Assembly: GCF_041529975.1 (NCBI RefSeq)
Contig: NZ_CP168030.1
Span: 3,348,001-3,412,000 of the forward strand
Length of the DNA: 64,000 nucleotides
From: Microbacterium maritypicum
GTDB lineage: Bacteria > Actinomycetota > Actinomycetes > Actinomycetales > Microbacteriaceae
Reading direction: 5' to 3'
Every line of letters starts with the position of its first letter. Position 1 is the stretch's first letter. The notes below the pieces were generated by a model, which saw nothing but the letters and a program-made list of their open reading frames with translations, ran no database searches and was not told the DNA's origin. Shown one piece after another: positions 1 to 64,000 of the stretch. A program made the position numbers and the translations under genes.

Positions 1-253
1 GTCGATGGGGATCCTGCCCACGCGCTCCTCCGACCTGGAGGCGCACGCCGCTGAGCTGGAGACGCCGTTCCTGTCGTCGTACGTGACGGCTCTGGAGAAC
101 GCGACCCCGTTCCCGACCGTGCTCGGCGGACCGGCTGCGACCGATGCCCTGCAGCGACAGCTGGAGGCACTCGTGAACGGCCAGGTCGATGCGAAGACGG
201 CGATGGAGAACGCCGCTCGCGACGTCGACGCCGCGCTCAGCGCCGCTCAGTGA
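1..253 (+). CDS. ABC sugar-binding lipoprotein, C-terminal end (partial)
   Basis: Only the last 80-odd residues are in the window; the open frame runs in from position 1 and stops with TGA at 251-253. The end has the helical, alanine-rich character usual for the C-terminus of extracellular solute-binding proteins of family 1 (a short helix with NGQVDAKTAMENAARDVD). It lies about 60 bases before two sugar-type permease genes on the same strand, which is the standard order binding protein, MalF-like, MalG-like. The protein would sit outside the membrane and deliver a sugar or sugar oligomer to the permeases. The substrate cannot be told from this fragment. Confidence 0.75.
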   Translation, partial: SMGILPTRSSDLEAHAAELETPFLSSYVTALENATPFPTVLGGPAATDALQRQLEALVNGQVDAKTAMENAARDVDAALSAAQ

Positions 254-311
254 CACCCCGGCGGGGAGGCGGCCTCGACCGCCTCCCCGCCATCCTCCCG
301 AAAGGCCTGAC

Positions 312-1247
312 TTGACGACCCTCGAACGTCCCGCCGCCGCGCCGCCCGTCGCGCGCACCTCGAAGCGCCGGAGCATCGCTTCCACCCGACGCTGGTCGGC
401 GCTGTTCCTCAGCCCGGCGCTGCTCATCATCGGCGTCTTCACCCTCATCCCCACCCTGATGACGGTCTGGATCAGCTTCCACCGCTGGTCGATGTTCACC
501 CCCATCACCGAGATGACGTGGGTGGGGCTCGACAACTACTCCGGGCTGTTCGCCGATGCGACCAGAGTGCAGGCGCTCGGCAACACTGCCCTCTACGTGC
601 TGCTGTCGATCGTCATCACCGTGCCGATCGCCCTGCTGATCGCGCTCCTGCTGTACTTTCCGCGCCTCAAGGGCAAGGGCATCGTGCGGGTGCTGCTCTT
701 CGCGACCTATGTGATCCCGACGATCGCGATCGTGATCATCTGGAGCAACATCTACGCGCCCGGCTACGGCCCGCTGAGCACCATGGTCGCCGCGGTCGGG
801 ATAGACCCGCCCGGATGGCTCAGCGACCCGCAGTGGGCCCTGGTCTCGCTCGTGATCTTCAACGTCTGGCAGATGCTCGGCTACTACGTCATCCTGCTCA
901 TCGCCGGGCTCACCCAGATCTCCGAGGACCTCTACGAGGCCGCACGCATCGACGGCGCGGGCATCGTCCGTCAGACCTGGTCGATCACGATCCCGCTGCT
1001 GCGCCCGTCGCTGGTGTTCGTGGTGCTGATGACGTTCATCAACTCGATCCAGGTGTTCGATCCGATCTACCTCCTCACCCAGGGCGGGCCCGCGAACTCG
1101 ACCAACATGGTCTCGTTCGAGATCCAGCGCACCGCGTTCCAGTACGGCATGGCCGGTGAGTCCTCGGCCCTCGCGGTCTCGCTGTTCCTCATGATCATCG
1201 CCGTCGGCGGGGTCCTCGGCATCATCATGAAGGGACGCACGCGATGA
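312..1247 (+). CDS. Carbohydrate ABC transporter permease, MalF type
   Basis: This is an inner-membrane permease of about 311 residues with six predicted spans and the binding-protein-dependent permease signature EAARIDGAG followed by IPLLRP, the loop that contacts the ATPase. The TTG at 312 is chosen as start because it has GAAAGG six bases upstream and gives the usual length with a short basic N-terminus before the first span. The open frame continues upstream to 189, but that part overlaps the binding-protein gene in another frame. It overlaps the next permease by four bases (ATGA). No ATPase gene lies in the window; such importers often share an MsmK-type ATPase encoded elsewhere. Confidence 0.93.
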   Translation: MTTLERPAAAPPVARTSKRRSIASTRRWSALFLSPALLIIGVFTLIPTLMTVWISFHRWSMFTPITEMTWVGLDNYSGLFADATRVQALGNTALYVLLSIVITVPIALLIALLLYFPRLKGKGIVRVLLFATYVIPTIAIVIIWSNIYAPGYGPLSTMVAAVGIDPPGWLSDPQWALVSLVIFNVWQMLGYYVILLIAGLTQISEDLYEAARIDGAGIVRQTWSITIPLLRPSLVFVVLMTFINSIQVFDPIYLLTQGGPANSTNMVSFEIQRTAFQYGMAGESSALAVSLFLMIIAVGGVLGIIMKGRTR

Positions 1248-2164
1248 GTCTTCAGACCAGGACCTCGGCCCCGACCTCCACGCCGCCTCGGGCTCCGAAG
1301 CCGAAGACGGCGCCGCCCTCTCGGCGTCCGGTTCCGATGCGGCGGCGGCTGTCGACGGCTGGACTCTACGTGCTGCTGGCGATCGTCGCCCTGGTGCCGC
1401 TGTTCCCGCTGTACTGGCTGGTGATCTCGGCGCTGAAGTCGCCCGCGGAGTTCTCCCAGATCCCGCCGACCTGGTTCCCGACCGACCCGACGCTCGATCA
1501 GGCCGCGACCGCGCTGACGGCGGTGCCGTTCATGCAGTCCATGATGAACAGCCTCATCATCGCCGGCGGCAGCACACTCAGTGTCCTCGCCACCAGCATC
1601 CTTGCGGGGTACGTGTTCGCCAAGCACACCTTCAAGGGGCGCGATCTGCTCTTCTGGTCGATCGTCGCGACGATGTTCCTGCCCCCGATCGTGACCCTGG
1701 TGCCGCTGTACTACCTGGTCAACAGCATGGGACTCTCCGACACGTATCTCGGCGTGATGCTGCCGTGGTTGGCGAACGCGTTCGGCATCTTCCTGATGCG
1801 GCAGTTCATCCGCGACATTCCGGACGAACTCATCGAAGCGGCCAGGATGGACGGCGCCGGAGAGTTCCGGATCGTCTGGCAGTTCGTCGTTCCGCTGCTG
1901 AAGCCCGCGATCGTCACGCTCGCCGTCTTCATGTTCGTCTATGCGTGGAACAACTTCATCTGGCCGCTCTCGATCCTGCGTTCGGAGGCGCTCTACCCGG
2001 TGGTCCTGACCCTGAACAGGCTCATGTCCTACACGATGAGCTTCGAGTATCAGAACGTGGTGCTGGCCGGTGCGATCATCGCGTCGCTTCCGACGCTCCT
2101 GGTGTTCCTGGTCACGCAGCGGGTGTTCGTCGCCGGAATCGCCGCCAGCGGTGTGAAGGGCTGA
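1244..2164 (+). CDS. Carbohydrate ABC transporter permease, MalG type
   Basis: This is the second permease subunit, 306 residues. A proline-rich, basic cytoplasmic N-terminus of about 35 residues precedes six membrane spans. The coupling-loop motif EAARMDGAG followed by VVPLLKPAI is intact. It starts inside the stop of the MalF-type gene (ATGA), so the two are translationally coupled and should form the heterodimeric channel. It ends three bases before the stop of a convergent DUF998 gene. The sugar imported is unknown; the absence of a nearby glycoside hydrolase gives no hint. Confidence 0.93.
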   Translation: MSLQTRTSAPTSTPPRAPKPKTAPPSRRPVPMRRRLSTAGLYVLLAIVALVPLFPLYWLVISALKSPAEFSQIPPTWFPTDPTLDQAATALTAVPFMQSMMNSLIIAGGSTLSVLATSILAGYVFAKHTFKGRDLLFWSIVATMFLPPIVTLVPLYYLVNSMGLSDTYLGVMLPWLANAFGIFLMRQFIRDIPDELIEAARMDGAGEFRIVWQFVVPLLKPAIVTLAVFMFVYAWNNFIWPLSILRSEALYPVVLTLNRLMSYTMSFEYQNVVLAGAIIASLPTLLVFLVTQRVFVAGIAASGVKG

Positions 2165-2167
2165 CGC

Positions 2168-3310
2168 TCACGCCGCAGCCCCCGGCACGGTGCCGCCCGT
2201 CCGCTCGACCTCGTCGATGCGGGCGGGCGGCGCTGTTCCGATCGAGCCCGCCGTGCGCAGGAAGACGATGATCCAGCTGAAGATCAGCACTGCGGCGATG
2301 AGTTCGACCGCGGTGAGGTTGTAGTAACCGACCGCGAAGAATGCGGCCAGCAGGATGATCACGAGCACGAAAGCCCAGCCGAAACCCACGAACACCTTCG
2401 GGATGCTGGGCAGGAGCCACGGCAGTCCCACCACGACGACGCCGAACACGACCGTCATACCGGTCGCGACGGTGTTGTGCAGGAGGAAGAACTCGTCGAC
2501 GGGGAACAGCCCGACGCAGGCGAGGAAGATCCCCAGGAGGATCAGACCTCCGCGCACGAGGATCCGTCCGCGGCGGTCGGCGGGATCGTCGGCGGGGAGC
2601 CCGGCTGTCGCGTACCGGGCGATGGTCGTCACCATGATGCCGGCGATGATCAGGGTCGCGTTGAAGGCCACGGACGAGCTGTTGCTGCTCATCCCGAGCG
2701 CCGACAGGTTGTCGCGCCACCAGTGCACGTCGCTGGAGGCGAGCATGCTGGCGAAGGCGCCGACGACGAGGAAGACCGCGAGCACGAGCGAGAGGACCAT
2801 GGGCGTGAGCGCCACCGCGCTGAGAAACGAGACGTAGCCGGTCAGAGCGAACGCGACCGCCACCAGCACCGCGCCGGGGAAGGCGAACACCGGCGCATCC
2901 GTGAAGCTCCGCTCGAGGAGCTCCGCGACGCCGAGCCAGCCGAGGTAGGCGATCGCCGCGTGCGCGAACGCGATGGCGGCGAGGTCGTACCAGCGCAGTC
3001 GATCGCCCGGCACGGTGAAGCCGTCGCGGACCGCGGCCGGATCCACCTGATCCGGCCGCACCGCGATGCGTCCGAGGGCGAAGGCGATGGCCGCGGTGAT
3101 CGCTCCGCCGAACGCGGCGAAGACACCGATCGAACCGCTGCCGCTGATCGCCAGATCATGTCCCCAGAACACCGGGAGCGCGACGAGGAAGCCGATCACG
3201 ACGAACCCGGCGCCGACGATCAGCGCGGTCGCCTCGAACACGGCATCCGCCGTGTCGGGACCCCGCACCTGCCGCAGCACCTGCACGACTCTCTTCGCGA
3301 GTGCATTCAT
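2168..3310 (-). CDS. DUF998 family integral membrane protein
   Basis: A membrane protein of about 380 residues with nine or ten hydrophobic spans. It matches the DUF998 pattern: a DNLSALG motif at the end of an external loop, then a late GLFPVDEFFLLH motif where family members carry a conserved FP..E...H signature. No biochemical role is established for the family. The start at 3308-3310 is preferred over the slightly longer reading to 3331 because GGGAGG lies about eight bases upstream of it. It stands alone between the convergent ABC operon and the divergent HAD gene. Confidence 0.75.
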   Translation of the reverse strand: MNALAKRVVQVLRQVRGPDTADAVFEATALIVGAGFVVIGFLVALPVFWGHDLAISGSGSIGVFAAFGGAITAAIAFALGRIAVRPDQVDPAAVRDGFTVPGDRLRWYDLAAIAFAHAAIAYLGWLGVAELLERSFTDAPVFAFPGAVLVAVAFALTGYVSFLSAVALTPMVLSLVLAVFLVVGAFASMLASSDVHWWRDNLSALGMSSNSSSVAFNATLIIAGIMVTTIARYATAGLPADDPADRRGRILVRGGLILLGIFLACVGLFPVDEFFLLHNTVATGMTVVFGVVVVGLPWLLPSIPKVFVGFGWAFVLVIILLAAFFAVGYYNLTAVELIAAVLIFSWIIVFLRTAGSIGTAPPARIDEVERTGGTVPGAAA

Positions 3311-3368
3311 CGTCCGTGCCTCCCGGTCCACATCATAGAAGTCGGCAGGCGTCCGATCCGCCCCGCAC

Positions 3369-3374
3369 TAGCCT
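3369..3374 (+). promoter_or_regulatory. Leaderless -10 box (TAGCCT) for the HAD phosphatase
   Basis: TAGCCT is followed by exactly six bases and then the GTG start at 3381. This is the geometry of actinobacterial leaderless promoters, in which transcription starts at the first base of the start codon. Confidence 0.6.
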
Positions 3375-3380
3375 GGAGGG

Positions 3381-4031
3381 GTGCCCCAGACTCTCGCCGC
3401 CCGCGCCGTCCTTCTCGACATGGACGGGACCCTCGTCGATTCGACAGCTGTCGTGGAGCGGCTCTGGCTCGCCTGGGCGGAGCCGCACGGCATCGACCGC
3501 GAAACGGTGCTCCGCGTCGTGCACGGCCGCCAGGGTCACCAGAGCATGGCGATCATGCTGCCCGAGCGCGACCATGCCATCAACCTCCGCGAGAACGAGG
3601 TCATGCTCGCCACGGAGGCGAGTGATGTCGACGGTGTGATCGAGATCCCGGGCGCACGGGCGCTGCTCGAGGCGCTGCAGCCGTTCCCGCACGCGATCGT
3701 CACCTCCGCCAACGTCGCCCTCATGACCGCTCGGATGCAGGCCGCCGGGCTCACCGTCCCCGAGCGCAGCGTGACCGCCGAAGACGTCTCCGCCTCCAAG
3801 CCCGATCCCGAGGGATTCGTCCGCGCCGCGGGCCTGCTGGGGATCGACCCAGCGGACTGCATCGTGTTCGAGGACTCCGGCGCGGGAATCCAGGCGGGTC
3901 TCGCGGCCGGTATGCGGGTCGTCGGCGTCGGGAAGCACGCGGCAGCACACAACCCGACAGTCCTGGTCACGGATCTCTCACAGGTGGCTGTGACCCCCAC
4001 CGCGACCGGCTTCGAGATCACGATCTCCTGA
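3381..4031 (+). CDS. HAD-superfamily sugar-phosphate phosphatase
   Basis: A 216-residue cytosolic phosphatase of the haloacid dehalogenase superfamily. Motif I is D13-M-D15-G-T-L-V-D-S, with Asp13 as the expected nucleophile. Motif II is the TSAN stretch, motif III the lysine in SASKPDP, and motif IV the acidic FEDSGAG stretch. The cap domain lies between motifs I and II, as in the beta-phosphoglucomutase/GPP subgroup that acts on small phosphosugars such as glycerol phosphate or 2-deoxyglucose phosphate. The substrate is not predictable. It starts with GTG and appears leaderless. It is a single gene, not part of the ABC operon. Confidence 0.88.
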   Translation: MPQTLAARAVLLDMDGTLVDSTAVVERLWLAWAEPHGIDRETVLRVVHGRQGHQSMAIMLPERDHAINLRENEVMLATEASDVDGVIEIPGARALLEALQPFPHAIVTSANVALMTARMQAAGLTVPERSVTAEDVSASKPDPEGFVRAAGLLGIDPADCIVFEDSGAGIQAGLAAGMRVVGVGKHAAAHNPTVLVTDLSQVAVTPTATGFEITIS

Positions 4032-4053
4032 CGACGGTCGCTCCCCCGCGAGC

Positions 4054-4098
4054 GCCGCACCCCGCCGCACCCCGCCGCACCCCGCCGCACCCCGCCGC
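4054..4098 (+). repeat. Tandem 10-bp repeat in the DUF202 promoter
   Basis: The 10-base unit CCCGCCGCAC is repeated perfectly three times at 4061-4090, with partial copies on both sides, and abuts the TACGAT -10 box at 4099. It therefore fills the -35 and spacer region of that promoter. Slippage in such an array could alter promoter strength, but this is only inference. Confidence 0.85.
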
Positions 4099-4104
4099 TA
4101 CGAT
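4099..4104 (+). promoter_or_regulatory. Leaderless -10 box (TACGAT) for the DUF202 pair
   Basis: TACGAT followed by six bases and the ATG at 4111. It lies directly downstream of the 10-bp tandem repeat, so no conventional -35 element is visible. Confidence 0.6.
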
Positions 4105-4110
4105 GAGGCG

Positions 4111-4467
4111 ATGCGACGTTTCCCCGCCTCGGTGTTCGGCATCGGCGAAGAACCCGATCCGCGTTTCTCTCTGGCGAACGAGCGCACGTTCCTCGCGTGG
4201 ACCCGCACCGGCCTCGCGCTGATCGCGGGTGGCGTCGCCCTCGAAGTCCTGGGCCTCGACCTGCACGCCGGTTTCCGCCTCGCGGCCTCACTGCTGCTGA
4301 TGATCACCGGCACGGCGGTCGCGCCCCTCGCCTGGTGGGAGTGGATGCGCGCGGAGCGCGCCCTGCGCCAGTCGCGCCCGCTGCCGGGAGCCTTCTCTGC
4401 GATCGTGCTCGCGGTCGTCGTGACGGTCGTCGGCCTGCTGGTTCTGGCGGGGGTGCTCTGGCGGTGA
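4111..4467 (+). CDS. YidH/DUF202 family membrane protein
   Basis: A 118-residue membrane protein with three hydrophobic spans. The family signature is present at the N-terminus, PRFSLANERTFLAWTRTGLA, where the N-E-R-T-x-L-A-W-x-R-T core defines DUF202. The family is widespread in bacteria and resembles eukaryotic VTC-complex membrane domains, but its bacterial role is unknown. The start is well supported by the leaderless promoter and by the position of the motif. It overlaps the next gene by four bases (GTGA). Confidence 0.88.
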   Translation: MRRFPASVFGIGEEPDPRFSLANERTFLAWTRTGLALIAGGVALEVLGLDLHAGFRLAASLLLMITGTAVAPLAWWEWMRAERALRQSRPLPGAFSAIVLAVVVTVVGLLVLAGVLWR

Positions 4468-4904
4468 CCGGTCAGGGGCACATCCCCCCGGGGGCACTCG
4501 TCTCGGGTCCGTTCGATCCGGGACTGCAGCCGGAGCGCACGGAACTCGCGTGGCGGCGGACTGCGCTCGCCATCGCGATCGGCTCGGTGGTCTCCCTCAG
4601 GGTCTTCCCCCTGCTGCTGCCGGCCGACGCGGCTGCGTGGGGACTCGCGCCGGGAGTTGTCGGCATCGGCGCTGCATGCACGTTCTGGGTGGCCGCCCGG
4701 CGCCGACAGCTGCAGACGACCGCCGCCCTGCACTCCTCCTCCACACCGGCGGAGCTCTCCACACCGGCGGAGCTCTCCACACCGGCGGAGCTCTCTTCCG
4801 AGGCGATGCCCGGAGGCGGGATGCTTCTCGCCTTGACGGCGCTCGCCGCCGCCTTCGGCGCCGTCTCCCTCGCCATCGTCGCGGTGTCTCTCCTCGTTCG
4901 CTGA
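4464..4904 (+). CDS. DUF202-like small membrane protein with STPAEL repeats
   Basis: A 146-residue partner of the upstream DUF202 gene, started by a GTG that overlaps its stop codon. It retains the core signature in a relaxed form (QPERTELAWRRTALA) and three spans, at roughly residues 35-53, 58-76 and 120-144. Between spans two and three sits a hydrophilic stretch containing STPAEL three times in a row, encoded by an exact 18-bp DNA triplication. Paired DUF202 genes of this kind are common in actinobacteria and may form a heteromer; no function is known. Confidence 0.8.
   Translation: MTGQGHIPPGALVSGPFDPGLQPERTELAWRRTALAIAIGSVVSLRVFPLLLPADAAAWGLAPGVVGIGAACTFWVAARRRQLQTTAALHSSSTPAELSTPAELSTPAELSSEAMPGGGMLLALTALAAAFGAVSLAIVAVSLLVR
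4740..4793 (+). repeat. Three tandem 18-bp units coding STPAEL
   Basis: The unit TCCACACCGGCGGAGCTC occurs three times without a mismatch at 4740-4757, 4758-4775 and 4776-4793. It is in frame, so copy changes would alter loop length without breaking the protein. Confidence 0.95.
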
Positions 4905-4957
4905 GTGGGCTGGCGCTCGTCCTCCCGGCAACGACAGATCACACCCGCAGCAGCTCT

Positions 4958-6556
4958 TCACACCCGCAGCGGAACAGAACGCGTGTCGTTTCGCGAGGTC
5001 GTTGTTCGTGGCGTCGGGGGTTGTGGTGTCGGGGGTTGTGGTGTGCGCCAGCGTCGGGTGGGGTCCCACCAGGCGGGTCCGCGGACGTGGGGTGTGCCGT
5101 GGCGCATGCGGATCTCCCATCCGCTGGTGTCGAGGGTTCTGTGGTGGTGCCAGCAGAGGGCGACGCCGTTGTCGGTGTGGGTGGGGCCGCCGTGGGCGTG
5201 CTCGTGGACGTGGTGGATCTCGCACCAGGTCGCGGGGACGTGGCAGCCGGGGATGAGGCACTCGCGGTCGCGGAGGGTGATCGCGCGACGCTGATGCGCG
5301 GTGAAGATCCGGTCAGTGGTGCTGATGCCGATGATCCGCCCGTGCGGGTCGAACAGCACCCGTTGCACCCCGCCCGCGCACGCGGTGTGGACGGCGACAC
5401 GGGTGGAGACGGGGGTGTCGATGCCGTCGACGTGCGCCCACCCGCGACCGGTCGTGTAGTCGTCGGCGGTGACGGACACCACCAGTGTGGGCGCGCCCCC
5501 ACCCAGGCGTGGGGTGTCGTCATGGCGGGCGGCGATGCCGAGGATCGCGGCGAGGGTGTCGTGCTGCTTCTGCGACCGCGAACGCGGGTCGACCATCCGC
5601 CCCGGGTCACCGGACGGAAGCGCGTCGCCTCCCGCCTCGGGATCGTCGTCTGCAGGGCTTCCATTCCGAGCCCCGGTGTCGCCGGTGGTGTCGTGCGCGT
5701 GAGCGTGGGCCTCATCGGCGTCCGTCTCCCCCGTGGGCCGGAACATGACTCCGGGGACGGGTGGTCCGTCGACTTTCGGGTTCAGGTACGCGTCGAACAG
5801 GCGCTGCAACTGTCCCGCGACCTCGGGCAGCAACCGTCCCCGGACCGGGATCACCCCGTCTTTCGCGCGCCCGAGGGTCAGCCCCCGCACCCGCATCGCG
5901 ATGTCGTCCGCGGGTTCCGCACCATCGGGGTCGAGATACTGCACGATCACCTGCGCCAACAACCGCAGATCCTCCGGCGTCGCCGCCGGTCCAACATCCC
6001 CGCCAGCGTCCGGTTCCGCATCCGCACCCGCATCCGGGTCAGCAACAGAGGTTCCCCGCGCGTACGCGGCCAACTCCGCATCCGCCCGCAACCGGTCCGC
6101 CGTCCCGACCCGGGACCCGGCCTGCTCGATCGGCCCGATCGCCGCCAACAGCCCCGCGACCCCGATCGTCCCGTCCACCAACGCCACCCGCAACGCCGGC
6201 CACCGCGCCGGCAACCACGCCCCCGACGACACCCCCACCTCCCGCCGCACCGCCTTCGCGGCCTTCACCACCCGCCCCGCCCCCGCAGCATCCGTGCGCA
6301 ACACCCGCTGCAGCAACTCGTTCACCGTGCGACAGCCATATCGCCCACAGAACGCCGGCTCCCCCGACCCCGCCGGCCGCTCATCGACCGACGCGACCGT
6401 CTCCACGACCACCGCCCCCACCCGCCGCTGCACCTCACCCGCGACCCGCAAAACCTGCATCTTCTCGTCGTCCGCGAGCCCCGCGATCACGTCCGAGCGC
6501 AGCACCGCATCCAGGTCAGCGACGACCTGGACGAGCAGTTCCACGGGGTTGTTCAT
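4958..6556 (-). CDS. DUF222 / HNH endonuclease-domain protein
   Basis: A 532-residue protein with an N-terminal DUF222 region and a C-terminal HNH nuclease fold. The HNH part reads CLIPGCHVPATWCEIHHVHE followed by H-x-G-G and LCWHHHRTLD, with the two CxxC-like cysteines and the HH and HHH catalytic and zinc residues all in place. A low-complexity acidic linker rich in D, A and P lies near residues 160-195, and a second near 290-335. Such proteins occur in many copies per genome in Microbacteriaceae and mycobacteria; their biology is unproven, and mobility or DNA repair have been suggested. It ends near a 13-bp direct repeat (4939-4951 and 4958-4970). Confidence 0.88.
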   Translation of the reverse strand: MNNPVELLVQVVADLDAVLRSDVIAGLADDEKMQVLRVAGEVQRRVGAVVVETVASVDERPAGSGEPAFCGRYGCRTVNELLQRVLRTDAAGAGRVVKAAKAVRREVGVSSGAWLPARWPALRVALVDGTIGVAGLLAAIGPIEQAGSRVGTADRLRADAELAAYARGTSVADPDAGADAEPDAGGDVGPAATPEDLRLLAQVIVQYLDPDGAEPADDIAMRVRGLTLGRAKDGVIPVRGRLLPEVAGQLQRLFDAYLNPKVDGPPVPGVMFRPTGETDADEAHAHAHDTTGDTGARNGSPADDDPEAGGDALPSGDPGRMVDPRSRSQKQHDTLAAILGIAARHDDTPRLGGGAPTLVVSVTADDYTTGRGWAHVDGIDTPVSTRVAVHTACAGGVQRVLFDPHGRIIGISTTDRIFTAHQRRAITLRDRECLIPGCHVPATWCEIHHVHEHAHGGPTHTDNGVALCWHHHRTLDTSGWEIRMRHGTPHVRGPAWWDPTRRWRTPQPPTPQPPTPRTTTSRNDTRSVPLRV

Positions 6557-6834
6557 ACCCCTAAGTCAACCCGGGGCCACCGACATTCAAACCCCGATAA
6601 CCCCAGTTCAGAGCGATATTCCGAAACACGCGAAACACGCGAAACACCGACACGCCCTCCACAGAAACACCGACGCAACACTTGACCACACCGGCTAGAG
6701 CACGCCGCACTGCGACGCACGCGGACGCCCCCACCAGGGCAGAGTGTGAGTATCCACGTCGACACCGCACACACCGATGTCGCTGGAGACCGAGCATCCG
6801 TCGTCGAAATGACGTCGAGCATCCGCTCTTCGAT

Positions 6835-6863
6835 TTGACGCTCACAGGTTCGCCAACTAAATT
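6835..6863 (+). promoter_or_regulatory. Sigma70-type promoter of the M23 peptidase
   Basis: TTGACG at 6835-6840 and TAAATT at 6858-6863 are separated by 17 bases, a near-consensus housekeeping promoter. Transcription should begin near 6870. This rules out the ATG at 6682 and the TTG at 6835 as translation starts from this transcript. The remaining 6557-6834 region between the divergent genes is AT-richer, with a repeated GAGCATCCG motif but no gene. Confidence 0.65.
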
Positions 6864-6930
6864 ACAGATCGGTAACGGTGGCATCCGGGGGGATCGACCG
6901 CCGCGTACATCTGCCCTCCGGAAGGACTCC

Positions 6931-8139
6931 GTCACGAACTCCCTGCCACCCGAGCGCGCTCACGACGCCCCGGAAGCCCCCGAAGAAGCACCAGTCGCAC
7001 CCCGCCCGCTGCTGCGGCGCGATCGGCGGAACTCCGCCCCCACGACTCCTGAAGCTCCCCGCGCGGCGGACGCGCCCTCGAACGCACAGCCTCCCCGCAC
7101 GGCCGACGCATCCACCGCGACGCAGTCTCCCGTCGACGCGAGCACCGCCACCGCGACCGCGACCGCCACCGAGACGCAGTCTCCCGTCGACGCGAGCACC
7201 GCCACAGACGCGCAGTCTCCCGTCGACGCGAGCACCGCCACAGACGCGCAGTCTCCCGTCGGCGCGAGCACCGCCACCACGGACACCCCACGCCCGTCGC
7301 ACCCGAAGGCCACCGGCACGCCCGGCCGCCCCCGGAGCCCGCGAGGGCGTCTCGCGCGAAAGCCCGCATCGTCTCCGGTCCGTCCCCGCCGCGCGAAGCG
7401 TCCGTGGGCGAAGGCCAAGGCGCTCGGCGCCACATTCGCGATCGGCGTGATGGTCACCGGCGCCGCACTGCCCGCACTCGCCACCGGGAGCGAAGGAGTC
7501 GTCGCCGGCGCCACCACCAGCCTCACCACTGCGGCCGCTGCCGATGCCGCGCAGTCCTACACATCCACGTCCGCGTCCTCGTCCTCGGACGAGATCCGCG
7601 CGGAGATCGCTCCGCGCGGGACCTTCTCGGCGACGACGCCCGAGGAGATCGAGGAGACACGCTCCCGTGCCGTCGCGGCGGCACTCGCTGCCGGCATGCC
7701 GCTCGGAAGCGCCGTCGACATCCCCATCGCCGATCGCATCATCATGCCGATGGCAGACGGGACCTACTCGTTCACCGATGGCTTCGGTGCGTCACGGCCG
7801 GGCCGGTCTCACCTCGGCCAGGACTTCGCCGCGGGCGTGGGCACCCCGATCAACGCCGCGATGAAGGGCTGCGTCTCCCGCTCCACCGAGAGCTACCAGG
7901 GCTACGGCGTGACGATTCAGATCGAGAGCATCGTCGACGGACAGGCCGTGAGCACCGTCTACTCGCACCTGAACTACGGAACCCGTGCGGTCGAGGTCGG
8001 CGACTGTGTCGACGAAGGTCAGTACATCGGCGACGTCGGATCGACCGGCTACGTGTTCGGCTCCTGCCTGCACTTCGAGGTCCACATCAACACCGTCGCC
8101 ATCGACCCCATGCCCTGGCTCCAGACGCACGTGAACTGA
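6931..8139 (+). CDS. M23 family metallopeptidase with repeat-rich N-terminus
   Basis: A cell-envelope peptidoglycan endopeptidase candidate. The order is a basic, low-complexity N-terminal region with the repeat QSPVDASTAT; a single span near AIGVMVTGAALPALA acting as signal or anchor; a Ser-rich linker; and an M23 domain. The domain shows HLGQDFA (zinc His and Asp), YSHLN and LHFEVH (catalytic His-x-x-x-His). The start is uncertain. The promoter places transcription start near 6870. No in-frame ATG, GTG or TTG follows before the mature region, and GAAGGA at 6921 points to a GTC codon at 6931 (VTNSLPPE). A CTG at 6943 is the alternative. The open frame extends back to an ATG at 6682, but that part does not look coding. 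Confidence 0.8.
   Translation, partial: VTNSLPPERAHDAPEAPEEAPVAPRPLLRRDRRNSAPTTPEAPRAADAPSNAQPPRTADASTATQSPVDASTATATATATETQSPVDASTATDAQSPVDASTATDAQSPVGASTATTDTPRPSHPKATGTPGRPRSPRGRLARKPASSPVRPRRAKRPWAKAKALGATFAIGVMVTGAALPALATGSEGVVAGATTSLTTAAAADAAQSYTSTSASSSSDEIRAEIAPRGTFSATTPEEIEETRSRAVAAALAAGMPLGSAVDIPIADRIIMPMADGTYSFTDGFGASRPGRSHLGQDFAAGVGTPINAAMKGCVSRSTESYQGYGVTIQIESIVDGQAVSTVYSHLNYGTRAVEVGDCVDEGQYIGDVGSTGYVFGSCLHFEVHINTVAIDPMPWLQTHVN
7117..7278 (+). repeat. Imperfect 36-bp tandem repeats (QSPVDASTAT)
   Basis: Units of 36 bases at 7171-7206, 7207-7242 and 7243-7278 encode twelve residues each. A fourth copy at 7117-7152 is separated by an 18-base ACC/GCG-rich insertion coding alternating Ala-Thr. 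They form a flexible cytoplasmic or periplasmic spacer in the M23 protein. Confidence 0.9.
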
Positions 8140-8191
8140 CCCTCACACTCGAACGGTCGGCGCGTTGCGCGGGCTCCGCGGCCGCGGCCAC

Positions 8192-9643
8192 TCAGTCGAG
8201 CGCGCTCATCACGTGCTTGATGCGGGTGTAGTCATCGAAGCCGTACTGCGAGAGGTCCTTGCCGTATCCGGAGTGCTTGAACCCGCCGTGGGGCATGTCC
8301 GACACGAACGGGATGTGCGTGTTGATCCACACGCAGCCGAAGTCGAGGTCGCGCGAGAACCGCATCGCCCTGGCATGATCCGTCGTCCACACCGAGGCGG
8401 CGAGCGCATAGGGCACGTCGTTCGCCATCTCCAGCGCCTCGTCGTCGGATCCGAACGCCTGCACGGTGAGCACCGGGCCGAAGATCTCGCCCTGCACGAC
8501 CTCGTCGTCCTGCCGCACGCCCGACACGATCGTGGCCTCCCAGAAGTAGCCCCGGTCTCCCTGGCGGCGTCCGCCGGTCTCGATGGTCGCGTGTGCAGGA
8601 AGCCGGTCGATGAAACCCTGCACCTGAGCGAGCTGTGCCGCGCTGCTCAGCGGGCCGTAGAGCACCCCCTCCTCGTGCGGTCCTCCGGTGCGCGCGTGCG
8701 TCTTCGCCCTCGCCACCAGCGCGGCGAGGAGCTCGTCGTGCTGCGACTCGTGCACCAGCACCCGAGTGGCCGCCGTGCAGTCCTGGCCGCCGTTGAAGAA
8801 GGCCCCCGTGATGATCCCGTCGACCGCCTTCTCGAGCACGGCATCCGCGAACACGATCGCCGGCGCCTTGCCGCCGAGTTCCAGGTGCACGCGCTTCACG
8901 TCGTTCGCCGCCGAGCGCGCCACCGCCATGCCCGCACGCACCGAACCGGTGATCGCGACCATCTGCGGGATCGGATGCTCGACCAGCGCCACACCCGTGT
9001 CGCGATCGCCCAGCACGACGTTCAGAGTGCCGACCGGGGTATGCAGCGCGACGATCTCGGCGAGCAGAAGCGTGGTCAACGGCGTCGACTCCGCGGGCTT
9101 GAGCACGACCGTGTTCCCGGCGGCGAGCGCAGGCGCGATCTTCCAGACGGCCATGTTCAGCGGATAGTTCCACGGCGTCACCTGACCGATCACGCCGATC
9201 GGCTCCCGACGCACGAACGACGTGTGCCCGGCGAGGTACTCCCCGGCGGCCCGGCCTTCGAGACTGCGGGCGGCACCGGCGAAGAAACGCAGCTGATCGA
9301 CCGACTGCATGATCTCGTCGGCGACGAGGCTGGCGCGCGGCTTGCCGGTGTCCTGCGATTCCAGGTCGGCGAACTCCTCGGCCCGCGACTCCATCTCATC
9401 GGCGATGCGGAACAGCGCCAGCTGCCGATCGGCGGGCGTCGTGTCACGCCAGAGCGGGAAGGCCGCGGATGCCGCGGCATAGGCAGCGTCGACGTCGGCA
9501 CCGTCGGAGAGCGGCAGTTCGCCGTACGTGGCTTCGGTGACAGGATCGAGGAGCGGCATCCGTTCCGCCCCGCTCGCGGGCACGTAGCGACCGCCGATGA
9601 AGTTCTGCAACGGCGCGGAGTTCTTCAGAAGGCTGCGGGACAT
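8192..9643 (-). CDS. Aldehyde dehydrogenase, probably gamma-aminobutyraldehyde type
   Basis: A 483-residue NAD(P)-dependent aldehyde dehydrogenase. TPWNYPL, the ELGGK glutamate (E255) and the catalytic cysteine C289 in FNGGQDCTAATR are all present. The FNGGQDC form of the active-site loop is typical of aminobutyraldehyde/betaine-aldehyde dehydrogenases of the PatD/Prr type. Its divergent neighbours are an Lrp/AsnC regulator and an FAD amine oxidase, which fits oxidation of 4-aminobutanal made from putrescine to GABA. The substrate is inferred from context, not from residues. The ATG is preceded by a leaderless TACCAT box. Confidence 0.85.
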   Translation of the reverse strand: MSRSLLKNSAPLQNFIGGRYVPASGAERMPLLDPVTEATYGELPLSDGADVDAAYAAASAAFPLWRDTTPADRQLALFRIADEMESRAEEFADLESQDTGKPRASLVADEIMQSVDQLRFFAGAARSLEGRAAGEYLAGHTSFVRREPIGVIGQVTPWNYPLNMAVWKIAPALAAGNTVVLKPAESTPLTTLLLAEIVALHTPVGTLNVVLGDRDTGVALVEHPIPQMVAITGSVRAGMAVARSAANDVKRVHLELGGKAPAIVFADAVLEKAVDGIITGAFFNGGQDCTAATRVLVHESQHDELLAALVARAKTHARTGGPHEEGVLYGPLSSAAQLAQVQGFIDRLPAHATIETGGRRQGDRGYFWEATIVSGVRQDDEVVQGEIFGPVLTVQAFGSDDEALEMANDVPYALAASVWTTDHARAMRFSRDLDFGCVWINTHIPFVSDMPHGGFKHSGYGKDLSQYGFDDYTRIKHVMSALD

Positions 9644-9649
9644 GCCGTC

Positions 9650-9655
9650 ATGGTA
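9650..9655 (-). promoter_or_regulatory. Leaderless -10 box (TACCAT) for the aldehyde dehydrogenase
   Basis: Read on the minus strand, TACCAT is followed by GACGGC and then the ATG at 9643, a six-base gap that matches the leaderless layout seen elsewhere in the window. Confidence 0.6.
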
Positions 9656-9698
9656 GCGCGCGACCTGCGGAATCGGAAGATATCGGCCGCGCGCAACG

Positions 9699-9743
9699 AC
9701 TGAATCAGTTGCAGGATCGAGCCATGACTGTCAATATCGACAG
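9699..9743. promoter_or_regulatory. Candidate Lrp/AsnC operators
   Basis: Two inverted repeats lie just before the regulator gene: ACTGAATCAGT at 9699-9709 and CTGTC-N6-GACAG at 9728-9743, which ends at the ATG. The second overlaps a CAATAT -10 box (9732-9737) placed six bases before the start. The intergenic region is shared with the divergent aldehyde dehydrogenase, so the sites could serve both. Confidence 0.5.
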
Positions 9744-10211
9744 ATGAGCCCCAAGCCTGCCCAGCCTGGACTGGACGACATCTCGAAGCGCATCGTCGAA
9801 CTCCTGCAGGAGGACGGACGCCGCCCCTACGCCGAGATCGCGCGCGAGGTCGGGCTCAGCGAGGCGGCTGCTCGCCAGCGTGTGCAGCGGATGACCGAGG
9901 CCGGCATCATCCAGATCGTCGCGGTCACCGATCCGATGCAGCTGGGCTTCCACCGCATGTCGATGATCGGCATCCGCGTCTCCGGCGACCCCCGCGCGAT
10001 CGCCGAAGAGCTCACCACGATCCCCGAACTGGCCTACGTCGTCGTCACGCTCGGGACGTTCGACATCCTCGTCGAGGCCGTGTGCGAGGACGACGAGCAC
10101 CTGATCACCCTCATCGCCACCCGCATCCGCACCATCCCGGGCATCGTCCACACCGAGAGCCTGCTCTACGCGGGCCTGTACAAAGACCTCTACAACTGGG
10201 GAACGCGCTGA
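9744..10211 (+). CDS. Lrp/AsnC family transcriptional regulator
   Basis: A 155-residue regulator with the usual two domains: an N-terminal winged helix (about residues 8-55, DISKRIVELLQEDGRRPYAE then a recognition helix in SEAAARQRVQRM) and a C-terminal RAM ligand-binding domain (from about 70, with GTFDILVEAVCEDDEHL). Family members form octamers that sense amino acids or amines. It is divergent from the aldehyde dehydrogenase and lies 28 bases upstream of the FAD oxidase start, so it most likely controls this catabolic locus in response to a polyamine-derived ligand. Confidence 0.92.
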   Translation: MSPKPAQPGLDDISKRIVELLQEDGRRPYAEIAREVGLSEAAARQRVQRMTEAGIIQIVAVTDPMQLGFHRMSMIGIRVSGDPRAIAEELTTIPELAYVVVTLGTFDILVEAVCEDDEHLITLIATRIRTIPGIVHTESLLYAGLYKDLYNWGTR

Positions 10212-10239
10212 GGCGCACCCCTGACGCATCGGAGTGATC

Positions 10240-11643
10240 ATGGGAACCACCGTCTTCGAACGCCGGCAGCCGCCGCAGGGGGTCGTCGACGACTCCCTGC
10301 GCGACACCGCGCTCCGCGTGTTCTGGCTCGATGATGTCGATCGACCGACTCATCCGCGCCTGAACGGCACGGTCCGCGCCGACCTCGCGATCGTCGGCGG
10401 CGGCTACGCCGGACTGTGGACGGCCGTGCGCGCCAAAGAGCGCGACCCCGAGCGCCGCGTCGTCCTCCTGGAGGCGTCGCGGATCGCGTGGGCGGCATCC
10501 GGTCGCAACGGCGGCTTCTGCGAGTCGAGCCTCACCCACGGTCACGAGAACGGGGTCACCCGCTGGCCCGAGGAGATCGACCGGCTCGAGGAGCTGGGCC
10601 ACGAGAACCTCGACGGCATCGAGCAGACCGTCGCACGCTACGGCATGGACGCGGAGTTCGAGCGCACCGGTCAGCTGGCCGTGGCGGTGGAGCCGCATCA
10701 GGTCGAGTGGCTCCGGGACGAACCGGGCTTCCTCGACCGCGAAGCCGTGCAGGCGGAGGTGCACTCCGAGACGTTCCTCGCCGGAGCCTGGGACCGCGAG
10801 GGCTCGGCGATGGTGCACCCGGCCAAGCTGGGCGTCGAGCTGGCCCGCGTCGCCGCAGACCTCGGCGTCGAGGTCTACGAGCACAGCATCGTGCGCGCCA
10901 TCGAAGGCGACGGCTCCGGTCCGATCACGCTGGTCACGCCGAACGGTCGGGTCGTGGCGGATGCCGTGGCCCTCGCCACCAACGTGTTCCCCTCGCTCCT
11001 CAAGCGCAACCGCCTGATGACCGTGCCGGTCTACGACTACGTGCTGATGACCGAGCCGCTCTCCGCCGAACAGCTCGCGTCGATCGGCTGGTCGAACCGC
11101 CAGGGCCTCGCCGACAGCGCGAACCAGTTCCACTACTACCGGCTCACCGCCGACAACCGCATCCTGTTCGGCGGCTACGACGCGGTCTACCACTACGGCG
11201 GCAAGGTGCGCCCCGAGTACGAGGACCGCATCGAGAGCCACCGCAAGCTCGCCTCGCACTTCTTCACGACCTTCCCGCAGTTGGAGGGCCTGCGCTTCAC
11301 CCACCGCTGGGCCGGGGCGATCGACTCGTCGAGCCGTTTCTGCGCGTTCTTCGGTACCGCCCGCAAGGGCCGCGTCACCTATGCGACCGGCTTCACCGGA
11401 CTGGGCGTCGGTGCTGCGCGCTTCGCGGCCGACGTCATGCTCGACACGCTGTCGGGCGAGGCGACCGAGCGCACCGAGCTGCGGATGGTGCGCGAGAAGC
11501 CGATCCCGTTCCCGCCGGAGCCCACCGCCTCGATCGGCGTGAACCTGGTGCGCGCGGCCATGAACCGGGCCGACCACAACGAGGGCAAGCGCAACCTGTT
11601 CCTCAAGACGCTCGACGCCGTCGGCATGGGCTTCGACTCGTGA
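10240..11643 (+). CDS. FAD-dependent amine oxidoreductase (DAO/PuuB-like)
   Basis: A 467-residue flavoprotein of the DAO family. The dinucleotide-binding motif VGGGYAGLWTA lies near residue 50, the SGRNGG signature near 85, and a C-terminal TGFTGLGVGAARFAAD FAD-binding segment follows. This arrangement matches OrdL/PuuB-type oxidases that oxidise glutamylputrescine or other amines to aldehydes. With the adjacent aldehyde dehydrogenase it would give a two-step amine-to-acid route. ATG 10240 is chosen because GGAG lies five bases upstream; a GTG at 10234 is in frame but overlaps that site. It overlaps the cupin gene by four bases. Confidence 0.85.
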   Translation: MGTTVFERRQPPQGVVDDSLRDTALRVFWLDDVDRPTHPRLNGTVRADLAIVGGGYAGLWTAVRAKERDPERRVVLLEASRIAWAASGRNGGFCESSLTHGHENGVTRWPEEIDRLEELGHENLDGIEQTVARYGMDAEFERTGQLAVAVEPHQVEWLRDEPGFLDREAVQAEVHSETFLAGAWDREGSAMVHPAKLGVELARVAADLGVEVYEHSIVRAIEGDGSGPITLVTPNGRVVADAVALATNVFPSLLKRNRLMTVPVYDYVLMTEPLSAEQLASIGWSNRQGLADSANQFHYYRLTADNRILFGGYDAVYHYGGKVRPEYEDRIESHRKLASHFFTTFPQLEGLRFTHRWAGAIDSSSRFCAFFGTARKGRVTYATGFTGLGVGAARFAADVMLDTLSGEATERTELRMVREKPIPFPPEPTASIGVNLVRAAMNRADHNEGKRNLFLKTLDAVGMGFDS

Positions 11644-11987
11644 ACGCTCTCGCGGCGGGGAACGGGGTGGATGCCCGTGGTCTCGCACTCGCGCACGAGC
11701 CGTTGCCCGCGGGCGAGGTGCTCGCCGGCGCCCCGACGACCGCCGTGCACGCGTTGGCGAGTCTCGGCGGGGTCGAGGTCGGCGTGTGGGAGATGACCCC
11801 GGGCACTGCGACCGACACCGAGTCCGACGAGGTGTTCGTCGTGCTGAGCGGCCGCGCCACGATCTCGTTCGCCTCGCCGGGGCTGCCCGACCTCGAGGTC
11901 GGCCCCGGCTCACTCGTGCGTCTCGCCGAGGGCATGCGCACGACCTGGACCGTGACCGAGACGCTCCGCAAGGTGTACGTGGCCTGA
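11640..11987 (+). CDS. Small cupin-domain protein
   Basis: A 115-residue protein starting with a GTG that overlaps the oxidase stop (GTGA). It shows the beta-strand pattern of a single cupin barrel of the DUF861 type: VGVWEMTPGTATDTESDEVFVVLSGRATI in place of the G-x5-HxH-x3-E motif, and later a conserved tryptophan segment (TTWTV). The first metal histidines are replaced by T/D, as is common in DUF861 proteins. It is co-transcribed with the amine oxidase in many actinobacteria; its role is unknown. Confidence 0.75.
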   Translation: MNALAAGNGVDARGLALAHEPLPAGEVLAGAPTTAVHALASLGGVEVGVWEMTPGTATDTESDEVFVVLSGRATISFASPGLPDLEVGPGSLVRLAEGMRTTWTVTETLRKVYVA

Positions 11988-12007
11988 CGGCAGGTCGGCT
12001 CAGATCG

Positions 12008-13519
12008 TCAGGACGACTCGCCCAGGAGCGGACGCACGGAGGCATAGGCATCGCGGACGTCGCGCGTCGGCACGTCGTAGACCCGGACGATGCCCGCACC
12101 CCCCTCGTGCCGCGGCCACCCGGGATCCCCGCCCGTGACGAACGCGACCGCCGCGCCGTGCACCTCATCGGCCAGCTGCTGCGGCGGGTTCGGGCCGGCG
12201 AGCGGCTCGATCGCGGGCCCGTCGAGGCAGTCGAAGAAGAACGGCACATCGAGGCAGTGCTCCGCGAAACCGAAGCGCCCCGACGGCCACGAGAACCGGT
12301 ACACCCAGGTCGGCGCGGCCCCGCGGTCGGCGACGACCTTCAGCAGCGCCGAGCGGAACATCCGGTCGGTCAGCAGTCTCCCGGCGACGCGCGCGTTGCC
12401 GAGTCCCGTGACGTCGGCGTTGGCGGCGAGGTACGCACGGCGCGCGGCCTTCGGCAGCCCGAGCTTTCCCAGCAGCAGCGATCGGGGCACCCAGCGCAGC
12501 TTCTTCGCCGCATCCGAGAACACCATGGTGAACTCGTCGTCGGTCGCCCCGAGCACGAGCGGCTTGTCGGCGCCGACACCCGCGGCGAGCGCCTCGCGCG
12601 TCGACCGTGGCAGCAGATCGCCGTCGATGCGCGGTCCGAGCGGCAGCCCCTCCTCGATCATGGTGCCGACCGACGACGGCCCGAGCTGGGTCGCCTTCTT
12701 CTGCAGCTCGAGGATGCGCTCCTCGGAGAGCGACGAGAAGCCGGCGACGGTCGGCTCGACCCCGCCGGCGGTGGCGAGCCCGCGACCGAACGTCTCGGCA
12801 CGGGTGGCGGCGACATCGGCGAGCGCGCCGGAGATCGAGTAGACACCGTGGAACAGGTGCTGCGCCTTCTCCATGCCGAGCAGGGTCAGCACGGCACCGC
12901 CGCCCGCGGACTGGCCGGCGATCGTCACGCGCGACGGGTCGCCGCCGAACGCGGCGATGTTCTGCTGCACCCATTCCAACGCGAGCAGCCAGTCGCGCAC
13001 ACCACGGTTCGAGGGAGCATCCTCGATCCACCCGAAGCCGTCGAAGCCGAGGCGGTACGAGATCGACACGGTCACGACATCGTCGCGGTTGAAGTTGCGG
13101 CCGTCGTACCAGACGCTCGCGGGCGAGCCGGCGAAGTACCCGCCGCCGTGGATCCAGACGAGCACCGGGAGCCCGGTTCCCTGCTCGGGGCGGGCCGGGC
13201 TCGGCGTGAACACGTTGACGTTGAGTGTCGACTCGCCCTCGACGCTCGGCTCGGGGATGAGAGTGACGCCGGGATCGCCGCGCTGCGCGGTGGCGGCGAA
13301 CTCGAGCGCGTCGCGCACGCCCTCCCACGGCGCCTTCGGCACGGGCGCCTGGAAGCGCAGCTCACCGACCGGGGCCTCCGCGAACGGGATGCCCAGGAAC
13401 GCCGCCGACCGCGGATTGCCTCGACCACCGGTGGTCGGACGCCAGCGGCCGCGCACGCGTCCTGCGGTGGTCGTCACCTCGACGAGGTCGGCGGTCGTCT
13501 CGAAGTCGGTATCCGTCAT
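12008..13519 (-). CDS. Carboxylesterase, type B
   Basis: A 503-residue alpha/beta-hydrolase of the carboxylesterase/para-nitrobenzyl esterase family. The oxyanion-hole motif HGGGY lies near residue 125 and the nucleophile elbow GQSAGG has Ser204. FLGIPFAEAPVGELRF near the N-terminus is the usual type-B signature. No signal peptide is visible, so it is probably cytosolic and hydrolyses carboxylic esters of unknown identity. ATG 13519 is preferred over an in-frame upstream start at 13558 because GGGAGAA lies about eight bases before it. Confidence 0.9.
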   Translation of the reverse strand: MTDTDFETTADLVEVTTTAGRVRGRWRPTTGGRGNPRSAAFLGIPFAEAPVGELRFQAPVPKAPWEGVRDALEFAATAQRGDPGVTLIPEPSVEGESTLNVNVFTPSPARPEQGTGLPVLVWIHGGGYFAGSPASVWYDGRNFNRDDVVTVSISYRLGFDGFGWIEDAPSNRGVRDWLLALEWVQQNIAAFGGDPSRVTIAGQSAGGGAVLTLLGMEKAQHLFHGVYSISGALADVAATRAETFGRGLATAGGVEPTVAGFSSLSEERILELQKKATQLGPSSVGTMIEEGLPLGPRIDGDLLPRSTREALAAGVGADKPLVLGATDDEFTMVFSDAAKKLRWVPRSLLLGKLGLPKAARRAYLAANADVTGLGNARVAGRLLTDRMFRSALLKVVADRGAAPTWVYRFSWPSGRFGFAEHCLDVPFFFDCLDGPAIEPLAGPNPPQQLADEVHGAAVAFVTGGDPGWPRHEGGAGIVRVYDVPTRDVRDAYASVRPLLGESS

Positions 13520-13569
13520 CACAGCATTCTCCCGTCTGTGGACGGCGAGCGGCGACACCGCGAACGCCC

Positions 13570-14529
13570 TCAGCCGGGCGTGATCACCTCGGCGTGCGGC
13601 ATCCGCGTCTTCATGATCCCGATCGCCTCGGGGTTGTCATCGACCAGCACGGCATCGCGACCGAGCGCCGAGGCCACGGCCCCGGTCGTGCCGCTGCCGG
13701 CGAAGAGGTCGAGCACACGGTCGCCGGGGCGACTCGACGCGGTCACGATGCGGCGCAGGATCCCCTCCGGCTTCTGCGTGGGATAGCCGGTCTTCTCGCG
13801 TCCGGTCGTCGGGACGATCGTGTGCCACCAGACGTCGGTCGGCAGCTTGCCGCGCGCGGCCTTCTCGGCGGTGACCAGTCCCGGCGCCATATACGGCTCG
13901 CGGTCGACCTCTTCGGAGTTGAAGACGTACTCCCGCGGATTCTTCACGTAGACGAGGATCGTGTCGTGCTTCGTGGGCCAGCGGCTGCGCGACTTCGCGC
14001 CGTAGTCGTACGCCCAGATGAGTTCGTTGAGGAAGCAGTCCCGCCCGAACACGGCGTCGAGCATCACCTTCGCGTAGTGCGCCTCACGGTAGTCGAGGTG
14101 CAGATACAGCGTGCCGTCGTCGGCGAGCAGCCGCCACGCCTCCTCGAGCCGCGGCATCAGGAAGGAGCCGTAGTCATCGAAACGGTCGTCGTACGCGCGC
14201 AGCATCCCGCGCACCCGCTCGTACGCGTGGCCGTGGAACCCGTGCCGCACCTCGCTCGCCGGCTCCGTCTCGGGCTCCGGCGGTTCAGAACTCCTCAGAT
14301 CTGCGCCTGTCACCCCCTCCTGGTCGCCGGATTCCGTGGCAGCACCTGCGACGGGCTCAGATTCTTGAGGAGTTGTGAACGTCCGGCGCGCGGTGACCAC
14401 CTGCCGGCCCTGCGTCCGGCCGGTGTTGAACGGCGGGTCGAGGTACACGAGCGTGAAGGAACCCGTGGGCAGGGTCGCCGCGACGGCGAGGTTGTCGCCC
14501 TCGATGATGGTGACCGCGCCCGCGGTCAC
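13570..14529 (-). CDS. Orphan site-specific DNA methyltransferase (beta-type N4/N6)
   Basis: A 319-residue DNA amino-methyltransferase. The catalytic motif DPPFNTG (residues 31-37) precedes the AdoMet motif LDLFAGSGTTG near the C-terminus, an order typical of beta-class enzymes. YLHLDYREAHYAKVMLD and PTDVWWHTI are characteristic of the Ccr/DpnII-related orphan group. The GTG start overlaps the lipoate ligase stop (GTGA), so the two are coupled. No restriction endonuclease is nearby. A 30-odd residue acidic stretch between motif IV and the HGHAYERV segment is coded by a DNA inverted-repeat element and looks like an in-frame insertion. Confidence 0.88.
   Translation of the reverse strand: MTAGAVTIIEGDNLAVAATLPTGSFTLVYLDPPFNTGRTQGRQVVTARRTFTTPQESEPVAGAATESGDQEGVTGADLRSSEPPEPETEPASEVRHGFHGHAYERVRGMLRAYDDRFDDYGSFLMPRLEEAWRLLADDGTLYLHLDYREAHYAKVMLDAVFGRDCFLNELIWAYDYGAKSRSRWPTKHDTILVYVKNPREYVFNSEEVDREPYMAPGLVTAEKAARGKLPTDVWWHTIVPTTGREKTGYPTQKPEGILRRIVTASSRPGDRVLDLFAGSGTTGAVASALGRDAVLVDDNPEAIGIMKTRMPHAEVITPG
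14283..14380. repeat. 98-bp inverted-repeat element inside the methyltransferase gene
   Basis: The arms GTTCAGAACTCCTCA (14283-14297) and TGAGGAGTTGTGAAC (14366-14380) are inverted with one mismatch in fifteen. They continue imperfectly inward (GATCTG against CAGATT), around a 68-base centre. The element is in frame and its translation is acidic, low-complexity and absent from the conserved motifs. It resembles a REP- or MITE-like palindromic element captured by the gene. Confidence 0.75.
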
Positions 14530-15575
14530 GGCACCCGATGCAGCCACGCCTCGGTGGCGAACTTCGACTCGACGAGAGCCTCCGCGTCGGCATACTCGTC
14601 CGCCGTGATCGCACCGGTCTCGGCGTCGGTCAGCGAGCGGAAGGTGTCCTTGAACCGCTCGATGATCTCAGCGCGCTCGAGTCCGGTCTGGCTGCGCAGC
14701 GGGTCGACGCGCTTGGCGGCCGAGGTGGTGCCCTTGTCGCTGAGCTTCTCGCGGCCGATGCGCAGCACCTCGGTCATGACCTGGCCGTCGATGTCGTACG
14801 ACAGGGTCGCGTGGTGCAGCACTCCCCCGTTGGCGAGGCGCTTCTGCGCGGCACCGCCGATCTTGCCGGTCGGGCTCGCGATGTCGTTGAGCGGCTGATA
14901 GACCGCGTCGATGCCGAGCGACCGCAGCGCCTGCAGCACCCAGTCGTCGAGGAAGGCGTACGAGTCGGCGAAGGTCATGCCGGCGACGAGCGATGCCGGC
15001 ACATACAGCGAGTACGTGATGATCTGCCCCGCCGCCATGAGCATCGCCCCGCCGCCGGAGATGCGGCGGACCACGTCGAACCCGTGCCGTGCGGCGCCTT
15101 CGGGGTCGACCTCGTTGCGGTACGACTGGAACGACCCGATCACGACGGCCGACTCGTTCCACTCCCAGATGCGCAGGGTGGGACGACGGCGCCCCTCGCC
15201 GACGCGGGCGGTGAGCACCTCGTCGAGGGCGAGGTTCATGCGCGGCGAGACCGCCTTGTCGTGCACGATCTCCCAGTCGAAGTCGCGCCACCCCGGGGCC
15301 GTCACGAGCGCGCGACGCACCGCGGTGCCGACGGCTTCGGGCGAGAAGCCGAGCAGCTGAGCGCCATCCGGAAGGGCGCTGCGGACGGCCGCGGCGATGG
15401 CCGTCGAGTCCGTCTCGGCGGGCATCCCGTTGACCGCGGCGTTGATGTCGTCCAGCGCCGAGTCCGGCTCGAGGAAGAAGTCGCCGGCGAGGCGGAAGCG
15501 GGCGATCCGGTCGTCCTCGATCTCGAGGTCGACGACGACGAGCTTTCCACCTGGGACCTTGTATTCACCGTGCAC
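14526..15575 (-). CDS. lplA: Lipoate-protein ligase A family protein
   Basis: A 349-residue ligase that would attach lipoate (or octanoate) to E2 and H proteins. The domain order is reversed from E. coli LplA: residues 1-60 (GKLVVVDLEIEDDRI, GDFFLEPD) resemble the small LplA_C accessory domain, and the catalytic biotin/lipoate ligase domain follows from about 105. The catalytic loop reads RRISGGGAMLMAAGQ, lacking the usual H-D pair, as appears to be so in an actinobacterial subgroup. The lysine in SPTGKIGGAAQKR is kept. The GTG start has a leaderless box. The downstream methyltransferase is translationally coupled, an odd pairing. Confidence 0.8.
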   Translation of the reverse strand: MHGEYKVPGGKLVVVDLEIEDDRIARFRLAGDFFLEPDSALDDINAAVNGMPAETDSTAIAAAVRSALPDGAQLLGFSPEAVGTAVRRALVTAPGWRDFDWEIVHDKAVSPRMNLALDEVLTARVGEGRRRPTLRIWEWNESAVVIGSFQSYRNEVDPEGAARHGFDVVRRISGGGAMLMAAGQIITYSLYVPASLVAGMTFADSYAFLDDWVLQALRSLGIDAVYQPLNDIASPTGKIGGAAQKRLANGGVLHHATLSYDIDGQVMTEVLRIGREKLSDKGTTSAAKRVDPLRSQTGLERAEIIERFKDTFRSLTDAETGAITADEYADAEALVESKFATEAWLHRVP

Positions 15576-15581
15576 GGTTCC

Positions 15582-15587
15582 AGCTTA
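15582..15587 (-). promoter_or_regulatory. Leaderless -10 box (TAAGCT) for lplA
   Basis: On the minus strand TAAGCT is followed by GGAACC and the GTG at 15575, a six-base gap. Confidence 0.6.
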
Positions 15588-15640
15588 AGCCGCGAGAGCC
15601 CTGATTCGGCGGGTCGGCGGCGGATCACCCGCCGGACGGA

Positions 15641-16378
15641 TCACCCCCCGAGCACGACCACGCGTTCCCCGGCACGGATCGGTGTCGAGTACCGGTTGCC
15701 GGCGGGCGGCAGCGGGCAGACGTACTGGTCCGAGAACGCGCACGGCGGCAGATAGGCGCGGTTGAAGTCGATCACGGCCGTACCATCGGCGGCGGGCTCG
15801 TCGACCGGCAGGAACCGGAACCGGTACGTCTCCAGCCCGTTGGTGCCGTCGGCGAAGACCGCGCTCAGCGCGCCCTGTCCGTTCCGGGTGACGGTGAGTG
15901 TCTGGGCTGCCCCCGCCAGTTCGAACCGCAACCGCCCGGCGACCGGCGTCTCCCGCGCCTCACCGTCGACCGATGTGATCAGGATCTGCTCATCCGGCGT
16001 CTCCTCGAACACCGCCGGGAGTCGCCAACGCTCGTCGGGCGCGTAGGCGTCGATCGCGGTGAACCACTCGCGCTGCGGCCGTGCCGGATTCAGCACGCGC
16101 AGTGCCAGCGCACCGTGGCGATCGAACACCCGCAGCTCACGCCTGCCGAGGCGGACACTCTCCGTACCGCGCAGGACCACGGTCGATCCCGCCTGACCGA
16201 GCTCGCTCCCCCGGATGCCGCCGTCGCCGGTCAGCGCCCAGAGCCCGGGGATGCCGTCGACCGCTGCCGCCTCCGTGATGAGCCAGTTCGTCGACTCGAG
16301 CGCCGACGGACCATACTCCGACCCTGCGTAGCGCTCGCGCGACGCGTGCCAGTCCTGCCAGTCCTTCACGAAGCCCAT
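15641..16378 (-). CDS. DUF1684 domain protein
   Basis: A 245-residue soluble protein that matches the DUF1684 pattern: FVKDWQDWHASRE at the start, a central FTAIDAY segment, and the C-terminal signature DFNRAYLPPCAFSDQYVCPL followed by PPAGNR. The cysteines of PPCAFSD and YVCPLPP are conserved in the family, for which no activity is established. ATG 16378 has GGAGGG nine bases upstream and is preferred to a longer reading to 16411. The gene stands alone; 16379-16554 contains nothing recognisable beyond a probable promoter. Confidence 0.85.
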   Translation of the reverse strand: MGFVKDWQDWHASRERYAGSEYGPSALESTNWLITEAAAVDGIPGLWALTGDGGIRGSELGQAGSTVVLRGTESVRLGRRELRVFDRHGALALRVLNPARPQREWFTAIDAYAPDERWRLPAVFEETPDEQILITSVDGEARETPVAGRLRFELAGAAQTLTVTRNGQGALSAVFADGTNGLETYRFRFLPVDEPAADGTAVIDFNRAYLPPCAFSDQYVCPLPPAGNRYSTPIRAGERVVVLGG

Positions 16379-16554
16379 CGGTGCGGTCCCTCCCGTGCGA
16401 GGGCAGCCCACAACGGCGCGCTCCTCGCTCCTGCGCGGAATACTGACCCGAATCTACGGTCGTCTCCGAGCCCGGAGAATGGGTCCGTCACACGCCTTCA
16501 CCGGGCGTAACGTCGCGTCACACCGCACGGAAGCGGGAATGCGAGGCGCGTTGC

Positions 16555-17412
16555 TCAGCGCGCGGGGATGTGCGCGTCGAGCCAGGCGAGCACGTCGGCG
16601 CGCACCTCTTCCTGCTGCAGCTCGGCGAAGATCTCGTGGCGCGCATCCGGGTACACGAGGGTCGTGACGTCGGTGAGCCCGGACCGGCTGCGGTACTCGT
16701 CGGCGAGCTTGTGCACGCTGCGGGGTCCGCCCACCGGGTCATCGCGACCGACGAGGAGCAGCATCGGGATGTCGCGGCCCAGGTCCTTGGCCGGACGCCC
16801 GTAGAGCCGCGCGGCCTCGATCGGACCGAAGAGCTTGAGCAGCGGGACGTCGGTCGTGAGCGGATCGTCGGCGAACGCGGCCCACACGGCGGGATCGCGG
16901 CTGAGCCATTCGAGCCCCGTGGCGCCTTCGTCCTTCGCCCACCGCGCGTTCAGGGGTGCCGCGTTGAGGAACCCGGGGGTGCGCAGCGCGGAGCCCGAGA
17001 GGATCACGGCATCCCACGCCTCCGGGTGGTGGTTCACGAGCATCTGCGCCAGGAACGAACCCCACGAGTGGCCGAGCAGCACGAGCGGCAGGTCGGGGTT
17101 CTCGTCGCGGATGATTCCGGTCAGCTGCCAGACGGCATCCTCGGCAGCGCGGAGTCCGCCGACGCCGAGTCGCCCCAGCTTCTCGGGTCCGCCGTGCTGA
17201 CGGATGCCGGTGCGGCCATGGCCCCGGTGGTCGTCGGCGTAGACGTGGAAGCCGGCCTCGGTGAGGGCGCCGATCAGAGCGCCGTATCGTCCGGCATGCT
17301 CGCCGACGCCGTGCAGGAGCTGCACGACTCCGCGCGGAGTACCCGCAGCCGGATGCACGTCATAGACGATGGCCACGCCATGGGCGTCGGTGAACTCGCG
17401 CGTATCCGTCAC
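16555..17412 (-). CDS. Alpha/beta hydrolase, monoacylglycerol lipase/lysophospholipase type
   Basis: A 285-residue serine hydrolase of the Hydrolase_4 family. The N-terminal LLHGVGEHAGRY oxyanion region, the DHRGHGRT motif and the nucleophile elbow GHSWGS with Ser116 are all typical of bacterial monoacylglycerol lipases. The acid is expected in the VGRDDPVGG segment and the catalytic His in ARHEIF near the end. It is probably cytosolic, releasing fatty acids from monoacylglycerol or lysophospholipid. It begins with GTG behind a leaderless TAGGCT box and is monocistronic. Confidence 0.88.
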   Translation of the reverse strand: MTDTREFTDAHGVAIVYDVHPAAGTPRGVVQLLHGVGEHAGRYGALIGALTEAGFHVYADDHRGHGRTGIRQHGGPEKLGRLGVGGLRAAEDAVWQLTGIIRDENPDLPLVLLGHSWGSFLAQMLVNHHPEAWDAVILSGSALRTPGFLNAAPLNARWAKDEGATGLEWLSRDPAVWAAFADDPLTTDVPLLKLFGPIEAARLYGRPAKDLGRDIPMLLLVGRDDPVGGPRSVHKLADEYRSRSGLTDVTTLVYPDARHEIFAELQQEEVRADVLAWLDAHIPAR

Positions 17413-17418
17413 GCTGCG

Positions 17419-17424
17419 AGCCTA
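17419..17424 (-). promoter_or_regulatory. Leaderless -10 box (TAGGCT) for the alpha/beta hydrolase
   Basis: TAGGCT, then CGCAGC, then the GTG at 17412 on the minus strand, a six-base gap. Confidence 0.6.
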
Positions 17425-17445
17425 GCGACCGCGCACCCGCACCGC

Positions 17446-18183
17446 CTACCGCGCGACGGCATCCCGGATCGCGAAGGCGATGTCGCGGTCGGTGACCTCG
17501 TAGCCGCCGACGCCGTCGGAGGCGGAGCCCATCCGCACGCCGCCCTCCTCGATCACCGAGCGCTTGGCGGAGAAGTGGATCGCGTCCACCCCCGCCGCGG
17601 CGAGCACCGGGGCACTCGCGACGTCGACTCCGCTGCCGGCCATGATCTCGATCTCGCCCTCGGCCGCGGCGACGAGCGCGCGCAGGGTGTCGATGCCGTC
17701 GATCGCGGCGGATGCCCCGCCCGAGGTCAGCACGCGGCGCAGGCCGAGTTCCCTGGCGCTGCGCAGCGTCGCCACGGGGTCGGCCGTCACGTCGATGGCG
17801 CGGTGCAGGGTGACGGGCGCTCCGCCCGCGGCATCGCGGAGCCGGGCCATGGCGAACAGGTCGAGGTGCCCCGCCGCGTCGAGCGCGCCGATGACGACGC
17901 CGGTCGCACCCGCAGCGATCGCGCGACGCACGTCGCGCTCGGTGATCGCCAGCTCGTCGTCGGTGTAGTGGAAGCCGCCGCCGCGCGGCCGGACGAGCAC
18001 GTGCACCTCGGGCCCGTCTGCTCCGGCTGCCTCGACCGCCAGCTCGAGCGTCGCGGGAGACGGGGTCAGTCCGCCGAGGGCGAGCGCCGTGGCGAGCTCG
18101 ACGCGGTCGGCGCCGATCTCGGCGGCGATGCGCACTCCGGCGGGGTCCTGCACGGCGATTTCCAAGGCGAGTGTTCGGGTCAC
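17446..18183 (-). CDS. cutC: CutC family protein
   Basis: A 245-residue TIM-barrel protein matching CutC. It begins with LEIAVQDPAGVRIAAEIGADRVEL, has VHVLVRPRGGGFHYTDDE, HRAIDVT and LTSGGASAA, and ends with IHFSAKR. CutC was named for copper homeostasis, but direct copper binding is disputed and its molecular role is unsettled. It is divergent from the MarR-MFS pair, whose operator lies 40 bases from its start, so it could share that control. The GTG start is preceded by CACAAT and GGAGGA, which fits either leaderless or very short-leader initiation. Confidence 0.9.
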   Translation of the reverse strand: MTRTLALEIAVQDPAGVRIAAEIGADRVELATALALGGLTPSPATLELAVEAAGADGPEVHVLVRPRGGGFHYTDDELAITERDVRRAIAAGATGVVIGALDAAGHLDLFAMARLRDAAGGAPVTLHRAIDVTADPVATLRSARELGLRRVLTSGGASAAIDGIDTLRALVAAAEGEIEIMAGSGVDVASAPVLAAAGVDAIHFSAKRSVIEEGGVRMGSASDGVGGYEVTDRDIAFAIRDAVAR

Positions 18184-18189
18184 TCCTCC

Positions 18190-18195
18190 ATTGTG
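18190..18195 (-). promoter_or_regulatory. -10 box (CACAAT) for cutC
   Basis: On the minus strand CACAAT is followed by GGAGGA and the GTG at 18183. The six-base gap fits the leaderless layout, while GGAGGA is itself a ribosome-binding sequence too close to the start to be ideal. Confidence 0.45.
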
Positions 18196-18222
18196 CCCGG
18201 TGCCGAGACAGTGTCAGAAAAA

Positions 18223-18239
18223 TTAGATAGGCTATCTAA
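18223..18239. promoter_or_regulatory. MarR operator palindrome
   Basis: TTAGATAG and CTATCTAA form a perfect eight-base inverted repeat around a single G, ending three bases before the marR ATG. The size and AT-rich centre are typical of MarR dimer sites. Its position over the promoter implies autorepression of the marR-MFS operon. Confidence 0.8.
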
Positions 18240-18242
18240 GTA

Positions 18243-18683
18243 ATGTCTGCGTCCGATGAATCCCTCGCCCTCACCGCCACAGACCTGCGCATGGCCACGT
18301 TCCGCCTGGCCCGTCGCCTCCGCTGCGCCCGCGCGGCCGACTCGATGAGCGATGCCCAGCTGGCGGTGCTCGCCGACCTGCGCATGAACGGCCGCCGCAC
18401 GATCTCGACCCTCGCCGTGCGCGAGCGCGTGACCGCACCGTCGATGACCAGCACCATCAACGGACTCGAGGAGCAGGGCTTCGTCGTCCGCACTCCCGAC
18501 GAGGAAGACCGCCGCCGCGTGCAGGTCGACATCACCGACGCGGGCATCGAGCTCGTCGTCGAGACGATCCGCCGCCGCGACGAGCTGCTGGCCGACATGC
18601 TGCGCGAGGTCGAGTACACCGAGGCCGAGCTCACCACTCTCCGAGAAGCGAGCGCTCTGATGCGGAGGGTGGTGGAGCGATGA
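18243..18683 (+). CDS. MarR family transcriptional regulator
   Basis: A 146-residue winged-helix repressor. The recognition region is RTISTLAVRERVTAPSMTSTINGLEEQGFV, with the wing DEEDRRRVQVDITDAG, the hallmark D-x-R-D/E-x-R-hh-x-h-T pattern. It sits next to its probable operator and overlaps the downstream MFS exporter by four bases (ATGA). This is the standard arrangement of a ligand-released repressor controlling its own efflux pump. Confidence 0.93.
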   Translation: MSASDESLALTATDLRMATFRLARRLRCARAADSMSDAQLAVLADLRMNGRRTISTLAVRERVTAPSMTSTINGLEEQGFVVRTPDEEDRRRVQVDITDAGIELVVETIRRRDELLADMLREVEYTEAELTTLREASALMRRVVER

Positions 18684-20026
18684 GTGCGATGTTCCGTTCC
18701 TTCGCGAACATCAACTACCGCATCTGGTTCGCCGGCGCCCTCGTCTCGAACGTCGGCGGCTGGATGCAGGCCACTGCCCAGGACTGGGTCGTGCTCACCG
18801 AGCTGACCGACAACGACGCCACCGCGATGGGCGTCACCATGGCGCTGCAGTTCGGTCCGCCGCTCGTGCTGGTGAGCCTCACCGGCTGGGTGGCCGACCG
18901 CTTCGACCGACGCCACATCCTGTTCGCCACCCAGTCGGCGCTCCTGGCCCTCGCGATCGCGGTGGGCGTGCTGCTGCTGAACGATGTGATGACCCTGCCG
19001 ATGATGTTCGCCTTCGCCCTCGGTTTCGGTGTCGTGAACGCGTTCGACGCTCCGGCCCGGCAGGCGTTCGTCTCCGACATGGTGTCGACGGGCGACACCT
19101 CGAACGCGGTCGCCCTGAACTCGGCATCCTTCAACCTCGCCCGCATGGTCGGCCCGGCGGTCGGCGGTCTGCTGATCGTGGCGATCGGCTCCGGCTGGGT
19201 CTTCATCGTGAACGCCGCGACCTTCCTCGCGATGATCCTCGCGCTGTCGATGCTGCGCACCGGCCTGCTCGCGCCACGGCTGAAGAACCGCAACCGCGGC
19301 GGACTCGCGGCCGGGTTCCGCTACGTGTGGGGGCGCAGCGACCTGCGGGTCGTGTTCGTCACGGTGTTCCTGATCGGCGCGTTCGGCATGAACTTCCCGA
19401 TCTTCGCCTCGACCATGGCGCTCGAGTTCGGCGCGGGCGCCGACGGCTACGGCGTGCTCAGCTCGGTGCTCGCGATCGGCTCGCTGATCGGCGCCCTGCT
19501 CGCGGCACGCCGGGATCGCGCGCGGGTGCGCGTGGTGATCCTCGCCGCCGGCGGATTCGGCATCGCCGCGTTCGTGTCGTCCGCCATGCCGACGTATGCC
19601 TCGTATGCCGTCACCCTGACCTTCACCGGCTTCATGATCGTGACGCTGCTCACCACGGCCAACGGGTACGTGCAGATCACCACCGAGCCGGCGCTGCGCG
19701 GGCGCGTGCTCGCGCTGTACATGGCCGTGATCATGGGCTCGACCCCGGTGGGTGCTCCCATCGCCGGGTGGGTCGCCGACTCCTTCGGCCCGCGCGCGGC
19801 CATCATGCTCGGCGGCACGGCCGGATTCGTCGCCTGCGCGATCGGGGTGATCTGGGTGGCGACCTCGGGCCGCCTGCGCCGCGCCGAGAACCGCCGCTTC
19901 CTGCTCACCCTCGACGAGACCCGGCCACTGAGTGTGGTCGAGCGGCCCGACCCGATCGAGTTCAGCGACGAAGCAGCCGTCACCACGCCCATCCGCACGG
20001 CGAAGAGGAACGACCTCGAGGGCTGA
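18680..20026 (+). CDS. MFS exporter (MFS_3/EntS-like)
   Basis: A 448-residue twelve-span transporter. The start region FRSFANINYRIWFAGALVSNVGGWMQ and the loop GWVADRFDRRHIL (motif A) are typical of the MFS_3 group that includes EntS and multidrug exporters. RGRVLALYMAVIMGSTPVGAPIAGW is the matching C-terminal half motif. It is translationally coupled to marR and therefore likely induced by its own substrate, perhaps a toxic compound or siderophore. The substrate is unknown. Confidence 0.92.
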   Translation: MSAMFRSFANINYRIWFAGALVSNVGGWMQATAQDWVVLTELTDNDATAMGVTMALQFGPPLVLVSLTGWVADRFDRRHILFATQSALLALAIAVGVLLLNDVMTLPMMFAFALGFGVVNAFDAPARQAFVSDMVSTGDTSNAVALNSASFNLARMVGPAVGGLLIVAIGSGWVFIVNAATFLAMILALSMLRTGLLAPRLKNRNRGGLAAGFRYVWGRSDLRVVFVTVFLIGAFGMNFPIFASTMALEFGAGADGYGVLSSVLAIGSLIGALLAARRDRARVRVVILAAGGFGIAAFVSSAMPTYASYAVTLTFTGFMIVTLLTTANGYVQITTEPALRGRVLALYMAVIMGSTPVGAPIAGWVADSFGPRAAIMLGGTAGFVACAIGVIWVATSGRLRRAENRRFLLTLDETRPLSVVERPDPIEFSDEAAVTTPIRTAKRNDLEG

Positions 20027-20077
20027 GCGTCTTTCCTCGGTTTGTCAACGCCCTCTACGGAGTGCACATGACGTACG

Positions 20078-20083
20078 TACCGT
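20078..20083 (+). promoter_or_regulatory. Leaderless -10 box (TACCGT) for the acidic small protein
   Basis: TACCGT, then CGGTGC, then the ATG at 20090: the six-base gap again. Confidence 0.55.
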
Positions 20084-20089
20084 CGGTGC

Positions 20090-20377
20090 ATGGACGACAA
20101 CACGGAACGCACACCCCACCCGCAGGACCCGGCCGAGGGCGCTCCCGGCGTCGGCGTCCCCGATGAGGATGCCGGTCAGGGCGACGGCACCGGCGGCGCG
20201 ATCCAGGGCGACAGCTCGCGCGGCGAATCGACCGGCGGCGCCATCCAGGGCGATGCCGGCCAGGGTCACCGCGCGGCGCTGGGCGGCGACGAGGGCACCG
20301 AAGACCAACTCGACGCCGACAACGCGGCCGAGGAAGACACGTTGAAGACGCTCGACCCGGATTCCCCACCGGCCTGA
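20090..20377 (+). CDS. Small acidic low-complexity protein
   Basis: A 95-residue hydrophilic, strongly acidic protein with no aromatic residue and no predicted span or signal. It carries GGAIQGD twice and further Gly-Asp-rich near repeats, so it is probably intrinsically disordered. The open frame has a leaderless promoter, an ATG and a strong terminator right after it, all of which argue for a real gene. No family is recognised. It could be a stress-related disordered protein, but nothing in the sequence proves that. Confidence 0.6.
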   Translation: MDDNTERTPHPQDPAEGAPGVGVPDEDAGQGDGTGGAIQGDSSRGESTGGAIQGDAGQGHRAALGGDEGTEDQLDADNAAEEDTLKTLDPDSPPA

Positions 20378-20392
20378 GCGCTCCGAGAGGGC

Positions 20393-20445
20393 AGCGTCAC
20401 CGCAGCCGTCTCCCCCAGAGACGGCCTCCCCCCTGCGGTGGCGCT
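20393..20445. terminator. Bidirectional terminator hairpin
   Basis: An inner perfect 8-bp stem (GCCGTCTC at 20405-20412 and GAGACGGC at 20418-20425, loop of five) is nested in outer arms at 20393-20405 and 20433-20445 that pair at 12 of 13 positions. It lies between convergent genes and lacks a U-tract on either side, as is common in high-GC actinobacteria. Confidence 0.75.
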
Positions 20446-20472
20446 GCCCGTCACAGCCTCCTGCGCTGAGTA

Positions 20473-21693
20473 CTACGCGCCGAGGACGAGCTTGAGCTGC
20501 TCCACCGCCCAGTCGAGTTCCGTCGCGCGGATCACCAGCGGCGGCGCGATGCGCACCGTCTGACCGTGCGTGTCCTTCACCAGGACGCCGCGATCGAGCA
20601 GCTTCTCGGCGATCTCGCGGCCGGTTCCCCGGGCGGGATCGATGTCGACTCCGGCCCAGAGCCCGGCGATGCGCACGGCTGTCACGCCGTGTCCGATCAG
20701 CGGCTGCAGCGCCTGCTCGAGGTGAGCGCCGAGAGCCCGCGCCCGCTCCTGGAACTCGCCGGTCTGCAGCATCTCGACCACGCGAAGACCCACGGCCGCA
20801 GCGAGCGGGTTGCCGCCGAAGGTCGAACCGTGCTCGCCCGGACGGATGACACCGAGCACATCGGTGTTCCCGACCACGGCCGAGACCGGGAGGATGCCGC
20901 CGCCCAGAGCCTTGCCCAGCAGATACAGGTCAGGCACGACGCCCTCGCGGTCACAGGCGAACGTCTCGCCCACACGGCCGAGCCCGGCCTGGATCTCGTC
21001 GGCGATGAACAGAACGTTCTTCTCGTCGCAGATCTCGCGGATGCGGCGCAGGTATCCCTCCGGCGGGATCACGACGCCGGCCTCGCCCTGGATGGGCTCG
21101 ACGAGCACGGCGGCCGTGTCCTCGGTGATGGCCGCGGCGATGGCCTCCGCGTCGCCGTACGGGACGACATCGAAGCCCGGGGTGTATGGACCGAAGTCGT
21201 CACGCGCCTGCTCATCGTCGCTGAAGCTGACGATCGTGGTCGTGCGGCCGTGGAAGTTGCCGGCCGCGACGATGATGCGCGCCTTGCCCGCAGCGATCCC
21301 TTTGACCCGGTACCCCCAGGCGCGGGCGACCTTGATGCCGGTCTCGACCGCCTCGGCGCCGGTGTTCATCGGCAACACGAGGTCTTTGCCGGCAAGCTCC
21401 GCGAGCGCCGCGGCGAACGGCTCGAGCCGGTCGCTCTGGAACGCGCGGCTGACGAGCGTGACCCGGCCGAGCTGCTCGGTGAGCGCGGCCACGAGCGCCG
21501 GATGCCGGTGCCCGAAGTTCACGGCCGAGTACGCGGCGAGCAGGTCGAGGTAGCGCTTGCCCTCGACATCCGTCACCCAGGCGCCCTCACCGCGGGCGAT
21601 GTTCACCGGCAGCGGGTGGTAGTTGTGCGCGACGTGCGGCTCGGTGTTCGTCACCGTGGCCTCGCCCTCGTTCGCGATGTCGACCGCGGTCAC
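20473..21693 (-). CDS. rocD: Ornithine aminotransferase
   Basis: A 406-residue PLP enzyme converting ornithine and 2-oxoglutarate to glutamate-5-semialdehyde and glutamate. NTGAEAVETGIKVAR, the ADEIQAGLGR aspartate that contacts the PLP ring, Lys261 in LLGKALGGG and HGSTFGGNPLA are all intact. The GTG start overlaps the ddaH stop (GTGA), so an upstream in-frame ATG at 21723 is rejected. The product would feed the P5C dehydrogenase half of PutA encoded nearby. The operon matches the mycobacterial ddaH-rocD arrangement. Confidence 0.93.
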   Translation of the reverse strand: MTAVDIANEGEATVTNTEPHVAHNYHPLPVNIARGEGAWVTDVEGKRYLDLLAAYSAVNFGHRHPALVAALTEQLGRVTLVSRAFQSDRLEPFAAALAELAGKDLVLPMNTGAEAVETGIKVARAWGYRVKGIAAGKARIIVAAGNFHGRTTTIVSFSDDEQARDDFGPYTPGFDVVPYGDAEAIAAAITEDTAAVLVEPIQGEAGVVIPPEGYLRRIREICDEKNVLFIADEIQAGLGRVGETFACDREGVVPDLYLLGKALGGGILPVSAVVGNTDVLGVIRPGEHGSTFGGNPLAAAVGLRVVEMLQTGEFQERARALGAHLEQALQPLIGHGVTAVRIAGLWAGVDIDPARGTGREIAEKLLDRGVLVKDTHGQTVRIAPPLVIRATELDWAVEQLKLVLGA

Positions 21694-22568
21694 TTGGCAC
21701 CCCGCAGCTCGAGCGTGCAGCACTTGATGCCGCCGCCGCCGAGCAGCAGCTCGGAGAGGTCGACGGTGATCGGGTTGTATCCGCGCTCGCGCAGCTGCTT
21801 CTCGAAGCCCTTGGCGCGCGGCGAGATGATCACGTTGTAGCCGTCGCTCGCCGAGTTGAGCCCGAACACCGAACCGTCTTCGTCCGACACGAGGATCGCG
21901 TCGGGGAAGCGCCTCTCCAGCTCGGCACGGCTGGCGTCGTCGAAGGCGCCGGGGAGGTACGCGATGTTCGCACGCTCCGGGCCGCCGTTGTCTGTGCCCT
22001 GCACCGGATCGAGCACGGCGATCGCGGTGTCGAGGTGGTAGAAGCGCGGGTCGACGAGGTTCAGCGAGACGACCTCACGGCCGAAGACCTCGCCGACCTC
22101 GCGGTGGCTGTCGCCGGTGGAGCGGAAGCCGGTACCGGCCAGGATCACGTCGCCGACGAGCAGGAAGTCGCCCTCGCCCTCGTTGACCTCCTTCGGCATC
22201 ACGGTGTCGTAGCCGGCGGCGCGGAACCAGTCGGCGAACGCCGGGGCCTCACCCTGGCGCTCGACGAAGCGGAACTCGGGCACGTACGCGCGTCCGTCGA
22301 TCAGGAATCCGCCGTTGGCCGTGTAGACCATGTCGGGGTAGCCCGCGAGCGGCTCGATGAGTTCGACGGTGTGGCCGAGCTCGAGGTACAGGTCGTGCAG
22401 CTTCTGCCACTGCGCGACGGCGTTGGCGGTGTCGGTCGGCCGCGACGGCTCCATCCACGGGTTGATGGAGTAGTTCACGGTGAAGTGCTCGGGCTTGCAC
22501 ATCAGGTAGTGGCGGCGGTGCGCGGTGCGGGCGGGTGCGGTGCGGACGGCGGTTTCAGTCGTCGACAT
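21690..22568 (-). CDS. ddaH: Dimethylargininase / amidinotransferase-fold hydrolase
   Basis: A 292-residue guanidine-modifying enzyme. The substrate-binding segment MVYTANGGFLI, the catalytic histidine H178 in FYHLDTAIAVLD, and a C-terminal cysteine (C283 or C284 in GGGIKCCTLEL) identify the family. It would hydrolyse dimethylarginine or a related guanidino amino acid to citrulline, or act as an arginine/ornithine-forming hydrolase. Coupling to rocD supports a role in arginine use. The start has GAGGAG five bases upstream. The 170 bases before it are non-coding and hold a possible CACAAT -10 box (22687-22692). Confidence 0.85.
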   Translation of the reverse strand: MSTTETAVRTAPARTAHRRHYLMCKPEHFTVNYSINPWMEPSRPTDTANAVAQWQKLHDLYLELGHTVELIEPLAGYPDMVYTANGGFLIDGRAYVPEFRFVERQGEAPAFADWFRAAGYDTVMPKEVNEGEGDFLLVGDVILAGTGFRSTGDSHREVGEVFGREVVSLNLVDPRFYHLDTAIAVLDPVQGTDNGGPERANIAYLPGAFDDASRAELERRFPDAILVSDEDGSVFGLNSASDGYNVIISPRAKGFEKQLRERGYNPITVDLSELLLGGGGIKCCTLELRGAK

Positions 22569-22739
22569 GGGGGCTCCTCGAATGGACGGGCGCGGCGGAC
22601 GCTGTCCTGGGGCCCGGCGGTCCTTCGACCCGCTGCTCGTTCAGAGCCGGCGACGGGGAAGATGCGACTCGGGCACGCCGGAGTCCATTGTGTCACCCGC
22701 CCCCTGTACGCCGCCAGAGCCGCGCTTCATCCGAGGCGC

Positions 22740-23741
22740 TCAGACCCCCGAGCCGCGGACCACGACCTTCCCCACGGCGTGCCCGGCCTCGAGGTGGGCG
22801 AGGGCGGCGGATGCTTCCGCGAACGGATACTCGCGCTCGATCACGGGCACGATGCGGCCGTCGGCGACGAGTTCGAGGAGCTTGGCCAGCACCTCCGGTC
22901 GCGGCGTCGCGGCGAGGGGACGGATGCTCCGGGAGCCGACTGACAGGACCGCGGCGCGCAGCATCCGCGGGATGGGCCCCAGCACGTGCCCGCCGTCGCC
23001 CGTGACCAGCACGACCCGACCACCGTGCCCCACGAGTCGCTGCAGCTCGCGCAGCGGCATCCCTCCGGCGATGTCGACGATCGCGTCGAAACGCGCGGCC
23101 GGGATCTCGCTCAGCGGCGACACCCGGTGGTCGAAGGTGCGCACGGCGCCGAGGCGCTCGACCAGCGGTGCGTTGCGAACGCTGCAGGTCGCCCAGACCT
23201 CGGCCCCGCGTAGGGCGGCGAGCTGCACCGCGAACGTGCCGACACCTCCGGATGCGCCGATGATCAGCACCCGGGGAGCCTCGCCTCCGCGCAAGCCGAC
23301 GCCCGCGAGATCGAGGGCCTGCCACGCGGTGCCGGCGGCGATGGGGAGGGACGACGCCGCCTCGGGCGTGATGTCGGGCGGGATCGGCACGAGCCGCGAC
23401 GCGGGAACCCGCACGTACTCGGCGAGCCCTCCGCCGCCGACCAGCTCGCCCACGACCTCCTCGCCGATCTCAGCGCTCACCACGTCGGGCCCGACCGCGA
23501 CGACGGTGCCGGCGACCTCCATGCCACGCACCGGATGCTTCGGACGGGTGAGGCCGAAGACCGGGCGCACGAGGAGTGGATCGCCCAGCAGCAGCCGCAC
23601 GTCACCCGCGTTCAGGGAAGTGGCCCGGACCTTAAGGAGCACTTCGCCGCGGTGCGGCGCCGGCACCGGGATCTGCTCGAGGTTCACCCCGGATGACGGG
23701 CCGTAGGTCTCGCGTCGCCAGGCGTTCATCGTCTCGGTCAT
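22740..23741 (-). CDS. Zinc-free MDR alcohol dehydrogenase / quinone oxidoreductase
   Basis: A 333-residue NAD(P)H-dependent medium-chain reductase. It has the GroES-like N-terminal domain (SLNAGDVRLLLGD), the Rossmann motif IIGASGGVGTFAVQLA and a C-terminal VVVRGSGV strand. The zinc cysteines of true alcohol dehydrogenases are missing, pointing to a quinone- or enone-reductase role. It is the last gene of an XRE-controlled operon and overlaps the XRE gene by four bases (ATGA). Confidence 0.87.
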   Translation of the reverse strand: MTETMNAWRRETYGPSSGVNLEQIPVPAPHRGEVLLKVRATSLNAGDVRLLLGDPLLVRPVFGLTRPKHPVRGMEVAGTVVAVGPDVVSAEIGEEVVGELVGGGGLAEYVRVPASRLVPIPPDITPEAASSLPIAAGTAWQALDLAGVGLRGGEAPRVLIIGASGGVGTFAVQLAALRGAEVWATCSVRNAPLVERLGAVRTFDHRVSPLSEIPAARFDAIVDIAGGMPLRELQRLVGHGGRVVLVTGDGGHVLGPIPRMLRAAVLSVGSRSIRPLAATPRPEVLAKLLELVADGRIVPVIEREYPFAEASAALAHLEAGHAVGKVVVRGSGV

Positions 23742-23977
23742 GATGATGCTCCTCCGGATGCGGGTGGGGCGGGGTAGGCGAACAGGTCGTCGATCCCGAC
23801 CCCGAACGCCCGCGCGATCTGGAACGCCAGCTCCAGCGTGGGCGAGTACTTCTGCTGCTCGATGGCGATGAGCGTCTGCCGGGTCACGCCGACGGTGCGG
23901 GCGAGTTCGGCCTGGGTGAGCCCGGCCTGCTCGCGATGGGCGCGGATGCTGTTGGAGACGAGGGTCGGCTTCACCAT
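23738..23977 (-). CDS. XRE family HTH regulator
   Basis: A 79-residue regulator consisting of little more than a Cro/C1-type helix-turn-helix: IRAHREQAGLTQAELARTVG followed by VTRQTLIAIEQQKYSPT. This small YgzD-like group is commonly encoded beside a small membrane protein, as here. ATG 23977 overlaps the stop of that membrane gene; an upstream in-frame start at 24094 would run through it. It probably binds the paired palindromes around the operon promoter. Confidence 0.9.
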   Translation of the reverse strand: MVKPTLVSNSIRAHREQAGLTQAELARTVGVTRQTLIAIEQQKYSPTLELAFQIARAFGVGIDDLFAYPAPPASGGASS

Positions 23978-24411
23978 CAGACGAGCCCCCGCCGGTAGGC
24001 GATCACGCGGGCGATGCCGCCGACGAGCGCGGACACCGCGAAGCCGAGGTACATGGTGTTCGCGATCCAGAACACATCGGCGCCGACCGCGCACAGCGCG
24101 ATGACCCCGAGTCCGGCGATCACGACGAAGGCCTGCTCGACCCGGCCGCCCATGCGACTGATGTCACGGTCGCGGATGTCGGAGCGACCGGCGCCGTCCG
24201 GGTCCTTCATGCCGGCGAGGATGCCCCAGACGACGCTGATCACGATCGTCGCGACGATGCCTCCGCCGATCGTCCACAGCATGAGCGGGAACCAGTCGAC
24301 GGCGGTGAGTGGCCCTCCCCCGGCTTGCTGGAGCACCAGCACGACGTACACGACCAGCGCGATCGGGCTGACGATGAGTCCCGCCCAGGCGTTGCGTTCC
24401 TCGTAGACCAT
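23977..24411 (-). CDS. Four-span membrane protein paired with XRE regulator
   Basis: A 144-residue protein with four hydrophobic spans: near residues 12-32, 40-62, 88-106 and 112-130. A charged loop with KDPDGAGRSDIRDRDI lies between spans two and three. The start at 24411 is supported by GGAGG four bases upstream. It is the first gene of the operon with the XRE regulator and the MDR reductase. Such pairs resemble the DUF2178-type modules found next to YgzD regulators; the membrane protein may sense or sequester, but no function is established. Confidence 0.75.
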   Translation of the reverse strand: MVYEERNAWAGLIVSPIALVVYVVLVLQQAGGGPLTAVDWFPLMLWTIGGGIVATIVISVVWGILAGMKDPDGAGRSDIRDRDISRMGGRVEQAFVVIAGLGVIALCAVGADVFWIANTMYLGFAVSALVGGIARVIAYRRGLV

Positions 24412-24422
24412 GATGCCTCCGA

Positions 24423-24484
24423 TGTAAAAGATTCTTGACACTCACGCTACGCCGCCGACACGGCCGTGTCAAGAATTCTTTACA
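24423..24484 (-). promoter_or_regulatory. XRE operon promoter flanked by two operator palindromes
   Basis: On the minus strand TTGACA (24467-24472) and TAGCGT (24444-24449), 17 bases apart, form a strong promoter. Two 18-base near-palindromes of the type TGTAAAGAATTCTTGACA bracket it. One, at 24467-24484, contains the -35 box; the other, at 24423-24440, lies in the leader. The two 21-base segments are inverted copies with two mismatches. Confidence 0.75.
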
Positions 24485-24489
24485 TCGAA

Positions 24490-27400
24490 TCAGATCACGT
24501 CGCTGCTCCAGGGGTCGAGGTTGCCGTAGCGGTGCGCGGTGATCGAGATCGACTGCTCGTGCACGAACGGCAGCAGCTCGATCCGGGCGGCCGCTGTGAC
24601 CTCGCCGTCGTACACCGCGAGGTCGGGATTCCCTCCGGATGCCGTCGCCAGGGCCGTGTGCAGCGCGGCGACCGCGGCACGACCGCCGACCAGACGCACC
24701 CGGTCGCTCACGGGCAGCGCGACGATGCCCTCCACGGCATCCTCGTCACGGAGCATCCGCTGCATCCACTCCTCGTCGGTCTCGAGGAAGACCGAGGCGT
24801 CGAGGTCGCCGAGCGCGCGGCGCACGTCGCCGGGCAGACCGACCGGCGTCGAGAGCACGAAGGCGGCGCCCGAACGTACGCCCGCGATCACCACGCGCAG
24901 CAGATCCTGCAGGGCTGCATCCTCCGTCGCCCGGATCTCGACCGGCACCGGGCGGTACCGGAACAGGTTCCGCTCCACGCCGAGGTGCGACACGTCGCGC
25001 ACCTGCCCGAACTCGCGGTCCCACGCCAGGGCATCCGAGAGCGCCGAGCGCCGTAGCCACTCGAACTTCTCGTACTCCAGCGACGACTGCGCCGACTCGA
25101 TGAGCGCCGTGATGCGGGAGTCGAGCCCGCGCAGATGCAGGGTGCTGGATGCCGGTCCGCCCGGCTGCGAGCGCCAGGAGCCGAGCCCGATCAGGTAGTT
25201 CGGGCCACCCGCCTTGGCGCCGGGACCGACGGCCGAGCGCTTCCAGCCGCCGAACGGCTGCCGCTGCACGATCGCCCCGGTGATGCCGCGATTCACGTAG
25301 AGGTTGCCCGCCTGCACGCGGTCGAGCCAGAAGGCGAGGTCGCCCGGATCCTGCGTGTGCAGCCCGGCGGTGAGGCCGTAGGCGACGGCGTTCTGCAGCT
25401 CGACGGCCTTCTCGAGTGTCGGCGCATGCATGATGCCGAGCACCGGACCGAAGAACTCCTCGGTGTGGAAGCGCGACCCCGACTGCACGCCGACGCGGAT
25501 GCCGGGGCGCCACAGCCGCCCGCTGCCGTCGTCGTCGGCCGCGAGCGCGGGCTCGATCAGCCACTGCTCCTCACCCTCGAGCTCGCTCAGCGCCCAGGCG
25601 AGCTTGCCCTGCGGCGGCTCGATCACCGGGCCGACCTCGGCGAGCGGATCGGCGGGCGGGCCCACGTGCAGCGAGCGCACGGCATCCGCGAGCTGCCGCT
25701 TGAACCGCGGGGAACGGCCGACGGGCCCGACGAGGATCGCGAGCGAGGCGGCCGAGCACTTCTGACCCGCGTGCCCGAACGCGCTCTTCACCAGGTCGGC
25801 GACGGCCAGGTCGAGGTCGGCCGACGGGGTGATGATCATCGCGTTCTTGCCGCTGGTCTCGGCGAGCAGCGGCAGGTCGGGGCGCCAGGAGCGGAACAGA
25901 GCGGCGGTGTCCCACGCGCCGGTGAGGATCACGCGGTCGACCGCGTCGTGGGTGATGAGCTCGCGGCCGAGCTCTCCCTCCTCGATGTCGACGAGCGCGA
26001 GCAGATCGCGCGGGATGCCCGCCTGCCACAGCGTCTCCGCGATCACGGCGGCGCAGCGGCGGGCCTGTGGCGCGGGCTTGAAGACGACGCCCGAACCCGC
26101 AGCGAGCGCGGCGAGCACTCCTCCGGCGGGGATCGCGAGCGGGAAGTTCCACGGCGGCGCGACGACCGTGACGGATGCCGGCACGAATACGGCACCGGCG
26201 ATCGCGTCGAGCTCGCGCGCGGTGGCCGCGTAGTACCGGGCGAAGTCGACGGCCTCGCTCACCTCGATGTCGGCCTCGGCGAAGATCTTGCCGGTCTCGG
26301 AGGCGGCGACCTCGATCAGGTCACCGCGTCGGGCTTCCAGCGCGGCGGCGGCGCGCAGCAGCACCTCGGCGCGTTCGGCGGCGGGACGCCCACCCCACGC
26401 CGGAGCCGCACCGCGGACCCCCTGCACGATCCGCTCCAGGGAGTCCGCATCGTCGACGTGTGCGGCCGCGATCGTGGCGTCACCGAGCTCGGATGCGCCG
26501 ATACGCTCCCGCACCTCGCGCGCCCAGTCGCGGTTCACCGGCAGGGCGGGGTCGCTGTCGACCGTGTTCGAGAAGCCGGGGGCACCACCGGCATCCTGCT
26601 CCAGTTCGCGGGCGGAGTACACCGCGGTCTCGAGGAAGGCCTCGCGACCACCGCCGTCGTCGTCGGAGCCGCGCGAGATGCCGAGCACGGCCTGAGTGAG
26701 GTCGGTCTCCGGCAGCGGTGACACGGGCGAGGGGCGCAGCGCTTCGTGCACGGGCGCGCTCCGGTCCTGCGTGCGACGCGGACCGGTTCGCAGCGTGGGA
26801 TCGTCCGACCGGTCGAGTGCGTCGAGGAACCTGTCCTGCTCCCGCACGAACAGGGCCTCGTCCTCGCCGAGTCGGAATGCCGCGGAGAGGAAGTTGTCCG
26901 GCGAGGCGTTCTCCTCGAGCCGGCGCACCAGGTAGCTGATCGCGACGTCGAACTCGGCCGGCGCCACCACCGGCACGTACAGCAGCACGGGCCCGACCTC
27001 ACGCGAGACGGCCTGCACCTGCCCCTGTGCCATGCCGAGCAGCATCTCGAACTCGACGGCTTCGCGCACATCCCGCTCGCCGGCGAGCAGCCACGCGTAG
27101 GCGATCCCGAACAGGTTGTGTCCCGCGACGCCGATCTTCACGGCGGAGGCATGCTCGGGGCGCAGGGCCCAGTCCAGGCAGCGCAGGTAGTTCGCGTCGG
27201 TGTCGAGCTTGGTGTCGTAGGTCGCGGGGGTCCAGCCGTGCATCCGCGCCTCGACCTGCTCCATCGCGAGGTTGGCGCCCTTGACGAGGCGCACCTTGAT
27301 GCGGGCGCCGCCGTGCGCGACGCGGTCCTGCGACCAGGCGGTCAGCTCCTGCAGGGCGGGCAGGGCATCGGGCAGGTACGCCTGCAGCACGATCCCGGCC

Positions 27401-28158
27401 TCGAGCCCGGCGAGCCGAGGGTCTTCCAGGATGCGCGTGAACACCGCGATCGTCAGGTCGAGGTCGCGGTACTCCTCCATGTCGAGGTTGATGAAGGTGC
27501 CGTCCGCGGCCGCCGTGAGGTACAGCGGGAGCAGCCGCTCCACCACCTCGTCGACGATCTCGTCGAAGGCCCACATCGACAGGTGGCTGACGATGGCCGA
27601 GACCTTGACCGAGACGTAGTCGACATCGGCTCGTCGGATCAGGTCGTGGATGCCGTCGAGGCGGCGCTTCGCCTCCGCTTCGCCGAGCACGGCCTCGCCG
27701 AGCAGGTTGAGGTTCAGGCGCGAGCCCGTGGCCGTGATGCGTTCGATGGCCGCTTCGAGCTTGGCGGGCCGCGCATCGACGATGAGATGCCCGACCATGT
27801 CGCGCAGCACCTTCCGCGCGATCGGCACGACCGGCGACGGCAGGATCGGCGCGACGCCCCCGCCGAGCCGCACCACCGAGCGCAGGTACCAGGGCAGGAA
27901 CTCGGGCACGATCGGCGCGATGCGGTGCAGCTGCGAGGCAGCGGCGCTCAGGCTCTCGGGGCGCATGACGCCGTCGACGAAGCCGAGCGTGAACGGCAGC
28001 CCGTTCGCGTCCTGCAGCACTCCGGCGAGACGGGCGGCAGCGGGGTCGGGTTCGATCGCGGCGGCCTCGATCGCCCACCGCCGAGCAAGCTCGACGGCAC
28101 GGTCTGCGAGGGGTGCGGATGCCACGGCATCCGCCGGAGATGACGACGACTCTGCCAT
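24490..28158 (-). CDS. putA: Bifunctional proline dehydrogenase / P5C dehydrogenase
   Basis: A 1222-residue fused enzyme oxidising proline to glutamate. The proline dehydrogenase barrel spans about residues 60-430, with LDMEEYRDLDLT, RLVKGANLAMEQVEAR and the KIGVAGHN strand. The aldehyde dehydrogenase domain (about 540-1010) has PPWNFPLAIP, a TGAWDTA strand, ETSGKN and the cysteine in GHAGQKCSAAS. A further 200-residue C-terminal region follows, as in other trifunctional-length PutA proteins. The N-terminal ribbon-helix-helix DNA-binding domain of E. coli PutA is absent, so it should not self-regulate. The ATG has a leaderless TAGGGT box. Confidence 0.93.
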   Translation of the reverse strand: MAESSSSPADAVASAPLADRAVELARRWAIEAAAIEPDPAAARLAGVLQDANGLPFTLGFVDGVMRPESLSAAASQLHRIAPIVPEFLPWYLRSVVRLGGGVAPILPSPVVPIARKVLRDMVGHLIVDARPAKLEAAIERITATGSRLNLNLLGEAVLGEAEAKRRLDGIHDLIRRADVDYVSVKVSAIVSHLSMWAFDEIVDEVVERLLPLYLTAAADGTFINLDMEEYRDLDLTIAVFTRILEDPRLAGLEAGIVLQAYLPDALPALQELTAWSQDRVAHGGARIKVRLVKGANLAMEQVEARMHGWTPATYDTKLDTDANYLRCLDWALRPEHASAVKIGVAGHNLFGIAYAWLLAGERDVREAVEFEMLLGMAQGQVQAVSREVGPVLLYVPVVAPAEFDVAISYLVRRLEENASPDNFLSAAFRLGEDEALFVREQDRFLDALDRSDDPTLRTGPRRTQDRSAPVHEALRPSPVSPLPETDLTQAVLGISRGSDDDGGGREAFLETAVYSARELEQDAGGAPGFSNTVDSDPALPVNRDWAREVRERIGASELGDATIAAAHVDDADSLERIVQGVRGAAPAWGGRPAAERAEVLLRAAAALEARRGDLIEVAASETGKIFAEADIEVSEAVDFARYYAATARELDAIAGAVFVPASVTVVAPPWNFPLAIPAGGVLAALAAGSGVVFKPAPQARRCAAVIAETLWQAGIPRDLLALVDIEEGELGRELITHDAVDRVILTGAWDTAALFRSWRPDLPLLAETSGKNAMIITPSADLDLAVADLVKSAFGHAGQKCSAASLAILVGPVGRSPRFKRQLADAVRSLHVGPPADPLAEVGPVIEPPQGKLAWALSELEGEEQWLIEPALAADDDGSGRLWRPGIRVGVQSGSRFHTEEFFGPVLGIMHAPTLEKAVELQNAVAYGLTAGLHTQDPGDLAFWLDRVQAGNLYVNRGITGAIVQRQPFGGWKRSAVGPGAKAGGPNYLIGLGSWRSQPGGPASSTLHLRGLDSRITALIESAQSSLEYEKFEWLRRSALSDALAWDREFGQVRDVSHLGVERNLFRYRPVPVEIRATEDAALQDLLRVVIAGVRSGAAFVLSTPVGLPGDVRRALGDLDASVFLETDEEWMQRMLRDEDAVEGIVALPVSDRVRLVGGRAAVAALHTALATASGGNPDLAVYDGEVTAAARIELLPFVHEQSISITAHRYGNLDPWSSDVI

Positions 28159-28164
28159 GTGTCC

Positions 28165-28170
28165 ACCCTA
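28165..28170 (-). promoter_or_regulatory. Leaderless -10 box (TAGGGT) for putA
   Basis: TAGGGT, then GGACAC, then the ATG at 28158 on the minus strand, a six-base gap. Confidence 0.6.
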
Positions 28171-28217
28171 GGTCTGCATCACCCCGCAGGCCGGGAGCCC
28201 GCACCCCTCTCGACAGC

Positions 28218-29615
28218 TCACAGCGCAGCGATGATGTCCTCCACCCGCTGCTTCGCGTCGCCGAACAGCATCTGCGCGTTGTCGCGGAAGAACAGCGGGT
28301 TCTGCACGCCCGCGTAGCCGGCGGCCATCGAGCGCTTGAACACGATGACGTTCTCGGCCTCCCACACCTTCAGCACCGGCATCCCGGCGATGGGGCTCGA
28401 CGGGTCTTCCGCGGCCGCGGGATTCACGGTGTCGTTCGCGCCGATCACGAGCACCACCGAGGTCGAGGCGAGGTCGTCGTTGATCTCGTCCATGCTCAGG
28501 ACGATGTCGTACGGCACCTTGGCCTCGGCCAGCAGCACGTTCATGTGGCCGGGCAGACGACCGGCCACCGGATGGATGCCGAAGCGCACGTCCACACCCC
28601 GCTCGCGGAGCCGGTGGACCAGGTCGGCCACCGGGTACTGCGCCTGCGCGACCGCCATGCCGTAGCCGGGCGTGATCACGACGCTGCTCGCCGCGACGAG
28701 CATCTCGGCCGCACCCTCCGCGGTGATCTCCCGGTGTTCGCCGTACTCGGTGTCGTCCGCGGACGATGCCGCGACCCCGAAGCCGCCCGCGATCACCGAG
28801 AGGAACGAGCGGTTCATGGCCTTGCACATGACGTAGGAGAGGTACGCACCCGAAGATCCGACCAGCGCGCCCGTGACGATCAGCAGGTCGTTGTTCAGCA
28901 GGAAGCCGGCCGCAGCCGCTGCCCAGCCCGAGTAGCTGTTGAGCATCGAGACGACCACCGGCATGTCACCGCCGCCGATCGAGGCGACCAGATGCCAGCC
29001 GAGGGCGAACGCGAGCACGGTGACCGCGATCAGGAGCCACAGCTGCGGGTCGTTCACGAACCACACGGTGAGGGCGACGAACGCGACGAGCGCCCCGATG
29101 TTGAGCCCGTTCTTGCCCGGGAGCATGAGCGGCTTCGACGACATCCTCGCCGACAGCTTCAGGTACGCGACGATCGATCCGGTGAAGGTCACCCCGCCGA
29201 TGAAGACGCCGATGAAGACCTCGGCGTCGTGGATGCCGACGAGCGCCGGGGCGATGTCCGGGTGCGCGAGGTAGCCGTTCCAGCCCACGAGCACGGCCGC
29301 GAGACCGACAAAGCTGTGCAGGAGCGCGATCAGCTCGGGCATCCCGGTCATCTCCACGACCCTGGCGCGCCACAGGCCGATGGCCGCGCCGATGAGCACC
29401 GCGGCGACGAGCAGCCCGAGGCCGAGGAACGCGCCGGTGCTCCAGGCATCAGCGACGGTGAGGGCGACGGTCGCGACCAGCGCGATCGTCATGCCGAAGA
29501 TGCCGTAGACCACGCCGGCACGGGCGGACTCGTGGCGGCTGAGGCCGGCGAGGCTGAGGATGAACAGCAGGGCGGCGACGATGTAGGCCGCCCCGGCGAG
29601 CGCGTCGACGGTCAC
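28218..29615 (-). CDS. pntB: NAD(P) transhydrogenase subunit beta
   Basis: A 465-residue subunit of the proton-pumping transhydrogenase that moves hydride from NADH to NADP+. Roughly 260 N-terminal residues form eight or nine membrane spans, including the [20 protein letters not shown] segment. The C-terminal NADP-binding domain has [11 protein letters not shown] and [18 protein letters not shown], and ends with [10 protein letters not shown]. The GTG start overlaps the pntA stop (GTGA), so both are made from one transcript. Confidence 0.95.
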
Positions 29616-31165
29616 TTCCGGCCGCCCTTCGCCGAGTTCCCGAGTGTGAACATCGCGAGCATCCGTCGGGTGACCGCGAACCCTCCGAAGATGTTGATCG
29701 ACGCCAGCAGCACGGCGATCGCGGCGAGCACCTGCACGATCGGCAGCGGCGAGGTGATCTGCAGCATCGCGCCGACCACGATGACGCCGGAGATGGCGTT
29801 GGTCACCGACATGAGCGGGGTGTGCAGTGCGTGGTGCACCTTGCCGATCACGAAGAAGCCGATCACGACCGACAGCACGAGCACCGTGAAGTGCTGCGGG
29901 AGCGGAGCCGGAGCGAACGCGTTCACGACGAACAGCGCGGCGATGCCGACCACGATCAGGCCGACGCGGCGCGCGGTCGACACCTTCTTCGGCGGCGCGA
30001 CCTCGACCGGCGCCGCCGCGGCCTTAGCCGCGGGGGCGGCTGCGACCTGCACGGCGGGCGGCGGCCAGGTGACCTCGCCGTCGCGCACGACCGTGACCGA
30101 GCGCTGCACCACGTCTTCGAAGTCGATCACCAGCCGGCCGTCCTTCGCGGGGGTCAGCAGCGCGACGAGGTTGGCGAGGTTCGTGCCGTAGAGCTGCGAG
30201 GCCTGGGCGGCCAGGCGCGAGGCCAGGTCGGTGTAGCCGAGGATGACCACGCCGTTGTCCGTGACGACGCGCTCGCCGGCGACCGCGCCCTCGACGTTGC
30301 CGCCCTGACCCGCCGCCATGTCGACGATCACGCTGCCCGGCTTCATCTGCGCGACATCGGATGCCGTGATCAGGCGAGGCGCCGCGCGCCCGGGGATGAG
30401 CGCGGTCGTGATGATGATGTCGACGTCGGCGGCCTGCTCGGTGTAGATCTCGGCTGCTCGCCGGTCGTAGTCCGCACTCGTCGCCTTCGCGTAGCCGTCG
30501 GTGGAGGCGGCGACCGCGACGTCGACCGGAAGATACGTGCCGCCGATCGACGTGACCTGGTCGGCGACCTCGGGGCGCGGATCGGTGGCACGGACGATCG
30601 CACCGAGGCTCGACGCGGCACCGATGGCCGCGAGTCCGGCGACGCCGGCTCCCGCCACCAGCACCTTCGCCGGCGGCACCTTGCCCGCGGCGGTCACCTG
30701 TCCTGTGAAGAAGCGCCCGAACTCGTGGGCGGCCTCGACGACGGCCCGATACCCGGCGATGTTCGCCATCGAGCTCAGCACGTCCATCGACTGCGCGCGC
30801 GAGATGCGGGGTACGGCGTCGAGCGCGACGGCCGTGATCCCGCGCTGGGCGAGAGACTCGACCAGGTCGGGGCGGAGGGCGGGTGACAGCAGCGCGATGA
30901 GGGTCGCGCCGTCGGCCAGGAGGGCGATCTCGTCGGGGCCGGGCGCTGTGATGGCGAGCACGATCTCGCTGCCCCATGCCTCTGCGCGCTCGACGAGTGC
31001 GGCTCCGGCCGCCTCATACTCGGCGTCGGGGTACGAGGCCGCAGCGCCCGCTCCCCGTTCCACTCTGACCGTGTGGCCCAGCTTCCCGAGCGACGCGATC
31101 GTCGCCGGGGTGGCCGAGACCCGCGCTTCGCCCGCAGGCTCCCGCACGATGCCGATGACTGCCAC
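29612..31165 (-). CDS. pntA: NAD(P) transhydrogenase subunit alpha, full-length
   Basis: A 517-residue alpha subunit that carries both the soluble NAD-binding domain (AlaDH-like, [25 protein letters not shown], and the [16 protein letters not shown] strand) and, after an Ala/Pro/Lys linker near 375, a membrane domain of four spans. In many actinobacteria these are split into pntAA and pntAB; here they are one gene. The GTG start is set by a strong GGAGGAGG five bases upstream. With pntB it would supply NADPH. Confidence 0.94.
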
Positions 31166-31229
31166 TGCATCCTCCTCCGCCCGTCGACGTCGACGGGGCC
31201 GCTCCGGGGCGTCTCTGCCCCTGACTTTC

Positions 31230-31245
31230 GCTCAGAGTACTGAGC
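31230..31245. promoter_or_regulatory. Inverted repeat upstream of pntA
   Basis: GCTCAG and CTGAGC are perfectly inverted around AGTA in the region between pntA and the divergent membrane-protein operon. The size fits a dimeric regulator site, but no regulator is adjacent and no -35/-10 pair could be fixed with confidence. Confidence 0.4.
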
Positions 31246-31340
31246 ACGGCTCCGGGAACACCCCTTCTTCGCCCGCATGACGCGGAAAGAAGTCTCGTTC
31301 TTGCGGAAAGCAGAGGAGCGATCAGCCGCGCGCGCGGTCC

Positions 31341-31346
31341 TAAGCT
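31341..31346 (+). promoter_or_regulatory. Leaderless -10 box (TAAGCT) of the three-gene membrane operon
   Basis: TAAGCT, then GTTGCC, then the GTG at 31353, a six-base gap. Confidence 0.6.
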
Positions 31347-31352
31347 GTTGCC

Positions 31353-32057
31353 GTGACCACGACGCCGCCGGAGAGCCCCGCCCAGGGGCAGGATCCGGCC
31401 GTCACCGCGGCGAACGCGAGCGCGAGGGCGAAGGTCCTCGGCTGGGCGCGACGCAGCATCGACCTGATCCCGACGTCCTGGCTCATCACCGGCGCCGGAG
31501 CCGTGCTGCTCGCGACCACCGCCGTCTTCGGCGGACTCGAGGCCGCGGCCGTCGATCCCACGCCGGTCGTCGAGGTCGGCGAGACCTTCGCGGGCTCCGA
31601 TCTCGAGATGACCGTGCTCGGGGTCGAGCTGCGCGACGAGCTGAGCGCGGAGAGCGGTCGAACCCTGGTCTTCCCGGACGAGGAGAAGAGCGAGCGAATC
31701 CTGGTCGTCACGGTCGACGTCGTCAACACGTTCGACAAGCCGCGACCGTCGACGGCGAACCCCCCGCAATCCCCGGTGCTCGACGGCATCCGCATCGAGG
31801 GTCTCGATCAGAAGGGCGACGTCTTCCGTGCCGACGACGGCGAGCGCGCGCCCCGGTTGCAGCCTGACGTCCCCGCCCGCATGCTGCTCACCTGGACCGT
31901 CGGGCCGGACGACTTCCACGACGGCGACGAGATCACTGTCACCCTCCCCGAGTCGGACCACTACGTCGGGCAGAGCGTGATGCGCGGCGACTACTGGGTG
32001 GACGTCCGCGTCGGAGCGACGCTGACGGCGACCATCGACGAGGTGCCGCTCCCGTGA
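31353..32057 (+). CDS. Single-span membrane protein of unknown function (operon gene 1)
   Basis: A 234-residue protein: a 45-residue cytoplasmic N-terminus, one membrane span near SWLITGAGAVLLATTAVFGG, and an external beta-rich domain of about 160 residues. That domain opens with VEVGETFAGSDLEMTVLGVELRDEL and has VVTVDVVNTFDKP. This pattern of an added-ligand beta-sandwich is like DUF4352-type domains. It starts with a leaderless GTG and overlaps gene 2 by four bases. No family could be named with confidence. Confidence 0.7.
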   Translation: MTTTPPESPAQGQDPAVTAANASARAKVLGWARRSIDLIPTSWLITGAGAVLLATTAVFGGLEAAAVDPTPVVEVGETFAGSDLEMTVLGVELRDELSAESGRTLVFPDEEKSERILVVTVDVVNTFDKPRPSTANPPQSPVLDGIRIEGLDQKGDVFRADDGERAPRLQPDVPARMLLTWTVGPDDFHDGDEITVTLPESDHYVGQSVMRGDYWVDVRVGATLTATIDEVPLP

Positions 32058-32614
32058 AGAAGCACATCCTGATCTGGGTCGCCACTGTGGCGTTGCTCGT
32101 CTGTGCGTGGGGCGTCTCGAAGGCGACGCTTCCCGACGACGCCCCGAATGCCGCGTTCGCCTCGGTCGCGCAGATCGGCGAACAGGCCTCCACCCGCAAC
32201 CTGGTCGCTACCGTGACCGACGTGCACCTCGCGGATCGGGTCACGGATGCGGAGGGCTGGTCGGCCGACGGCACCTGGCTCGTCGTCGATCTCGAGGCCG
32301 CCACCGGCGTGACGCAGGATCAGAGCGGCTCACGGCTCGCGGAACTCACGATCGGCGACCGTACGTTCAGCGCGACGGATCGCGGCACCAGCTTCGTCGA
32401 TCAGCGGCTGGTCACCGGTGTCCCCCGCTCCGGGAGCCTCGCGTTCGAGCTCCCGGACGACGTGACCGGCGACCGCGCGACGCTCCGCCTGGGCATGCCG
32501 GGTTCCGGCCTCGGAGAGGTGGTGCGCGACACCGTGATCGAGCTGTCGATCGACCTCGCCGCGCTGCCCGTCGAGGCCGAGGTGCTCCTGGACGAGAACG
32601 GCTGGGCCCGATGA
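32054..32614 (+). CDS. Single-span membrane protein of unknown function (operon gene 2)
   Basis: A 186-residue protein with a short KKH N-terminus, one signal-anchor span near residues 5-22 and an external domain. The strand pattern NLVATVTDVHLADRV, GTWLVVDLEAATG and AFELPDDVTGDRATLRLG mirrors gene 1, so it looks like a diverged paralogue. It overlaps both neighbours by four bases, hence one translational unit. Confidence 0.7.
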   Translation: MKKHILIWVATVALLVCAWGVSKATLPDDAPNAAFASVAQIGEQASTRNLVATVTDVHLADRVTDAEGWSADGTWLVVDLEAATGVTQDQSGSRLAELTIGDRTFSATDRGTSFVDQRLVTGVPRSGSLAFELPDDVTGDRATLRLGMPGSGLGEVVRDTVIELSIDLAALPVEAEVLLDENGWAR

Positions 32615-33210
32615 CCATCCCCCTCCCTCCGGTCCCGCCCGCGCCTCGGGAAGACGCGGAGGCCGCCGCTGCCCCGGCGAAGCCGCCCTCCTGGTGGCGC
32701 CGCAACACTCTGGCTCTGGTCGCACTCGTCGTGCTGCTGCCGGCGACCGCCATCGCGGTCGGGTGGCAGGAGTGGTACCAGTTCTTCGGATTCGGGGCCC
32801 GTGCGGTCACACCTGTGGTGGTCGTCGAGGACGAGACGACCGATCTCGCCGGCGCGACCTGGGGGCCGGTGCGCGGTGGGGAGATCGAAGACCTCGCGGG
32901 TCTCGACGTCCCTCCGAACACACGCCTGATCGCCGTCGGGGTGCCTGTGGATCCTGATGCCGAGGGGATGGGGTGCGAGACGCCGACCCTCGTGGAGCAG
33001 TCCACGGGGCGCGAGTGGGGTCCCGTCCGCGCGGAGATCGGGCTGGACTGGAGCGCGGAGGAACCGGAGACCTGCCTCAGCGAGCAGGCCGGCGCCTACG
33101 AGATGATCGTGCCGTTCGTGGTGCCGGAAGATGTCGAGGGCCCCTTCTGGGTCGACGTGCGCCCCTACGACGCCGGCGGGTCCTTCGTGAGGTTCGAGTT
33201 CGAGCCCTGA
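32611..33210 (+). CDS. Single-span membrane protein of unknown function (operon gene 3)
   Basis: A 199-residue protein with a proline-rich cytoplasmic N-terminus, a span near residues 31-49 and an external domain with two cysteines (in GMGCETPT and PETCLSE) that could form a disulphide. It also has the VxVDPDAxG and IVPFVVPEDVEGPFWVDVRP strands. The overall plan matches genes 1 and 2. The ATG is inside the stop of gene 2 (ATGA). Its 3' end overlaps the convergent membrane-protein gene by 46 bases. Confidence 0.7.
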   Translation: MTIPLPPVPPAPREDAEAAAAPAKPPSWWRRNTLALVALVVLLPATAIAVGWQEWYQFFGFGARAVTPVVVVEDETTDLAGATWGPVRGGEIEDLAGLDVPPNTRLIAVGVPVDPDAEGMGCETPTLVEQSTGREWGPVRAEIGLDWSAEEPETCLSEQAGAYEMIVPFVVPEDVEGPFWVDVRPYDAGGSFVRFEFEP

Positions 33211-34565
33211 CCCTCGACGCTGTCCCTGGCGGGGGCGGTGACCATCGCGGCGGCGACGGCATCCACCGACGAGGGCAGGAGTCCGGCGGCATCGGCGACG
33301 GCACGCATCTCCCCTTCCGCCTCCGAGACGCCCACCGTGTCGGTGCGGTCCTGCTGCCGCTTGCGCAGCCGCGCCAGAGTGGCGTCGTACGCCCCGCTGA
33401 TCACCGCGATGCGCACCGGCTCCATGAGCAGCAGCGGCACGAGCGACACGAGCGGCGCGGCGATCGCCCAGAACACGTACTCCTGTGGGCCGACCAGCCG
33501 GGTGATGCCGAAGCCGAGGTACGACTCGAGCGCCTTCACGATGACGTAGAGCAGCGCGTAGGAGCCGACGAGGAGTGGCCCTGCGCGCCACATGAGCAGC
33601 AGCGCTCGTCCGATCGGGCGGAAGCGGGCGCCGAGCTCTTCGCCGAGATCCTTGAGTCGGCGCACGAGCGGGTTGGGGATCACGGCCGCGTGTTCGCGCA
33701 CGCGGGCGATCAGCTCGCTCTCCACACGCAGCTTCTCGGCGACGATCGCCTGGCCGAACACGACGCCGGCGATGGTCAGCCACGCCAGCGGAGCGAGGAG
33801 CACGGGACCTGCTTCGGTGAGCACCCACCCGATGGCCTCCCAGAGCCAGCGCAGTGGGGCGACGGCATCCAGGATCTGTTCTCTGACCGTCTCGAAGAAG
33901 GCCATGGCCGCGCGGCTGTCGACCCACGCCTTGATCGTGTCGAAGATGTCGCCGAGCACCATCACCGAGAAGAAGACCCAGACGACCTCGAAGTAGACCG
34001 CGACCGGCGACAGCCACTTCGCGAGCTTCGCCGACCACTTCGACCACGCCCAGCGACCGGCGAACGCGAGCACGATGATCGAGATGGTCCATACGTTGAT
34101 CGGCAGGTTCAGCACGGTGTCGACCGAGCTCACGGGACCTTCGCCGTTGGCAGCCGCCGTCCAGATGATTCCGTTGCGCACCTCGAGGGCGCGCAGCGAG
34201 TACGCCCGCACGTCTTCGCCCAGCAGACCCTGCGCCCAGTAGACCGCGAAGAAGGGGAGGATGCCGGCGAGCAGCGCCGAGAGGAAGGTGCGGCGGCGGT
34301 CCGCGGCCGCCTCGGGCAGCGGCGCGACCTCCTGCAGGTTGCGCAGACCGTCACGCAGCACCAGGAACATCGCGACCAGGCTGATCAACCGCGCGAGGAT
34401 CCCGATCGGAAGGACGAGGAACCCGAGGGTGGCGGAGTACGCGCCGATGAATCCGGCGACCTCGGTGATCACGTAGTGCACCAGGACGCCGGCCAGATAC
34501 CACGCCATGAGCGCGGGCCAGTGTCGCCACAGCACGCGCCCGGTGGTCTTCAGGATCGCCAGCAC
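33165..34565 (-). CDS. Polytopic membrane protein of unknown function
   Basis: A 466-residue membrane protein with about nine spans and no recognised catalytic motif. It has a Trp-rich, long-helix character (RHWPALMAWYLAGVLVHYVI near the N-terminus, FYEVVWVFFSVMVLGDIFDTI-like centre) and a 60-residue hydrophilic C-terminus. Its last 15 codons overlap the convergent operon gene 3, an unusual antisense overlap for this window. The GTG start is fixed by a TATATT leaderless box. No domain family is claimed. Confidence 0.75.
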   Translation of the reverse strand: MLAILKTTGRVLWRHWPALMAWYLAGVLVHYVITEVAGFIGAYSATLGFLVLPIGILARLISLVAMFLVLRDGLRNLQEVAPLPEAAADRRRTFLSALLAGILPFFAVYWAQGLLGEDVRAYSLRALEVRNGIIWTAAANGEGPVSSVDTVLNLPINVWTISIIVLAFAGRWAWSKWSAKLAKWLSPVAVYFEVVWVFFSVMVLGDIFDTIKAWVDSRAAMAFFETVREQILDAVAPLRWLWEAIGWVLTEAGPVLLAPLAWLTIAGVVFGQAIVAEKLRVESELIARVREHAAVIPNPLVRRLKDLGEELGARFRPIGRALLLMWRAGPLLVGSYALLYVIVKALESYLGFGITRLVGPQEYVFWAIAAPLVSLVPLLLMEPVRIAVISGAYDATLARLRKRQQDRTDTVGVSEAEGEMRAVADAAGLLPSSVDAVAAAMVTAPARDSVEGQGSNSNLTKDPPAS

Positions 34566-34571
34566 ACGGTC

Positions 34572-34577
34572 AATATA
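34572..34577 (-). promoter_or_regulatory. Leaderless -10 box (TATATT) for the polytopic membrane protein
   Basis: TATATT, then GACCGT, then the GTG at 34565 on the minus strand; the six-base gap and a near-consensus -10 make this a strong example. Confidence 0.65.
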
Positions 34578-34608
34578 TCGTTGCCGCCGGCCAGCGCTGC
34601 CGACGGGG

Positions 34609-35169
34609 TCAGCCCCAGATGCTCGGCGCCTTCACCCGCACGGGCGGGAGGGCGGATGCCGCGGCCCAGTCGTGCACCCACGCGTCGATCTCCGGCACGC
34701 CCTCGGGCTTGCCGACCGCGGCGAACAGCTCTTCGTTGCTGACCGTGCCCCCGGTGCGACGCAGCATCCGCGCCCGCACGATCGCCCGGGCGTAGACCTC
34801 GCCGTCGACCACGGCGCGGTGCTCCAGGAACAGCGCCTTCTCGTCGTGGCCGATGAACCGCGACTGCACCTCGAACCGCTGCCACAGCTGCAGCGACTTG
34901 CGGAACGTGATCGTCTCGCTGGAGACGACCGCGTACCAACCCTGAGCCTTCATGGCATCGAACAGCCCGGTGCGGATGAGCTGGTCCCATCGTCCGAGGT
35001 CGAACAGCGACAGGTAGCGACCGTTGTTCATGTGCCGCAGGATGTCGAGGTCGGTCGGCAGAGTGGTGATGGTGATGCTGCCCACCGCCGTCGGGTCGAG
35101 GGTCTTCCCCCGCCGCACGCGGCGTCGGGCACCGAGGATCACCAGGAGGGTCCGCCAGATCACGTTCAC
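34609..35169 (-). CDS. Hotdog-fold thioesterase-like protein
   Basis: A protein of 186-195 residues of the 4HBT_2/THEM6-like thioesterase group. A hydrophobic, basic N-terminus is followed by LPTDLDILRHMNNGRYLSLFDLGRWD, the hotdog helix with the active-site D and the HMNNG motif, and EVQSRFIGHDEKALFLEH. It would hydrolyse acyl-CoA or a related thioester. The GTG at 35169 (MNVIWRTLL) is preferred because it gives the family-like start and lies eight bases after a TACGAT box; an in-frame GTG at 35196 is the alternative. Confidence 0.8.
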   Translation of the reverse strand: MNVIWRTLLVILGARRRVRRGKTLDPTAVGSITITTLPTDLDILRHMNNGRYLSLFDLGRWDQLIRTGLFDAMKAQGWYAVVSSETITFRKSLQLWQRFEVQSRFIGHDEKALFLEHRAVVDGEVYARAIVRARMLRRTGGTVSNEELFAAVGKPEGVPEIDAWVHDWAAASALPPVRVKAPSIWG

Positions 35170-35287
35170 GAGGATCGATCGTAGCCAGGCGTGCACGATT
35201 TGCGAACATCGTTGTACGAACCCTCCAGGCCGGCACGCCGAGCGTCATCGAACATCCACTCGATTTCTCCTTCACGGACGCCGCGCG

Positions 35288-35293
35288 TAGAGT
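35288..35293 (+). promoter_or_regulatory. Leaderless -10 box (TAGAGT) for the GNAT gene
   Basis: TAGAGT is followed by seven bases and the ATG at 35301. Confidence 0.55.
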
Positions 35294-35300
35294 CACGATC

Positions 35301-35810
35301 ATGAGCGCCGAAGCCCAGCCTGAAGTCATCGTCCGCCCGGTCCGTGATGTGGATGCGGAAGCCCTCGGTCGCGTGCACGCCCAGTGCTGGCATGAGACCT
35401 ACGACCACCTGATCAGCAAGGCGGCGCTCGAAAAGGTCTCGCCCCGGCGCATGGCCGAGCTGTGGACGCACTGGGCCTCGCAGGGTCCCGAGTTCAAGAT
35501 GAACGCCGCGCTCGTCGACGGCGAGATCGTCGGATTCGTCGGCTCCGGCCCGGCCCGCGACAAGGATGCTCCGGCGTTCCGCGAGCTCTACTTCATCTAC
35601 CTGCTCGACGCGTACCACTCCACCGGCATCGGACAGAAGCTGTTCGACGCCGCGGTCGAGACCGACGAGCCGCTGTACCTGTGGGTCGCCGAGGACAACC
35701 CCCGCGCGCACCGCTTCTACACGCGCAACGGTTTCCGCCTCGACGGCGCGACGCACACCGAGCCGTTCCTCGGCGAGACGCTGACCGAAGTCCGCTTCGT
35801 CCGTCCCTGA
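35301..35810 (+). CDS. GNAT family N-acetyltransferase
   Basis: A 169-residue acetyl-CoA-dependent acetyltransferase. The conserved acetyl-CoA loop appears as DAYHSTGIGQKLFDAA, a Q/R-x-x-G-x-G/A variant, after the beta-4 strand FRELYFIYLLD. LWVAEDNPRAHRFYTRNGF is the typical final motif. The acceptor substrate is unknown. It is separated from the CoaE-like gene by 28 bases and could be cotranscribed with it. Confidence 0.9.
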   Translation: MSAEAQPEVIVRPVRDVDAEALGRVHAQCWHETYDHLISKAALEKVSPRRMAELWTHWASQGPEFKMNAALVDGEIVGFVGSGPARDKDAPAFRELYFIYLLDAYHSTGIGQKLFDAAVETDEPLYLWVAEDNPRAHRFYTRNGFRLDGATHTEPFLGETLTEVRFVRP

Positions 35811-35838
35811 CGAATCCGGGCACTGTGCACCGGAGCGG

Positions 35839-36480
35839 GTGACGGCCATGACCGCCTCCACCCTGGTCGGGCTCACCGGCGGCATCGCCGCGGGTAAGAG
35901 CACGGTCGCACGCGCACTCGCGACCCACGGCGCCCGCATCGTGGACGGCGATGCCGCCGCACGCGACATCGTCGACCCGCGGACATCCGGCGGGGCGGCG
36001 CTCCTGCCCCGCATCGCCGCGCTGCTGGGCGACGAGGTGCTCGCCCCGGATGGGGCGCTCGACCGGGCGGCCGTGGCGGCACGGGTGTTCGGCGACGACG
36101 CACTGCGTGGTCAGTACAACGCGCTGCTGCGCCCGGCGATCCTCGACGAGGTGGCCCGGCGCATCGCGGAGGCCCGGCGCGATCCCGGAGTCGTCGTGCA
36201 CGAGATCCCGCTGCTCAACCGCACCACCGCACCATTGCCCTGGACCTACGACCTGGTGGTGACGGTCGAGGCCGTGGCGTCGACACGGTTGCAGCGTCTG
36301 CAGAACGACCGAGGGCATGACGCCGCCGAAGCGGAGCGCCGTATACGCGCACAGGGCGAGGAGGCCGACCGCGTCGCGATCGCCGATGTCGTGCTGCGCA
36401 CCGACGGCACCCTCGACGAGACGCTGCGCGCGACGGCTTCGCTGTGGGCGCAGCTCAGCGCAGAGCGTCCACCGCGGTGA
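35839..36480 (+). CDS. coaE: CoaE-like P-loop kinase
   Basis: A protein of about 210 residues matching dephospho-CoA kinase, the last step of CoA synthesis. It has P-loop GLTGGIAAGKST, IVDGDAAARDIV (the DAD-like acceptor site in variant form), the RVFGDDALR helix and HEIPLLNRT in place of the usual P-L-L-F-E. The divergence at these spots suggests a paralogue rather than the housekeeping enzyme, which is usually encoded near uvrB. GTG 35839 and ATG 35848 are both possible starts. The last 26 bases overlap the convergent epimerase-like gene. Confidence 0.7.
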   Translation: MTAMTASTLVGLTGGIAAGKSTVARALATHGARIVDGDAAARDIVDPRTSGGAALLPRIAALLGDEVLAPDGALDRAAVAARVFGDDALRGQYNALLRPAILDEVARRIAEARRDPGVVVHEIPLLNRTTAPLPWTYDLVVTVEAVASTRLQRLQNDRGHDAAEAERRIRAQGEEADRVAIADVVLRTDGTLDETLRATASLWAQLSAERPPR

Positions 36481-37372
36481 CGATCTCGGCCAGCGCGCGT
36501 TCCACGTCGTCGCGCGCATAGCCGAGCAGCGCCGTCTCAGCCGGATCAGGCTCGTAGGCGATCACCGCGCCACGCCCCTGGACGATGAATCGGTCGGGCT
36601 GGAACGGATGCTCCTCGTCGCGCTCCTCGATCACGTGCGCGCTCCCTGCAGCATCCGCCAGCAGCTGGAAGTAGCCGCGGTAGGTGAGGTTGCGGTCGCC
36701 GACGAGGTAGGCGCGACCGCCCTCCCCGGCGTCGAGCGCGCCCCGCGCAGCCTGCGAGAGCGACCGCACCGACATGTAGTTCGTGCCGCCGGGAGGGGCG
36801 AACAGCTCGGGCTCGTCGAGCTCGCCGCGCGTCCACGCGATCATTCGGGCGAATCGGCGCACCCCGCGCTCGTCGGCGCCGACGATCGACGGCGGGTTCA
36901 GGGTCATCGCCGCGAAGCCGTCGTCACTCAGCGCCCGGGTGCGCTCATCCGCATCACGGCGGGCGGCGACGTACGGGATGCGCTCCGCCCACTCGGGATG
37001 CAGCTGGTGGTAGTAGCTGCCGATCTGCACGAAGCGACCGACCCCGGCAGCCTTGGCGAGCGCCGCGAACCGCGGCACCCCGACGCTCTGCGTGCGGTCC
37101 CAGAACGTGTCGTCCTCTTGATCGGCCGGCACGTGACGGATGTCGTTGCCGGCCGCGAACACGATCGCGTCGAAGCCCTCCAACATGCGCGGCGAGGACT
37201 CGGCGTCGGTGTAGTCACCTCGGAGCCGCGGCATCCCGTGGACCGCACGCGGATCACGGTCGGACGGATCGCGGCGGGCCATCACGGTGACCTCGTCCCC
37301 GTGCGCGGCGAGGTCGGCGGCGACATGGCTGCCGATCATCCCGGTCGCACCGACGACCAGCACCCGGCTCAC
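36455..37372 (-). CDS. NAD-dependent epimerase/dehydratase family protein
   Basis: A 305-residue extended SDR. The Rossmann motif VVGATGMIGSHVA is at the N-terminus, a FAAGNDIRHV strand follows, and SYYHQLHPEW and NPPSIVGADERG sit where the catalytic and substrate region is expected. The usual YxxxK is not obvious (the closest is SYYHQ), so it may be an atypical or NmrA-like member. The GTG overlaps the stop of the MaoC-type gene (GTGA), which makes it the third gene of an SDR-MaoC-epimerase operon at the edge of the HIP cluster. Its role there is not known. Confidence 0.78.
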   Translation of the reverse strand: MSRVLVVGATGMIGSHVAADLAAHGDEVTVMARRDPSDRDPRAVHGMPRLRGDYTDAESSPRMLEGFDAIVFAAGNDIRHVPADQEDDTFWDRTQSVGVPRFAALAKAAGVGRFVQIGSYYHQLHPEWAERIPYVAARRDADERTRALSDDGFAAMTLNPPSIVGADERGVRRFARMIAWTRGELDEPELFAPPGGTNYMSVRSLSQAARGALDAGEGGRAYLVGDRNLTYRGYFQLLADAAGSAHVIEERDEEHPFQPDRFIVQGRGAVIAYEPDPAETALLGYARDDVERALAEIVTAVDALR

Positions 37373-38151
37373 GCGAACACCGCCCGACCGTCGGAGATCA
37401 CGGAGACCCCGTCGCGGCGCAGCTCGAAAGCGCCGTCGGGCCAGGACTCGAGGTCGAGCGCGTCGCCCGGGATCACGGGTCCGCTGAAGCGGCCCTGGAG
37501 TGCGATCAGATCGGCCGGATGCGCGCCCTGCTCGGCGGCGAGCGCGAGCGTGGTCGCGGCGAGGGTGCACAGCCCCTGCAGGATGGGGGTCGGGTGTCCG
37601 ATCCGGGCCGACGCTTCGGGGTCGATGTGGATGTGATGGCGGTCACCGGTCAACCGGTACAGGGCCGCCTGGGTCGCGAAGGTCTGCACCACGGAGCGCC
37701 TGCCCACCGGCCGCTCGGCGGATGCCGCTTGCGCGGGCCCCCGCTCTCCGCCGAAGCCACCGAATCCGGGGGCGAACAGCGACCACGTCGCCGTGAACTC
37801 GTCGCACTCCACGATCACGTCGAAGATCGCCGCGGAGCCCTTGTCCCAGACGTCCCCCACCCGGGCCGAGAGGCGCAGTTCGCCGGTACGGGGCAGCGGA
37901 CGGTGCACCTCGAGCGTCTGCGAACCGTGCACGGCACGGTCGTCGAAGGCCCCCGCTGCGGCGAGGACGTCGGGCGCCCACTGCGCGAGCGTGAGACCGA
38001 AGGTCGGCAGCACCCGCAGCCGATCCTCGAACACGAGGTCGAGGTCGGTGGCCGCCGCACCCACGGCGAGGGCGTAGAGGATGGCATCCTTCTCGTCATA
38101 GGCGACGGTCCGCTCACCGAGATCGCGGCCCGCCCAGTCCGCCGCACTCAT
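37369..38151 (-). CDS. MaoC-type enoyl-CoA hydratase (double hotdog)
   Basis: A 260-residue two-domain hydratase of the MaoC/hydratase-2 type. The N-terminal domain has the non-catalytic hotdog. The C-terminal domain carries the active-site motif YRLTGDRHHIHIDPE with Asp170 and His175, but the usual N-P dipeptide between them is H-H. It resembles MaoC proteins of steroid side-chain and ring degradation in mycobacteria (Rv3538-like). It overlaps both neighbours by four bases in the SDR-MaoC-epimerase operon. Hydration of an unsaturated ring-derived CoA thioester is inferred. Confidence 0.83.
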   Translation of the reverse strand: MSAADWAGRDLGERTVAYDEKDAILYALAVGAAATDLDLVFEDRLRVLPTFGLTLAQWAPDVLAAAGAFDDRAVHGSQTLEVHRPLPRTGELRLSARVGDVWDKGSAAIFDVIVECDEFTATWSLFAPGFGGFGGERGPAQAASAERPVGRRSVVQTFATQAALYRLTGDRHHIHIDPEASARIGHPTPILQGLCTLAATTLALAAEQGAHPADLIALQGRFSGPVIPGDALDLESWPDGAFELRRDGVSVISDGRAVFA

Positions 38152-39050
38152 GCGCCGTATACCGGCTCGGGGTCGACACTCTCGGCGACGAGAGCGCGCA
38201 CGGCATCGCCGACCTCCGCGGCCGACCACCGCCGATCGAGCTCGCGGACCGGGCCGTGGCGCCAGCCTTCCTCCAGGCAGATGCGCCCACCCTCGACCTC
38301 GATGACGCGGCCGCTGATCGTGCAGTCCGCACTCGCGAGCCACGCGACCACGGGAGAGACGTTCGCGGGATCCATCCGGTCGAAGCCGTCTTCGGGCGCG
38401 GCCATCGCGTCGGCGAAGGGGCCCTCGGTCATCCGGGTGCGCGCAGACGGGGCGATCGCGTTGACGGCGACGCCGTAGCGTCCCAACTCGGCGGCTGCGA
38501 CCAGGGTCAGGGAGGCGATGCCGCCCTTCGCCGCGGAGTACGCCGCCTGCCCGATGCTGCCCTGGAGCCCTGCACCCGACGAGGTGTTCACCACCCGGGC
38601 CAGGGGCTGCCTGCCCTCTTTCGCCTCGGCGCGCCAGTAGGCGCTCGCGTGGCGCAGCGGGGCGAAGTGCCCCTTGAGGTGCACGCGGATGACGGCGTCC
38701 CATTCATCCTCGCCGGCGTTGACGAGCATCCGGTCGCGCACGAAACCGGCGTTGTTGACGAGGATGTCGAGGCGACCGAACGCGGAGATCGCCTGGTCGA
38801 CGAGCGCTGCGGCCTGAGCGAAATCGGCGATGTCGGCTCCGTTGGCCACGGCTTCGCCACCCGACGCGCGGATGATGTCGACGACCTCCTGCGCAGGCCC
38901 GACCGACACGCCTGCGCCGTCGAGCGTCGTGCCGAGGTCGTTGACGACGACTGCCGCGCCCTGCCGGGCGAGTTCGAGCGCATGCTCGCGCCCGAGACCA
39001 CGACCGGCGCCGGTCACGATCGCGACGCGACCTTCGAGGATTCCTGCCAT
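38148..39050 (-). CDS. SDR oxidoreductase, Rv3548c-like
   Basis: A 300-residue short-chain dehydrogenase with TGAGRGLG at 13-20, NNAG and the catalytic YSAAK. The length and the GRGLGREHALELARQGA start resemble the dehydrogenase part of MFE-2 and the mycobacterial KstR2-regulon protein Rv3548c. It would oxidise a 3-hydroxyacyl-CoA intermediate. ATG 39050 with AAAGGAGA upstream is chosen; the open frame runs on to 39152 through the operator region. It is transcribed divergently from echA20 behind two palindromic operators. Confidence 0.85.
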   Translation of the reverse strand: MAGILEGRVAIVTGAGRGLGREHALELARQGAAVVVNDLGTTLDGAGVSVGPAQEVVDIIRASGGEAVANGADIADFAQAAALVDQAISAFGRLDILVNNAGFVRDRMLVNAGEDEWDAVIRVHLKGHFAPLRHASAYWRAEAKEGRQPLARVVNTSSGAGLQGSIGQAAYSAAKGGIASLTLVAAAELGRYGVAVNAIAPSARTRMTEGPFADAMAAPEDGFDRMDPANVSPVVAWLASADCTISGRVIEVEGGRICLEEGWRHGPVRELDRRWSAAEVGDAVRALVAESVDPEPVYGA

Positions 39051-39148
39051 GGATCGACTCTCCTTTGAGACTGTCCGGCTGATGAGCCGGCACCGACTGC
39101 GCGCGACGGGAGTGCGGTCGCGGATGACGATGTGCATGATCCTACCAA

Positions 39149-39164
39149 CCAAGCAATTGCTAGG
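39149..39164. promoter_or_regulatory. CAAGC-N4-GCTAG operator, site 1
   Basis: CCAAGCAATTGCTAGG is a 16-base palindrome with one mismatched pair, in the 192-base gap between the divergent SDR and echA20 genes. The half-site CCAAGC resembles KstR2 half-sites, but the spacing between halves is four bases wider than the published mycobacterial KstR2 motif. Confidence 0.7.
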
Positions 39165-39194
39165 GCAAATGCGGTGAAGGGGTTATGAGCCAAA

Positions 39195-39210
39195 CCAAGC
39201 AAGTGCTAGG
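39195..39210. promoter_or_regulatory. CAAGC-N4-GCTAG operator, site 2
   Basis: CCAAGCAAGTGCTAGG repeats site 1 with one base change, 46 bases further on and 33 bases before the echA20 start. Two equal sites suggest control of both divergent operons. Confidence 0.7.
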
Positions 39211-39242
39211 GTGCCTTGAGCAAACGTTAGGTTAGGTGTCCG

Positions 39243-40001
39243 ATGACGATCACTTCCACCCTGCATCCTTCCGGTGTCCGCACCGTGACGATGGACTACC
39301 CGCCGGTGAACGCCCTGCCCGTCGCCGGATGGTTCGACGTCGCCGCCGCGATGCACGAGGCCACCGCCGATGCGGCGACGCGCGTCGTGATCCTCCGGGC
39401 GGAGGGCCGCGGGTTCAACGCGGGCGTCGACATCAAGGAGATGCAGCGCATCGAGGGCTTCTCCGGCATCCTCGGGGCCAACCGCGGATGCTACGAAGCA
39501 TTCAAGGCGATCTACGAATGTGCGGTCCCCGTGATCGCGGCCGTCAACGGCTTCTGCCTGGGCGGCGGGGTCGGGCTCGTCGGCAACAGCGACGTGATCG
39601 TCGCCTCCGACGACGCGACCTTCGGCGTTCCCGAGGTCGACCGCGGCGCACTCGGAGCGGCCACGCACCTCTCCCGCCTCGTCCCGCAGCACATGCTCCG
39701 TTCGATGTACTACACGAGCCGCACGGTCACGGCCCAGCGGCTCGAGGAGTTCGGCTCCGTGACCGCGGTCGTGCCGCGAGCCGAACTCGACGACGCCGCG
39801 CTCGCGATCGCGGAGGAGATCGCAGCCAAGGATCCGCGCGTCATCCGCGCAGCCAAGGAGGCGCTGAACGGCATCGACCCGATCGACGTCAACCGCAGCT
39901 ACCGGTTCGAGCAGGGCTTCACGTTCGAGCTCAACCTCGCCGGAGTCGCCGATCAGCACCGCGACGCCTTCGTCGCGACCGGCGAGAACCTGTCGACATG
40001 A
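39243..40001 (+). CDS. echA20: Crotonase-fold hydrolase, EchA20-like
   Basis: A 252-residue crotonase-superfamily protein. The oxyanion hole is in GRGFNAGVDIKEM and VNGFCLGGGVGLVGNSDV, and the acidic region is FGVPEVDRGALGAATHLSRL. It is followed, with four-base overlaps, by ipdA, ipdB and ipdC in the same order as Rv3550-Rv3553 of M. tuberculosis. In that pathway EchA20 opens steroid ring D by hydrolysing a cyclic beta-diketone. The assignment rests mainly on gene order. The start lacks a good Shine-Dalgarno; AGGTG lies four bases upstream. Confidence 0.83.
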   Translation: MTITSTLHPSGVRTVTMDYPPVNALPVAGWFDVAAAMHEATADAATRVVILRAEGRGFNAGVDIKEMQRIEGFSGILGANRGCYEAFKAIYECAVPVIAAVNGFCLGGGVGLVGNSDVIVASDDATFGVPEVDRGALGAATHLSRLVPQHMLRSMYYTSRTVTAQRLEEFGSVTAVVPRAELDDAALAIAEEIAAKDPRVIRAAKEALNGIDPIDVNRSYRFEQGFTFELNLAGVADQHRDAFVATGENLST

Positions 40002-40864
40002 CCATCGCGGCCTCCTCTCTCCCGGAGGTCGCATCGCTGATCCACGACGGCATGACGATCGGGATCGGCGGGTGGGGCTCCCGCCGCAAGCCGATGGCGC
40101 TGGTGCGCCAGATCGTGCGGTCGGGCGCCCGCGACCTGCGCATCGTCAGCTTCGGCGGCCCCGACGTCGGCATCCTGTGCGCCACCGGGCAGGCGTCCGA
40201 GGTGGTGCACGGCTTCGTGTCACTCGACAGCATCGCGATCGATCCCCACTTCGCGGCCGCCCGCCAGTCCGGCTCCGTGCACAACGTCGAATACGACGAG
40301 GGGATGCTGGTCGCCGGGCTCCGGGCCGCCGCCCGGCGCCTGCCGTTCGAGGTCACCCGGTCCGGAGCGGGCTCCGACGCCGTGACCCGCAACCCGCACA
40401 TCCGCACGATCACCTCGCCCTACGCCGACGCGGAGGTGCTGGTCGCGATGCCCGCCGTGCCCCTCGACCTCGCGCTGCTGCACCTCGACCGTGCGGATGC
40501 CGCGGGCACGGCGGTCTGCCTCGGACCCGACCTCTTCTTCGACGATCTGTTCGCGGGTGCGGCCGCCCGCACCGTCGTGAGCGTGGAAGCCGTGGTGGAC
40601 ACCGCCGACCTGCTCGCAGGTGCCGGACCCACGTCATCCGTCCTCGACCGCACGCTCACCGACCTGGTCGTGGCGTCGCCGGGCGGAGCCGGGTTCACGG
40701 CGCACCCTCCGCACGCCTCCCGCGACGAGCGGCTGCAACGGGCGTACGTCGAGGCCGCCGCGTCGCCCCACGCCTGGGCCGACTTCCGCGCCCGTTTCCT
40801 CGACGTCGACGATGACGCCTATCGCGCGGCCGTGGCCTCCTTCCACGCCGAGGCGGCATCATGA
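39998..40864 (+). CDS. ipdA: HIP-pathway ring hydrolase subunit IpdA
   Basis: A 288-residue class-I CoA-transferase-fold alpha subunit. IpdAB acts as a hydrolase that opens steroid ring C (COCHEA-CoA) and not as a CoA transferase. Family marks are GMTIGIGGWGSRRKPMALVR, SFGGPDVG, GFVSLDS and the EYDEGM segment at residues 98-103, which holds the conserved acidic residues of this subfamily. It overlaps echA20 and ipdB by four bases each. A second copy is encoded at 57887. Confidence 0.88.
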   Translation: MTIAASSLPEVASLIHDGMTIGIGGWGSRRKPMALVRQIVRSGARDLRIVSFGGPDVGILCATGQASEVVHGFVSLDSIAIDPHFAAARQSGSVHNVEYDEGMLVAGLRAAARRLPFEVTRSGAGSDAVTRNPHIRTITSPYADAEVLVAMPAVPLDLALLHLDRADAAGTAVCLGPDLFFDDLFAGAAARTVVSVEAVVDTADLLAGAGPTSSVLDRTLTDLVVASPGGAGFTAHPPHASRDERLQRAYVEAAASPHAWADFRARFLDVDDDAYRAAVASFHAEAAS

Positions 40865-41610
40865 CCGCCACCCGTGCCGAGATCGCCGTCGTCGCCTGCA
40901 GCGACCTGTTCCGCGGGGCGGGCGCGATCCTCGCGAGCACGGTGGGCGTCGTCCCGACCATCGGCGCACGGCTCGCTCGGCTGACCCACGCGCCCGAGCT
41001 CCTGCTCAGCGACGGTGAGGCGACGCTGTATGCCGACACCCCGGCCGTCGACGAGCCCTTCCGCGAGCCGGAGGCGCCGTTCCCGTACGCGCGGCTGTTC
41101 GAGCTGATCGCCCGGGGTCGTCGGCACGTGGTCATGGGAGCGGCCCAGATCGACCGGCACGGAAACCAGAACCTCTCGGCGATCGGCGACCGTGACCGAC
41201 CCACCCGGCAACTGCTCGGCGCTCGCGCGGCGGCCACCAACACCGTCAACCACGCCACCAGCTACTGGATCGCCCGCCACAGCCCGCGCGTGTTCGTGGA
41301 GCAGGTCGATGTAGTGACGGGAGTGGGACCGGATCGCGCGAGGGAGACCGGCGCGGATCGGTTCCAGGATCTGCGCCGCATCGTGACCGACCTCGCCGTG
41401 CTCGACTTCACCGGACCGGACGGTGCGGTCGCGCTCGCGAGCCTTCATCCGGGCGTGACACTCGACCGGGTCGTCGATGCCACCGACTTCCCCCTGCACA
41501 TCCCCGCCGGCGTCTCCGAGACCCGGCTTCCCACCGACGAAGAGCTCCGCCTCGTGCGCGAGCGACTGGACCCGCGCGCACTCCGCGACCGAGAGGTGAC
41601 CGCATCATGA
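40861..41610 (+). CDS. ipdB: HIP-pathway ring hydrolase subunit IpdB
   Basis: A 249-residue beta subunit of the CoA-transferase fold. It has the signatures PTIGARLARLTHAPELLLSD near residues 32-52, a VMGAAQIDRHGNQNLSAIGD motif at the expected CoA-fold site, and PRVFVEQVDVVTGVGPDRA. It would pair with the overlapping IpdA to hydrolyse ring C. It overlaps ipdC by four bases (ATGA). It is about 13 residues shorter than the second copy at 58750, mainly at the N-terminus and in the loop after residue 55. Confidence 0.88.
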   Translation: MTATRAEIAVVACSDLFRGAGAILASTVGVVPTIGARLARLTHAPELLLSDGEATLYADTPAVDEPFREPEAPFPYARLFELIARGRRHVVMGAAQIDRHGNQNLSAIGDRDRPTRQLLGARAAATNTVNHATSYWIARHSPRVFVEQVDVVTGVGPDRARETGADRFQDLRRIVTDLAVLDFTGPDGAVALASLHPGVTLDRVVDATDFPLHIPAGVSETRLPTDEELRLVRERLDPRALRDREVTAS

Positions 41611-42680
41611 CGACTCCCCCGCAACTCGCCACACCGCTCACGCGACTCACCGGCGTCGACCACCCGATCGTGCAGACCGGCATGGGGTGGGTCGCCGGAG
41701 CCCGCCTGGTCTCCGCCACTGCGGAAGCCGGCGCCCTCGGCATCCTCGCGTCGGCGACCATGACGTACGACGAGCTCGAGCGGCAGATCATCGAGGTCGC
41801 CGAGCGCACCGATCGCCCCTTCGGAGTGAACCTGCGTGCGGATGCCGGCGACGCGACCGAGCGTGTCGAGCTGTTGATCCGGCACGGGGTGAAGGTCGCG
41901 AGCTTCGCCCTCGCTCCCCGCCGCGAACTGATCGAACGCCTCAAGGACAACGGCGTGGTCGTGATCCCCTCGATCGGCGCGGTGCGTCATGCCGAGAAGG
42001 TGGCGGCGTGGGGCGCGGACGCGGTGATGGTCCAGGGCGGAGAGGGCGGCGGCCACACCGGCGCCGTACCCACCTCGATCCTGCTGCCCTCGGTGGTCGC
42101 CGCGGTCGACATCCCGGTGATCGCGGCCGGCGGTTTCCATGACGGCCGCGGCCTCGCCGCCGCACTCGCCTACGGTGCCGCGGGGGTGGGCATGGGCACC
42201 CGCTTCCTGCTCACGAGCGACAGTTCGGTGCCCGAGGCGATCAAGCAGCGTTACCTCGGCTTCGGTCTGGACGGCACCGTCGTCACGACCAAGGCCGACG
42301 GCATGCCGCACCGGCTGCTGCGCACCGAGTTCGTCGAAGGCCTCGAAGGCGGCAACGCTCTCACGCGACTCGGGCCGACGCTGCGGCGCTCCCTCGAGTT
42401 CAAGAAGATGTCGGGGCTGAGCTGGCCGCAGATGGTGAAGGATGCCGTCTCGATGAAGAAGGCGACCGGGCGCTCGTGGGCGCAGATGACCCTCGCCGCG
42501 AACACCCCGATGCTGCTCAAGGCCGGTCTCGTCGACGGGGACACCCACGCCGGGATGCTCGCGGCCGGTCAGGTGGTCGGCATGATCGACGACCTGCCCA
42601 GCTGCGAGGAGCTCGTCGACCGTGTGGTGCGGGACGCCGTCGCGCAGCTGCGCGCCGCGGCATCCTGCCTGATCGACTGA
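41607..42680 (+). CDS. ipdC: Flavin-dependent reductase/oxidase IpdC (NMO family)
   Basis: A 357-residue FMN protein of the nitronate monooxygenase family. PIVQTGMGWVAGARLVSA at the start, GADAVMVQGGEGGGHTG, IPVIAAGGFHDGRGLAAALA and GAAGVGMGTRFLLT define the FMN-binding barrel. In the HIP pathway IpdC is a flavin-dependent enzyme acting on a late ring-C/D CoA intermediate. It is the last gene of the echA20-ipdABC operon and is followed by the lower-GC IetAS segment, which faces it. Confidence 0.87.
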   Translation: MTTPPQLATPLTRLTGVDHPIVQTGMGWVAGARLVSATAEAGALGILASATMTYDELERQIIEVAERTDRPFGVNLRADAGDATERVELLIRHGVKVASFALAPRRELIERLKDNGVVVIPSIGAVRHAEKVAAWGADAVMVQGGEGGGHTGAVPTSILLPSVVAAVDIPVIAAGGFHDGRGLAAALAYGAAGVGMGTRFLLTSDSSVPEAIKQRYLGFGLDGTVVTTKADGMPHRLLRTEFVEGLEGGNALTRLGPTLRRSLEFKKMSGLSWPQMVKDAVSMKKATGRSWAQMTLAANTPMLLKAGLVDGDTHAGMLAAGQVVGMIDDLPSCEELVDRVVRDAVAQLRAAASCLID

Positions 42681-42727
42681 GTCGCCGCTTGGAGAACCAC
42701 TTCGACAGGTCCGTGTCAATACGAAAA

Positions 42728-42745
42728 GGACCTCGACCGGGGTCC
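42728..42745. terminator. Weak hairpin after ipdC
   Basis: GGACCTC (42728-42734) can pair with GGGGTCC (42739-42745), with one G-T wobble, around a four-base loop, between the convergent ends of ipdC and ietS. It is plausible as a terminator but is short and lacks a U-tract. Confidence 0.4.
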
Positions 42746-42760
42746 CCTCCGCAGGCATCA

Positions 42761-45331
42761 TTACACCTCGATGACGGTTGCGGCGACCTGCTGCGCAACG
42801 GGAGTCCACAGATCCACTTCGACTTCTGGGGACTCAATACTGACCACGAGCGAGTAGTCAACACCTAGATCACTCTGGTCCATTTTAGGACGATTCTTCC
42901 ACCAGCCGAGGACCGGATACACCGCGATCGCTTCCTTGCTTGCAAGGTCGACAGCCGAGCCCGTCCAAATGTCGGTGTGGATCGAACCGGCAGACTTCTG
43001 TTGGTCGCTGCCGAACAGCCACCCCTTCTCAGTTGCCAGCGACAACGGCTTCTGCCCGTCGTCTCGCGCTTGCGTATTGATGCGCTGGCGGAATGAAACG
43101 ACGCTCTCCTCCGGGCGCCTCATCGAGAAGCGCAGCCCGTGTGACGGATACACATACCGTCCAGCCCAGCCACGGCTCGAGGGATTGGGCTCCACAAAGT
43201 ACGACAACGTAACGCGCAGACGCACTTGAGTCTCACCGAGATCCGTGAGCTGCTCGATTGGCCATGGAAGCTCGTGCAGGTTCATCTCCCGCGCCTTGCC
43301 GCTACTTGACTGCCCCTCGCGCTCGTACGGATGAATGGCCGACTCTGCGACGAGAGTGAGCGCGTTCGACGCGCTACGCGTCGCGCGTTCGAGGCTCGGC
43401 ACACCCATTCCGTAACGTCGCAGCAGGTTGACGGCGTCCGCCTTTGTCCTTGCGTCGTCGACGCGGGATCGCATCGCATCGGTCCACTCTGCCGAATGCA
43501 CGATCAGTGCGCGCACAGTCTCCGGGCGAAGATCGGGGTAAGCGGCATAGATGTCGGCGGCGATGGCCGCAACCTGAGCAGTGGCGGCAGATGTGTCACG
43601 GGTAGTGGCGAAATAGCCCTCGCCCGGTCGCTGGAGCCTCGTGGTGAGGATCGCGAGGTTCTCCGGGCTGTCGACATCGGTGCCATCGGGAGTTCGGGCG
43701 AGGTTGCCTCCAGCGGCGACCACATCAGGCTTGAAGGGCCAACGCTTCTGATCAAAAGATACCGAGGTTCGGCTCGTCGGCGACAGCTCTCCTCGAGCAG
43801 CGATCGGCACGTAGCCGGCGAACACGCCAAGCGCATGATCCATGGCGTCGTGTTCGGCGTAGGCACCGACAGTGAGGGCGTTCCACGACTGAGCCGGGTC
43901 CTCGACCGCTTCGGCGTCGCTTCGGTCGAGGTGGTCGTCTTCCGCACGGATGTCGCGAATGTTGCCAGCAGAGACGATGAAGAGCCTCGGGCGCCGCTGC
44001 TCCTCTCGATCCAGGTAGGTGAATTGTGGCGTCGTGTCGTCGATCGCACGTCCGTAGGTCAGCGCATCGACCGTTGCCGACCAGGCCGTAGGGCGGCCCG
44101 ATTCCTGCTTTGGATGAGCGCCGGAGGCGTCCCCGATTGGCTCCCCCGCGCCGGCAGTCGCGGTCACAGCAAGCATGAATACTCGTTTGCGGTCGGCAGC
44201 GGAGATCTCCGGCTGATCCACCGCTCGTGCGGTCACCGCACCGTAAACGTCGGGCGCGTTGTCGCCGCTATCGGGCAAAAGCTTCACCGATTCGAGGCGA
44301 TGCTGCAGAGGCACGTACTGGAGATCCAAAACCGCAGCTTGCAGATCGCCGTATAGCGCCAGGCCTGCCATCTCGGTGCCGTGCGAATGCACGGCGATGT
44401 CCTTCCGCCACGCGGGGTCTGCGGCGTGCAGATCGTCTTGTGCCAGGGAGTCGTCGAGCAGTGGATGGTCTGCCTGAACGCCGCGGTCGAGGATGCACAC
44501 CACCGGCGCCCCATCCGCGGCCGCAGATGCTCGACTTTGAAGGTCTTGCACCCATTCCTTTTGCTCGAAGGCGTAGAGCTCGGGCAAGAAGCTGGAGACC
44601 TCATGCGGGCGCCGCAGCTCGGCGATGTCGTCGACCGCCCGGAACGTCGAGGCGAGTTGAGCCGCAGTTGCCTGTACGAGAATCACGGTGCGTTCACCAA
44701 AACCTAGGTAGTGATCGCTCGTCGTCAGGTCGTGCTGGCGGGCGTATGCGCCCAGCCGCTCACGCTCTTTGCCGTCCGTTCGGCGAAGCCAGGTCTCCCA
44801 CCAACAGAGCTGGTTCTCATCCGTCGGAAACTGGTCGTCAGGATCTGTCCATAGTTCGCGAATCGTGGCCCTGCGGATGGAAGCAATCCCCTCCATGAGG
44901 GTGGCGTTGCTCGGCTTGGCGCTTCCCTGAGCGACCGACTCGACATATTTCTCGAGCTTGCGAAGGAAGTACTCCTTCTTGCCTACTGGGACGAAGACGG
45001 TTGCTTCGAGCACTCGGCCCGCGGGACCGTCAACTTCGCGCACGGCGACGAGTTCGGGCTGCTCGCCCGCGGCTAAAGACTCCAGGCTCTCGATCGCGAG
45101 TTCGAGCCCGGGGAAGGACACGAACGTGATGTACGTCCCAGTGGACTGAGCTTCCTCGTCGGCCGGTGGTTCCCATGCGGTTTCGAGCTCTGATGCCAAC
45201 CGTTCACTGTGAGATTTGCGGTCGCCCGAAAACCCGGGCTTGTCGCTCCCGCCACCTTGCCCGGCGAGCGTAAAAGACTCGGTCGAGGGCGGCGTCGGCA
45301 CGACAATGTGGGGGCGGTCGCGTTCAACCAT
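42761..45331 (-). CDS. ietS: Subtilisin-like serine protease, IetS type
   Basis: An 856-residue S8-family peptidase without a signal peptide, hence cytosolic. The first 270 residues are a non-catalytic region. The triad is Asp282 (CILDRGV), His317 (HSHGTEMAG) and Ser581 (RDTSAATA), with oxyanion Asn457 (VSAGN). The serine box is DTSAATAQ and not GTSMAAP. A 250-residue C-terminal region follows. It lies two bases after the AAA+ ATPase gene, the arrangement of IetA-IetS, described as a plasmid-expulsion system in Agrobacterium and later listed among anti-phage systems. Length and order match; the trigger and protease target are unknown. Confidence 0.85.
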   Translation of the reverse strand: MVERDRPHIVVPTPPSTESFTLAGQGGGSDKPGFSGDRKSHSERLASELETAWEPPADEEAQSTGTYITFVSFPGLELAIESLESLAAGEQPELVAVREVDGPAGRVLEATVFVPVGKKEYFLRKLEKYVESVAQGSAKPSNATLMEGIASIRRATIRELWTDPDDQFPTDENQLCWWETWLRRTDGKERERLGAYARQHDLTTSDHYLGFGERTVILVQATAAQLASTFRAVDDIAELRRPHEVSSFLPELYAFEQKEWVQDLQSRASAAADGAPVVCILDRGVQADHPLLDDSLAQDDLHAADPAWRKDIAVHSHGTEMAGLALYGDLQAAVLDLQYVPLQHRLESVKLLPDSGDNAPDVYGAVTARAVDQPEISAADRKRVFMLAVTATAGAGEPIGDASGAHPKQESGRPTAWSATVDALTYGRAIDDTTPQFTYLDREEQRRPRLFIVSAGNIRDIRAEDDHLDRSDAEAVEDPAQSWNALTVGAYAEHDAMDHALGVFAGYVPIAARGELSPTSRTSVSFDQKRWPFKPDVVAAGGNLARTPDGTDVDSPENLAILTTRLQRPGEGYFATTRDTSAATAQVAAIAADIYAAYPDLRPETVRALIVHSAEWTDAMRSRVDDARTKADAVNLLRRYGMGVPSLERATRSASNALTLVAESAIHPYEREGQSSSGKAREMNLHELPWPIEQLTDLGETQVRLRVTLSYFVEPNPSSRGWAGRYVYPSHGLRFSMRRPEESVVSFRQRINTQARDDGQKPLSLATEKGWLFGSDQQKSAGSIHTDIWTGSAVDLASKEAIAVYPVLGWWKNRPKMDQSDLGVDYSLVVSIESPEVEVDLWTPVAQQVAATVIEV

Positions 45332-45333
45332 GC

Positions 45334-46335
45334 CTAAGAACGGGCCACATCAGACGAGCGGAGCGGACGGGGGCGCTCCTCTAAAGCAGTAACGAGATCG
45401 TCGGTGCGAACTCGAATGCGATTGCTGAGCACCGTTCGCTTCGCCGCGTTCTCCGCTGCGGTCGAAATCTCGGCGTGGCTCAGCCCGCGGGCAGCCGGCA
45501 CGATCCGCGGCCAGCTGAGATTACCTGTATAAAACGACGACAGCCTGTTCTTGATGACCCTTTGCACGGATGCGTCGTCAGGTAAGGAGAAGTCCATAAC
45601 TGTGTCGAAACGACGGAACAACGCGTTGTCTAGCAGAGCGGGATGATTGGTCGCCGCGATGATGATGCTCTCAGAAGTGTCTTCTTCTAGAAATTGGAGG
45701 AAGGAATTCAGCACTCGACGAATCTCTCCCACATCGTTCTGCGCGGCGCGATCACCGCCGAGCGCATCTACTTCGTCGAACAGATAAACGCCGCGGGTCT
45801 CAGACAGCGCGTCGAACACGAGCCGCAGTTTCGCCGCTGTCTCGCCCATAAACTTAGTCAGCACCGTGTCCAGCCGGATCGAGAAAAGCGGCAGCCCGAG
45901 TTCGCCCGCCACGACCCGAGCGGTCGACGTCTTGCCAGTCCCCGGAGGCCCCACAAGCAGCACTCTGCGTGCGGGCGTCAGGCCATGCTTCGCGAGCGCA
46001 TCGCGCTGCCGTTGTTCAAGGAGGACGTGCTTCAGCCGCTCTGCAAGCTTGTCAGCGAGTACGAGATCCCCGAGGCGCGCGTCGGGGTACGAAACGCTAA
46101 GGAGAGCGCCGAGCTCACCTTTGGGCTGAGCGAACGGCACGATCGATGCCACCCGAGCCTTGTTTCCGGCCCGCTCGCGCAGACCGTTGACCAGATCCCG
46201 AAGCTCCTGGGCAAACTTCGACTGCCCCGTCCGCGCGGCCTTAGCCGCGACCTGCATCGCAACGGCGTAGAACTGAGGGTCATCACCATCCGCATGGCTC
46301 TTGACCAGCGCTTTCACCTGATCGTTGGTCGCCAT
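45334..46335 (-). CDS. ietA: AAA+ ATPase, IetA type
   Basis: A 333-residue ATPase with a 115-residue helical N-terminus and a classical AAA domain. Walker A is GPPGTGKTS (129-137), Walker B is YLFDEVD (Asp187, Glu188), sensor 1 is Asn230 and the arginine finger is Arg241/Arg242 in FRRFD. The KFMGETAAKLRLVF segment matches the pore/second-region motif of the spastin-like group. ATG 46335 has a strong GAGAGGAGGT five bases upstream, so the open frame to 46434 is rejected as coding. It is the first gene of the IetAS pair and would sense the invader or activate the protease. Confidence 0.87.
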   Translation of the reverse strand: MATNDQVKALVKSHADGDDPQFYAVAMQVAAKAARTGQSKFAQELRDLVNGLRERAGNKARVASIVPFAQPKGELGALLSVSYPDARLGDLVLADKLAERLKHVLLEQRQRDALAKHGLTPARRVLLVGPPGTGKTSTARVVAGELGLPLFSIRLDTVLTKFMGETAAKLRLVFDALSETRGVYLFDEVDALGGDRAAQNDVGEIRRVLNSFLQFLEEDTSESIIIAATNHPALLDNALFRRFDTVMDFSLPDDASVQRVIKNRLSSFYTGNLSWPRIVPAARGLSHAEISTAAENAAKRTVLSNRIRVRTDDLVTALEERPRPLRSSDVARS

Positions 46336-46391
46336 CTGGGACCTCCTCTCGGTGAAAGAATTGCGCCGTCTGGATGCGTGCAGACAGAGTG

Positions 46392-46397
46392 ATTCTA
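46392..46397 (-). promoter_or_regulatory. Probable -10 box (TAGAAT) for ietAS
   Basis: TAGAAT on the minus strand lies 56 bases before the ietA ATG and gives the operon its own promoter, independent of fadA6 upstream. No good -35 hexamer is visible at the right distance. Positions 46398-46559 hold no gene. Confidence 0.5.
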
Positions 46398-46559
46398 GCC
46401 GAGCACGACCCGCATCCTGGGAGGCGCTACGCACACCCGATCCAGACGAGGCTCAAGACCCGTCGATGTGACGACTCTTCAGACCTCTCCGCGAGATGGA
46501 ACCTTTTGCGGGCTTGCGATCGAAAGCACACGCCCCGCCCCGAGCCCAGTCCGCCGTCG

Positions 46560-47711
46560 TCAGAGGCGCTCGATGATCGTGGCGTTCGCCAGACCGCCGC
46601 CCTCGCACATGACCTGCATGCCGTAGCGGCCGCCGGTGCGCTCCAGCTCGTTCAGCATCGTGGTCATCAGCCGGGTGCCGGTGGCTCCGATCGGATGCCC
46701 GAGGGCGATGCCGCCGCCGTTCACGTTGAGCTTCTCGCGCGGCACACCCGTCTCCTGCAGCCAGGCGAGCACGACCGAGGCGAAGGCCTCGTTGACCTCG
46801 AACAGGTCGATGTCGTCGAGCGTCATGCCCGAGCGCTCCATCGCGTAGGCCGTCGCGGGGATGGGCGCGGTGAGCATGAACACGGGACTGTCGCCACGCA
46901 CCGACATGTGGTGGATGCGCGCCCGCGGGGTGAGGCCGTGGTCCTTCACGGCCTGCGCGCTCGCGATCAGCACCGCGCTGGAGGCGTCGCTGATCTGCGA
47001 GGCCACGGCCGCGGTCAGTCGCCCGCCCGGAGTCAGCGTCTGCAGGCCGGCCATGCGCTCGAGCGAGGTGTCGCGGCGCACACCCTCGTCGTGGTCGAGT
47101 CCGTTCAACGGGGCGATCTCGTTCGCGAAGCGGCCCTCGTCCTGGGCGACTGCCGCACGCTGGTGGCTCTCCAGCGCGAACTGCTCCATCTCCTCGCGGG
47201 AGATGTCCCACTTCTCGGCGATCATCTCGGCGCCGACGAACTGCGAGATCTCCTGGTCGGGGTAGCGTGCCTGCCAGCCGGGCGACTCGGCGAACGGCGT
47301 CGTGAACCCGTAGGCCTCTCCGGCGACCATGGCCGACGAGATCGGCAGCTGCGACATGTTCTGCAGCCCACCCGCGATCACCAGGTCGTTCACGCCGCTC
47401 ATCACGGCCTGCGCGGCGAAGTGCACGGCCTGCTGGCTCGACCCGCACTGCCGGTCGATCGTGACACCCGGCACGTGCTCGGGGAAGCCGGCGACCAGCA
47501 CGGCCGAGCGCCCGACGTTGCCGGACTGCCCGCCGATCGTGTCGGTCGCGCCGATGATGACGTCGTCGATGGCGCCGGGATCGATGCCCGTGCGCTCGAC
47601 CAGCGCCTTGAGGCTGTGCGCCCCGAGGTCGGCCGGATGGATGCCCGAGAGCGAGCCGCCGCGCTTGCCGACCGGGGAACGGACCGCGTCGACGATGTAT
47701 GCCTCTGCCAT
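46560..47711 (-). CDS. fadA6: Thiolase FadA6-like
   Basis: A 383-residue thiolase with the nucleophile Cys89 in DRQCGSSQQ, the GGGIALGHPIGATG histidine and the C-terminal CEGGG cysteine, so all three catalytic residues are present. It is the third gene of the operon fadE30-ipdF-fadA6, the relative order of Rv3560c-Rv3559c-Rv3556c. In the HIP pathway FadA6 carries out thiolysis of ring-opened beta-keto CoA intermediates. The start has AAGGAAG at short distance. It is followed on the same strand by the IetAS segment. Confidence 0.87.
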   Translation of the reverse strand: MAEAYIVDAVRSPVGKRGGSLSGIHPADLGAHSLKALVERTGIDPGAIDDVIIGATDTIGGQSGNVGRSAVLVAGFPEHVPGVTIDRQCGSSQQAVHFAAQAVMSGVNDLVIAGGLQNMSQLPISSAMVAGEAYGFTTPFAESPGWQARYPDQEISQFVGAEMIAEKWDISREEMEQFALESHQRAAVAQDEGRFANEIAPLNGLDHDEGVRRDTSLERMAGLQTLTPGGRLTAAVASQISDASSAVLIASAQAVKDHGLTPRARIHHMSVRGDSPVFMLTAPIPATAYAMERSGMTLDDIDLFEVNEAFASVVLAWLQETGVPREKLNVNGGGIALGHPIGATGTRLMTTMLNELERTGGRYGMQVMCEGGGLANATIIERL

Positions 47712-47731
47712 GTTCTTCCTTCTCTCTGAAC

Positions 47732-48520
47732 TCACGCGTGCTGACTGCTGACGGCGACGACCTCGCCGGTCATATATGAGGAGTATGCGCTGGCGAGGAA
47801 CACCATGACGTTGGCGACCTCCCAGGGTTCCGCCGCCCGCCCGAACGCCTCGCGGGCCTTGAGCTGCTCGAGCATCTCGGGAGAGGTGACCTTCTCCAGG
47901 AACGGATGCATCGCCAGGCTCGGCGAGACGGCGTTGACGCGGATGCCGTGCGGGGCGAGGTCCATCGCGGCACTGCGGGTGAGCGCCATCACCCCCGCCT
48001 TGGCTGCGGCATAGTGGGCCTGCTCGACCTGGGCGCGCCAGCCGATGACGGAGGCGTTGTTCACGATGACCCCCGCGGTACCGGCGGCGACCATGCGCCG
48101 GCCGACGGCGCGGATGCAGCGGAAGGTGCCGGTGAGCGTGACATCGAGGACCTTGCCCCACTGCTCGTCGGTCATGTCGAGGATCGAGACCGAGCCGCCC
48201 AGGCCCGCGTTGTTGATCATGACATCGATGGGCCCGCCCTCTTCCGCGAGGTCGAGGAAGGCGGTGATATGGTCCTCGACGGTCACGTCGCACACGGCCG
48301 TGCGCACGCGGTCCGCGCCGAAGCGGTCGCCGAGCTCCTGTTGCGTCTCGGCGAGGCGACCGGCGTGGGTGTCACCGAGCACGACGAGCGCAGCACCCTC
48401 CTCCAGGCAGCGGATCGCGGCGGTCTGGCCGATGCCGGCACCCGCGGCGGCGGTGATGACGATGCGCTTGCCGGCCAGAAGACCGTGGCCGGGAACGTAC
48501 TCGGGGGCGGTGGAGCTCAT
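47732..48520 (-). CDS. ipdF: SDR oxidoreductase IpdF-like
   Basis: A 262-residue SDR, the same length as IpdF (Rv3559c). The cofactor loop reads ITAAAGAGIGQ, an unusual form lacking the first glycine of TGxxxGIG; the catalytic residues are in VIVNNASVIG and HYAAAKAG. The C-terminal VVAVSSQHA tail also fits the IpdF group. IpdF oxidises the 5-hydroxyl of hydroxylated HIP-CoA. It overlaps fadE30 by four bases and precedes fadA6. Confidence 0.84.
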   Translation of the reverse strand: MSSTAPEYVPGHGLLAGKRIVITAAAGAGIGQTAAIRCLEEGAALVVLGDTHAGRLAETQQELGDRFGADRVRTAVCDVTVEDHITAFLDLAEEGGPIDVMINNAGLGGSVSILDMTDEQWGKVLDVTLTGTFRCIRAVGRRMVAAGTAGVIVNNASVIGWRAQVEQAHYAAAKAGVMALTRSAAMDLAPHGIRVNAVSPSLAMHPFLEKVTSPEMLEQLKAREAFGRAAEPWEVANVMVFLASAYSSYMTGEVVAVSSQHA

Positions 48521-49683
48521 GGGCGGGCCTCTCGGGGCAGGCCGAGCACGCGCTCGGCGATGACGTTGCGTTGGATCTCGTCCGAACCGCCGTAGATGGT
48601 GTCGGAACGACTGAACAGGAACAGGGTCTGCAGGTCGTCGAGCGCGTAGTCCGCCCCGACGAGGAGGGACGCGGGGCCGGCGACGTCCATCGCGAGCTCA
48701 CCCAGCGAGCGGTGCCAGTTCGACCACAGCAGCTTCGTCACCGAGGCACTGTCGCCCTGCTCGCCACCCAGGGTGCGCAGGGCATGCTGGCGGATCACCT
48801 CGAGCTCCATCCGGGCGCGCACCAGCCGGTCGCGGAGCACGGCGTCGTCGATCGCGCCGGTTCGGGTGGCCGTGTCGATCACGGCATCCAGCTCGCGGCG
48901 GAACGCGATCTGCTGCGCGAGCGTCGAGACGCCGCGTTCGAAGCCGAGCGTCGCCATGGCGACCTTGAACCCGTTGCCCTCGCCGCCGACGACCAGGTCG
49001 ACCGCGGTGCGGGCATCGTCGAAGAAGACCTCGTTGAACTCGCTGGTCGCGGTCAGCTGCAGGATCGGCCGCACCTCGACGCCGGGCTGATCCATCGGCA
49101 CGAGCAGGTACGACAGCCCCTGGTGGCGGGCGGAGCCGGGTTCGGTACGCGCGATCACGAAGCACCAGTCGGCGTGCTGCGCGAGCGAGGTCCAGACCTT
49201 CTGTCCCGTGATCGACCATTCCTCACCCACGCGCTGCGCCTTGGTCGACACGGCGGCGAGGTCGGACCCGGCGCCCGGCTCGGAGTATCCCTGGCACCAC
49301 AGCTCCTCGGCCGCGACGATGCCCGGGAGGAAGCGGGCCTGCTGCTCGGGGGTGCCGTGGGCGATGAGGGTCGGTCCGAGCAGCTCCTCCCCGAGGTGGT
49401 TGACCCTGGCCGGAGCATCCGCTCTGGCGTACTCCTCATGGAAGATGACCTGCTGCGCGATGCTGAGCCCGCGGCCGCCGTGCTCGACGGGCCACGCGAC
49501 GCACGTCCATCCGGCGGCGGCCATGTGGCGGTTCCATTCGAGCCGTGCCTCGAAGTCCTCGTGCTCACGTCCGGAGCCTCCGCGGCCGCGCAGATCGGCG
49601 AAGCGGCCGGTGAGGTTCTCGTCCAGCCATCCGCGGATCTCGGCACGGAACCGCTCATCCGCGTCGTGCTGCGTCGCGTCCAT
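48517..49683 (-). CDS. fadE30: Acyl-CoA dehydrogenase FadE30-like
   Basis: A 388-residue flavoprotein dehydrogenase. CQGYSEPGAGSDLAAV is the FAD/acyl-CoA signature, GQKVWTSLAQHADW the second, and SDTIYGGSDEIQRNVIAERVLGLP the C-terminal signature. It is the first gene of fadE30-ipdF-fadA6 and starts behind an operator at 49742 shared with the divergent crotonase-fadE31-33 operon. GAGGAG lies six bases before the ATG. In mycobacteria FadE30 dehydrogenates an early HIP-CoA intermediate. Confidence 0.85.
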   Translation of the reverse strand: MDATQHDADERFRAEIRGWLDENLTGRFADLRGRGGSGREHEDFEARLEWNRHMAAAGWTCVAWPVEHGGRGLSIAQQVIFHEEYARADAPARVNHLGEELLGPTLIAHGTPEQQARFLPGIVAAEELWCQGYSEPGAGSDLAAVSTKAQRVGEEWSITGQKVWTSLAQHADWCFVIARTEPGSARHQGLSYLLVPMDQPGVEVRPILQLTATSEFNEVFFDDARTAVDLVVGGEGNGFKVAMATLGFERGVSTLAQQIAFRRELDAVIDTATRTGAIDDAVLRDRLVRARMELEVIRQHALRTLGGEQGDSASVTKLLWSNWHRSLGELAMDVAGPASLLVGADYALDDLQTLFLFSRSDTIYGGSDEIQRNVIAERVLGLPREARP

Positions 49684-49741
49684 CTGTGCTCCTCATCGAG
49701 TCGTGGTCTTCGGCTTGCCGTTCACGTATAGTATCAATAAA

Positions 49742-49757
49742 CCAAGCGATTGTTTGG
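49742..49757. promoter_or_regulatory. CAAGC-N4-GTTTG operator
   Basis: CCAAGCGATTGTTTGG (16 bases, extended to 20 with AA and TT flanks) is a near-palindrome of the same spacing class as the sites near 39.2 kb. It sits between fadE30 and the divergent crotonase gene, with AT-rich TATAGTATC promoter sequence beside it. Confidence 0.75.
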
Positions 49758-49788
49758 TTTACTGCTGGAGTTCAGAGAGGAACCCGTC

Positions 49789-50652
49789 ATGACCGTCGAA
49801 TCCGCCGACGCCGTGGTCACCTACGAGGTGCGCGGGTCGACAGCGATCATCCGATTGAACCGCCCTCAGTATCGCAACGCGCAGAACTCCCGGGTCACCT
49901 ATGCGCTCGACGCCGCCTTCACCCGCGCCGTCGACGACGACGCCGTCAAAGTCATCGTGCTCGGCGGCAACGGCACGCACTTCTGCGCGGGTCACGACAT
50001 CGGCACCCCCGAGCGCGACATCGACCGGAGCTTCGAACGCAAGGCCGTCATCTGGTGGGACCACGTGGGCGCCCAGGGCGTCGACTCCCGCTTCGCACGC
50101 GAGTCCGAGGTGTACCTCGGCATGTGCCGGCGCTGGCGCGAGATCCCCAAGCCGGTCATCGCGATGGTGCAGGGCGCGTGCATCGCCGGCGGTCTCATGC
50201 TCGCCTGGTCGTGCGACTTCATCATCGCCGCCGACGATGCCTTCTTCCAGGACCCTGTGGTGTCGATGGGCATCCCCGGCGTCGAGTTCTTCGCGCACCC
50301 GTGGGTGACCAATCCCCGCGCCGCGAAGGAGATGCTCTACACCGGAGACCGGATGCCGGCCGCCCGCGCGCACGAGCTCGGCATGGTGAACCACGTCGTT
50401 CCCCTCGACGAGCTCGAGGAGCGGACCCTCGAGATCGCGGAGCGCATCGGACGGATGCCGCGCCTCGGACTCGCTCTGACCAAGAAGGCCGTGAACCAGG
50501 CCGAAGACCTGCAGGGGATGCGGGCCGGAATGGACTCGGTGTTCGGTCTGCATCACGCCGCACACGCGCACAACGCCGAGGTCGGCGGCGACTCCCTCGG
50601 CGGGGTCGACGTGCGCTCGATCAAAGCCGACACGAAGGGGGCCACGCCGTGA
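49789..50652 (+). CDS. Enoyl-CoA hydratase/isomerase family protein
   Basis: A 287-residue crotonase-superfamily protein. NAQNSRVTYALDAAF, CAGHDIGTPERD (first oxyanion position) and VQGACIAGGLMLAWSCDFIIA (second) are intact, and FFQDPVVSMGIPGVEFF holds the acidic region. It is distinct from the EchA20 candidate. ATG 49789 is chosen with GAGAGG eight bases upstream. It is the lead gene of an operon with three acyl-CoA dehydrogenases, overlapping the first by GTGA, so hydration or isomerisation of their product is inferred. Confidence 0.85.
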   Translation: MTVESADAVVTYEVRGSTAIIRLNRPQYRNAQNSRVTYALDAAFTRAVDDDAVKVIVLGGNGTHFCAGHDIGTPERDIDRSFERKAVIWWDHVGAQGVDSRFARESEVYLGMCRRWREIPKPVIAMVQGACIAGGLMLAWSCDFIIAADDAFFQDPVVSMGIPGVEFFAHPWVTNPRAAKEMLYTGDRMPAARAHELGMVNHVVPLDELEERTLEIAERIGRMPRLGLALTKKAVNQAEDLQGMRAGMDSVFGLHHAAHAHNAEVGGDSLGGVDVRSIKADTKGATP

Positions 50653-51818
50653 ACCTCGACCTGACCTCCGAGCAGCAGGCGTTCGCCGCAGAGGCACGTG
50701 CCTGGCTCGCAGAGAACGTCCCGCCGACCCCGCTGCCCTCGATGGACACCGAGGCCGGCTTCGCCGCGCACCGGGAGTGGGAGGCGACGCTCGCCGCCGG
50801 CCGATGGTCGGTCGTGTCCTGGCCGGAGCAGTACGGCGGCCGCGACGTCGGCATCACCGAGTGGGTGCTCTTCGAGGAGGAGTACTACCGCGCCGGCGCC
50901 CCCACACGCGTCGCGCAGAACGGCATCTCCCTGCTCGCGCCGATCCTCTTCGAGCACGGCACCCCCGAGCAGCACGAGCGGTTCCTCGGCCCGATGACCG
51001 ACGGCTCGCTGATCTGGGCGCAGGCCTGGTCGGAGCCGGGAGCCGGCAGCGACCTGGCCGCGATCCGCAGCACCGCCCGCCGCGATGAGGTCCGTGGGGG
51101 CTGGGTGCTGAACGGTCAGAAGATCTGGAGCTCGCGAGCGGTCTGGGCCGATCGCGGCTTCGGGCTCTTCCGCTCCGACCCCGAAGCCCTGCGGCACCAC
51201 GGGCTCACCTACTTCCTGTTCCCGATGGATGCCGAGGGAATCACCGTGCGGGCGATCGCGCAGCTCGACGGGACCACCGGCTTCGCGGAGATCTTCTTCG
51301 ACGACGTGTTCGTGCCCGATGCCGACGTGCTGGGGGCTCCCGGCGACGGCTGGCGCGTGGCGATGAGCACCGCGGGGAACGAGCGCGGCCTCTCGCTGCG
51401 CGCGCCCGGCCGCTTCCTCGCCGCGACCGACCGTCTGGTCGCGCTGCAGTCCGAGCACGGGACCGTGTCGGAGGACGACGCGGTGGTCGACGCCTGGATC
51501 GGCGCCGAGGCCTATCGTCTCTTCACCTGGCAGACCGTCAGCACCCTGCTCGAGGGCGGGTCCGTGGGCGCCGAGGGCAGTGTGAACAAGGTGTTCTGGT
51601 CCGAACTCGACGTGCACATTCACGAGACCGCCCTGCGTATCCTCGGCCCCGAGGGCGAGTTGCGGGGAGCGTCCGCGGTCGACGGGGGCCGCTGGGTCGA
51701 CGACTACCAGTTCTCCCTCGCCGGCCCCATCTACGCGGGGACGAACGAGGTCCAGCGGAACATCATCGCGGAGCGGATCCTCGGACTCCCCCGCGGCGGA
51801 GACGGAAGGCGCGCATGA
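50649..51818 (+). CDS. fadE31: Acyl-CoA dehydrogenase FadE31-like
   Basis: A 389-residue dehydrogenase begun by a GTG overlapping the crotonase stop. AQAWSEPGAGSDLAAIRS and NGQKIWSSRAVWADRGF are the family FAD/substrate motifs, and GPIYAGTNEVQRNIIAERILGLPRG the C-terminal one. It heads a run of three acyl-CoA dehydrogenases matching fadE31-fadE32-fadE33 in order and size. Its product in HIP breakdown is not firmly established; a role on a ring-opened CoA ester is inferred. Confidence 0.82.
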   Translation: MNLDLTSEQQAFAAEARAWLAENVPPTPLPSMDTEAGFAAHREWEATLAAGRWSVVSWPEQYGGRDVGITEWVLFEEEYYRAGAPTRVAQNGISLLAPILFEHGTPEQHERFLGPMTDGSLIWAQAWSEPGAGSDLAAIRSTARRDEVRGGWVLNGQKIWSSRAVWADRGFGLFRSDPEALRHHGLTYFLFPMDAEGITVRAIAQLDGTTGFAEIFFDDVFVPDADVLGAPGDGWRVAMSTAGNERGLSLRAPGRFLAATDRLVALQSEHGTVSEDDAVVDAWIGAEAYRLFTWQTVSTLLEGGSVGAEGSVNKVFWSELDVHIHETALRILGPEGELRGASAVDGGRWVDDYQFSLAGPIYAGTNEVQRNIIAERILGLPRGGDGRRA

Positions 51819-52783
51819 TGCGGTTCCTGCCCACGGAAGAACAGGTCGCGTTCGCCGAGGCCATCGACGAGATCGTCGACGGCGCCGGCGGCGCGGATGT
51901 GGCTCGCAGCTGGGCCGACGGCGACACCGCTCCGGGCCTCGCCCTGTGGGGGCAATTCGCCGAGCTCGGCCTCCTCGGGCTGCGGGTGAGCGAGGAGTCG
52001 GGCGGCTTCGGGGGCACGCTGAGCGACCTCGTGGTCGTGTTCGAGCGCCTCGGGTACCACGGCGTTCCCGGCCCGTACCTGGAGACGGTCGCCCTGCTGC
52101 CTGCCCTGGTCGACGACGACACGAGGGCCGACCTCGCCGCCGGAGCCATCGCGACCGCCGCGGTCGACGGCACGGCCCCGGCTGCCCTCGACGCGGCGCT
52201 CGCGTCGCACCGGTACCTCGTGCGCGACGGCGCCCTGCATCGCGGCGAGATCGGAGAGGAGCTGACCTCGGTCGCCCCGACCCGGCGTCTCGCCCGCCTC
52301 ACCCCGACCGGCGACGCGACACCCCTCGGACCCGGCGCGCTGGAGGCGGCTCTCAACGAGGCGAGCCTCGCCGCCGCAGCCACTCTGGTCGGCGCCGGAG
52401 AGCGGATGCTGGCGGAAGCGGTGTCGTACGCGAAGGTGCGTGAGCAGTTCGGCCGCCCGATCGGCGAGTTCCAGGCGCTCAAGCACCAGCTCGCGGATGT
52501 GCGCATCGCCCTGAGCTTCGCCCGTCCGCTCGTGTGGAACGCCGCCCTGCGTGCCGACGAACCCGACGAGGATCGGGCGATATCGGCCGCGAAGGTCGCC
52601 GCGGGTGATGCCGCGCTGCTCGCCGCCCGCACCTCGCTGCAGGTGCACGGGGCGATCGGCTACACCGCCGAGCACACCCTGCGCATCTGGCTCGGCCTCG
52701 CCCCGGCATTGTCTGCGGCCTGGGGCACCCCCGCGTTCCACCGGGCACGGATCGCCCGCGATATCCTCCCGAAGGAGCGGTGA
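51815..52783 (+). CDS. fadE32: Acyl-CoA dehydrogenase FadE32-like subunit
   Basis: A short acyl-CoA dehydrogenase of 322 residues. The N-terminal domain is present (FLPTEEQVAFAEAIDEIVDG), the middle beta domain is reduced, and the C-terminal helical domain has EQFGRPIGEFQALKHQLADV and QVHGAIGYTAEHTLRIW. Reduced subunits of this kind form alpha2-beta2 heterotetramers in which only one subunit pair builds a complete FAD site, as known for ChsE-type steroid dehydrogenases. It overlaps fadE31 by four bases and abuts fadE33. Confidence 0.83.
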   Translation: MMRFLPTEEQVAFAEAIDEIVDGAGGADVARSWADGDTAPGLALWGQFAELGLLGLRVSEESGGFGGTLSDLVVVFERLGYHGVPGPYLETVALLPALVDDDTRADLAAGAIATAAVDGTAPAALDAALASHRYLVRDGALHRGEIGEELTSVAPTRRLARLTPTGDATPLGPGALEAALNEASLAAAATLVGAGERMLAEAVSYAKVREQFGRPIGEFQALKHQLADVRIALSFARPLVWNAALRADEPDEDRAISAAKVAAGDAALLAARTSLQVHGAIGYTAEHTLRIWLGLAPALSAAWGTPAFHRARIARDILPKER

Positions 52784-53892
52784 TGTCATTCGAACCCGAT
52801 GAGGATCAGCAGGAGCTGGTGGCCCTGGTGCGCGGCATCCTGAGCCAGCGTGCCGACAGCGCGGCGACCCGTCGTGCCATAGCGAGCACCGAGCGCTTCG
52901 ACACCGACCTGTGGCGCCTGCTGTGCGAGGAGATCGGCATCGCCGGCATGGCGATCCCCGAGGAGTTCGGCGGCGCGGACTTCACTCTCCGTGAGGCGCA
53001 GCTCGTGTTGGAGGAGATCGGCTACTCGCTCGCCCCCTCCCCGTATCTCGGCTCGGTCGCGATCGGGGCGCAGGCGATCCTGACCACCGGCGACGCGGAT
53101 GCCGCCGCCCGGCTGCTCCCCGGCATCGCCGAGGGATCATCGTCAGCCGCTCTCGCCTGGGCTGCTCCCGACGGACGCTTCGCCCCGGAGCGGGTCGACG
53201 TCCACGCCGAGGACCGCGAGGGCTGGCAGCTCAGCGGCGCGAGCGGGTTCGTCCTCGACGGCGCCACCGCCGACGTGCTGCTCGTGGTCGCTCAGACCTC
53301 CGACGGCCCGCGCCTGTTCGAGGTGATCGACACCGAGGCCGTGGTCCGCGAGGACACTCCGACCATGGACCAGACCCTGCGCCTGGGCACGCTGCGCTTC
53401 GACGCGGTCGCAGCGCGACCCCTCGGAGCCGTCGACCCGGGCGTCCTGGAGACCGTGCGTGCGCTCGCGCTCGCGGCGATCAGCGCGGTACAGGCGGGAA
53501 CCGCCGCGCGTGCCCTCGACGAGACCGTGGCATACGCGAAGCAGCGGGTGCAGTTCGGACGCGCGATCGGGTCGTTCCAGGCGATCAAGCACCGCCTGGC
53601 GGACATGCACGTGCAGGTGGAGGTCGCACGCACCGCGTCGCGCGCAGCATCCGATGCTCTCGCCACCGGAGCCGCCGACCGCTTCGAGCTCGCGACCATC
53701 GCGAAGGCGACGTGCTCCGAGGCGCTCGAACACGTCGCCGCCGAGACGATCCAGCTGCACGGCGGCATCGCGATCACGTGGGAGCACGACGCGCACCTGA
53801 TCTTCAAGCGCGCGCACTCCCTCGGCCGGCTCTTCGGCACCGCTCGCGAGCAGCGCGAGCACGCGGATGACTGGGCGCTCGCGACGGCCTGA
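52783..53892 (+). CDS. fadE33: Acyl-CoA dehydrogenase FadE33-like subunit
   Basis: A 369-residue dehydrogenase likely to pair with the FadE32-like subunit. It has VQFGRAIGSFQAIKHRLADMHVQVE and ETIQLHGGIAITWEHDAHLIFKRA at the C-terminus. ATG 52783 is preferred over the in-frame GTG at 52780 because AAGGAG is five bases before the ATG. It is the end of the crotonase-fadE31-fadE32-fadE33 operon and converges on the SnoaL-like gene, ten bases away. Confidence 0.84.
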   Translation: MSFEPDEDQQELVALVRGILSQRADSAATRRAIASTERFDTDLWRLLCEEIGIAGMAIPEEFGGADFTLREAQLVLEEIGYSLAPSPYLGSVAIGAQAILTTGDADAAARLLPGIAEGSSSAALAWAAPDGRFAPERVDVHAEDREGWQLSGASGFVLDGATADVLLVVAQTSDGPRLFEVIDTEAVVREDTPTMDQTLRLGTLRFDAVAARPLGAVDPGVLETVRALALAAISAVQAGTAARALDETVAYAKQRVQFGRAIGSFQAIKHRLADMHVQVEVARTASRAASDALATGAADRFELATIAKATCSEALEHVAAETIQLHGGIAITWEHDAHLIFKRAHSLGRLFGTAREQREHADDWALATA

Positions 53893-53902
53893 GACTCGCG
53901 GG

Positions 53903-54343
53903 TCAGCGCCGGAGCGGAGCGGACTCGGTCCAATCGGTGTACTTGCGGCGTTCCTGGAAGAACCAGCGCCCCTCCCGCCGCACGAGGGTGTCCTCGTAGC
54001 GGTCGGCGAGCGTGAAGCGCATCCGCCCCTCCGCCGTCTCGCGGACGTGATGGGACATGCAGGAGGTGTGCGCCCGGGCCGACTCCCCGTCGATCTCGAC
54101 GTCGCTCGGCGAGAGCACGTGGCTGGTCACGACGAAGGCCGCGAGGGTGTCGAAGGCCGCGATCAGCTGCTCGCGCCCTTCCAGCGACTCCGCGGGTTCG
54201 TCCGCCCGGGGACGGAACATCAGCATCCGTCCGTCCGGTGTGAACAGGTCGGCCATCTCCCCCGAGCGTCGCTGATCGGCGAGCCGACCGTAACGGGCGA
54301 TCGTGTGCGTGATCTCGTGCCAGTCGGCGAACCCCTCGTTCAC
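53903..54343 (-). CDS. SnoaL-like/NTF2-fold protein
   Basis: A 146-residue small protein of the SnoaL-like cone fold: HEITHTIARYGRLADQRRSGEMADLFTPDGR is the standard N-terminal helix-and-pocket region, and VTSHVLSPSDVEIDGESARAHTSC and RYEDTLVRREGRWFFQERR are the following strands. Members act as isomerases, dehydratases or cyclases on hydrophobic, often steroid-like, substrates. The GTG overlaps the stop of the hexapeptide gene (GTGA). Inside a steroid-ring cluster, an isomerase or dehydratase role is reasonable but unproven. Confidence 0.8.
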   Translation of the reverse strand: MNEGFADWHEITHTIARYGRLADQRRSGEMADLFTPDGRMLMFRPRADEPAESLEGREQLIAAFDTLAAFVVTSHVLSPSDVEIDGESARAHTSCMSHHVRETAEGRMRFTLADRYEDTLVRREGRWFFQERRKYTDWTESAPLRR

Positions 54344-54957
54344 GAGGCTCCCTCGGCGCGGTACCGATGCAACGGCGTCGCGGCGTCCGGCGACCAGGAG
54401 GTGCGGCGTCGGTCCGACTCGACCGCGGTGAGCGGCTCGACCGGATGCAGGGTCTCGCGGCTGCGACGCGCGAGATCCTGGTAGATCCGCACCCCGTTGC
54501 GCTTCCACGCCAGGGCTTGTTCGTCGAGCGGCCCGACGACGCGGGCCGGAGCACCGAGCGCTTTCGACCCCGGCGGGATCACCGTGCCCGCGGTCACGAC
54601 GGCGCCCGCCCCCACCAGCGCGTCCGCACCGATCTCGGCACCGTCGAGCACCGTCGCTCCGATGCCGATGAGCGCGAACGATCCGATGCGGCAGCCGTGC
54701 AGCACCGCCCCGTGTCCGACATGACTGTTCGGCTCCAGCACGGCGTCCGCACCGGGGAAGGCGTGGATCACGCACGAGTCCTGCACGTTCGACCCCTCGC
54801 CGACGACGATGCGCCCGAAATCGCCGCGCAGGCTCGCGAACGGTCCGATGTAGCAGCCGGGCCCGATGATCACGTCGCCGATCAGGCTGGCCGTCTCGTG
54901 CACGAACGCGGTCGGATCGACGACCGGCACGACCCCGTCGAAGGCGTAACTGGGCAT
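54340..54957 (-). CDS. Gamma-carbonic-anhydrase-like hexapeptide protein
   Basis: A 205-residue left-handed beta-helix protein. The run IIGPGCYIGPFASLRGD, NVQDSCVIH, HVGHGAVLHGC and LIGIGATVLDGAEIGADAL follows the gamma-class/PaaY pattern, with zinc histidines in CVIH and HVGHGAVLHG. PaaY-type members act as thioesterases that clear dead-end CoA thioesters in aromatic degradation, which would suit this cluster. It overlaps the SDR and the SnoaL-like genes by four bases each. Confidence 0.85.
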   Translation of the reverse strand: MPSYAFDGVVPVVDPTAFVHETASLIGDVIIGPGCYIGPFASLRGDFGRIVVGEGSNVQDSCVIHAFPGADAVLEPNSHVGHGAVLHGCRIGSFALIGIGATVLDGAEIGADALVGAGAVVTAGTVIPPGSKALGAPARVVGPLDEQALAWKRNGVRIYQDLARRSRETLHPVEPLTAVESDRRRTSWSPDAATPLHRYRAEGAS

Positions 54958-55697
54958 CAGGCGACCTGACCGCCGTCGATGATGAAGTCCTGCCCGGTGC
55001 AGTAGCTGCTCGCCGAGCTGGCGAGGTAGGCGACGAGGTTCGAGATCTCCTCCGGTCGACCGGCACGCGGGATCGGGATGCGCGAGATGAAGCCGACGCC
55101 GGCGCGGGTGTCCTCGGTGATCATGGGGGTGTCGACCGCGCCGGGGCACACGGTGTTCACACGGATACCGCTGCCGCCGAGCTCCCGGGCGAGCGCGCGG
55201 GATACCCCGCGCAGCCCCCACTTCGAGGCGGAGTAGGGGACGCGGTTCGCGTAGCCGGCGACGCCGGCGGTGGAGGCGATGTTGACGATGGACGCCCCCT
55301 CGCCCATGAGGGGCAGCAGCGCCTGCACCCCCAGCATCGGCCCGATCAGGTTCACATCGAGCGTGAGGCGGATGACGCGCTCCGAGGTCTCGGCGAGCGG
55401 CCCCTCCGGGCAGAAGCCGGCGTTGTTGACGAGCACGTCGACGCGCCCGAACCTCTTCTGCGCCGCATCGGCCACCTGCGACCACGCGTCCGCCGAGGAG
55501 ACGTCGTGCGCGAGACCGATCGCGCGGTCCCCATAGGCCGCGGCGACCTCGGCGACGGCCGCGCCGTCGAGGTCCGTGAGCACCAGGTCGGCGCCGAGAT
55601 CATGGAACAGCGCGGCGTGCGCGCGCCCCTGACCGCCGGCGGCTCCGGTGATCACGGCGACGCGGCCGGTGAGGTCGATGACGGGCGTTGCTTTCAT
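54957..55697 (-). CDS. SDR oxidoreductase
   Basis: A 246-residue classical SDR with TGAAGGQGRAHA, NNAG, the serine in VNIASTAGVAG and catalytic YSASK. The start has GGAGGAA five bases upstream. It leads the operon SDR, hexapeptide protein, SnoaL-like protein, behind an operator of the CAAGC-N4 class at 55723. The likely reaction is oxidation of a hydroxyl on a ring-derived CoA ester; the mycobacterial counterpart could be Rv3549c, an inference from size and context only. Confidence 0.85.
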   Translation of the reverse strand: MKATPVIDLTGRVAVITGAAGGQGRAHAALFHDLGADLVLTDLDGAAVAEVAAAYGDRAIGLAHDVSSADAWSQVADAAQKRFGRVDVLVNNAGFCPEGPLAETSERVIRLTLDVNLIGPMLGVQALLPLMGEGASIVNIASTAGVAGYANRVPYSASKWGLRGVSRALARELGGSGIRVNTVCPGAVDTPMITEDTRAGVGFISRIPIPRAGRPEEISNLVAYLASSASSYCTGQDFIIDGGQVA

Positions 55698-55722
55698 GAG
55701 TTTCCTCCGCGATAGTTATCAA

Positions 55723-55738
55723 ACAAGCATTTGGTTGT
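55723..55738. promoter_or_regulatory. ACAAGC-N4-GGTTGT operator
   Basis: ACAAGCATTTGGTTGT is a 16-base near-palindrome of the wider spacing class, in the 71-base gap between the SDR and the divergent VOC gene. Confidence 0.65.
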
Positions 55739-55768
55739 ATAGCGTGCGATTGAGAAGAGGGAGACGGG

Positions 55769-56206
55769 ATGCCCCGGCTGCACCACATCGGCATCACGGT
55801 CAGCGACACCGTCGCGGCGACGGCGTTCTATCGAGCCGCGACCGAAGGCGAGGTCATCGGCCCACTCGCCAAGAGCGGGCCCGCGGTCGAAGCGGCGACG
55901 GGGTATCCGGGCGTCGAGATCCTGCTGACCTTCATCCGACTGGCCGACGGCGTGTTCCTGGAGCTCGCCGAGTACCGCGGCGCGGACGCCCCGCGCATCG
56001 ACCCCGACAACGGACACATCGGCGCAGCGCACCCGGCCATCGTGGTGCCCGACATCGAGGCGAGCCTCGCCCGCCTGGCCGCCCTCGGACACCGCCCGCT
56101 GTCGCAGATCATGACCGCGACGGCCGGGCCGCTCGAGGGCTACCGGTACGTGTACGTGCTCGGCCCCGATGAGGTGCGGGTCGAGCTGTTGCAGGAACCT
56201 CACTGA
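55769..56206 (+). CDS. VOC/glyoxalase-fold protein
   Basis: A 145-residue protein of the vicinal-oxygen-chelate fold, closest in pattern to methylmalonyl-CoA epimerases. PRLHHIGITVSD gives the first metal His, a GADAP loop and GAAHPAIVVPDIEASLA give the second module, and RVELLQE near the end gives the metal Glu. An epimerase acting on a 2-methyl-branched CoA ester would suit HIP degradation, which yields a methyl-branched dicarboxyl-CoA. AGAGGGA precedes the ATG. The last seven bases overlap the convergent aldo/keto reductase. Confidence 0.8.
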   Translation: MPRLHHIGITVSDTVAATAFYRAATEGEVIGPLAKSGPAVEAATGYPGVEILLTFIRLADGVFLELAEYRGADAPRIDPDNGHIGAAHPAIVVPDIEASLARLAALGHRPLSQIMTATAGPLEGYRYVYVLGPDEVRVELLQEPH

Positions 56207-57072
56207 CCCTCCCCCGACTGCCCGTCGAGCAGGAGCAGATCGTCGCCGTCGAGTACGAGATCGGCGGACGCCGCGGAGTCGCGGACGCTCTCCGGACGAC
56301 TCGCCCCGGGAATCGGGATCAGCACCGGCGATCGCGACAGCAGCCACGCCAGCGCCACCCTCTGCGGGCTCACGCCGTGCCGTTCGGCCACCGCGGCCGC
56401 CGCGGCCGCCGCACCACCGAGGCCTTTCGCCGCCCGCATTCCGCCCAGCGGCCCCCAGGCGAGGAACGCCAGGCCGTGCTCCTCGCACCGGCGCAGCACC
56501 TCATCGCCGGAACGCTCGAGCACCGAGTACTCGTTCTGCACGCTGACCAATGCCGCACCGACCACGCGCTTCGCGACGTCGAGCTGCGCGCTGTTCACAT
56601 TGGAGACCCCGACACGCACGACCACGCCGTCGTCGACGAGTCGGCGCATCGCGCCCATCGACTCCTCGAACGGCACCTTCACATCGGGGCGATGGTGCTG
56701 ATAGAGCGGGAGGGCGTCGAGGCCGAGGCGCTGCGCCGAAGCACGGGCAGCGGCGGCGAGATGCTCCGGCGAACCGTCGACCCACCACGTCGCCGCCGGC
56801 CCCCGCGTGTGCCCGCCCTTGGTCGCGACGACCACACGATCGAGGGCATCGGGACGCTGCCGCAGAGCCGCGATCAGAGCCCGCTCGTTCACCCCCATCT
56901 CTCCCGTCGGACCGTAGGAGTCAGCGGTGTCGAACAGGGTGATACCGGCATCCAGAGCCGCGTGCACGGCTCGGACACCGCGCTCGATGTCGGCGTCCGG
57001 AAGCTGGGTGAGGGTCATGGCCCCCATCCCGATCGCCGAGACGCGCAGGTCGCCGATCGTGCGGACCGGCAT
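56200..57072 (-). CDS. Aldo/keto reductase
   Basis: A 290-residue NADPH-dependent reductase with the AKR tetrad Asp48, Tyr53 (DTADSYG), Lys85 (ATKGG) and His127 (LYQHHRPD). It also has the C-terminal LIPIPGASRPESVRDS cofactor-binding segment. It overlaps the following SDR by ATGA and forms a two-gene operon divergent from the second ipdAB pair. The substrate is unknown; a keto or aldehyde intermediate of the cluster is possible. Confidence 0.88.
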   Translation of the reverse strand: MPVRTIGDLRVSAIGMGAMTLTQLPDADIERGVRAVHAALDAGITLFDTADSYGPTGEMGVNERALIAALRQRPDALDRVVVATKGGHTRGPAATWWVDGSPEHLAAAARASAQRLGLDALPLYQHHRPDVKVPFEESMGAMRRLVDDGVVVRVGVSNVNSAQLDVAKRVVGAALVSVQNEYSVLERSGDEVLRRCEEHGLAFLAWGPLGGMRAAKGLGGAAAAAAAVAERHGVSPQRVALAWLLSRSPVLIPIPGASRPESVRDSAASADLVLDGDDLLLLDGQSGEGQ

Positions 57073-57794
57073 CACCGCCCCACGACCGTCCACCCGCCGT
57101 CGACCGGAAGACACTGGCCGATCACGTGCGTGGCGTCGCACAGCATCCACACGATCGCGCCGGCGATCTCGGCCGGGTCCGCGAGCCGTCCTCGTGGCGT
57201 GCGCTTCTCGACGGCTTCGAGGTCGTATCCGCCGTCGACCATGTCCTGCACCATCGGGGTCAGCGTGTGGCCGGGGGCGACCGCGTTGACCCGCACGCCC
57301 CGCGGCGCCCACTCGACGGCGAGGTTCTCCATCAACTGACGCTCCGCGGCCTTCGCCGGGCCGTAGTCCACCTGGTTCGCCCAGCCGCGGTAGGCGGTGG
57401 TCGACGACACCATCACGATCGACGCCGGAGCACCGTCGAGGCGCCGCACCATCGCGCGCGACACGGCGAGCGTCCCCACCACGTGCACGTCGTACAGCAG
57501 GCGGAGCCGGTCGAGATCCATCTCCAGCGCCGGCACGAACGCGCCACGGATGCCGTGGCAGGCGACGAGCCCGGCGACAGGGCCGAGCGCCCACGCCGCG
57601 TCCATCGCCGCTTCGACGGCGGTCTCGTCACGGACGTCCACGATCCGCGTCTCCACCTCTGCTCGTGCGCTCGGCGCGAGGTCGAAGACGGTGACCCGGC
57701 ACCCGCGAGCGAGGAGCAGGTCCACCACGGCGGCGCCGATCCCGCTGGCACCGCCGGTCACCACCACGTGCTCTGCCATCGACTGTGCGGTCAT
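57072..57794 (-). CDS. SDR oxidoreductase
   Basis: A 240-residue SDR with TGGASGIGAAVVDLLLARGC, a catalytic serine in VMVSSTTAY and catalytic YGPAK. NAG is replaced by CHG after the fourth strand. ATG 57794 is supported by GAGGGAG six bases upstream. It is transcribed from the promoter region shared with the second ipdA copy and is coupled to the aldo/keto reductase. Confidence 0.85.
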   Translation of the reverse strand: MTAQSMAEHVVVTGGASGIGAAVVDLLLARGCRVTVFDLAPSARAEVETRIVDVRDETAVEAAMDAAWALGPVAGLVACHGIRGAFVPALEMDLDRLRLLYDVHVVGTLAVSRAMVRRLDGAPASIVMVSSTTAYRGWANQVDYGPAKAAERQLMENLAVEWAPRGVRVNAVAPGHTLTPMVQDMVDGGYDLEAVEKRTPRGRLADPAEIAGAIVWMLCDATHVIGQCLPVDGGWTVVGR

Positions 57795-57845
57795 GCGCAG
57801 CTCCCTCGCTGTTCGTCCTCCCGGGCATGCTACTGTGATTCCCAA

Positions 57846-57857
57846 ACAAGCGCTAGG
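57846..57857. promoter_or_regulatory. KstR2-type operator (ACAAGCGCTAGG)
   Basis: ACAAGCGCTAGG lies between the SDR-AKR operon and the second ipdAB pair, about 30 bases before ipdA2. It matches the narrow KstR2 consensus CAAG-N2-CTTG except for one base (CTAG for CTTG). Confidence 0.7.
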
Positions 57858-57886
57858 TTTAGCGCCGGTCACGCGAAGGAGCGGGG

Positions 57887-58753
57887 ATGTCGGACAAGCG
57901 GGTGAGCATCGAGGAGGCGGTCGCCACGATCGAGAGCGGGATGACGATCGGCATCGGCGGCTGGGGGTCCCGGCGCAAGCCGATGGCCCTGGTGCGCGAG
58001 ATCCTCCGACGCGACATCACCGACCTCACCGTCGTCGCCTTCGGAGGGCCGGATGTCGGCCTCCTCGCCGCCGCCGGACGCATCCGCCGCCTCGTGTACG
58101 GCTTCGTCTCCCTGGACAGCATTCCGCTCGATCCGCTGTTCACCCGGACCAGGGAGCGCGGCGGGTTGGAGATCGAGGAGTACGACGAGGGCATGTTCGT
58201 GGCGGGCCTGCGCGCAGCGAATGCCCGGCTCGACTTCCTGCCCATCCGCGCGGGCCTCGGCTCCGACGTGCTCCCGGCCAACCCGCGCCTGCGCACGGTG
58301 CGCTCGCCTTACTCCGACGCCGAGTACGTGGCGATGCCGGCCCTCTCGCTCGACGTCGCGCTCGTGCACGTGAACCGGGCCGACGAACAGGGGAACGCCC
58401 AATACCTGGGGCCCGACCCCTACTTCGACGATCTGTTCGCGATGGCGGCCGAGCGCACCATCGTCTCCGCCGAGAAGGTCGTCCCGACCTCGGCGCTGCT
58501 CGATGAGGGCTCGTTCCACACGCTGCTCTTCAGCCGCATCTACGCCTCGGCCGTCGTCGAAGCGCCGCGCGGGGCGCACTTCACCACGTGCGCGCCCGAC
58601 TACGACCGCGACGAAGCGTTCCAGAAGCACTACGCCGCCTCCGCCAAGGACCCCGATGCCTGGGCCGAGTTCGAGCAGACGTTCCTGCAGACCGACGAGG
58701 CCGGCTACCACGCCGCCGTCGCCCGTTTCCACGCCGACCGAGGAGAGTCATGA
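57887..58753 (+). CDS. Second IpdA-like CoA-transferase-fold subunit
   Basis: A 288-residue paralogue of the IpdA at 39998, the same length. It keeps GMTIGIGGWGSRRKPMALVR, FGGPDVG, GFVSLDS and EEYDEGM at the same residue numbers. It differs throughout the C-terminal half (VHVNRADEQGNAQYLGPDPY against LHLDRADAAGTAVCLGPDLF). AAGGAG is five bases before the ATG. It overlaps a second IpdB-like gene by four bases. Whether this pair handles a different ring substrate or is the main IpdAB cannot be told from sequence. Confidence 0.87.
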   Translation: MSDKRVSIEEAVATIESGMTIGIGGWGSRRKPMALVREILRRDITDLTVVAFGGPDVGLLAAAGRIRRLVYGFVSLDSIPLDPLFTRTRERGGLEIEEYDEGMFVAGLRAANARLDFLPIRAGLGSDVLPANPRLRTVRSPYSDAEYVAMPALSLDVALVHVNRADEQGNAQYLGPDPYFDDLFAMAAERTIVSAEKVVPTSALLDEGSFHTLLFSRIYASAVVEAPRGAHFTTCAPDYDRDEAFQKHYAASAKDPDAWAEFEQTFLQTDEAGYHAAVARFHADRGES

Positions 58754-59538
58754 CCACCGACACCACCACCGCGGGCATCGCCTCTGCGACGGCCGGAGCG
58801 ACGAACGCCGAGATCTGCATCGCGGCCTGCGCCGACACGTACCGGGAGTCGGGCGAGATCCTCGCGCACGCGGTCGGCATCATCCCCGCGCTGGGTGCGC
58901 GGCTGGCGAAGCTCACCATCGCCCCCGATCTCGTCCTCAGCGACGGGGAGGCGTTCTTCCTGAGCGGCCCGCCGCAGCCGGGCGACCCGGAGGCCCCGCA
59001 GCCGACGATCGAGGGGTGGGCGCCGTTCCGGCGCATCTTCGACATCCTCGCCACCGGCCGACGTCAGAGCATGATGGGCGCGAGTCAGATCGACCGGTTC
59101 GGCAACCAGAACATCTCGCTCATCGGCGACTGGGCCCGCCCCACCCGCCAGCTCATCGGCGTCCGAGGAGCACCGGGGAACACCGCGAACCACCGCGTGG
59201 ACTACTGGATCTCACGCCACAGCACGCGCGTGTTCGTCCCCTCGGTGGACATGGTCTCGGGCGTCGGCAACGACCGCGCACGCGAGGCCGGCCTCGATCA
59301 TCACCACCTCGGCGTGATCGTGACGAACCTCGCCGTGCTCGGGTACGACGACGAAGGCGCCGTCACCGTACTCTCCGTCCACCCCGGCGTCGACCCACAG
59401 TCCGTGGCGGACAGCACGGGGTTCCCCCTCGATGCGACGGATGCGCCGCTCACGCGCACACCGGATGCCGAGGAGCTGCGACTGATCCGCGAAGTCCTCG
59501 ACCCGCGCGGCACCCGCACCCGCGAAGTCGCGGGCTGA
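58750..59538 (+). CDS. Second IpdB-like CoA-transferase-fold subunit
   Basis: A 262-residue paralogue of the IpdB at 40861 with PALGARLAKLTIAPDLVLSD, SMMGASQIDRFGNQNISLIG and TRVFVPSVDMVSGVGNDRA. It differs by an extended N-terminus (TTDTTTAGIASATAG) and a longer loop after residue 70 (GPPQPGDPEAPQPT). It is coupled to the second ipdA copy and faces kstR2, twelve bases away. Confidence 0.87.
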   Translation: MTTDTTTAGIASATAGATNAEICIAACADTYRESGEILAHAVGIIPALGARLAKLTIAPDLVLSDGEAFFLSGPPQPGDPEAPQPTIEGWAPFRRIFDILATGRRQSMMGASQIDRFGNQNISLIGDWARPTRQLIGVRGAPGNTANHRVDYWISRHSTRVFVPSVDMVSGVGNDRAREAGLDHHHLGVIVTNLAVLGYDDEGAVTVLSVHPGVDPQSVADSTGFPLDATDAPLTRTPDAEELRLIREVLDPRGTRTREVAG

Positions 59539-59550
59539 GGCGGAATCCAC

Positions 59551-60162
59551 TCAGTCGGCGAGGAGGCCCTTGTGGAGCAGATCCAGGAAGTTGTCGGTCA
59601 GGGTCGACGCGGTGTGCCCGCGCCCCGGCCGGTACCACGCGACGGTCGACCACACCGCGTCGCGGATGAAGCGGTAGGCGATGGGAGCGTCGATCGAATC
59701 GCGGAAGACGCCGACCTTCTGCCCCTCGGTGATCTGCGCCAGCCAGAGCGCCTCGATGCGCTCGCTGTTCTCGCCGAGGAACTCGAAGCCGGGCTGACGG
59801 GCGAGGAACGACAGCTCGTTCTGGTACAGGCCGACCGCGTCGGGCTGGCTCTCGATCGTCGCGAAGGCGTGTGCGATGAGCTTGTCGAGGATGTCACGGG
59901 GGCTTCCCCCCTCGGCCACGATCTCTTCGAAGCGGCCCAGCAGGCCCGCCATGAAACTGTGGAGGATCTCCTGCAGGATCGCTTCCTTGGAGGAGAAGTG
60001 GTGGTAGAGGCTGCCGGACAGGATGCCCGCTTCATCGGCGATGTCTCGAACCGTCGTGGCGGAGTATCCGCGCTTGGCGATCAGGCGCGCGGCGATCGAG
60101 ATGATCTGGTCGCGGCGTTCGGAGCTCTGCTCCTGCCGGCCCCCGCTTTTGGTCGTTGCCAT
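59551..60162 (-). CDS. kstR2: TetR repressor, KstR2-like
   Basis: A 203-residue TetR regulator, close to the 200 residues of KstR2. The HTH spans about residues 18-64 (ISIAARLIAKRGYSATTVRDIADEAGILSGSLYHHF). The C-terminal ligand domain has DAVGLYQNELSFLARQPGFEF and VWSTVAWYRPGRGH. KstR2 is released by HIP-CoA. It is divergent from the fadD3 candidate, as in M. tuberculosis-type clusters, and has a perfect ACAAGCGCTTGT site in its own promoter. AAGGAG lies five bases before the ATG. Confidence 0.82.
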   Translation of the reverse strand: MATTKSGGRQEQSSERRDQIISIAARLIAKRGYSATTVRDIADEAGILSGSLYHHFSSKEAILQEILHSFMAGLLGRFEEIVAEGGSPRDILDKLIAHAFATIESQPDAVGLYQNELSFLARQPGFEFLGENSERIEALWLAQITEGQKVGVFRDSIDAPIAYRFIRDAVWSTVAWYRPGRGHTASTLTDNFLDLLHKGLLAD

Positions 60163-60186
60163 TGCTGCTCCTTCACAGAGAATCTC

Positions 60187-60198
60187 ACAAGCGCTTGT
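60187..60198. promoter_or_regulatory. KstR2-type operator, perfect palindrome
   Basis: ACAAGCGCTTGT is a perfect 12-base palindrome that fits the published KstR2 consensus AnCAAGnnCTTGnT, 24 bases before the kstR2 ATG and 75 before fadD3. Confidence 0.85.
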
Positions 60199-60272
60199 TC
60201 AAGTGTGCCGCATGTGAGCGTTTTCCCGAAACATCCACTCGGAGTGTACGCATGATATTGGAAAGGACGTCC

Positions 60273-61874
60273 ATGACAGTCTCGGAAGCCACGACAGTGC
60301 CCGCCCTCCTCGCGGAGATGGCAGCCCTCGGCGACCATCCGGCCATCGTCGACGGCGACGTGGTCATCGGCTACGCCGAGTTGCAGGACCGGGTGCGCTC
60401 CGTCGCCCGCGCCTACCTCGCACAGGGCATCGAGCCGGGCGACCGCATCGGCCTGTGGGCGCCGAACCGACACGAGTTCATCCTGGCGATGCTCGGGGCT
60501 CAGCTGGTCGGCATCGCGGTCGTCCCCCTGAACACGCGCTTCACCGGCCATGAAGCCGCGGAGATCCTCGCGCGATCCCGCGCCACCGGCCTGGTCGTCG
60601 CCGACGGATTCCTCGGGAAGCCGTACAGCTCCCTGCTCCGCAGCGCCGCAGCCGAGCGCGCAGGCGACGGTCCGATCTTCCCCGGCCTCCCCCACCTGCA
60701 CACCGCCGTGACCATCGACGGCGCAGGCGGCGACGGCCTCCTCTCCTGGTCGGACTTCCTCGCGGCGGGATCCGCGGTCGCCGACGACCGCGTGACGGCC
60801 GCCGCAGAGGCCGTCACCCCGCACGACATCATGGACGTGCTCTTCACCTCGGGCACCACCGGGATCCCCAAGGGCGTGCTCAGCGCGCACCGCCAGACGC
60901 TCTCCGTGGCACGCGCCTGGGGACTCGGCGCACGACTCACGCCCGACGACCGTTATGCGGTGGTCAACCCGTTCTTCCACGGGTTCGGCTACAAAGCCGG
61001 GATGATCACCTCGCTGTTGGCGGGGACCACGATCTACCCGCTGGCGGTGTTCGATGCCGATCAGCTGCTCGAACTCGTGCAGTCCGAACGCATCAGCGTG
61101 CTGCCCGGCGTACCGACGATCTTCACCTCGCTGCTCGACCACCCGCGGCTTCGGGAGTACGACCTGTCGTCGCTGCGGTTCGCGATCGCGGGGGCCACGG
61201 CGGCACCCGCCACACTCTTCCACGACATGGTGAACACACTCGGGTTCGAGACCGTCGCCCAGGCATACGGGCTCACCGAGTGCGTGGTGGCCACCCTCTC
61301 CCGCCCCGGCGAGTCCCTCGAGCACACGGCGCAGACCACGGGTCCCGCTGTCGACGGGGTCGAGATCCGCGTGGTGGACGAGGACGGTCAGGATGCCGGG
61401 CTCGACACCGACGGCGAGATCCTGCTCCGCGGACCCAACGTCATGCTCGGCTACTTCGAGGATCAGGCGGCAACGGACGCCGTGCTCGATGCGGACGGCT
61501 GGTTCCACACCGGCGACGTCGGCCGTCTGGACGAGCACGGCTGCCTGAAGATCACCGACCGGCTGAAGGACATGTTCATCGTCGGCGGTTTCAACGTCTA
61601 CCCGGCCGAGGTCGAGAACGCCCTGCGCAAGCATCCGGCGGTGAACGAGTCGGCCGTGATCGGGGTGGACGATCACCGCCTCGGCACGGTCGGCCGCGCC
61701 TACGTCCTGCTGCTGCACAACGCCACGCCGCGACCGGATGCCGCCGATCTCGAGGCCTTCTGTCGCACCCACCTGGCGAACTTCAAGGTGCCGCGCGAGT
61801 TCGTCTTCGTCGAGGACTTCCCCCGCAACGCCACCGGCAAGATCCTGAAGTCTGAGCTCCGCTCGCACGTCTGA
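60273..61874 (+). CDS. fadD3: Acyl-CoA synthetase FadD3-like (HIP-CoA ligase)
   Basis: A 533-residue AMP-forming acyl-CoA synthetase. The P-loop-like motif TSGTTGIPKG is at 192-201; YGLTECVVATLSR, GYFEDQAATD and WFHTGDVGRLDEHGCLKITDRLKDMFIVGGFNVYP follow; the catalytic lysine is K523 in ATGKILK. It would activate HIP to HIP-CoA, the entry step of the pathway and the ligand source for KstR2. ATG 60273 with GAAAGGA six bases upstream is preferred over an ATG at 60252 and a longer frame. Confidence 0.85.
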   Translation: MTVSEATTVPALLAEMAALGDHPAIVDGDVVIGYAELQDRVRSVARAYLAQGIEPGDRIGLWAPNRHEFILAMLGAQLVGIAVVPLNTRFTGHEAAEILARSRATGLVVADGFLGKPYSSLLRSAAAERAGDGPIFPGLPHLHTAVTIDGAGGDGLLSWSDFLAAGSAVADDRVTAAAEAVTPHDIMDVLFTSGTTGIPKGVLSAHRQTLSVARAWGLGARLTPDDRYAVVNPFFHGFGYKAGMITSLLAGTTIYPLAVFDADQLLELVQSERISVLPGVPTIFTSLLDHPRLREYDLSSLRFAIAGATAAPATLFHDMVNTLGFETVAQAYGLTECVVATLSRPGESLEHTAQTTGPAVDGVEIRVVDEDGQDAGLDTDGEILLRGPNVMLGYFEDQAATDAVLDADGWFHTGDVGRLDEHGCLKITDRLKDMFIVGGFNVYPAEVENALRKHPAVNESAVIGVDDHRLGTVGRAYVLLLHNATPRPDAADLEAFCRTHLANFKVPREFVFVEDFPRNATGKILKSELRSHV

Positions 61875-61947
61875 GCGGTGGGCGTTTAGCCGAAGGTCCC
61901 TATCCCGATAGCCTTAAGTCGAAGGCCAAAATGGGGATGGGGACGAT

Positions 61948-62382
61948 ATGGACGAGCAGCGCACGTCGACAGGGATCACGCGGCGATCGGTGGTGCGCGC
62001 GGCGGCATGGTCGGCGCCCGTGATCGCCGCCGCCATCGCCACACCGCTCGCGGCGGCCTCCGGCGCCGCCGCCCTGACCGTGCAGCCCTCGCCCGCGACC
62101 GTCACGGGTGCAGATTTCGCGTGGCCGGGGGCGACCGTCACGAACACCGGGACGACACCGCTGACCGTCACCTGGTCGGTCGACGTGGCCCCTGTGCTCG
62201 AGTCGCTCTCGGGCCCGCTCACCGGCACGGTGACGATCCCGCCCGGCTCTTCCGAACTGGTCGCCGCCGGCATCACCGGCTACTACGTCGCGGCCGCCTG
62301 GCCGACGACGCTGACACTCACCCTGCTCGGCGAAGGCGCCCCGCGCACCTCCACCGTGACGTTCCAGGCCGAGGAGCAGTAG
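61948..62382 (+). CDS. Tat-exported small beta-rich protein
   Basis: A 144-residue protein beginning with a twin-arginine signal: TGITRRSVVRAAAWSAPVIAAAIATPLAAAS, cleaved perhaps after ASG. The remaining 105 residues form an Ig-like, Thr/Val/Pro-rich beta domain (TVTNTGTTPLTVTWSVDV) with a TSTVTF end. Proteins of this type are frequent in Microbacteriaceae, and their function is unknown. GGGGA is five bases before the ATG, and a possible -10 TAGCCT lies at 61909-61914. It separates the HIP cluster from the following thiolase operon. Confidence 0.8.
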   Translation: MDEQRTSTGITRRSVVRAAAWSAPVIAAAIATPLAAASGAAALTVQPSPATVTGADFAWPGATVTNTGTTPLTVTWSVDVAPVLESLSGPLTGTVTIPPGSSELVAAGITGYYVAAAWPTTLTLTLLGEGAPRTSTVTFQAEEQ

Positions 62383-62406
62383 CCCGCGCCCGCCGGACGG
62401 CGTGCG

Positions 62407-63627
62407 TCAGCTCAGACGCTCGAGCACCATGGCCATGCCCTGGCCGCCGGCGGTGCACATCGTCTCGACGGCGAACTGCTCGTCGCGCTCGCGGAGCGCG
62501 TTGATCGCGGTCGTGGTGATGCGGGCACCGGTCATGCCGTAGGGGTGACCGAGGGCGATCGCGCCGCCGTTCACATTCACGCGGTCGGGGTCGATGCCGA
62601 TGTCGGCGATCGAGGGAATCACCTGCGCGGCGAACGCCTCGTTGATCTCGAGGATGTCGATGTCGCCGATCGACATACGGGCGTGGGCGAGCGCGCGCTC
62701 CACCGCCTGCACCGGCCCGAGGCCCATGATCTCGGCCGACAGTGCCGACACCCCGGTCGACACCACACGGGCGAGCGGGGTGAGCCCGAGCTCGGCGGCG
62801 CGGGTGTCGCTCATGATCACGAGCGCGGCCGCGCCGTCGTTGAGCGGGCAGCAGTTCGCCGCGGTCACCGTGCCGTGCGGGCGGAACACCGGCTGCATGC
62901 CGCTGATGCCCTCCAGCGTGACGCCCGTTCGGGGGCCGTCGTCCTTCGTCACGAGCGTGCCGTCGGCGAGACGCACCGGGGTGATGTCGGTCCCCCAGAA
63001 GCCGCGGGCGCCGGCGGCCTCGGCGCGGTTCTGGCTGAGCACCGCCCATTCATCCTGCTCGCGACGGGACACGCCGCGGAAGGAGGCCACATTCTCGGCG
63101 GTCTCCCCCATCGCGATGTAGATGTCCTCGAGCTCTCCCCGCTCGAGCGGATCCGACCATACGAAGTCGGGGTTCTGCGCGTCGCGCGCCGTGCGGGCCG
63201 CAGCATCCGCCCACCGCGGGTTCTTGGTGTCCGGCATGCCGTCGGACTTGCCGGAGCCGAACTGCGACACCGCCTCCACCCCGGCCGAGACGAACACGTC
63301 GCCCTCGCCGGCCTTGATCGCATGGAACGCCATCCGCGTCGTCTGCAGCGACGATGCGCAGTAGCGGTTGACCGTGGTGCCGGGCACCGCGTCCCAGCCG
63401 AGCTGCAGCGCCAGCATCCGTCCGATGTTGTATCCCTGCTGGCCTGCCGGCTGCGCACAGCCCACCATCAGGTCGACGATCTCGTCCGGGTTCAGGCCGG
63501 GCACCGCCTCGACGGCCGCGCGCACCATCTGCACGGCGAGGTCGTCACCGCGCATGTCCTTCAGGCTGCCCTTGAACGCGCGTCCGATGGGCGAGCGCAC
63601 CGCGGAGACGATGACGGCTTCGGTCAT
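62407..63627 (-). CDS. Acetyl-CoA acyltransferase (thiolase)
   Basis: A 406-residue thiolase with Cys90 in NRYCASSLQ, the ALGHPYGMTG histidine and the CTAGGQGMAMVLERL cysteine. It differs from the FadA6 candidate in having a long loop near residues 140-200 and in being ATGA-coupled to an upstream SDR, which suggests a different beta-oxidation step. It is not clear whether it serves steroid, fatty-acid or another acid. Confidence 0.88.
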   Translation of the reverse strand: MTEAVIVSAVRSPIGRAFKGSLKDMRGDDLAVQMVRAAVEAVPGLNPDEIVDLMVGCAQPAGQQGYNIGRMLALQLGWDAVPGTTVNRYCASSLQTTRMAFHAIKAGEGDVFVSAGVEAVSQFGSGKSDGMPDTKNPRWADAAARTARDAQNPDFVWSDPLERGELEDIYIAMGETAENVASFRGVSRREQDEWAVLSQNRAEAAGARGFWGTDITPVRLADGTLVTKDDGPRTGVTLEGISGMQPVFRPHGTVTAANCCPLNDGAAALVIMSDTRAAELGLTPLARVVSTGVSALSAEIMGLGPVQAVERALAHARMSIGDIDILEINEAFAAQVIPSIADIGIDPDRVNVNGGAIALGHPYGMTGARITTTAINALRERDEQFAVETMCTAGGQGMAMVLERLS

Positions 63628-64000
63628 GATGAGGATCCTCCAGTGATGTCGAGGCGGTCGGCCTGCTGCACGATGTCCGCGTTCGGGGTGTGGCTCAGGA
63701 AAGCGGGCCATTCGCCGCCACCGTCCACGGGGATGACGGCGCCGGTGACGTGCGCCGACAGGGGTGAGGCGAGCATGACGCAGACGTTGCCGAGCTCCTG
63801 CGGCGAGGCCAGTCGCCCCCGCGGGATGGTCCGTGCGATCTCCGCGTACTGCTCCGGTGTGCCGTAGTGGTCGACCGCGCTCTCGGTGTGCACCAGGCCG
63901 CTGCTGATCGCGTTGACGCGGATCTCCGGCGCCCATTCGACCGCGAGGCTGCGGGTCAGGCTCTCCAGCGCCGCCTTCGCCGCGCCGTACACGGCCGTGC
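63624..64000 (-). CDS. SDR oxidoreductase, C-terminal part (partial)
   Basis: The last 125 or so residues of an SDR that continues past the window edge. The catalytic YGAAK is the first thing visible, followed by SLTRSLAVEW, RVNAISSGLVHTES and the C-terminal GAVIPVDGGGEWP. It overlaps the thiolase start by four bases (ATGA), giving an SDR-thiolase pair fit for consecutive beta-oxidation steps. The cofactor-binding N-terminus is outside the window. Confidence 0.85.
   Translation of the reverse strand, partial: TAVYGAAKAALESLTRSLAVEWAPEIRVNAISSGLVHTESAVDHYGTPEQYAEIARTIPRGRLASPQELGNVCVMLASPLSAHVTGAVIPVDGGGEWPAFLSHTPNADIVQQADRLDITGGSSS

Follow-up and report, generated by a model that had tools for sequence, protein, structure and literature searches.

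An IetAS-type ATPase-protease gene pair lodged between convergent steroid-degradation genes of Microbacterium maritypicum

The window, a 64,000-nucleotide stretch of Microbacterium maritypicum DNA, contains two minus-strand genes, ietA and ietS, which occupy the gap between the convergent ends of a flavin oxidoreductase gene and an acetyl-CoA acetyltransferase gene (Table 1). The flanking genes are presumably ipdC and fadA6, respectively, names taken from a first-pass annotation of the sequence. ietA lies 5' of ietS in the same orientation, the two being separated by 2 bases, and both flanking genes are intact; the first-pass description of a two-gene unit at a damage-free convergent junction was accurate on each of these points. 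The ietA ORF, as listed, extends to an upstream GTG at 46434, while its length is counted here from the ATG at which the tblastn alignments of relatives start, with GAGGAGG shortly 5' of it. The operon had also been credited with its own -10 box. A TAGAAT element is indeed present, with an equivalent in the Brachybacterium copy described below, but the promoter scan found no sigma-70 pair (0 against 0.5 expected). The terminator scan listed nothing after ietS.

Table 1. Features of the ietAS locus, in window coordinates.
Feature	Position	Strand	Remarks
ipdC-type flavin oxidoreductase (Pfam NMO)	41607..42680	+	intact left flank
Inserted segment, ~3878 bp	42682..46559		alignment to genome G236 breaks off at 42681 and resumes at 46560
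Possible terminator, small hairpin then TTTT after ietS	42728..42745	-	no better than shuffles, z -0.56
ietS, subtilisin-type serine protease of family S8, 856 aa	42761..45331	-	presumed toxin/effector; Pfam and PADLOC matches
ietA, classic AAA+ ATPase, 333 aa	45334..46335	-	presumed antitoxin/regulator; PADLOC match
Likely ietA ribosome-binding site, GAGGAGG	46342..46348	-	purine-rich stretch, same place in relatives
Possible -10 element of the ietAS operon, TAGAAT	46392..46397	-	no -35 match; TAGGAT in Brachybacterium (L034)
fadA6-type acetyl-CoA acetyltransferase	46560..47711	-	intact right flank; NF005865, 669.6 bits (cut-off 591)

IetA, for which 73 sequences were aligned, displays the AAA+ motifs claimed for it, comprising a Walker A sequence (GPPGTGKT, residues 129-136), an FDE motif at 186-188 (D187, E188) and the arginines R241/R242. 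As the ATPase is p97-like, it is probably ring-forming. IetS matches the Pfam family PF00082 (6e-52), and its catalytic triad, D282, H317 and S581, is located exactly where the first-pass annotation had put it; these residues, together with the oxyanion Asn N457, are invariant in all 56 aligned IetS sequences, the window copy included. Directly before the catalytic domain the predicted structure displays a beta-alpha-beta-beta-alpha-beta unit (residues 176-240), which, judging from the model, may be an inhibitory propeptide-like domain and the point at which IetA acts. The first rows of a Foldseek search paired the IetS model with a pro-form subtilase, but at an rmsd above 20 A. No Pfam match to the I9 propeptide domain was found in residues 1-255, Pfam identified no domain in the N- or C-terminal part of the protein, and VIA-align returned no row readable as a match to a domain at residues 60-255, although such a domain could still be present. 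PDB profile searches with the two terminal parts yielded nothing convincing; the best match, to Cmr2 (0.0066 over ~40 residues), is not believed. For IetS, the profile search of the PDB copy matched only ordinary subtilisin-type proteases, and a structure would therefore be informative.

Profile searches of both proteins, which the first-pass annotation had recommended, returned the PADLOC models for the IetAS system. IetA matched PDLC02196 at 7e-74 (248 bits, residues 2-320) and IetS, with its triad intact, matched PDLC02198 at 2.3e-37, the best stretch spanning residues 440-851; the two matches together with the adjacent, codirectional genes are what defines IetAS in the PADLOC sense. The next non-Iet PADLOC family for IetA, TRIP13/Pch2 of CBASS, scored 8.1e-15 and was ruled out. 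Both proteins missed the NCBIfam equivalog cut-offs for IteA/IteS, the anti-phage reference pair (209.9 of 510 bits for NF042959 and 59.8 of 900 bits for NF042956), and the pair is therefore a relative rather than an equivalog. The order of the partners is constant, with ietA directly 5' of ietS in 78 of 80 fetched homologous loci, the other two being contigs that start within ietS. An apparent ietA-ietS fusion in one locus (L061) was rejected, as the stop search had overrun two separate ORFs, and an apparent overlap in another (L066) was likewise spurious. When compared with the Brachybacterium pair, dN/dS was 0.066 for ietS and 0.069 for ietA at dS values of 1.1-1.5, indicating purifying selection on both genes. 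Membership of the window pair in IetAS, a module type that is already known, is thus well supported by its sequence.

Both domains are widespread, raising the question of whether a non-defence ATPase-protease pair, acting in protein quality control or resembling the mycosin and EccA of type VII secretion (T7SS), has been mistaken for IetAS. IetA scores 94-97 bits against FtsH/PAN-type models and IetS 33 bits against the T7SS mycosin model. The best Iet models, however, give IetA 210 (NCBIfam) and 248 (PADLOC) bits, while EccA (44 of 466.65 bits) and mycosin (33.2 of 278.75 bits) fall far under their NCBIfam cut-offs, such that T7SS identity was rejected. In addition, ietA was detected at 1e-60 in only 8 of 295 genomes of the genus, its own genome counted, a sporadic occurrence unlike that of a housekeeping gene, and the partner order is constant wherever both genes are present. 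A non-defence identity is consequently very improbable; the profiles place the pair in IetAS and not in the housekeeping family that the first-pass annotation had named as a contrary outcome.

The junction was compared in the 13 relatives that have both flanking genes. In nine of these ipdC and fadA6 are 7-176 bp apart, in four they are separated by 898-1148 bp of other DNA, and in none does ietAS lie between them. The junction is empty (59 bp) in the closest relative (97.8/99.5% protein identity), and the inserted segment of the window corresponds in G236 to 58 bp, or 59 bp when counted from stop to stop. The insert also has the lower GC content that had been claimed for it, 62.5% against 69.7% for the window, and GC3 of the ietAS genes is 0.70-0.72 compared with 0.86-0.94 in five neighbours. 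The outcome named in the first-pass annotation as speaking against its proposal, the pair standing here in all relatives with host-like composition, was thus not observed. A single junction cannot by itself polarise gain and loss, and the pair could in principle be native to this position and have been lost in the relatives. This is hardly credible in view of the empty sites, the other DNA found in four genomes, the lowered GC and GC3, a tree that places the window IetS with another family, and a Brachybacterium copy that sits elsewhere. Insertion at the ipdC-fadA6 junction is well supported by these alignments. G250, a genome of the same species, lacks the ipd genes and the greater part of the steroid segment. 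The steroid segment is itself accessory, and the 'host' locus of ietAS is therefore variable DNA as well.

No integrase-like gene occurs among the ORFs between the flanking genes, and comparison of 150 and 170 bp stretches at the insert ends identified neither a target-site duplication nor terminal inverted repeats, in agreement with the first-pass annotation. The longest direct match was 8 bp and the longest inverted match 6 bp, both taken as chance.

In the phylogenetic tree the window IetS is sister to that of Brachybacterium, a member of a different family, with support of 100/99, while the five Microbacterium copies in the tree split over four groups. Together with the empty sites, the tree backs the proposed horizontal acquisition. 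Transfer is also favoured by the presence of homologous ietS on 481 of 72,556 plasmid records, of which 335 are predicted conjugative, and by TrwC relaxases, which account for 4 of 101 neighbour genes at 15 loci. The Brachybacterium squillarum pair (locus L034) shares 84% / 88% protein identity with the window pair, and DNA homology, at 78% identity, is limited to the two genes and 66 bp upstream. By inspection, the Brachybacterium copy lies between serA-type and ilvC-type genes, in contrast to the steroid genes of the window, and, like the window copy, has no recombinase alongside. What is unusual about the window copy is its place only. A close empty site, a sister copy in another family and homology that ends 66 bp upstream make this a cleanly bounded case, in which IetAS appears as a bare two-gene unit in differing chromosomal gaps of actinobacteria.

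IetA-IetS homologues, likewise a paired AAA+ ATPase and S8 protease, were first described on Agrobacterium Ti plasmids as a toxin-antitoxin pair for plasmid stability and incompatibility, to judge by the title under which PMC8562856 and PMC6755753 cite Yamamoto et al. (2009), and not as the plasmid-expulsion system of the first-pass annotation. An Agrobacterium tumefaciens plasmid aligns to the window IetS with 99% coverage and 39% identity, whereas the window pair is chromosomal and without a replicon. SgiA-SgiT of Salmonella Genomic Island 1 has the same type of pair and the same gene order, but is borne on an integrative island whereas the window pair is a solitary insert. PMC5006074 describes SgiT as toxic in E. 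coli and neutralised by SgiA; it reports no post-segregational killing by SgiAT from its own promoter, and an SGI1-plasmid incompatibility that is seemingly independent of SgiAT. According to PMC8562856 and PMC6755753, a mycoplasma AAA-ATPase/subtilase pair works as a toxin-antitoxin system in which loss of the antitoxin alone is lethal. That pair, TA132/3 (PMC8562856), is, like the window pair, a chromosomal operon of an AAA protein and an S8 protease, there acting as antitoxin and toxin; its host is very different from Microbacterium. For ietAS as an anti-phage system, whose PADLOC models match both window proteins strongly, phage replication components are named as activators (PMC10732053) and as sites of phage escape (PMC10286901); elsewhere the mechanism is variously termed unknown, still undescribed or incompletely elucidated (PMC11878078, PMC9958689, PMC12755874). 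For the window copy, the anti-phage role is a family label.

The reading we favour, and consider probable, is that the window holds a complete, selectively maintained and horizontally gained IetAS, lodged between convergent genes and most likely serving as a toxin-antitoxin or abortive-infection switch. IetS would be a cytosolic subtilisin whose activity harms the cell, and IetA, a p97-like ATPase encoded first in the operon, would restrain it, as shown for homologues. An invader, through its phage replication apparatus or as a plasmid that is incoming or lost, might disturb IetA; freed IetS would then cleave cell proteins, leading to growth arrest or death. The shortfall from the NCBIfam cut-offs and the SgiAT results on post-segregational killing and incompatibility speak against this reading. 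A strict toxin-antitoxin rule is disfavoured by one locus (L122, genome G221), in which an apparently frame-broken ietA, possibly a sequencing error, stands beside an open ietS.

Alternatively, ietAS may be mainly an addiction or stability module with no current anti-phage role, left by, or now stabilising, mobile DNA such as a plasmid or ICE that has since disappeared, or the steroid segment. Characterised homologues have been described as stabilising plasmids or islands, and ietS homologues are far commoner in plasmid records (481 of 72,556) than in phage records (2 of 50,697); the absence of much of the steroid segment from G250 points the same way. The window junction, however, has no terminal repeat or recombinase, and the absence of ietAS from the junction in all 13 relatives indicates that the steroid segment does not carry it as a fixed component. 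We regard this alternative as unlikely, though it deserves consideration. More specifically, recruitment of ietAS to retain the accessory steroid segment by addiction, such that loss of the segment would deprive the cell of IetA and leave residual IetS to kill or stunt it, is decidedly improbable. The locus provides a natural test bed for phage defence, plasmid exclusion and neighbourhood retention by such a pair. With respect to mobile DNA, the close relatives L035 and L042 adjoin TrwC relaxases and, by inspection, L122 is near a relaxase-like ORF, which favours the addiction or stability role.

The ORF coordinates collected below bear out the first-pass annotation in placing ietS and ietA, two bases apart, between the convergent ipdC and fadA6 in the single 3.9 Mb contig of the M. 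maritypicum genome. The proposed protease triad, D282, H317 and S581, is present and, with N457, which we take to be the oxyanion asparagine, displays no variation in 56/56 aligned IetS sequences (window included), while IetA retains the motifs GPPGTGKT and FDE and the arginine pair R241/R242. The dN/dS values against the Brachybacterium copy are 0.066 for ietS and 0.069 for ietA; both are therefore under maintaining selection. The N- and C-terminal parts of IetS, residues 1-255 and 655-855, are also conserved; they matched no Pfam family, and a sequence-based search found no convincing solved structure for them.

Coordinates of the gene pair, its flanks and features of compared loci
Locus	Feature	Coordinates	Strand	Remark
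Window	ipdC	41607-42680	+	left flank
Window	ietS	42761-45331	-	ORF
Window	ietA	45334-46335	-	ORF
Window	fadA6	46560-47711	-	right flank
L125	G250 stretch at the synteny border	5555-7338		coordinates in window orientation
L035	TrwC relaxase just upstream of ietA; DprA-like gene	3103-6795 and 10606-11634		Pfam
L042	TrwC relaxase just upstream of ietA	2993-6796		Pfam
L122	relaxase-like (TrwC) and DprA-like ORFs nearby, taken together	9310-10314 and 10380-13937		both by inspection

The two proteins match Pfam AAA (IetA, 2.5e-31) and Peptidase_S8 (IetS, 6e-52), and the PADLOC profiles for IetA (7e-74; the runner-up, TRIP13, at 8.1e-15) and IetS (2.3e-37). The NCBIfam equivalog models 'IteA' and 'IteS' gave 209.9 bits (cut-off 510) and 59.8 bits (cut-off 900), matches below cut-off. 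Judged by profile, the pair therefore belongs to the broad IetAS family without being an established equivalog of the reference anti-phage pair. A protein search (scoring the 8000 candidates with the most words shared) returned at least 5049 matches at E 0.001, the nearest named homologues among the matches listed being from Glutamicibacter (86%) and Brachybacterium (84%). Among the 80 genome loci listed, ietA lies immediately 5' of ietS in 78; in the other two the contig starts within ietS.

An ipdC protein search (E 1e-90) matched 16/295 genus genomes, own included, and the steroid segment is therefore itself accessory. After two paralogue matches (L024, L025) were set aside, 15 non-window ipdC loci were compared. 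In 13, fadA6 is convergent with ipdC inside the available 1.5 kb flank, the exceptions, where it was not seen, being L020 (short flank) and L023 (64% identity). The empty site sought in relatives is evident: the stop-to-stop gap is 7-176 bp in 9/13 loci, 898-1148 bp of other DNA in four (L011, L015, L017, L018), and none of the 13 carries an ietA or ietS match there. By inspection, L011 and L015 hold a short-chain dehydrogenase gene on the ipdC strand, so the junction takes varied cargo. By eye, an inverted repeat that is long and nearly perfect lies in the 176-bp gap of L022 around GAAGTACG...CGTACTTC, resembling a small mobile hairpin element. In the closest relative, G236 (ipdC 97.8%, fadA6 99.5%), the gap is 59 bp and terminator-hairpin-like by eye; alignment with the window breaks at 42681 and resumes at 46560. 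ietS matched nowhere in G236, G291, G199, G138 or the same-species G250 (0/5), an identical query matching the own genome. The insert indeed has lower GC (62.5% versus 69.7%) and, as first described, no terminal repeat longer than 8 bp.

G250 is 96-98% identical to the window in DNA over common parts, synteny ending at 35810. Past this point G250 has a 66-bp stretch in which a hairpin is visible by eye, next a thiolase sharing 84% identity with fadA6, then mostly other genes; it lacks the ipd genes along with the greater part of the steroid segment (window 35811-46559 and 47722-about 61960). Catabolic blocks thus vary within the species. The thiolase 3' end, which forms a border in both G250 and the window, looks like an exchange border for them. 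Such within-species differences permit, without supporting, a role of ietAS as holder of the steroid segment.

Horizontal acquisition, as first proposed, is supported by the empty junctions in relatives together with a tree built from 33 IetS proteins by maximum likelihood, which joins the window copy to that of Brachybacterium squillarum (Dermabacteraceae) at 100/99. Five Microbacterium copies, the window's included, are in this tree; the more distant genus copies G136, G306 and G258 were left out. The other four fall into three further groups: the M. barkeri copy joins Cellulomonas and the M. testaceum copy joins G197 (100/100 each), the relative order of these two groups not being fixed (82/46), and G221 is the sole Microbacterium copy within a Propionicicella/Arachnia/Micrococcales group. 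At the DNA level the Brachybacterium copy is homologous (78%) from a point 66 bp ahead of ietA through the stop codon of ietS, with nothing beyond, and by inspection it sits between serA-type and ilvC-type genes. Across the genus, ietA was found in 8/295 genomes (E 1e-60). The initial observation is confirmed and its interpretation supported with corrections. Since the family, its mobility and both of its proposed roles had been described before, the find is of modest interest; what is unusual is the address.

Homologues occur in 481/72,556 plasmid and 2/50,697 phage records. The TrwC and DprA-like neighbours of the sister-group loci L035, L042 and L122 suggest a common conjugative element; M. 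barkeri ietAS is flanked on both sides by integrase-family genes, and that of M. testaceum lies in a stretch holding a KAP NTPase. As descriptive counts, Pfam identified four TrwC, three Mutator transposases and two phage integrases in the 101 ORFs that neighbour the pair at 15 loci. PADLOC at 1e-20 matched 19 models to the same ORFs, one ORF each and several probably one shared ORF, including, again descriptively, type I restriction, DarG, SoFic, PifA, AbiTii and ShosA. In L122 (G221; 7710-8709) ietA is seemingly frame-changed near residue 240, possibly by sequencing error, beside an ietS open throughout, an arrangement that is odd for a strict toxin-antitoxin pair.
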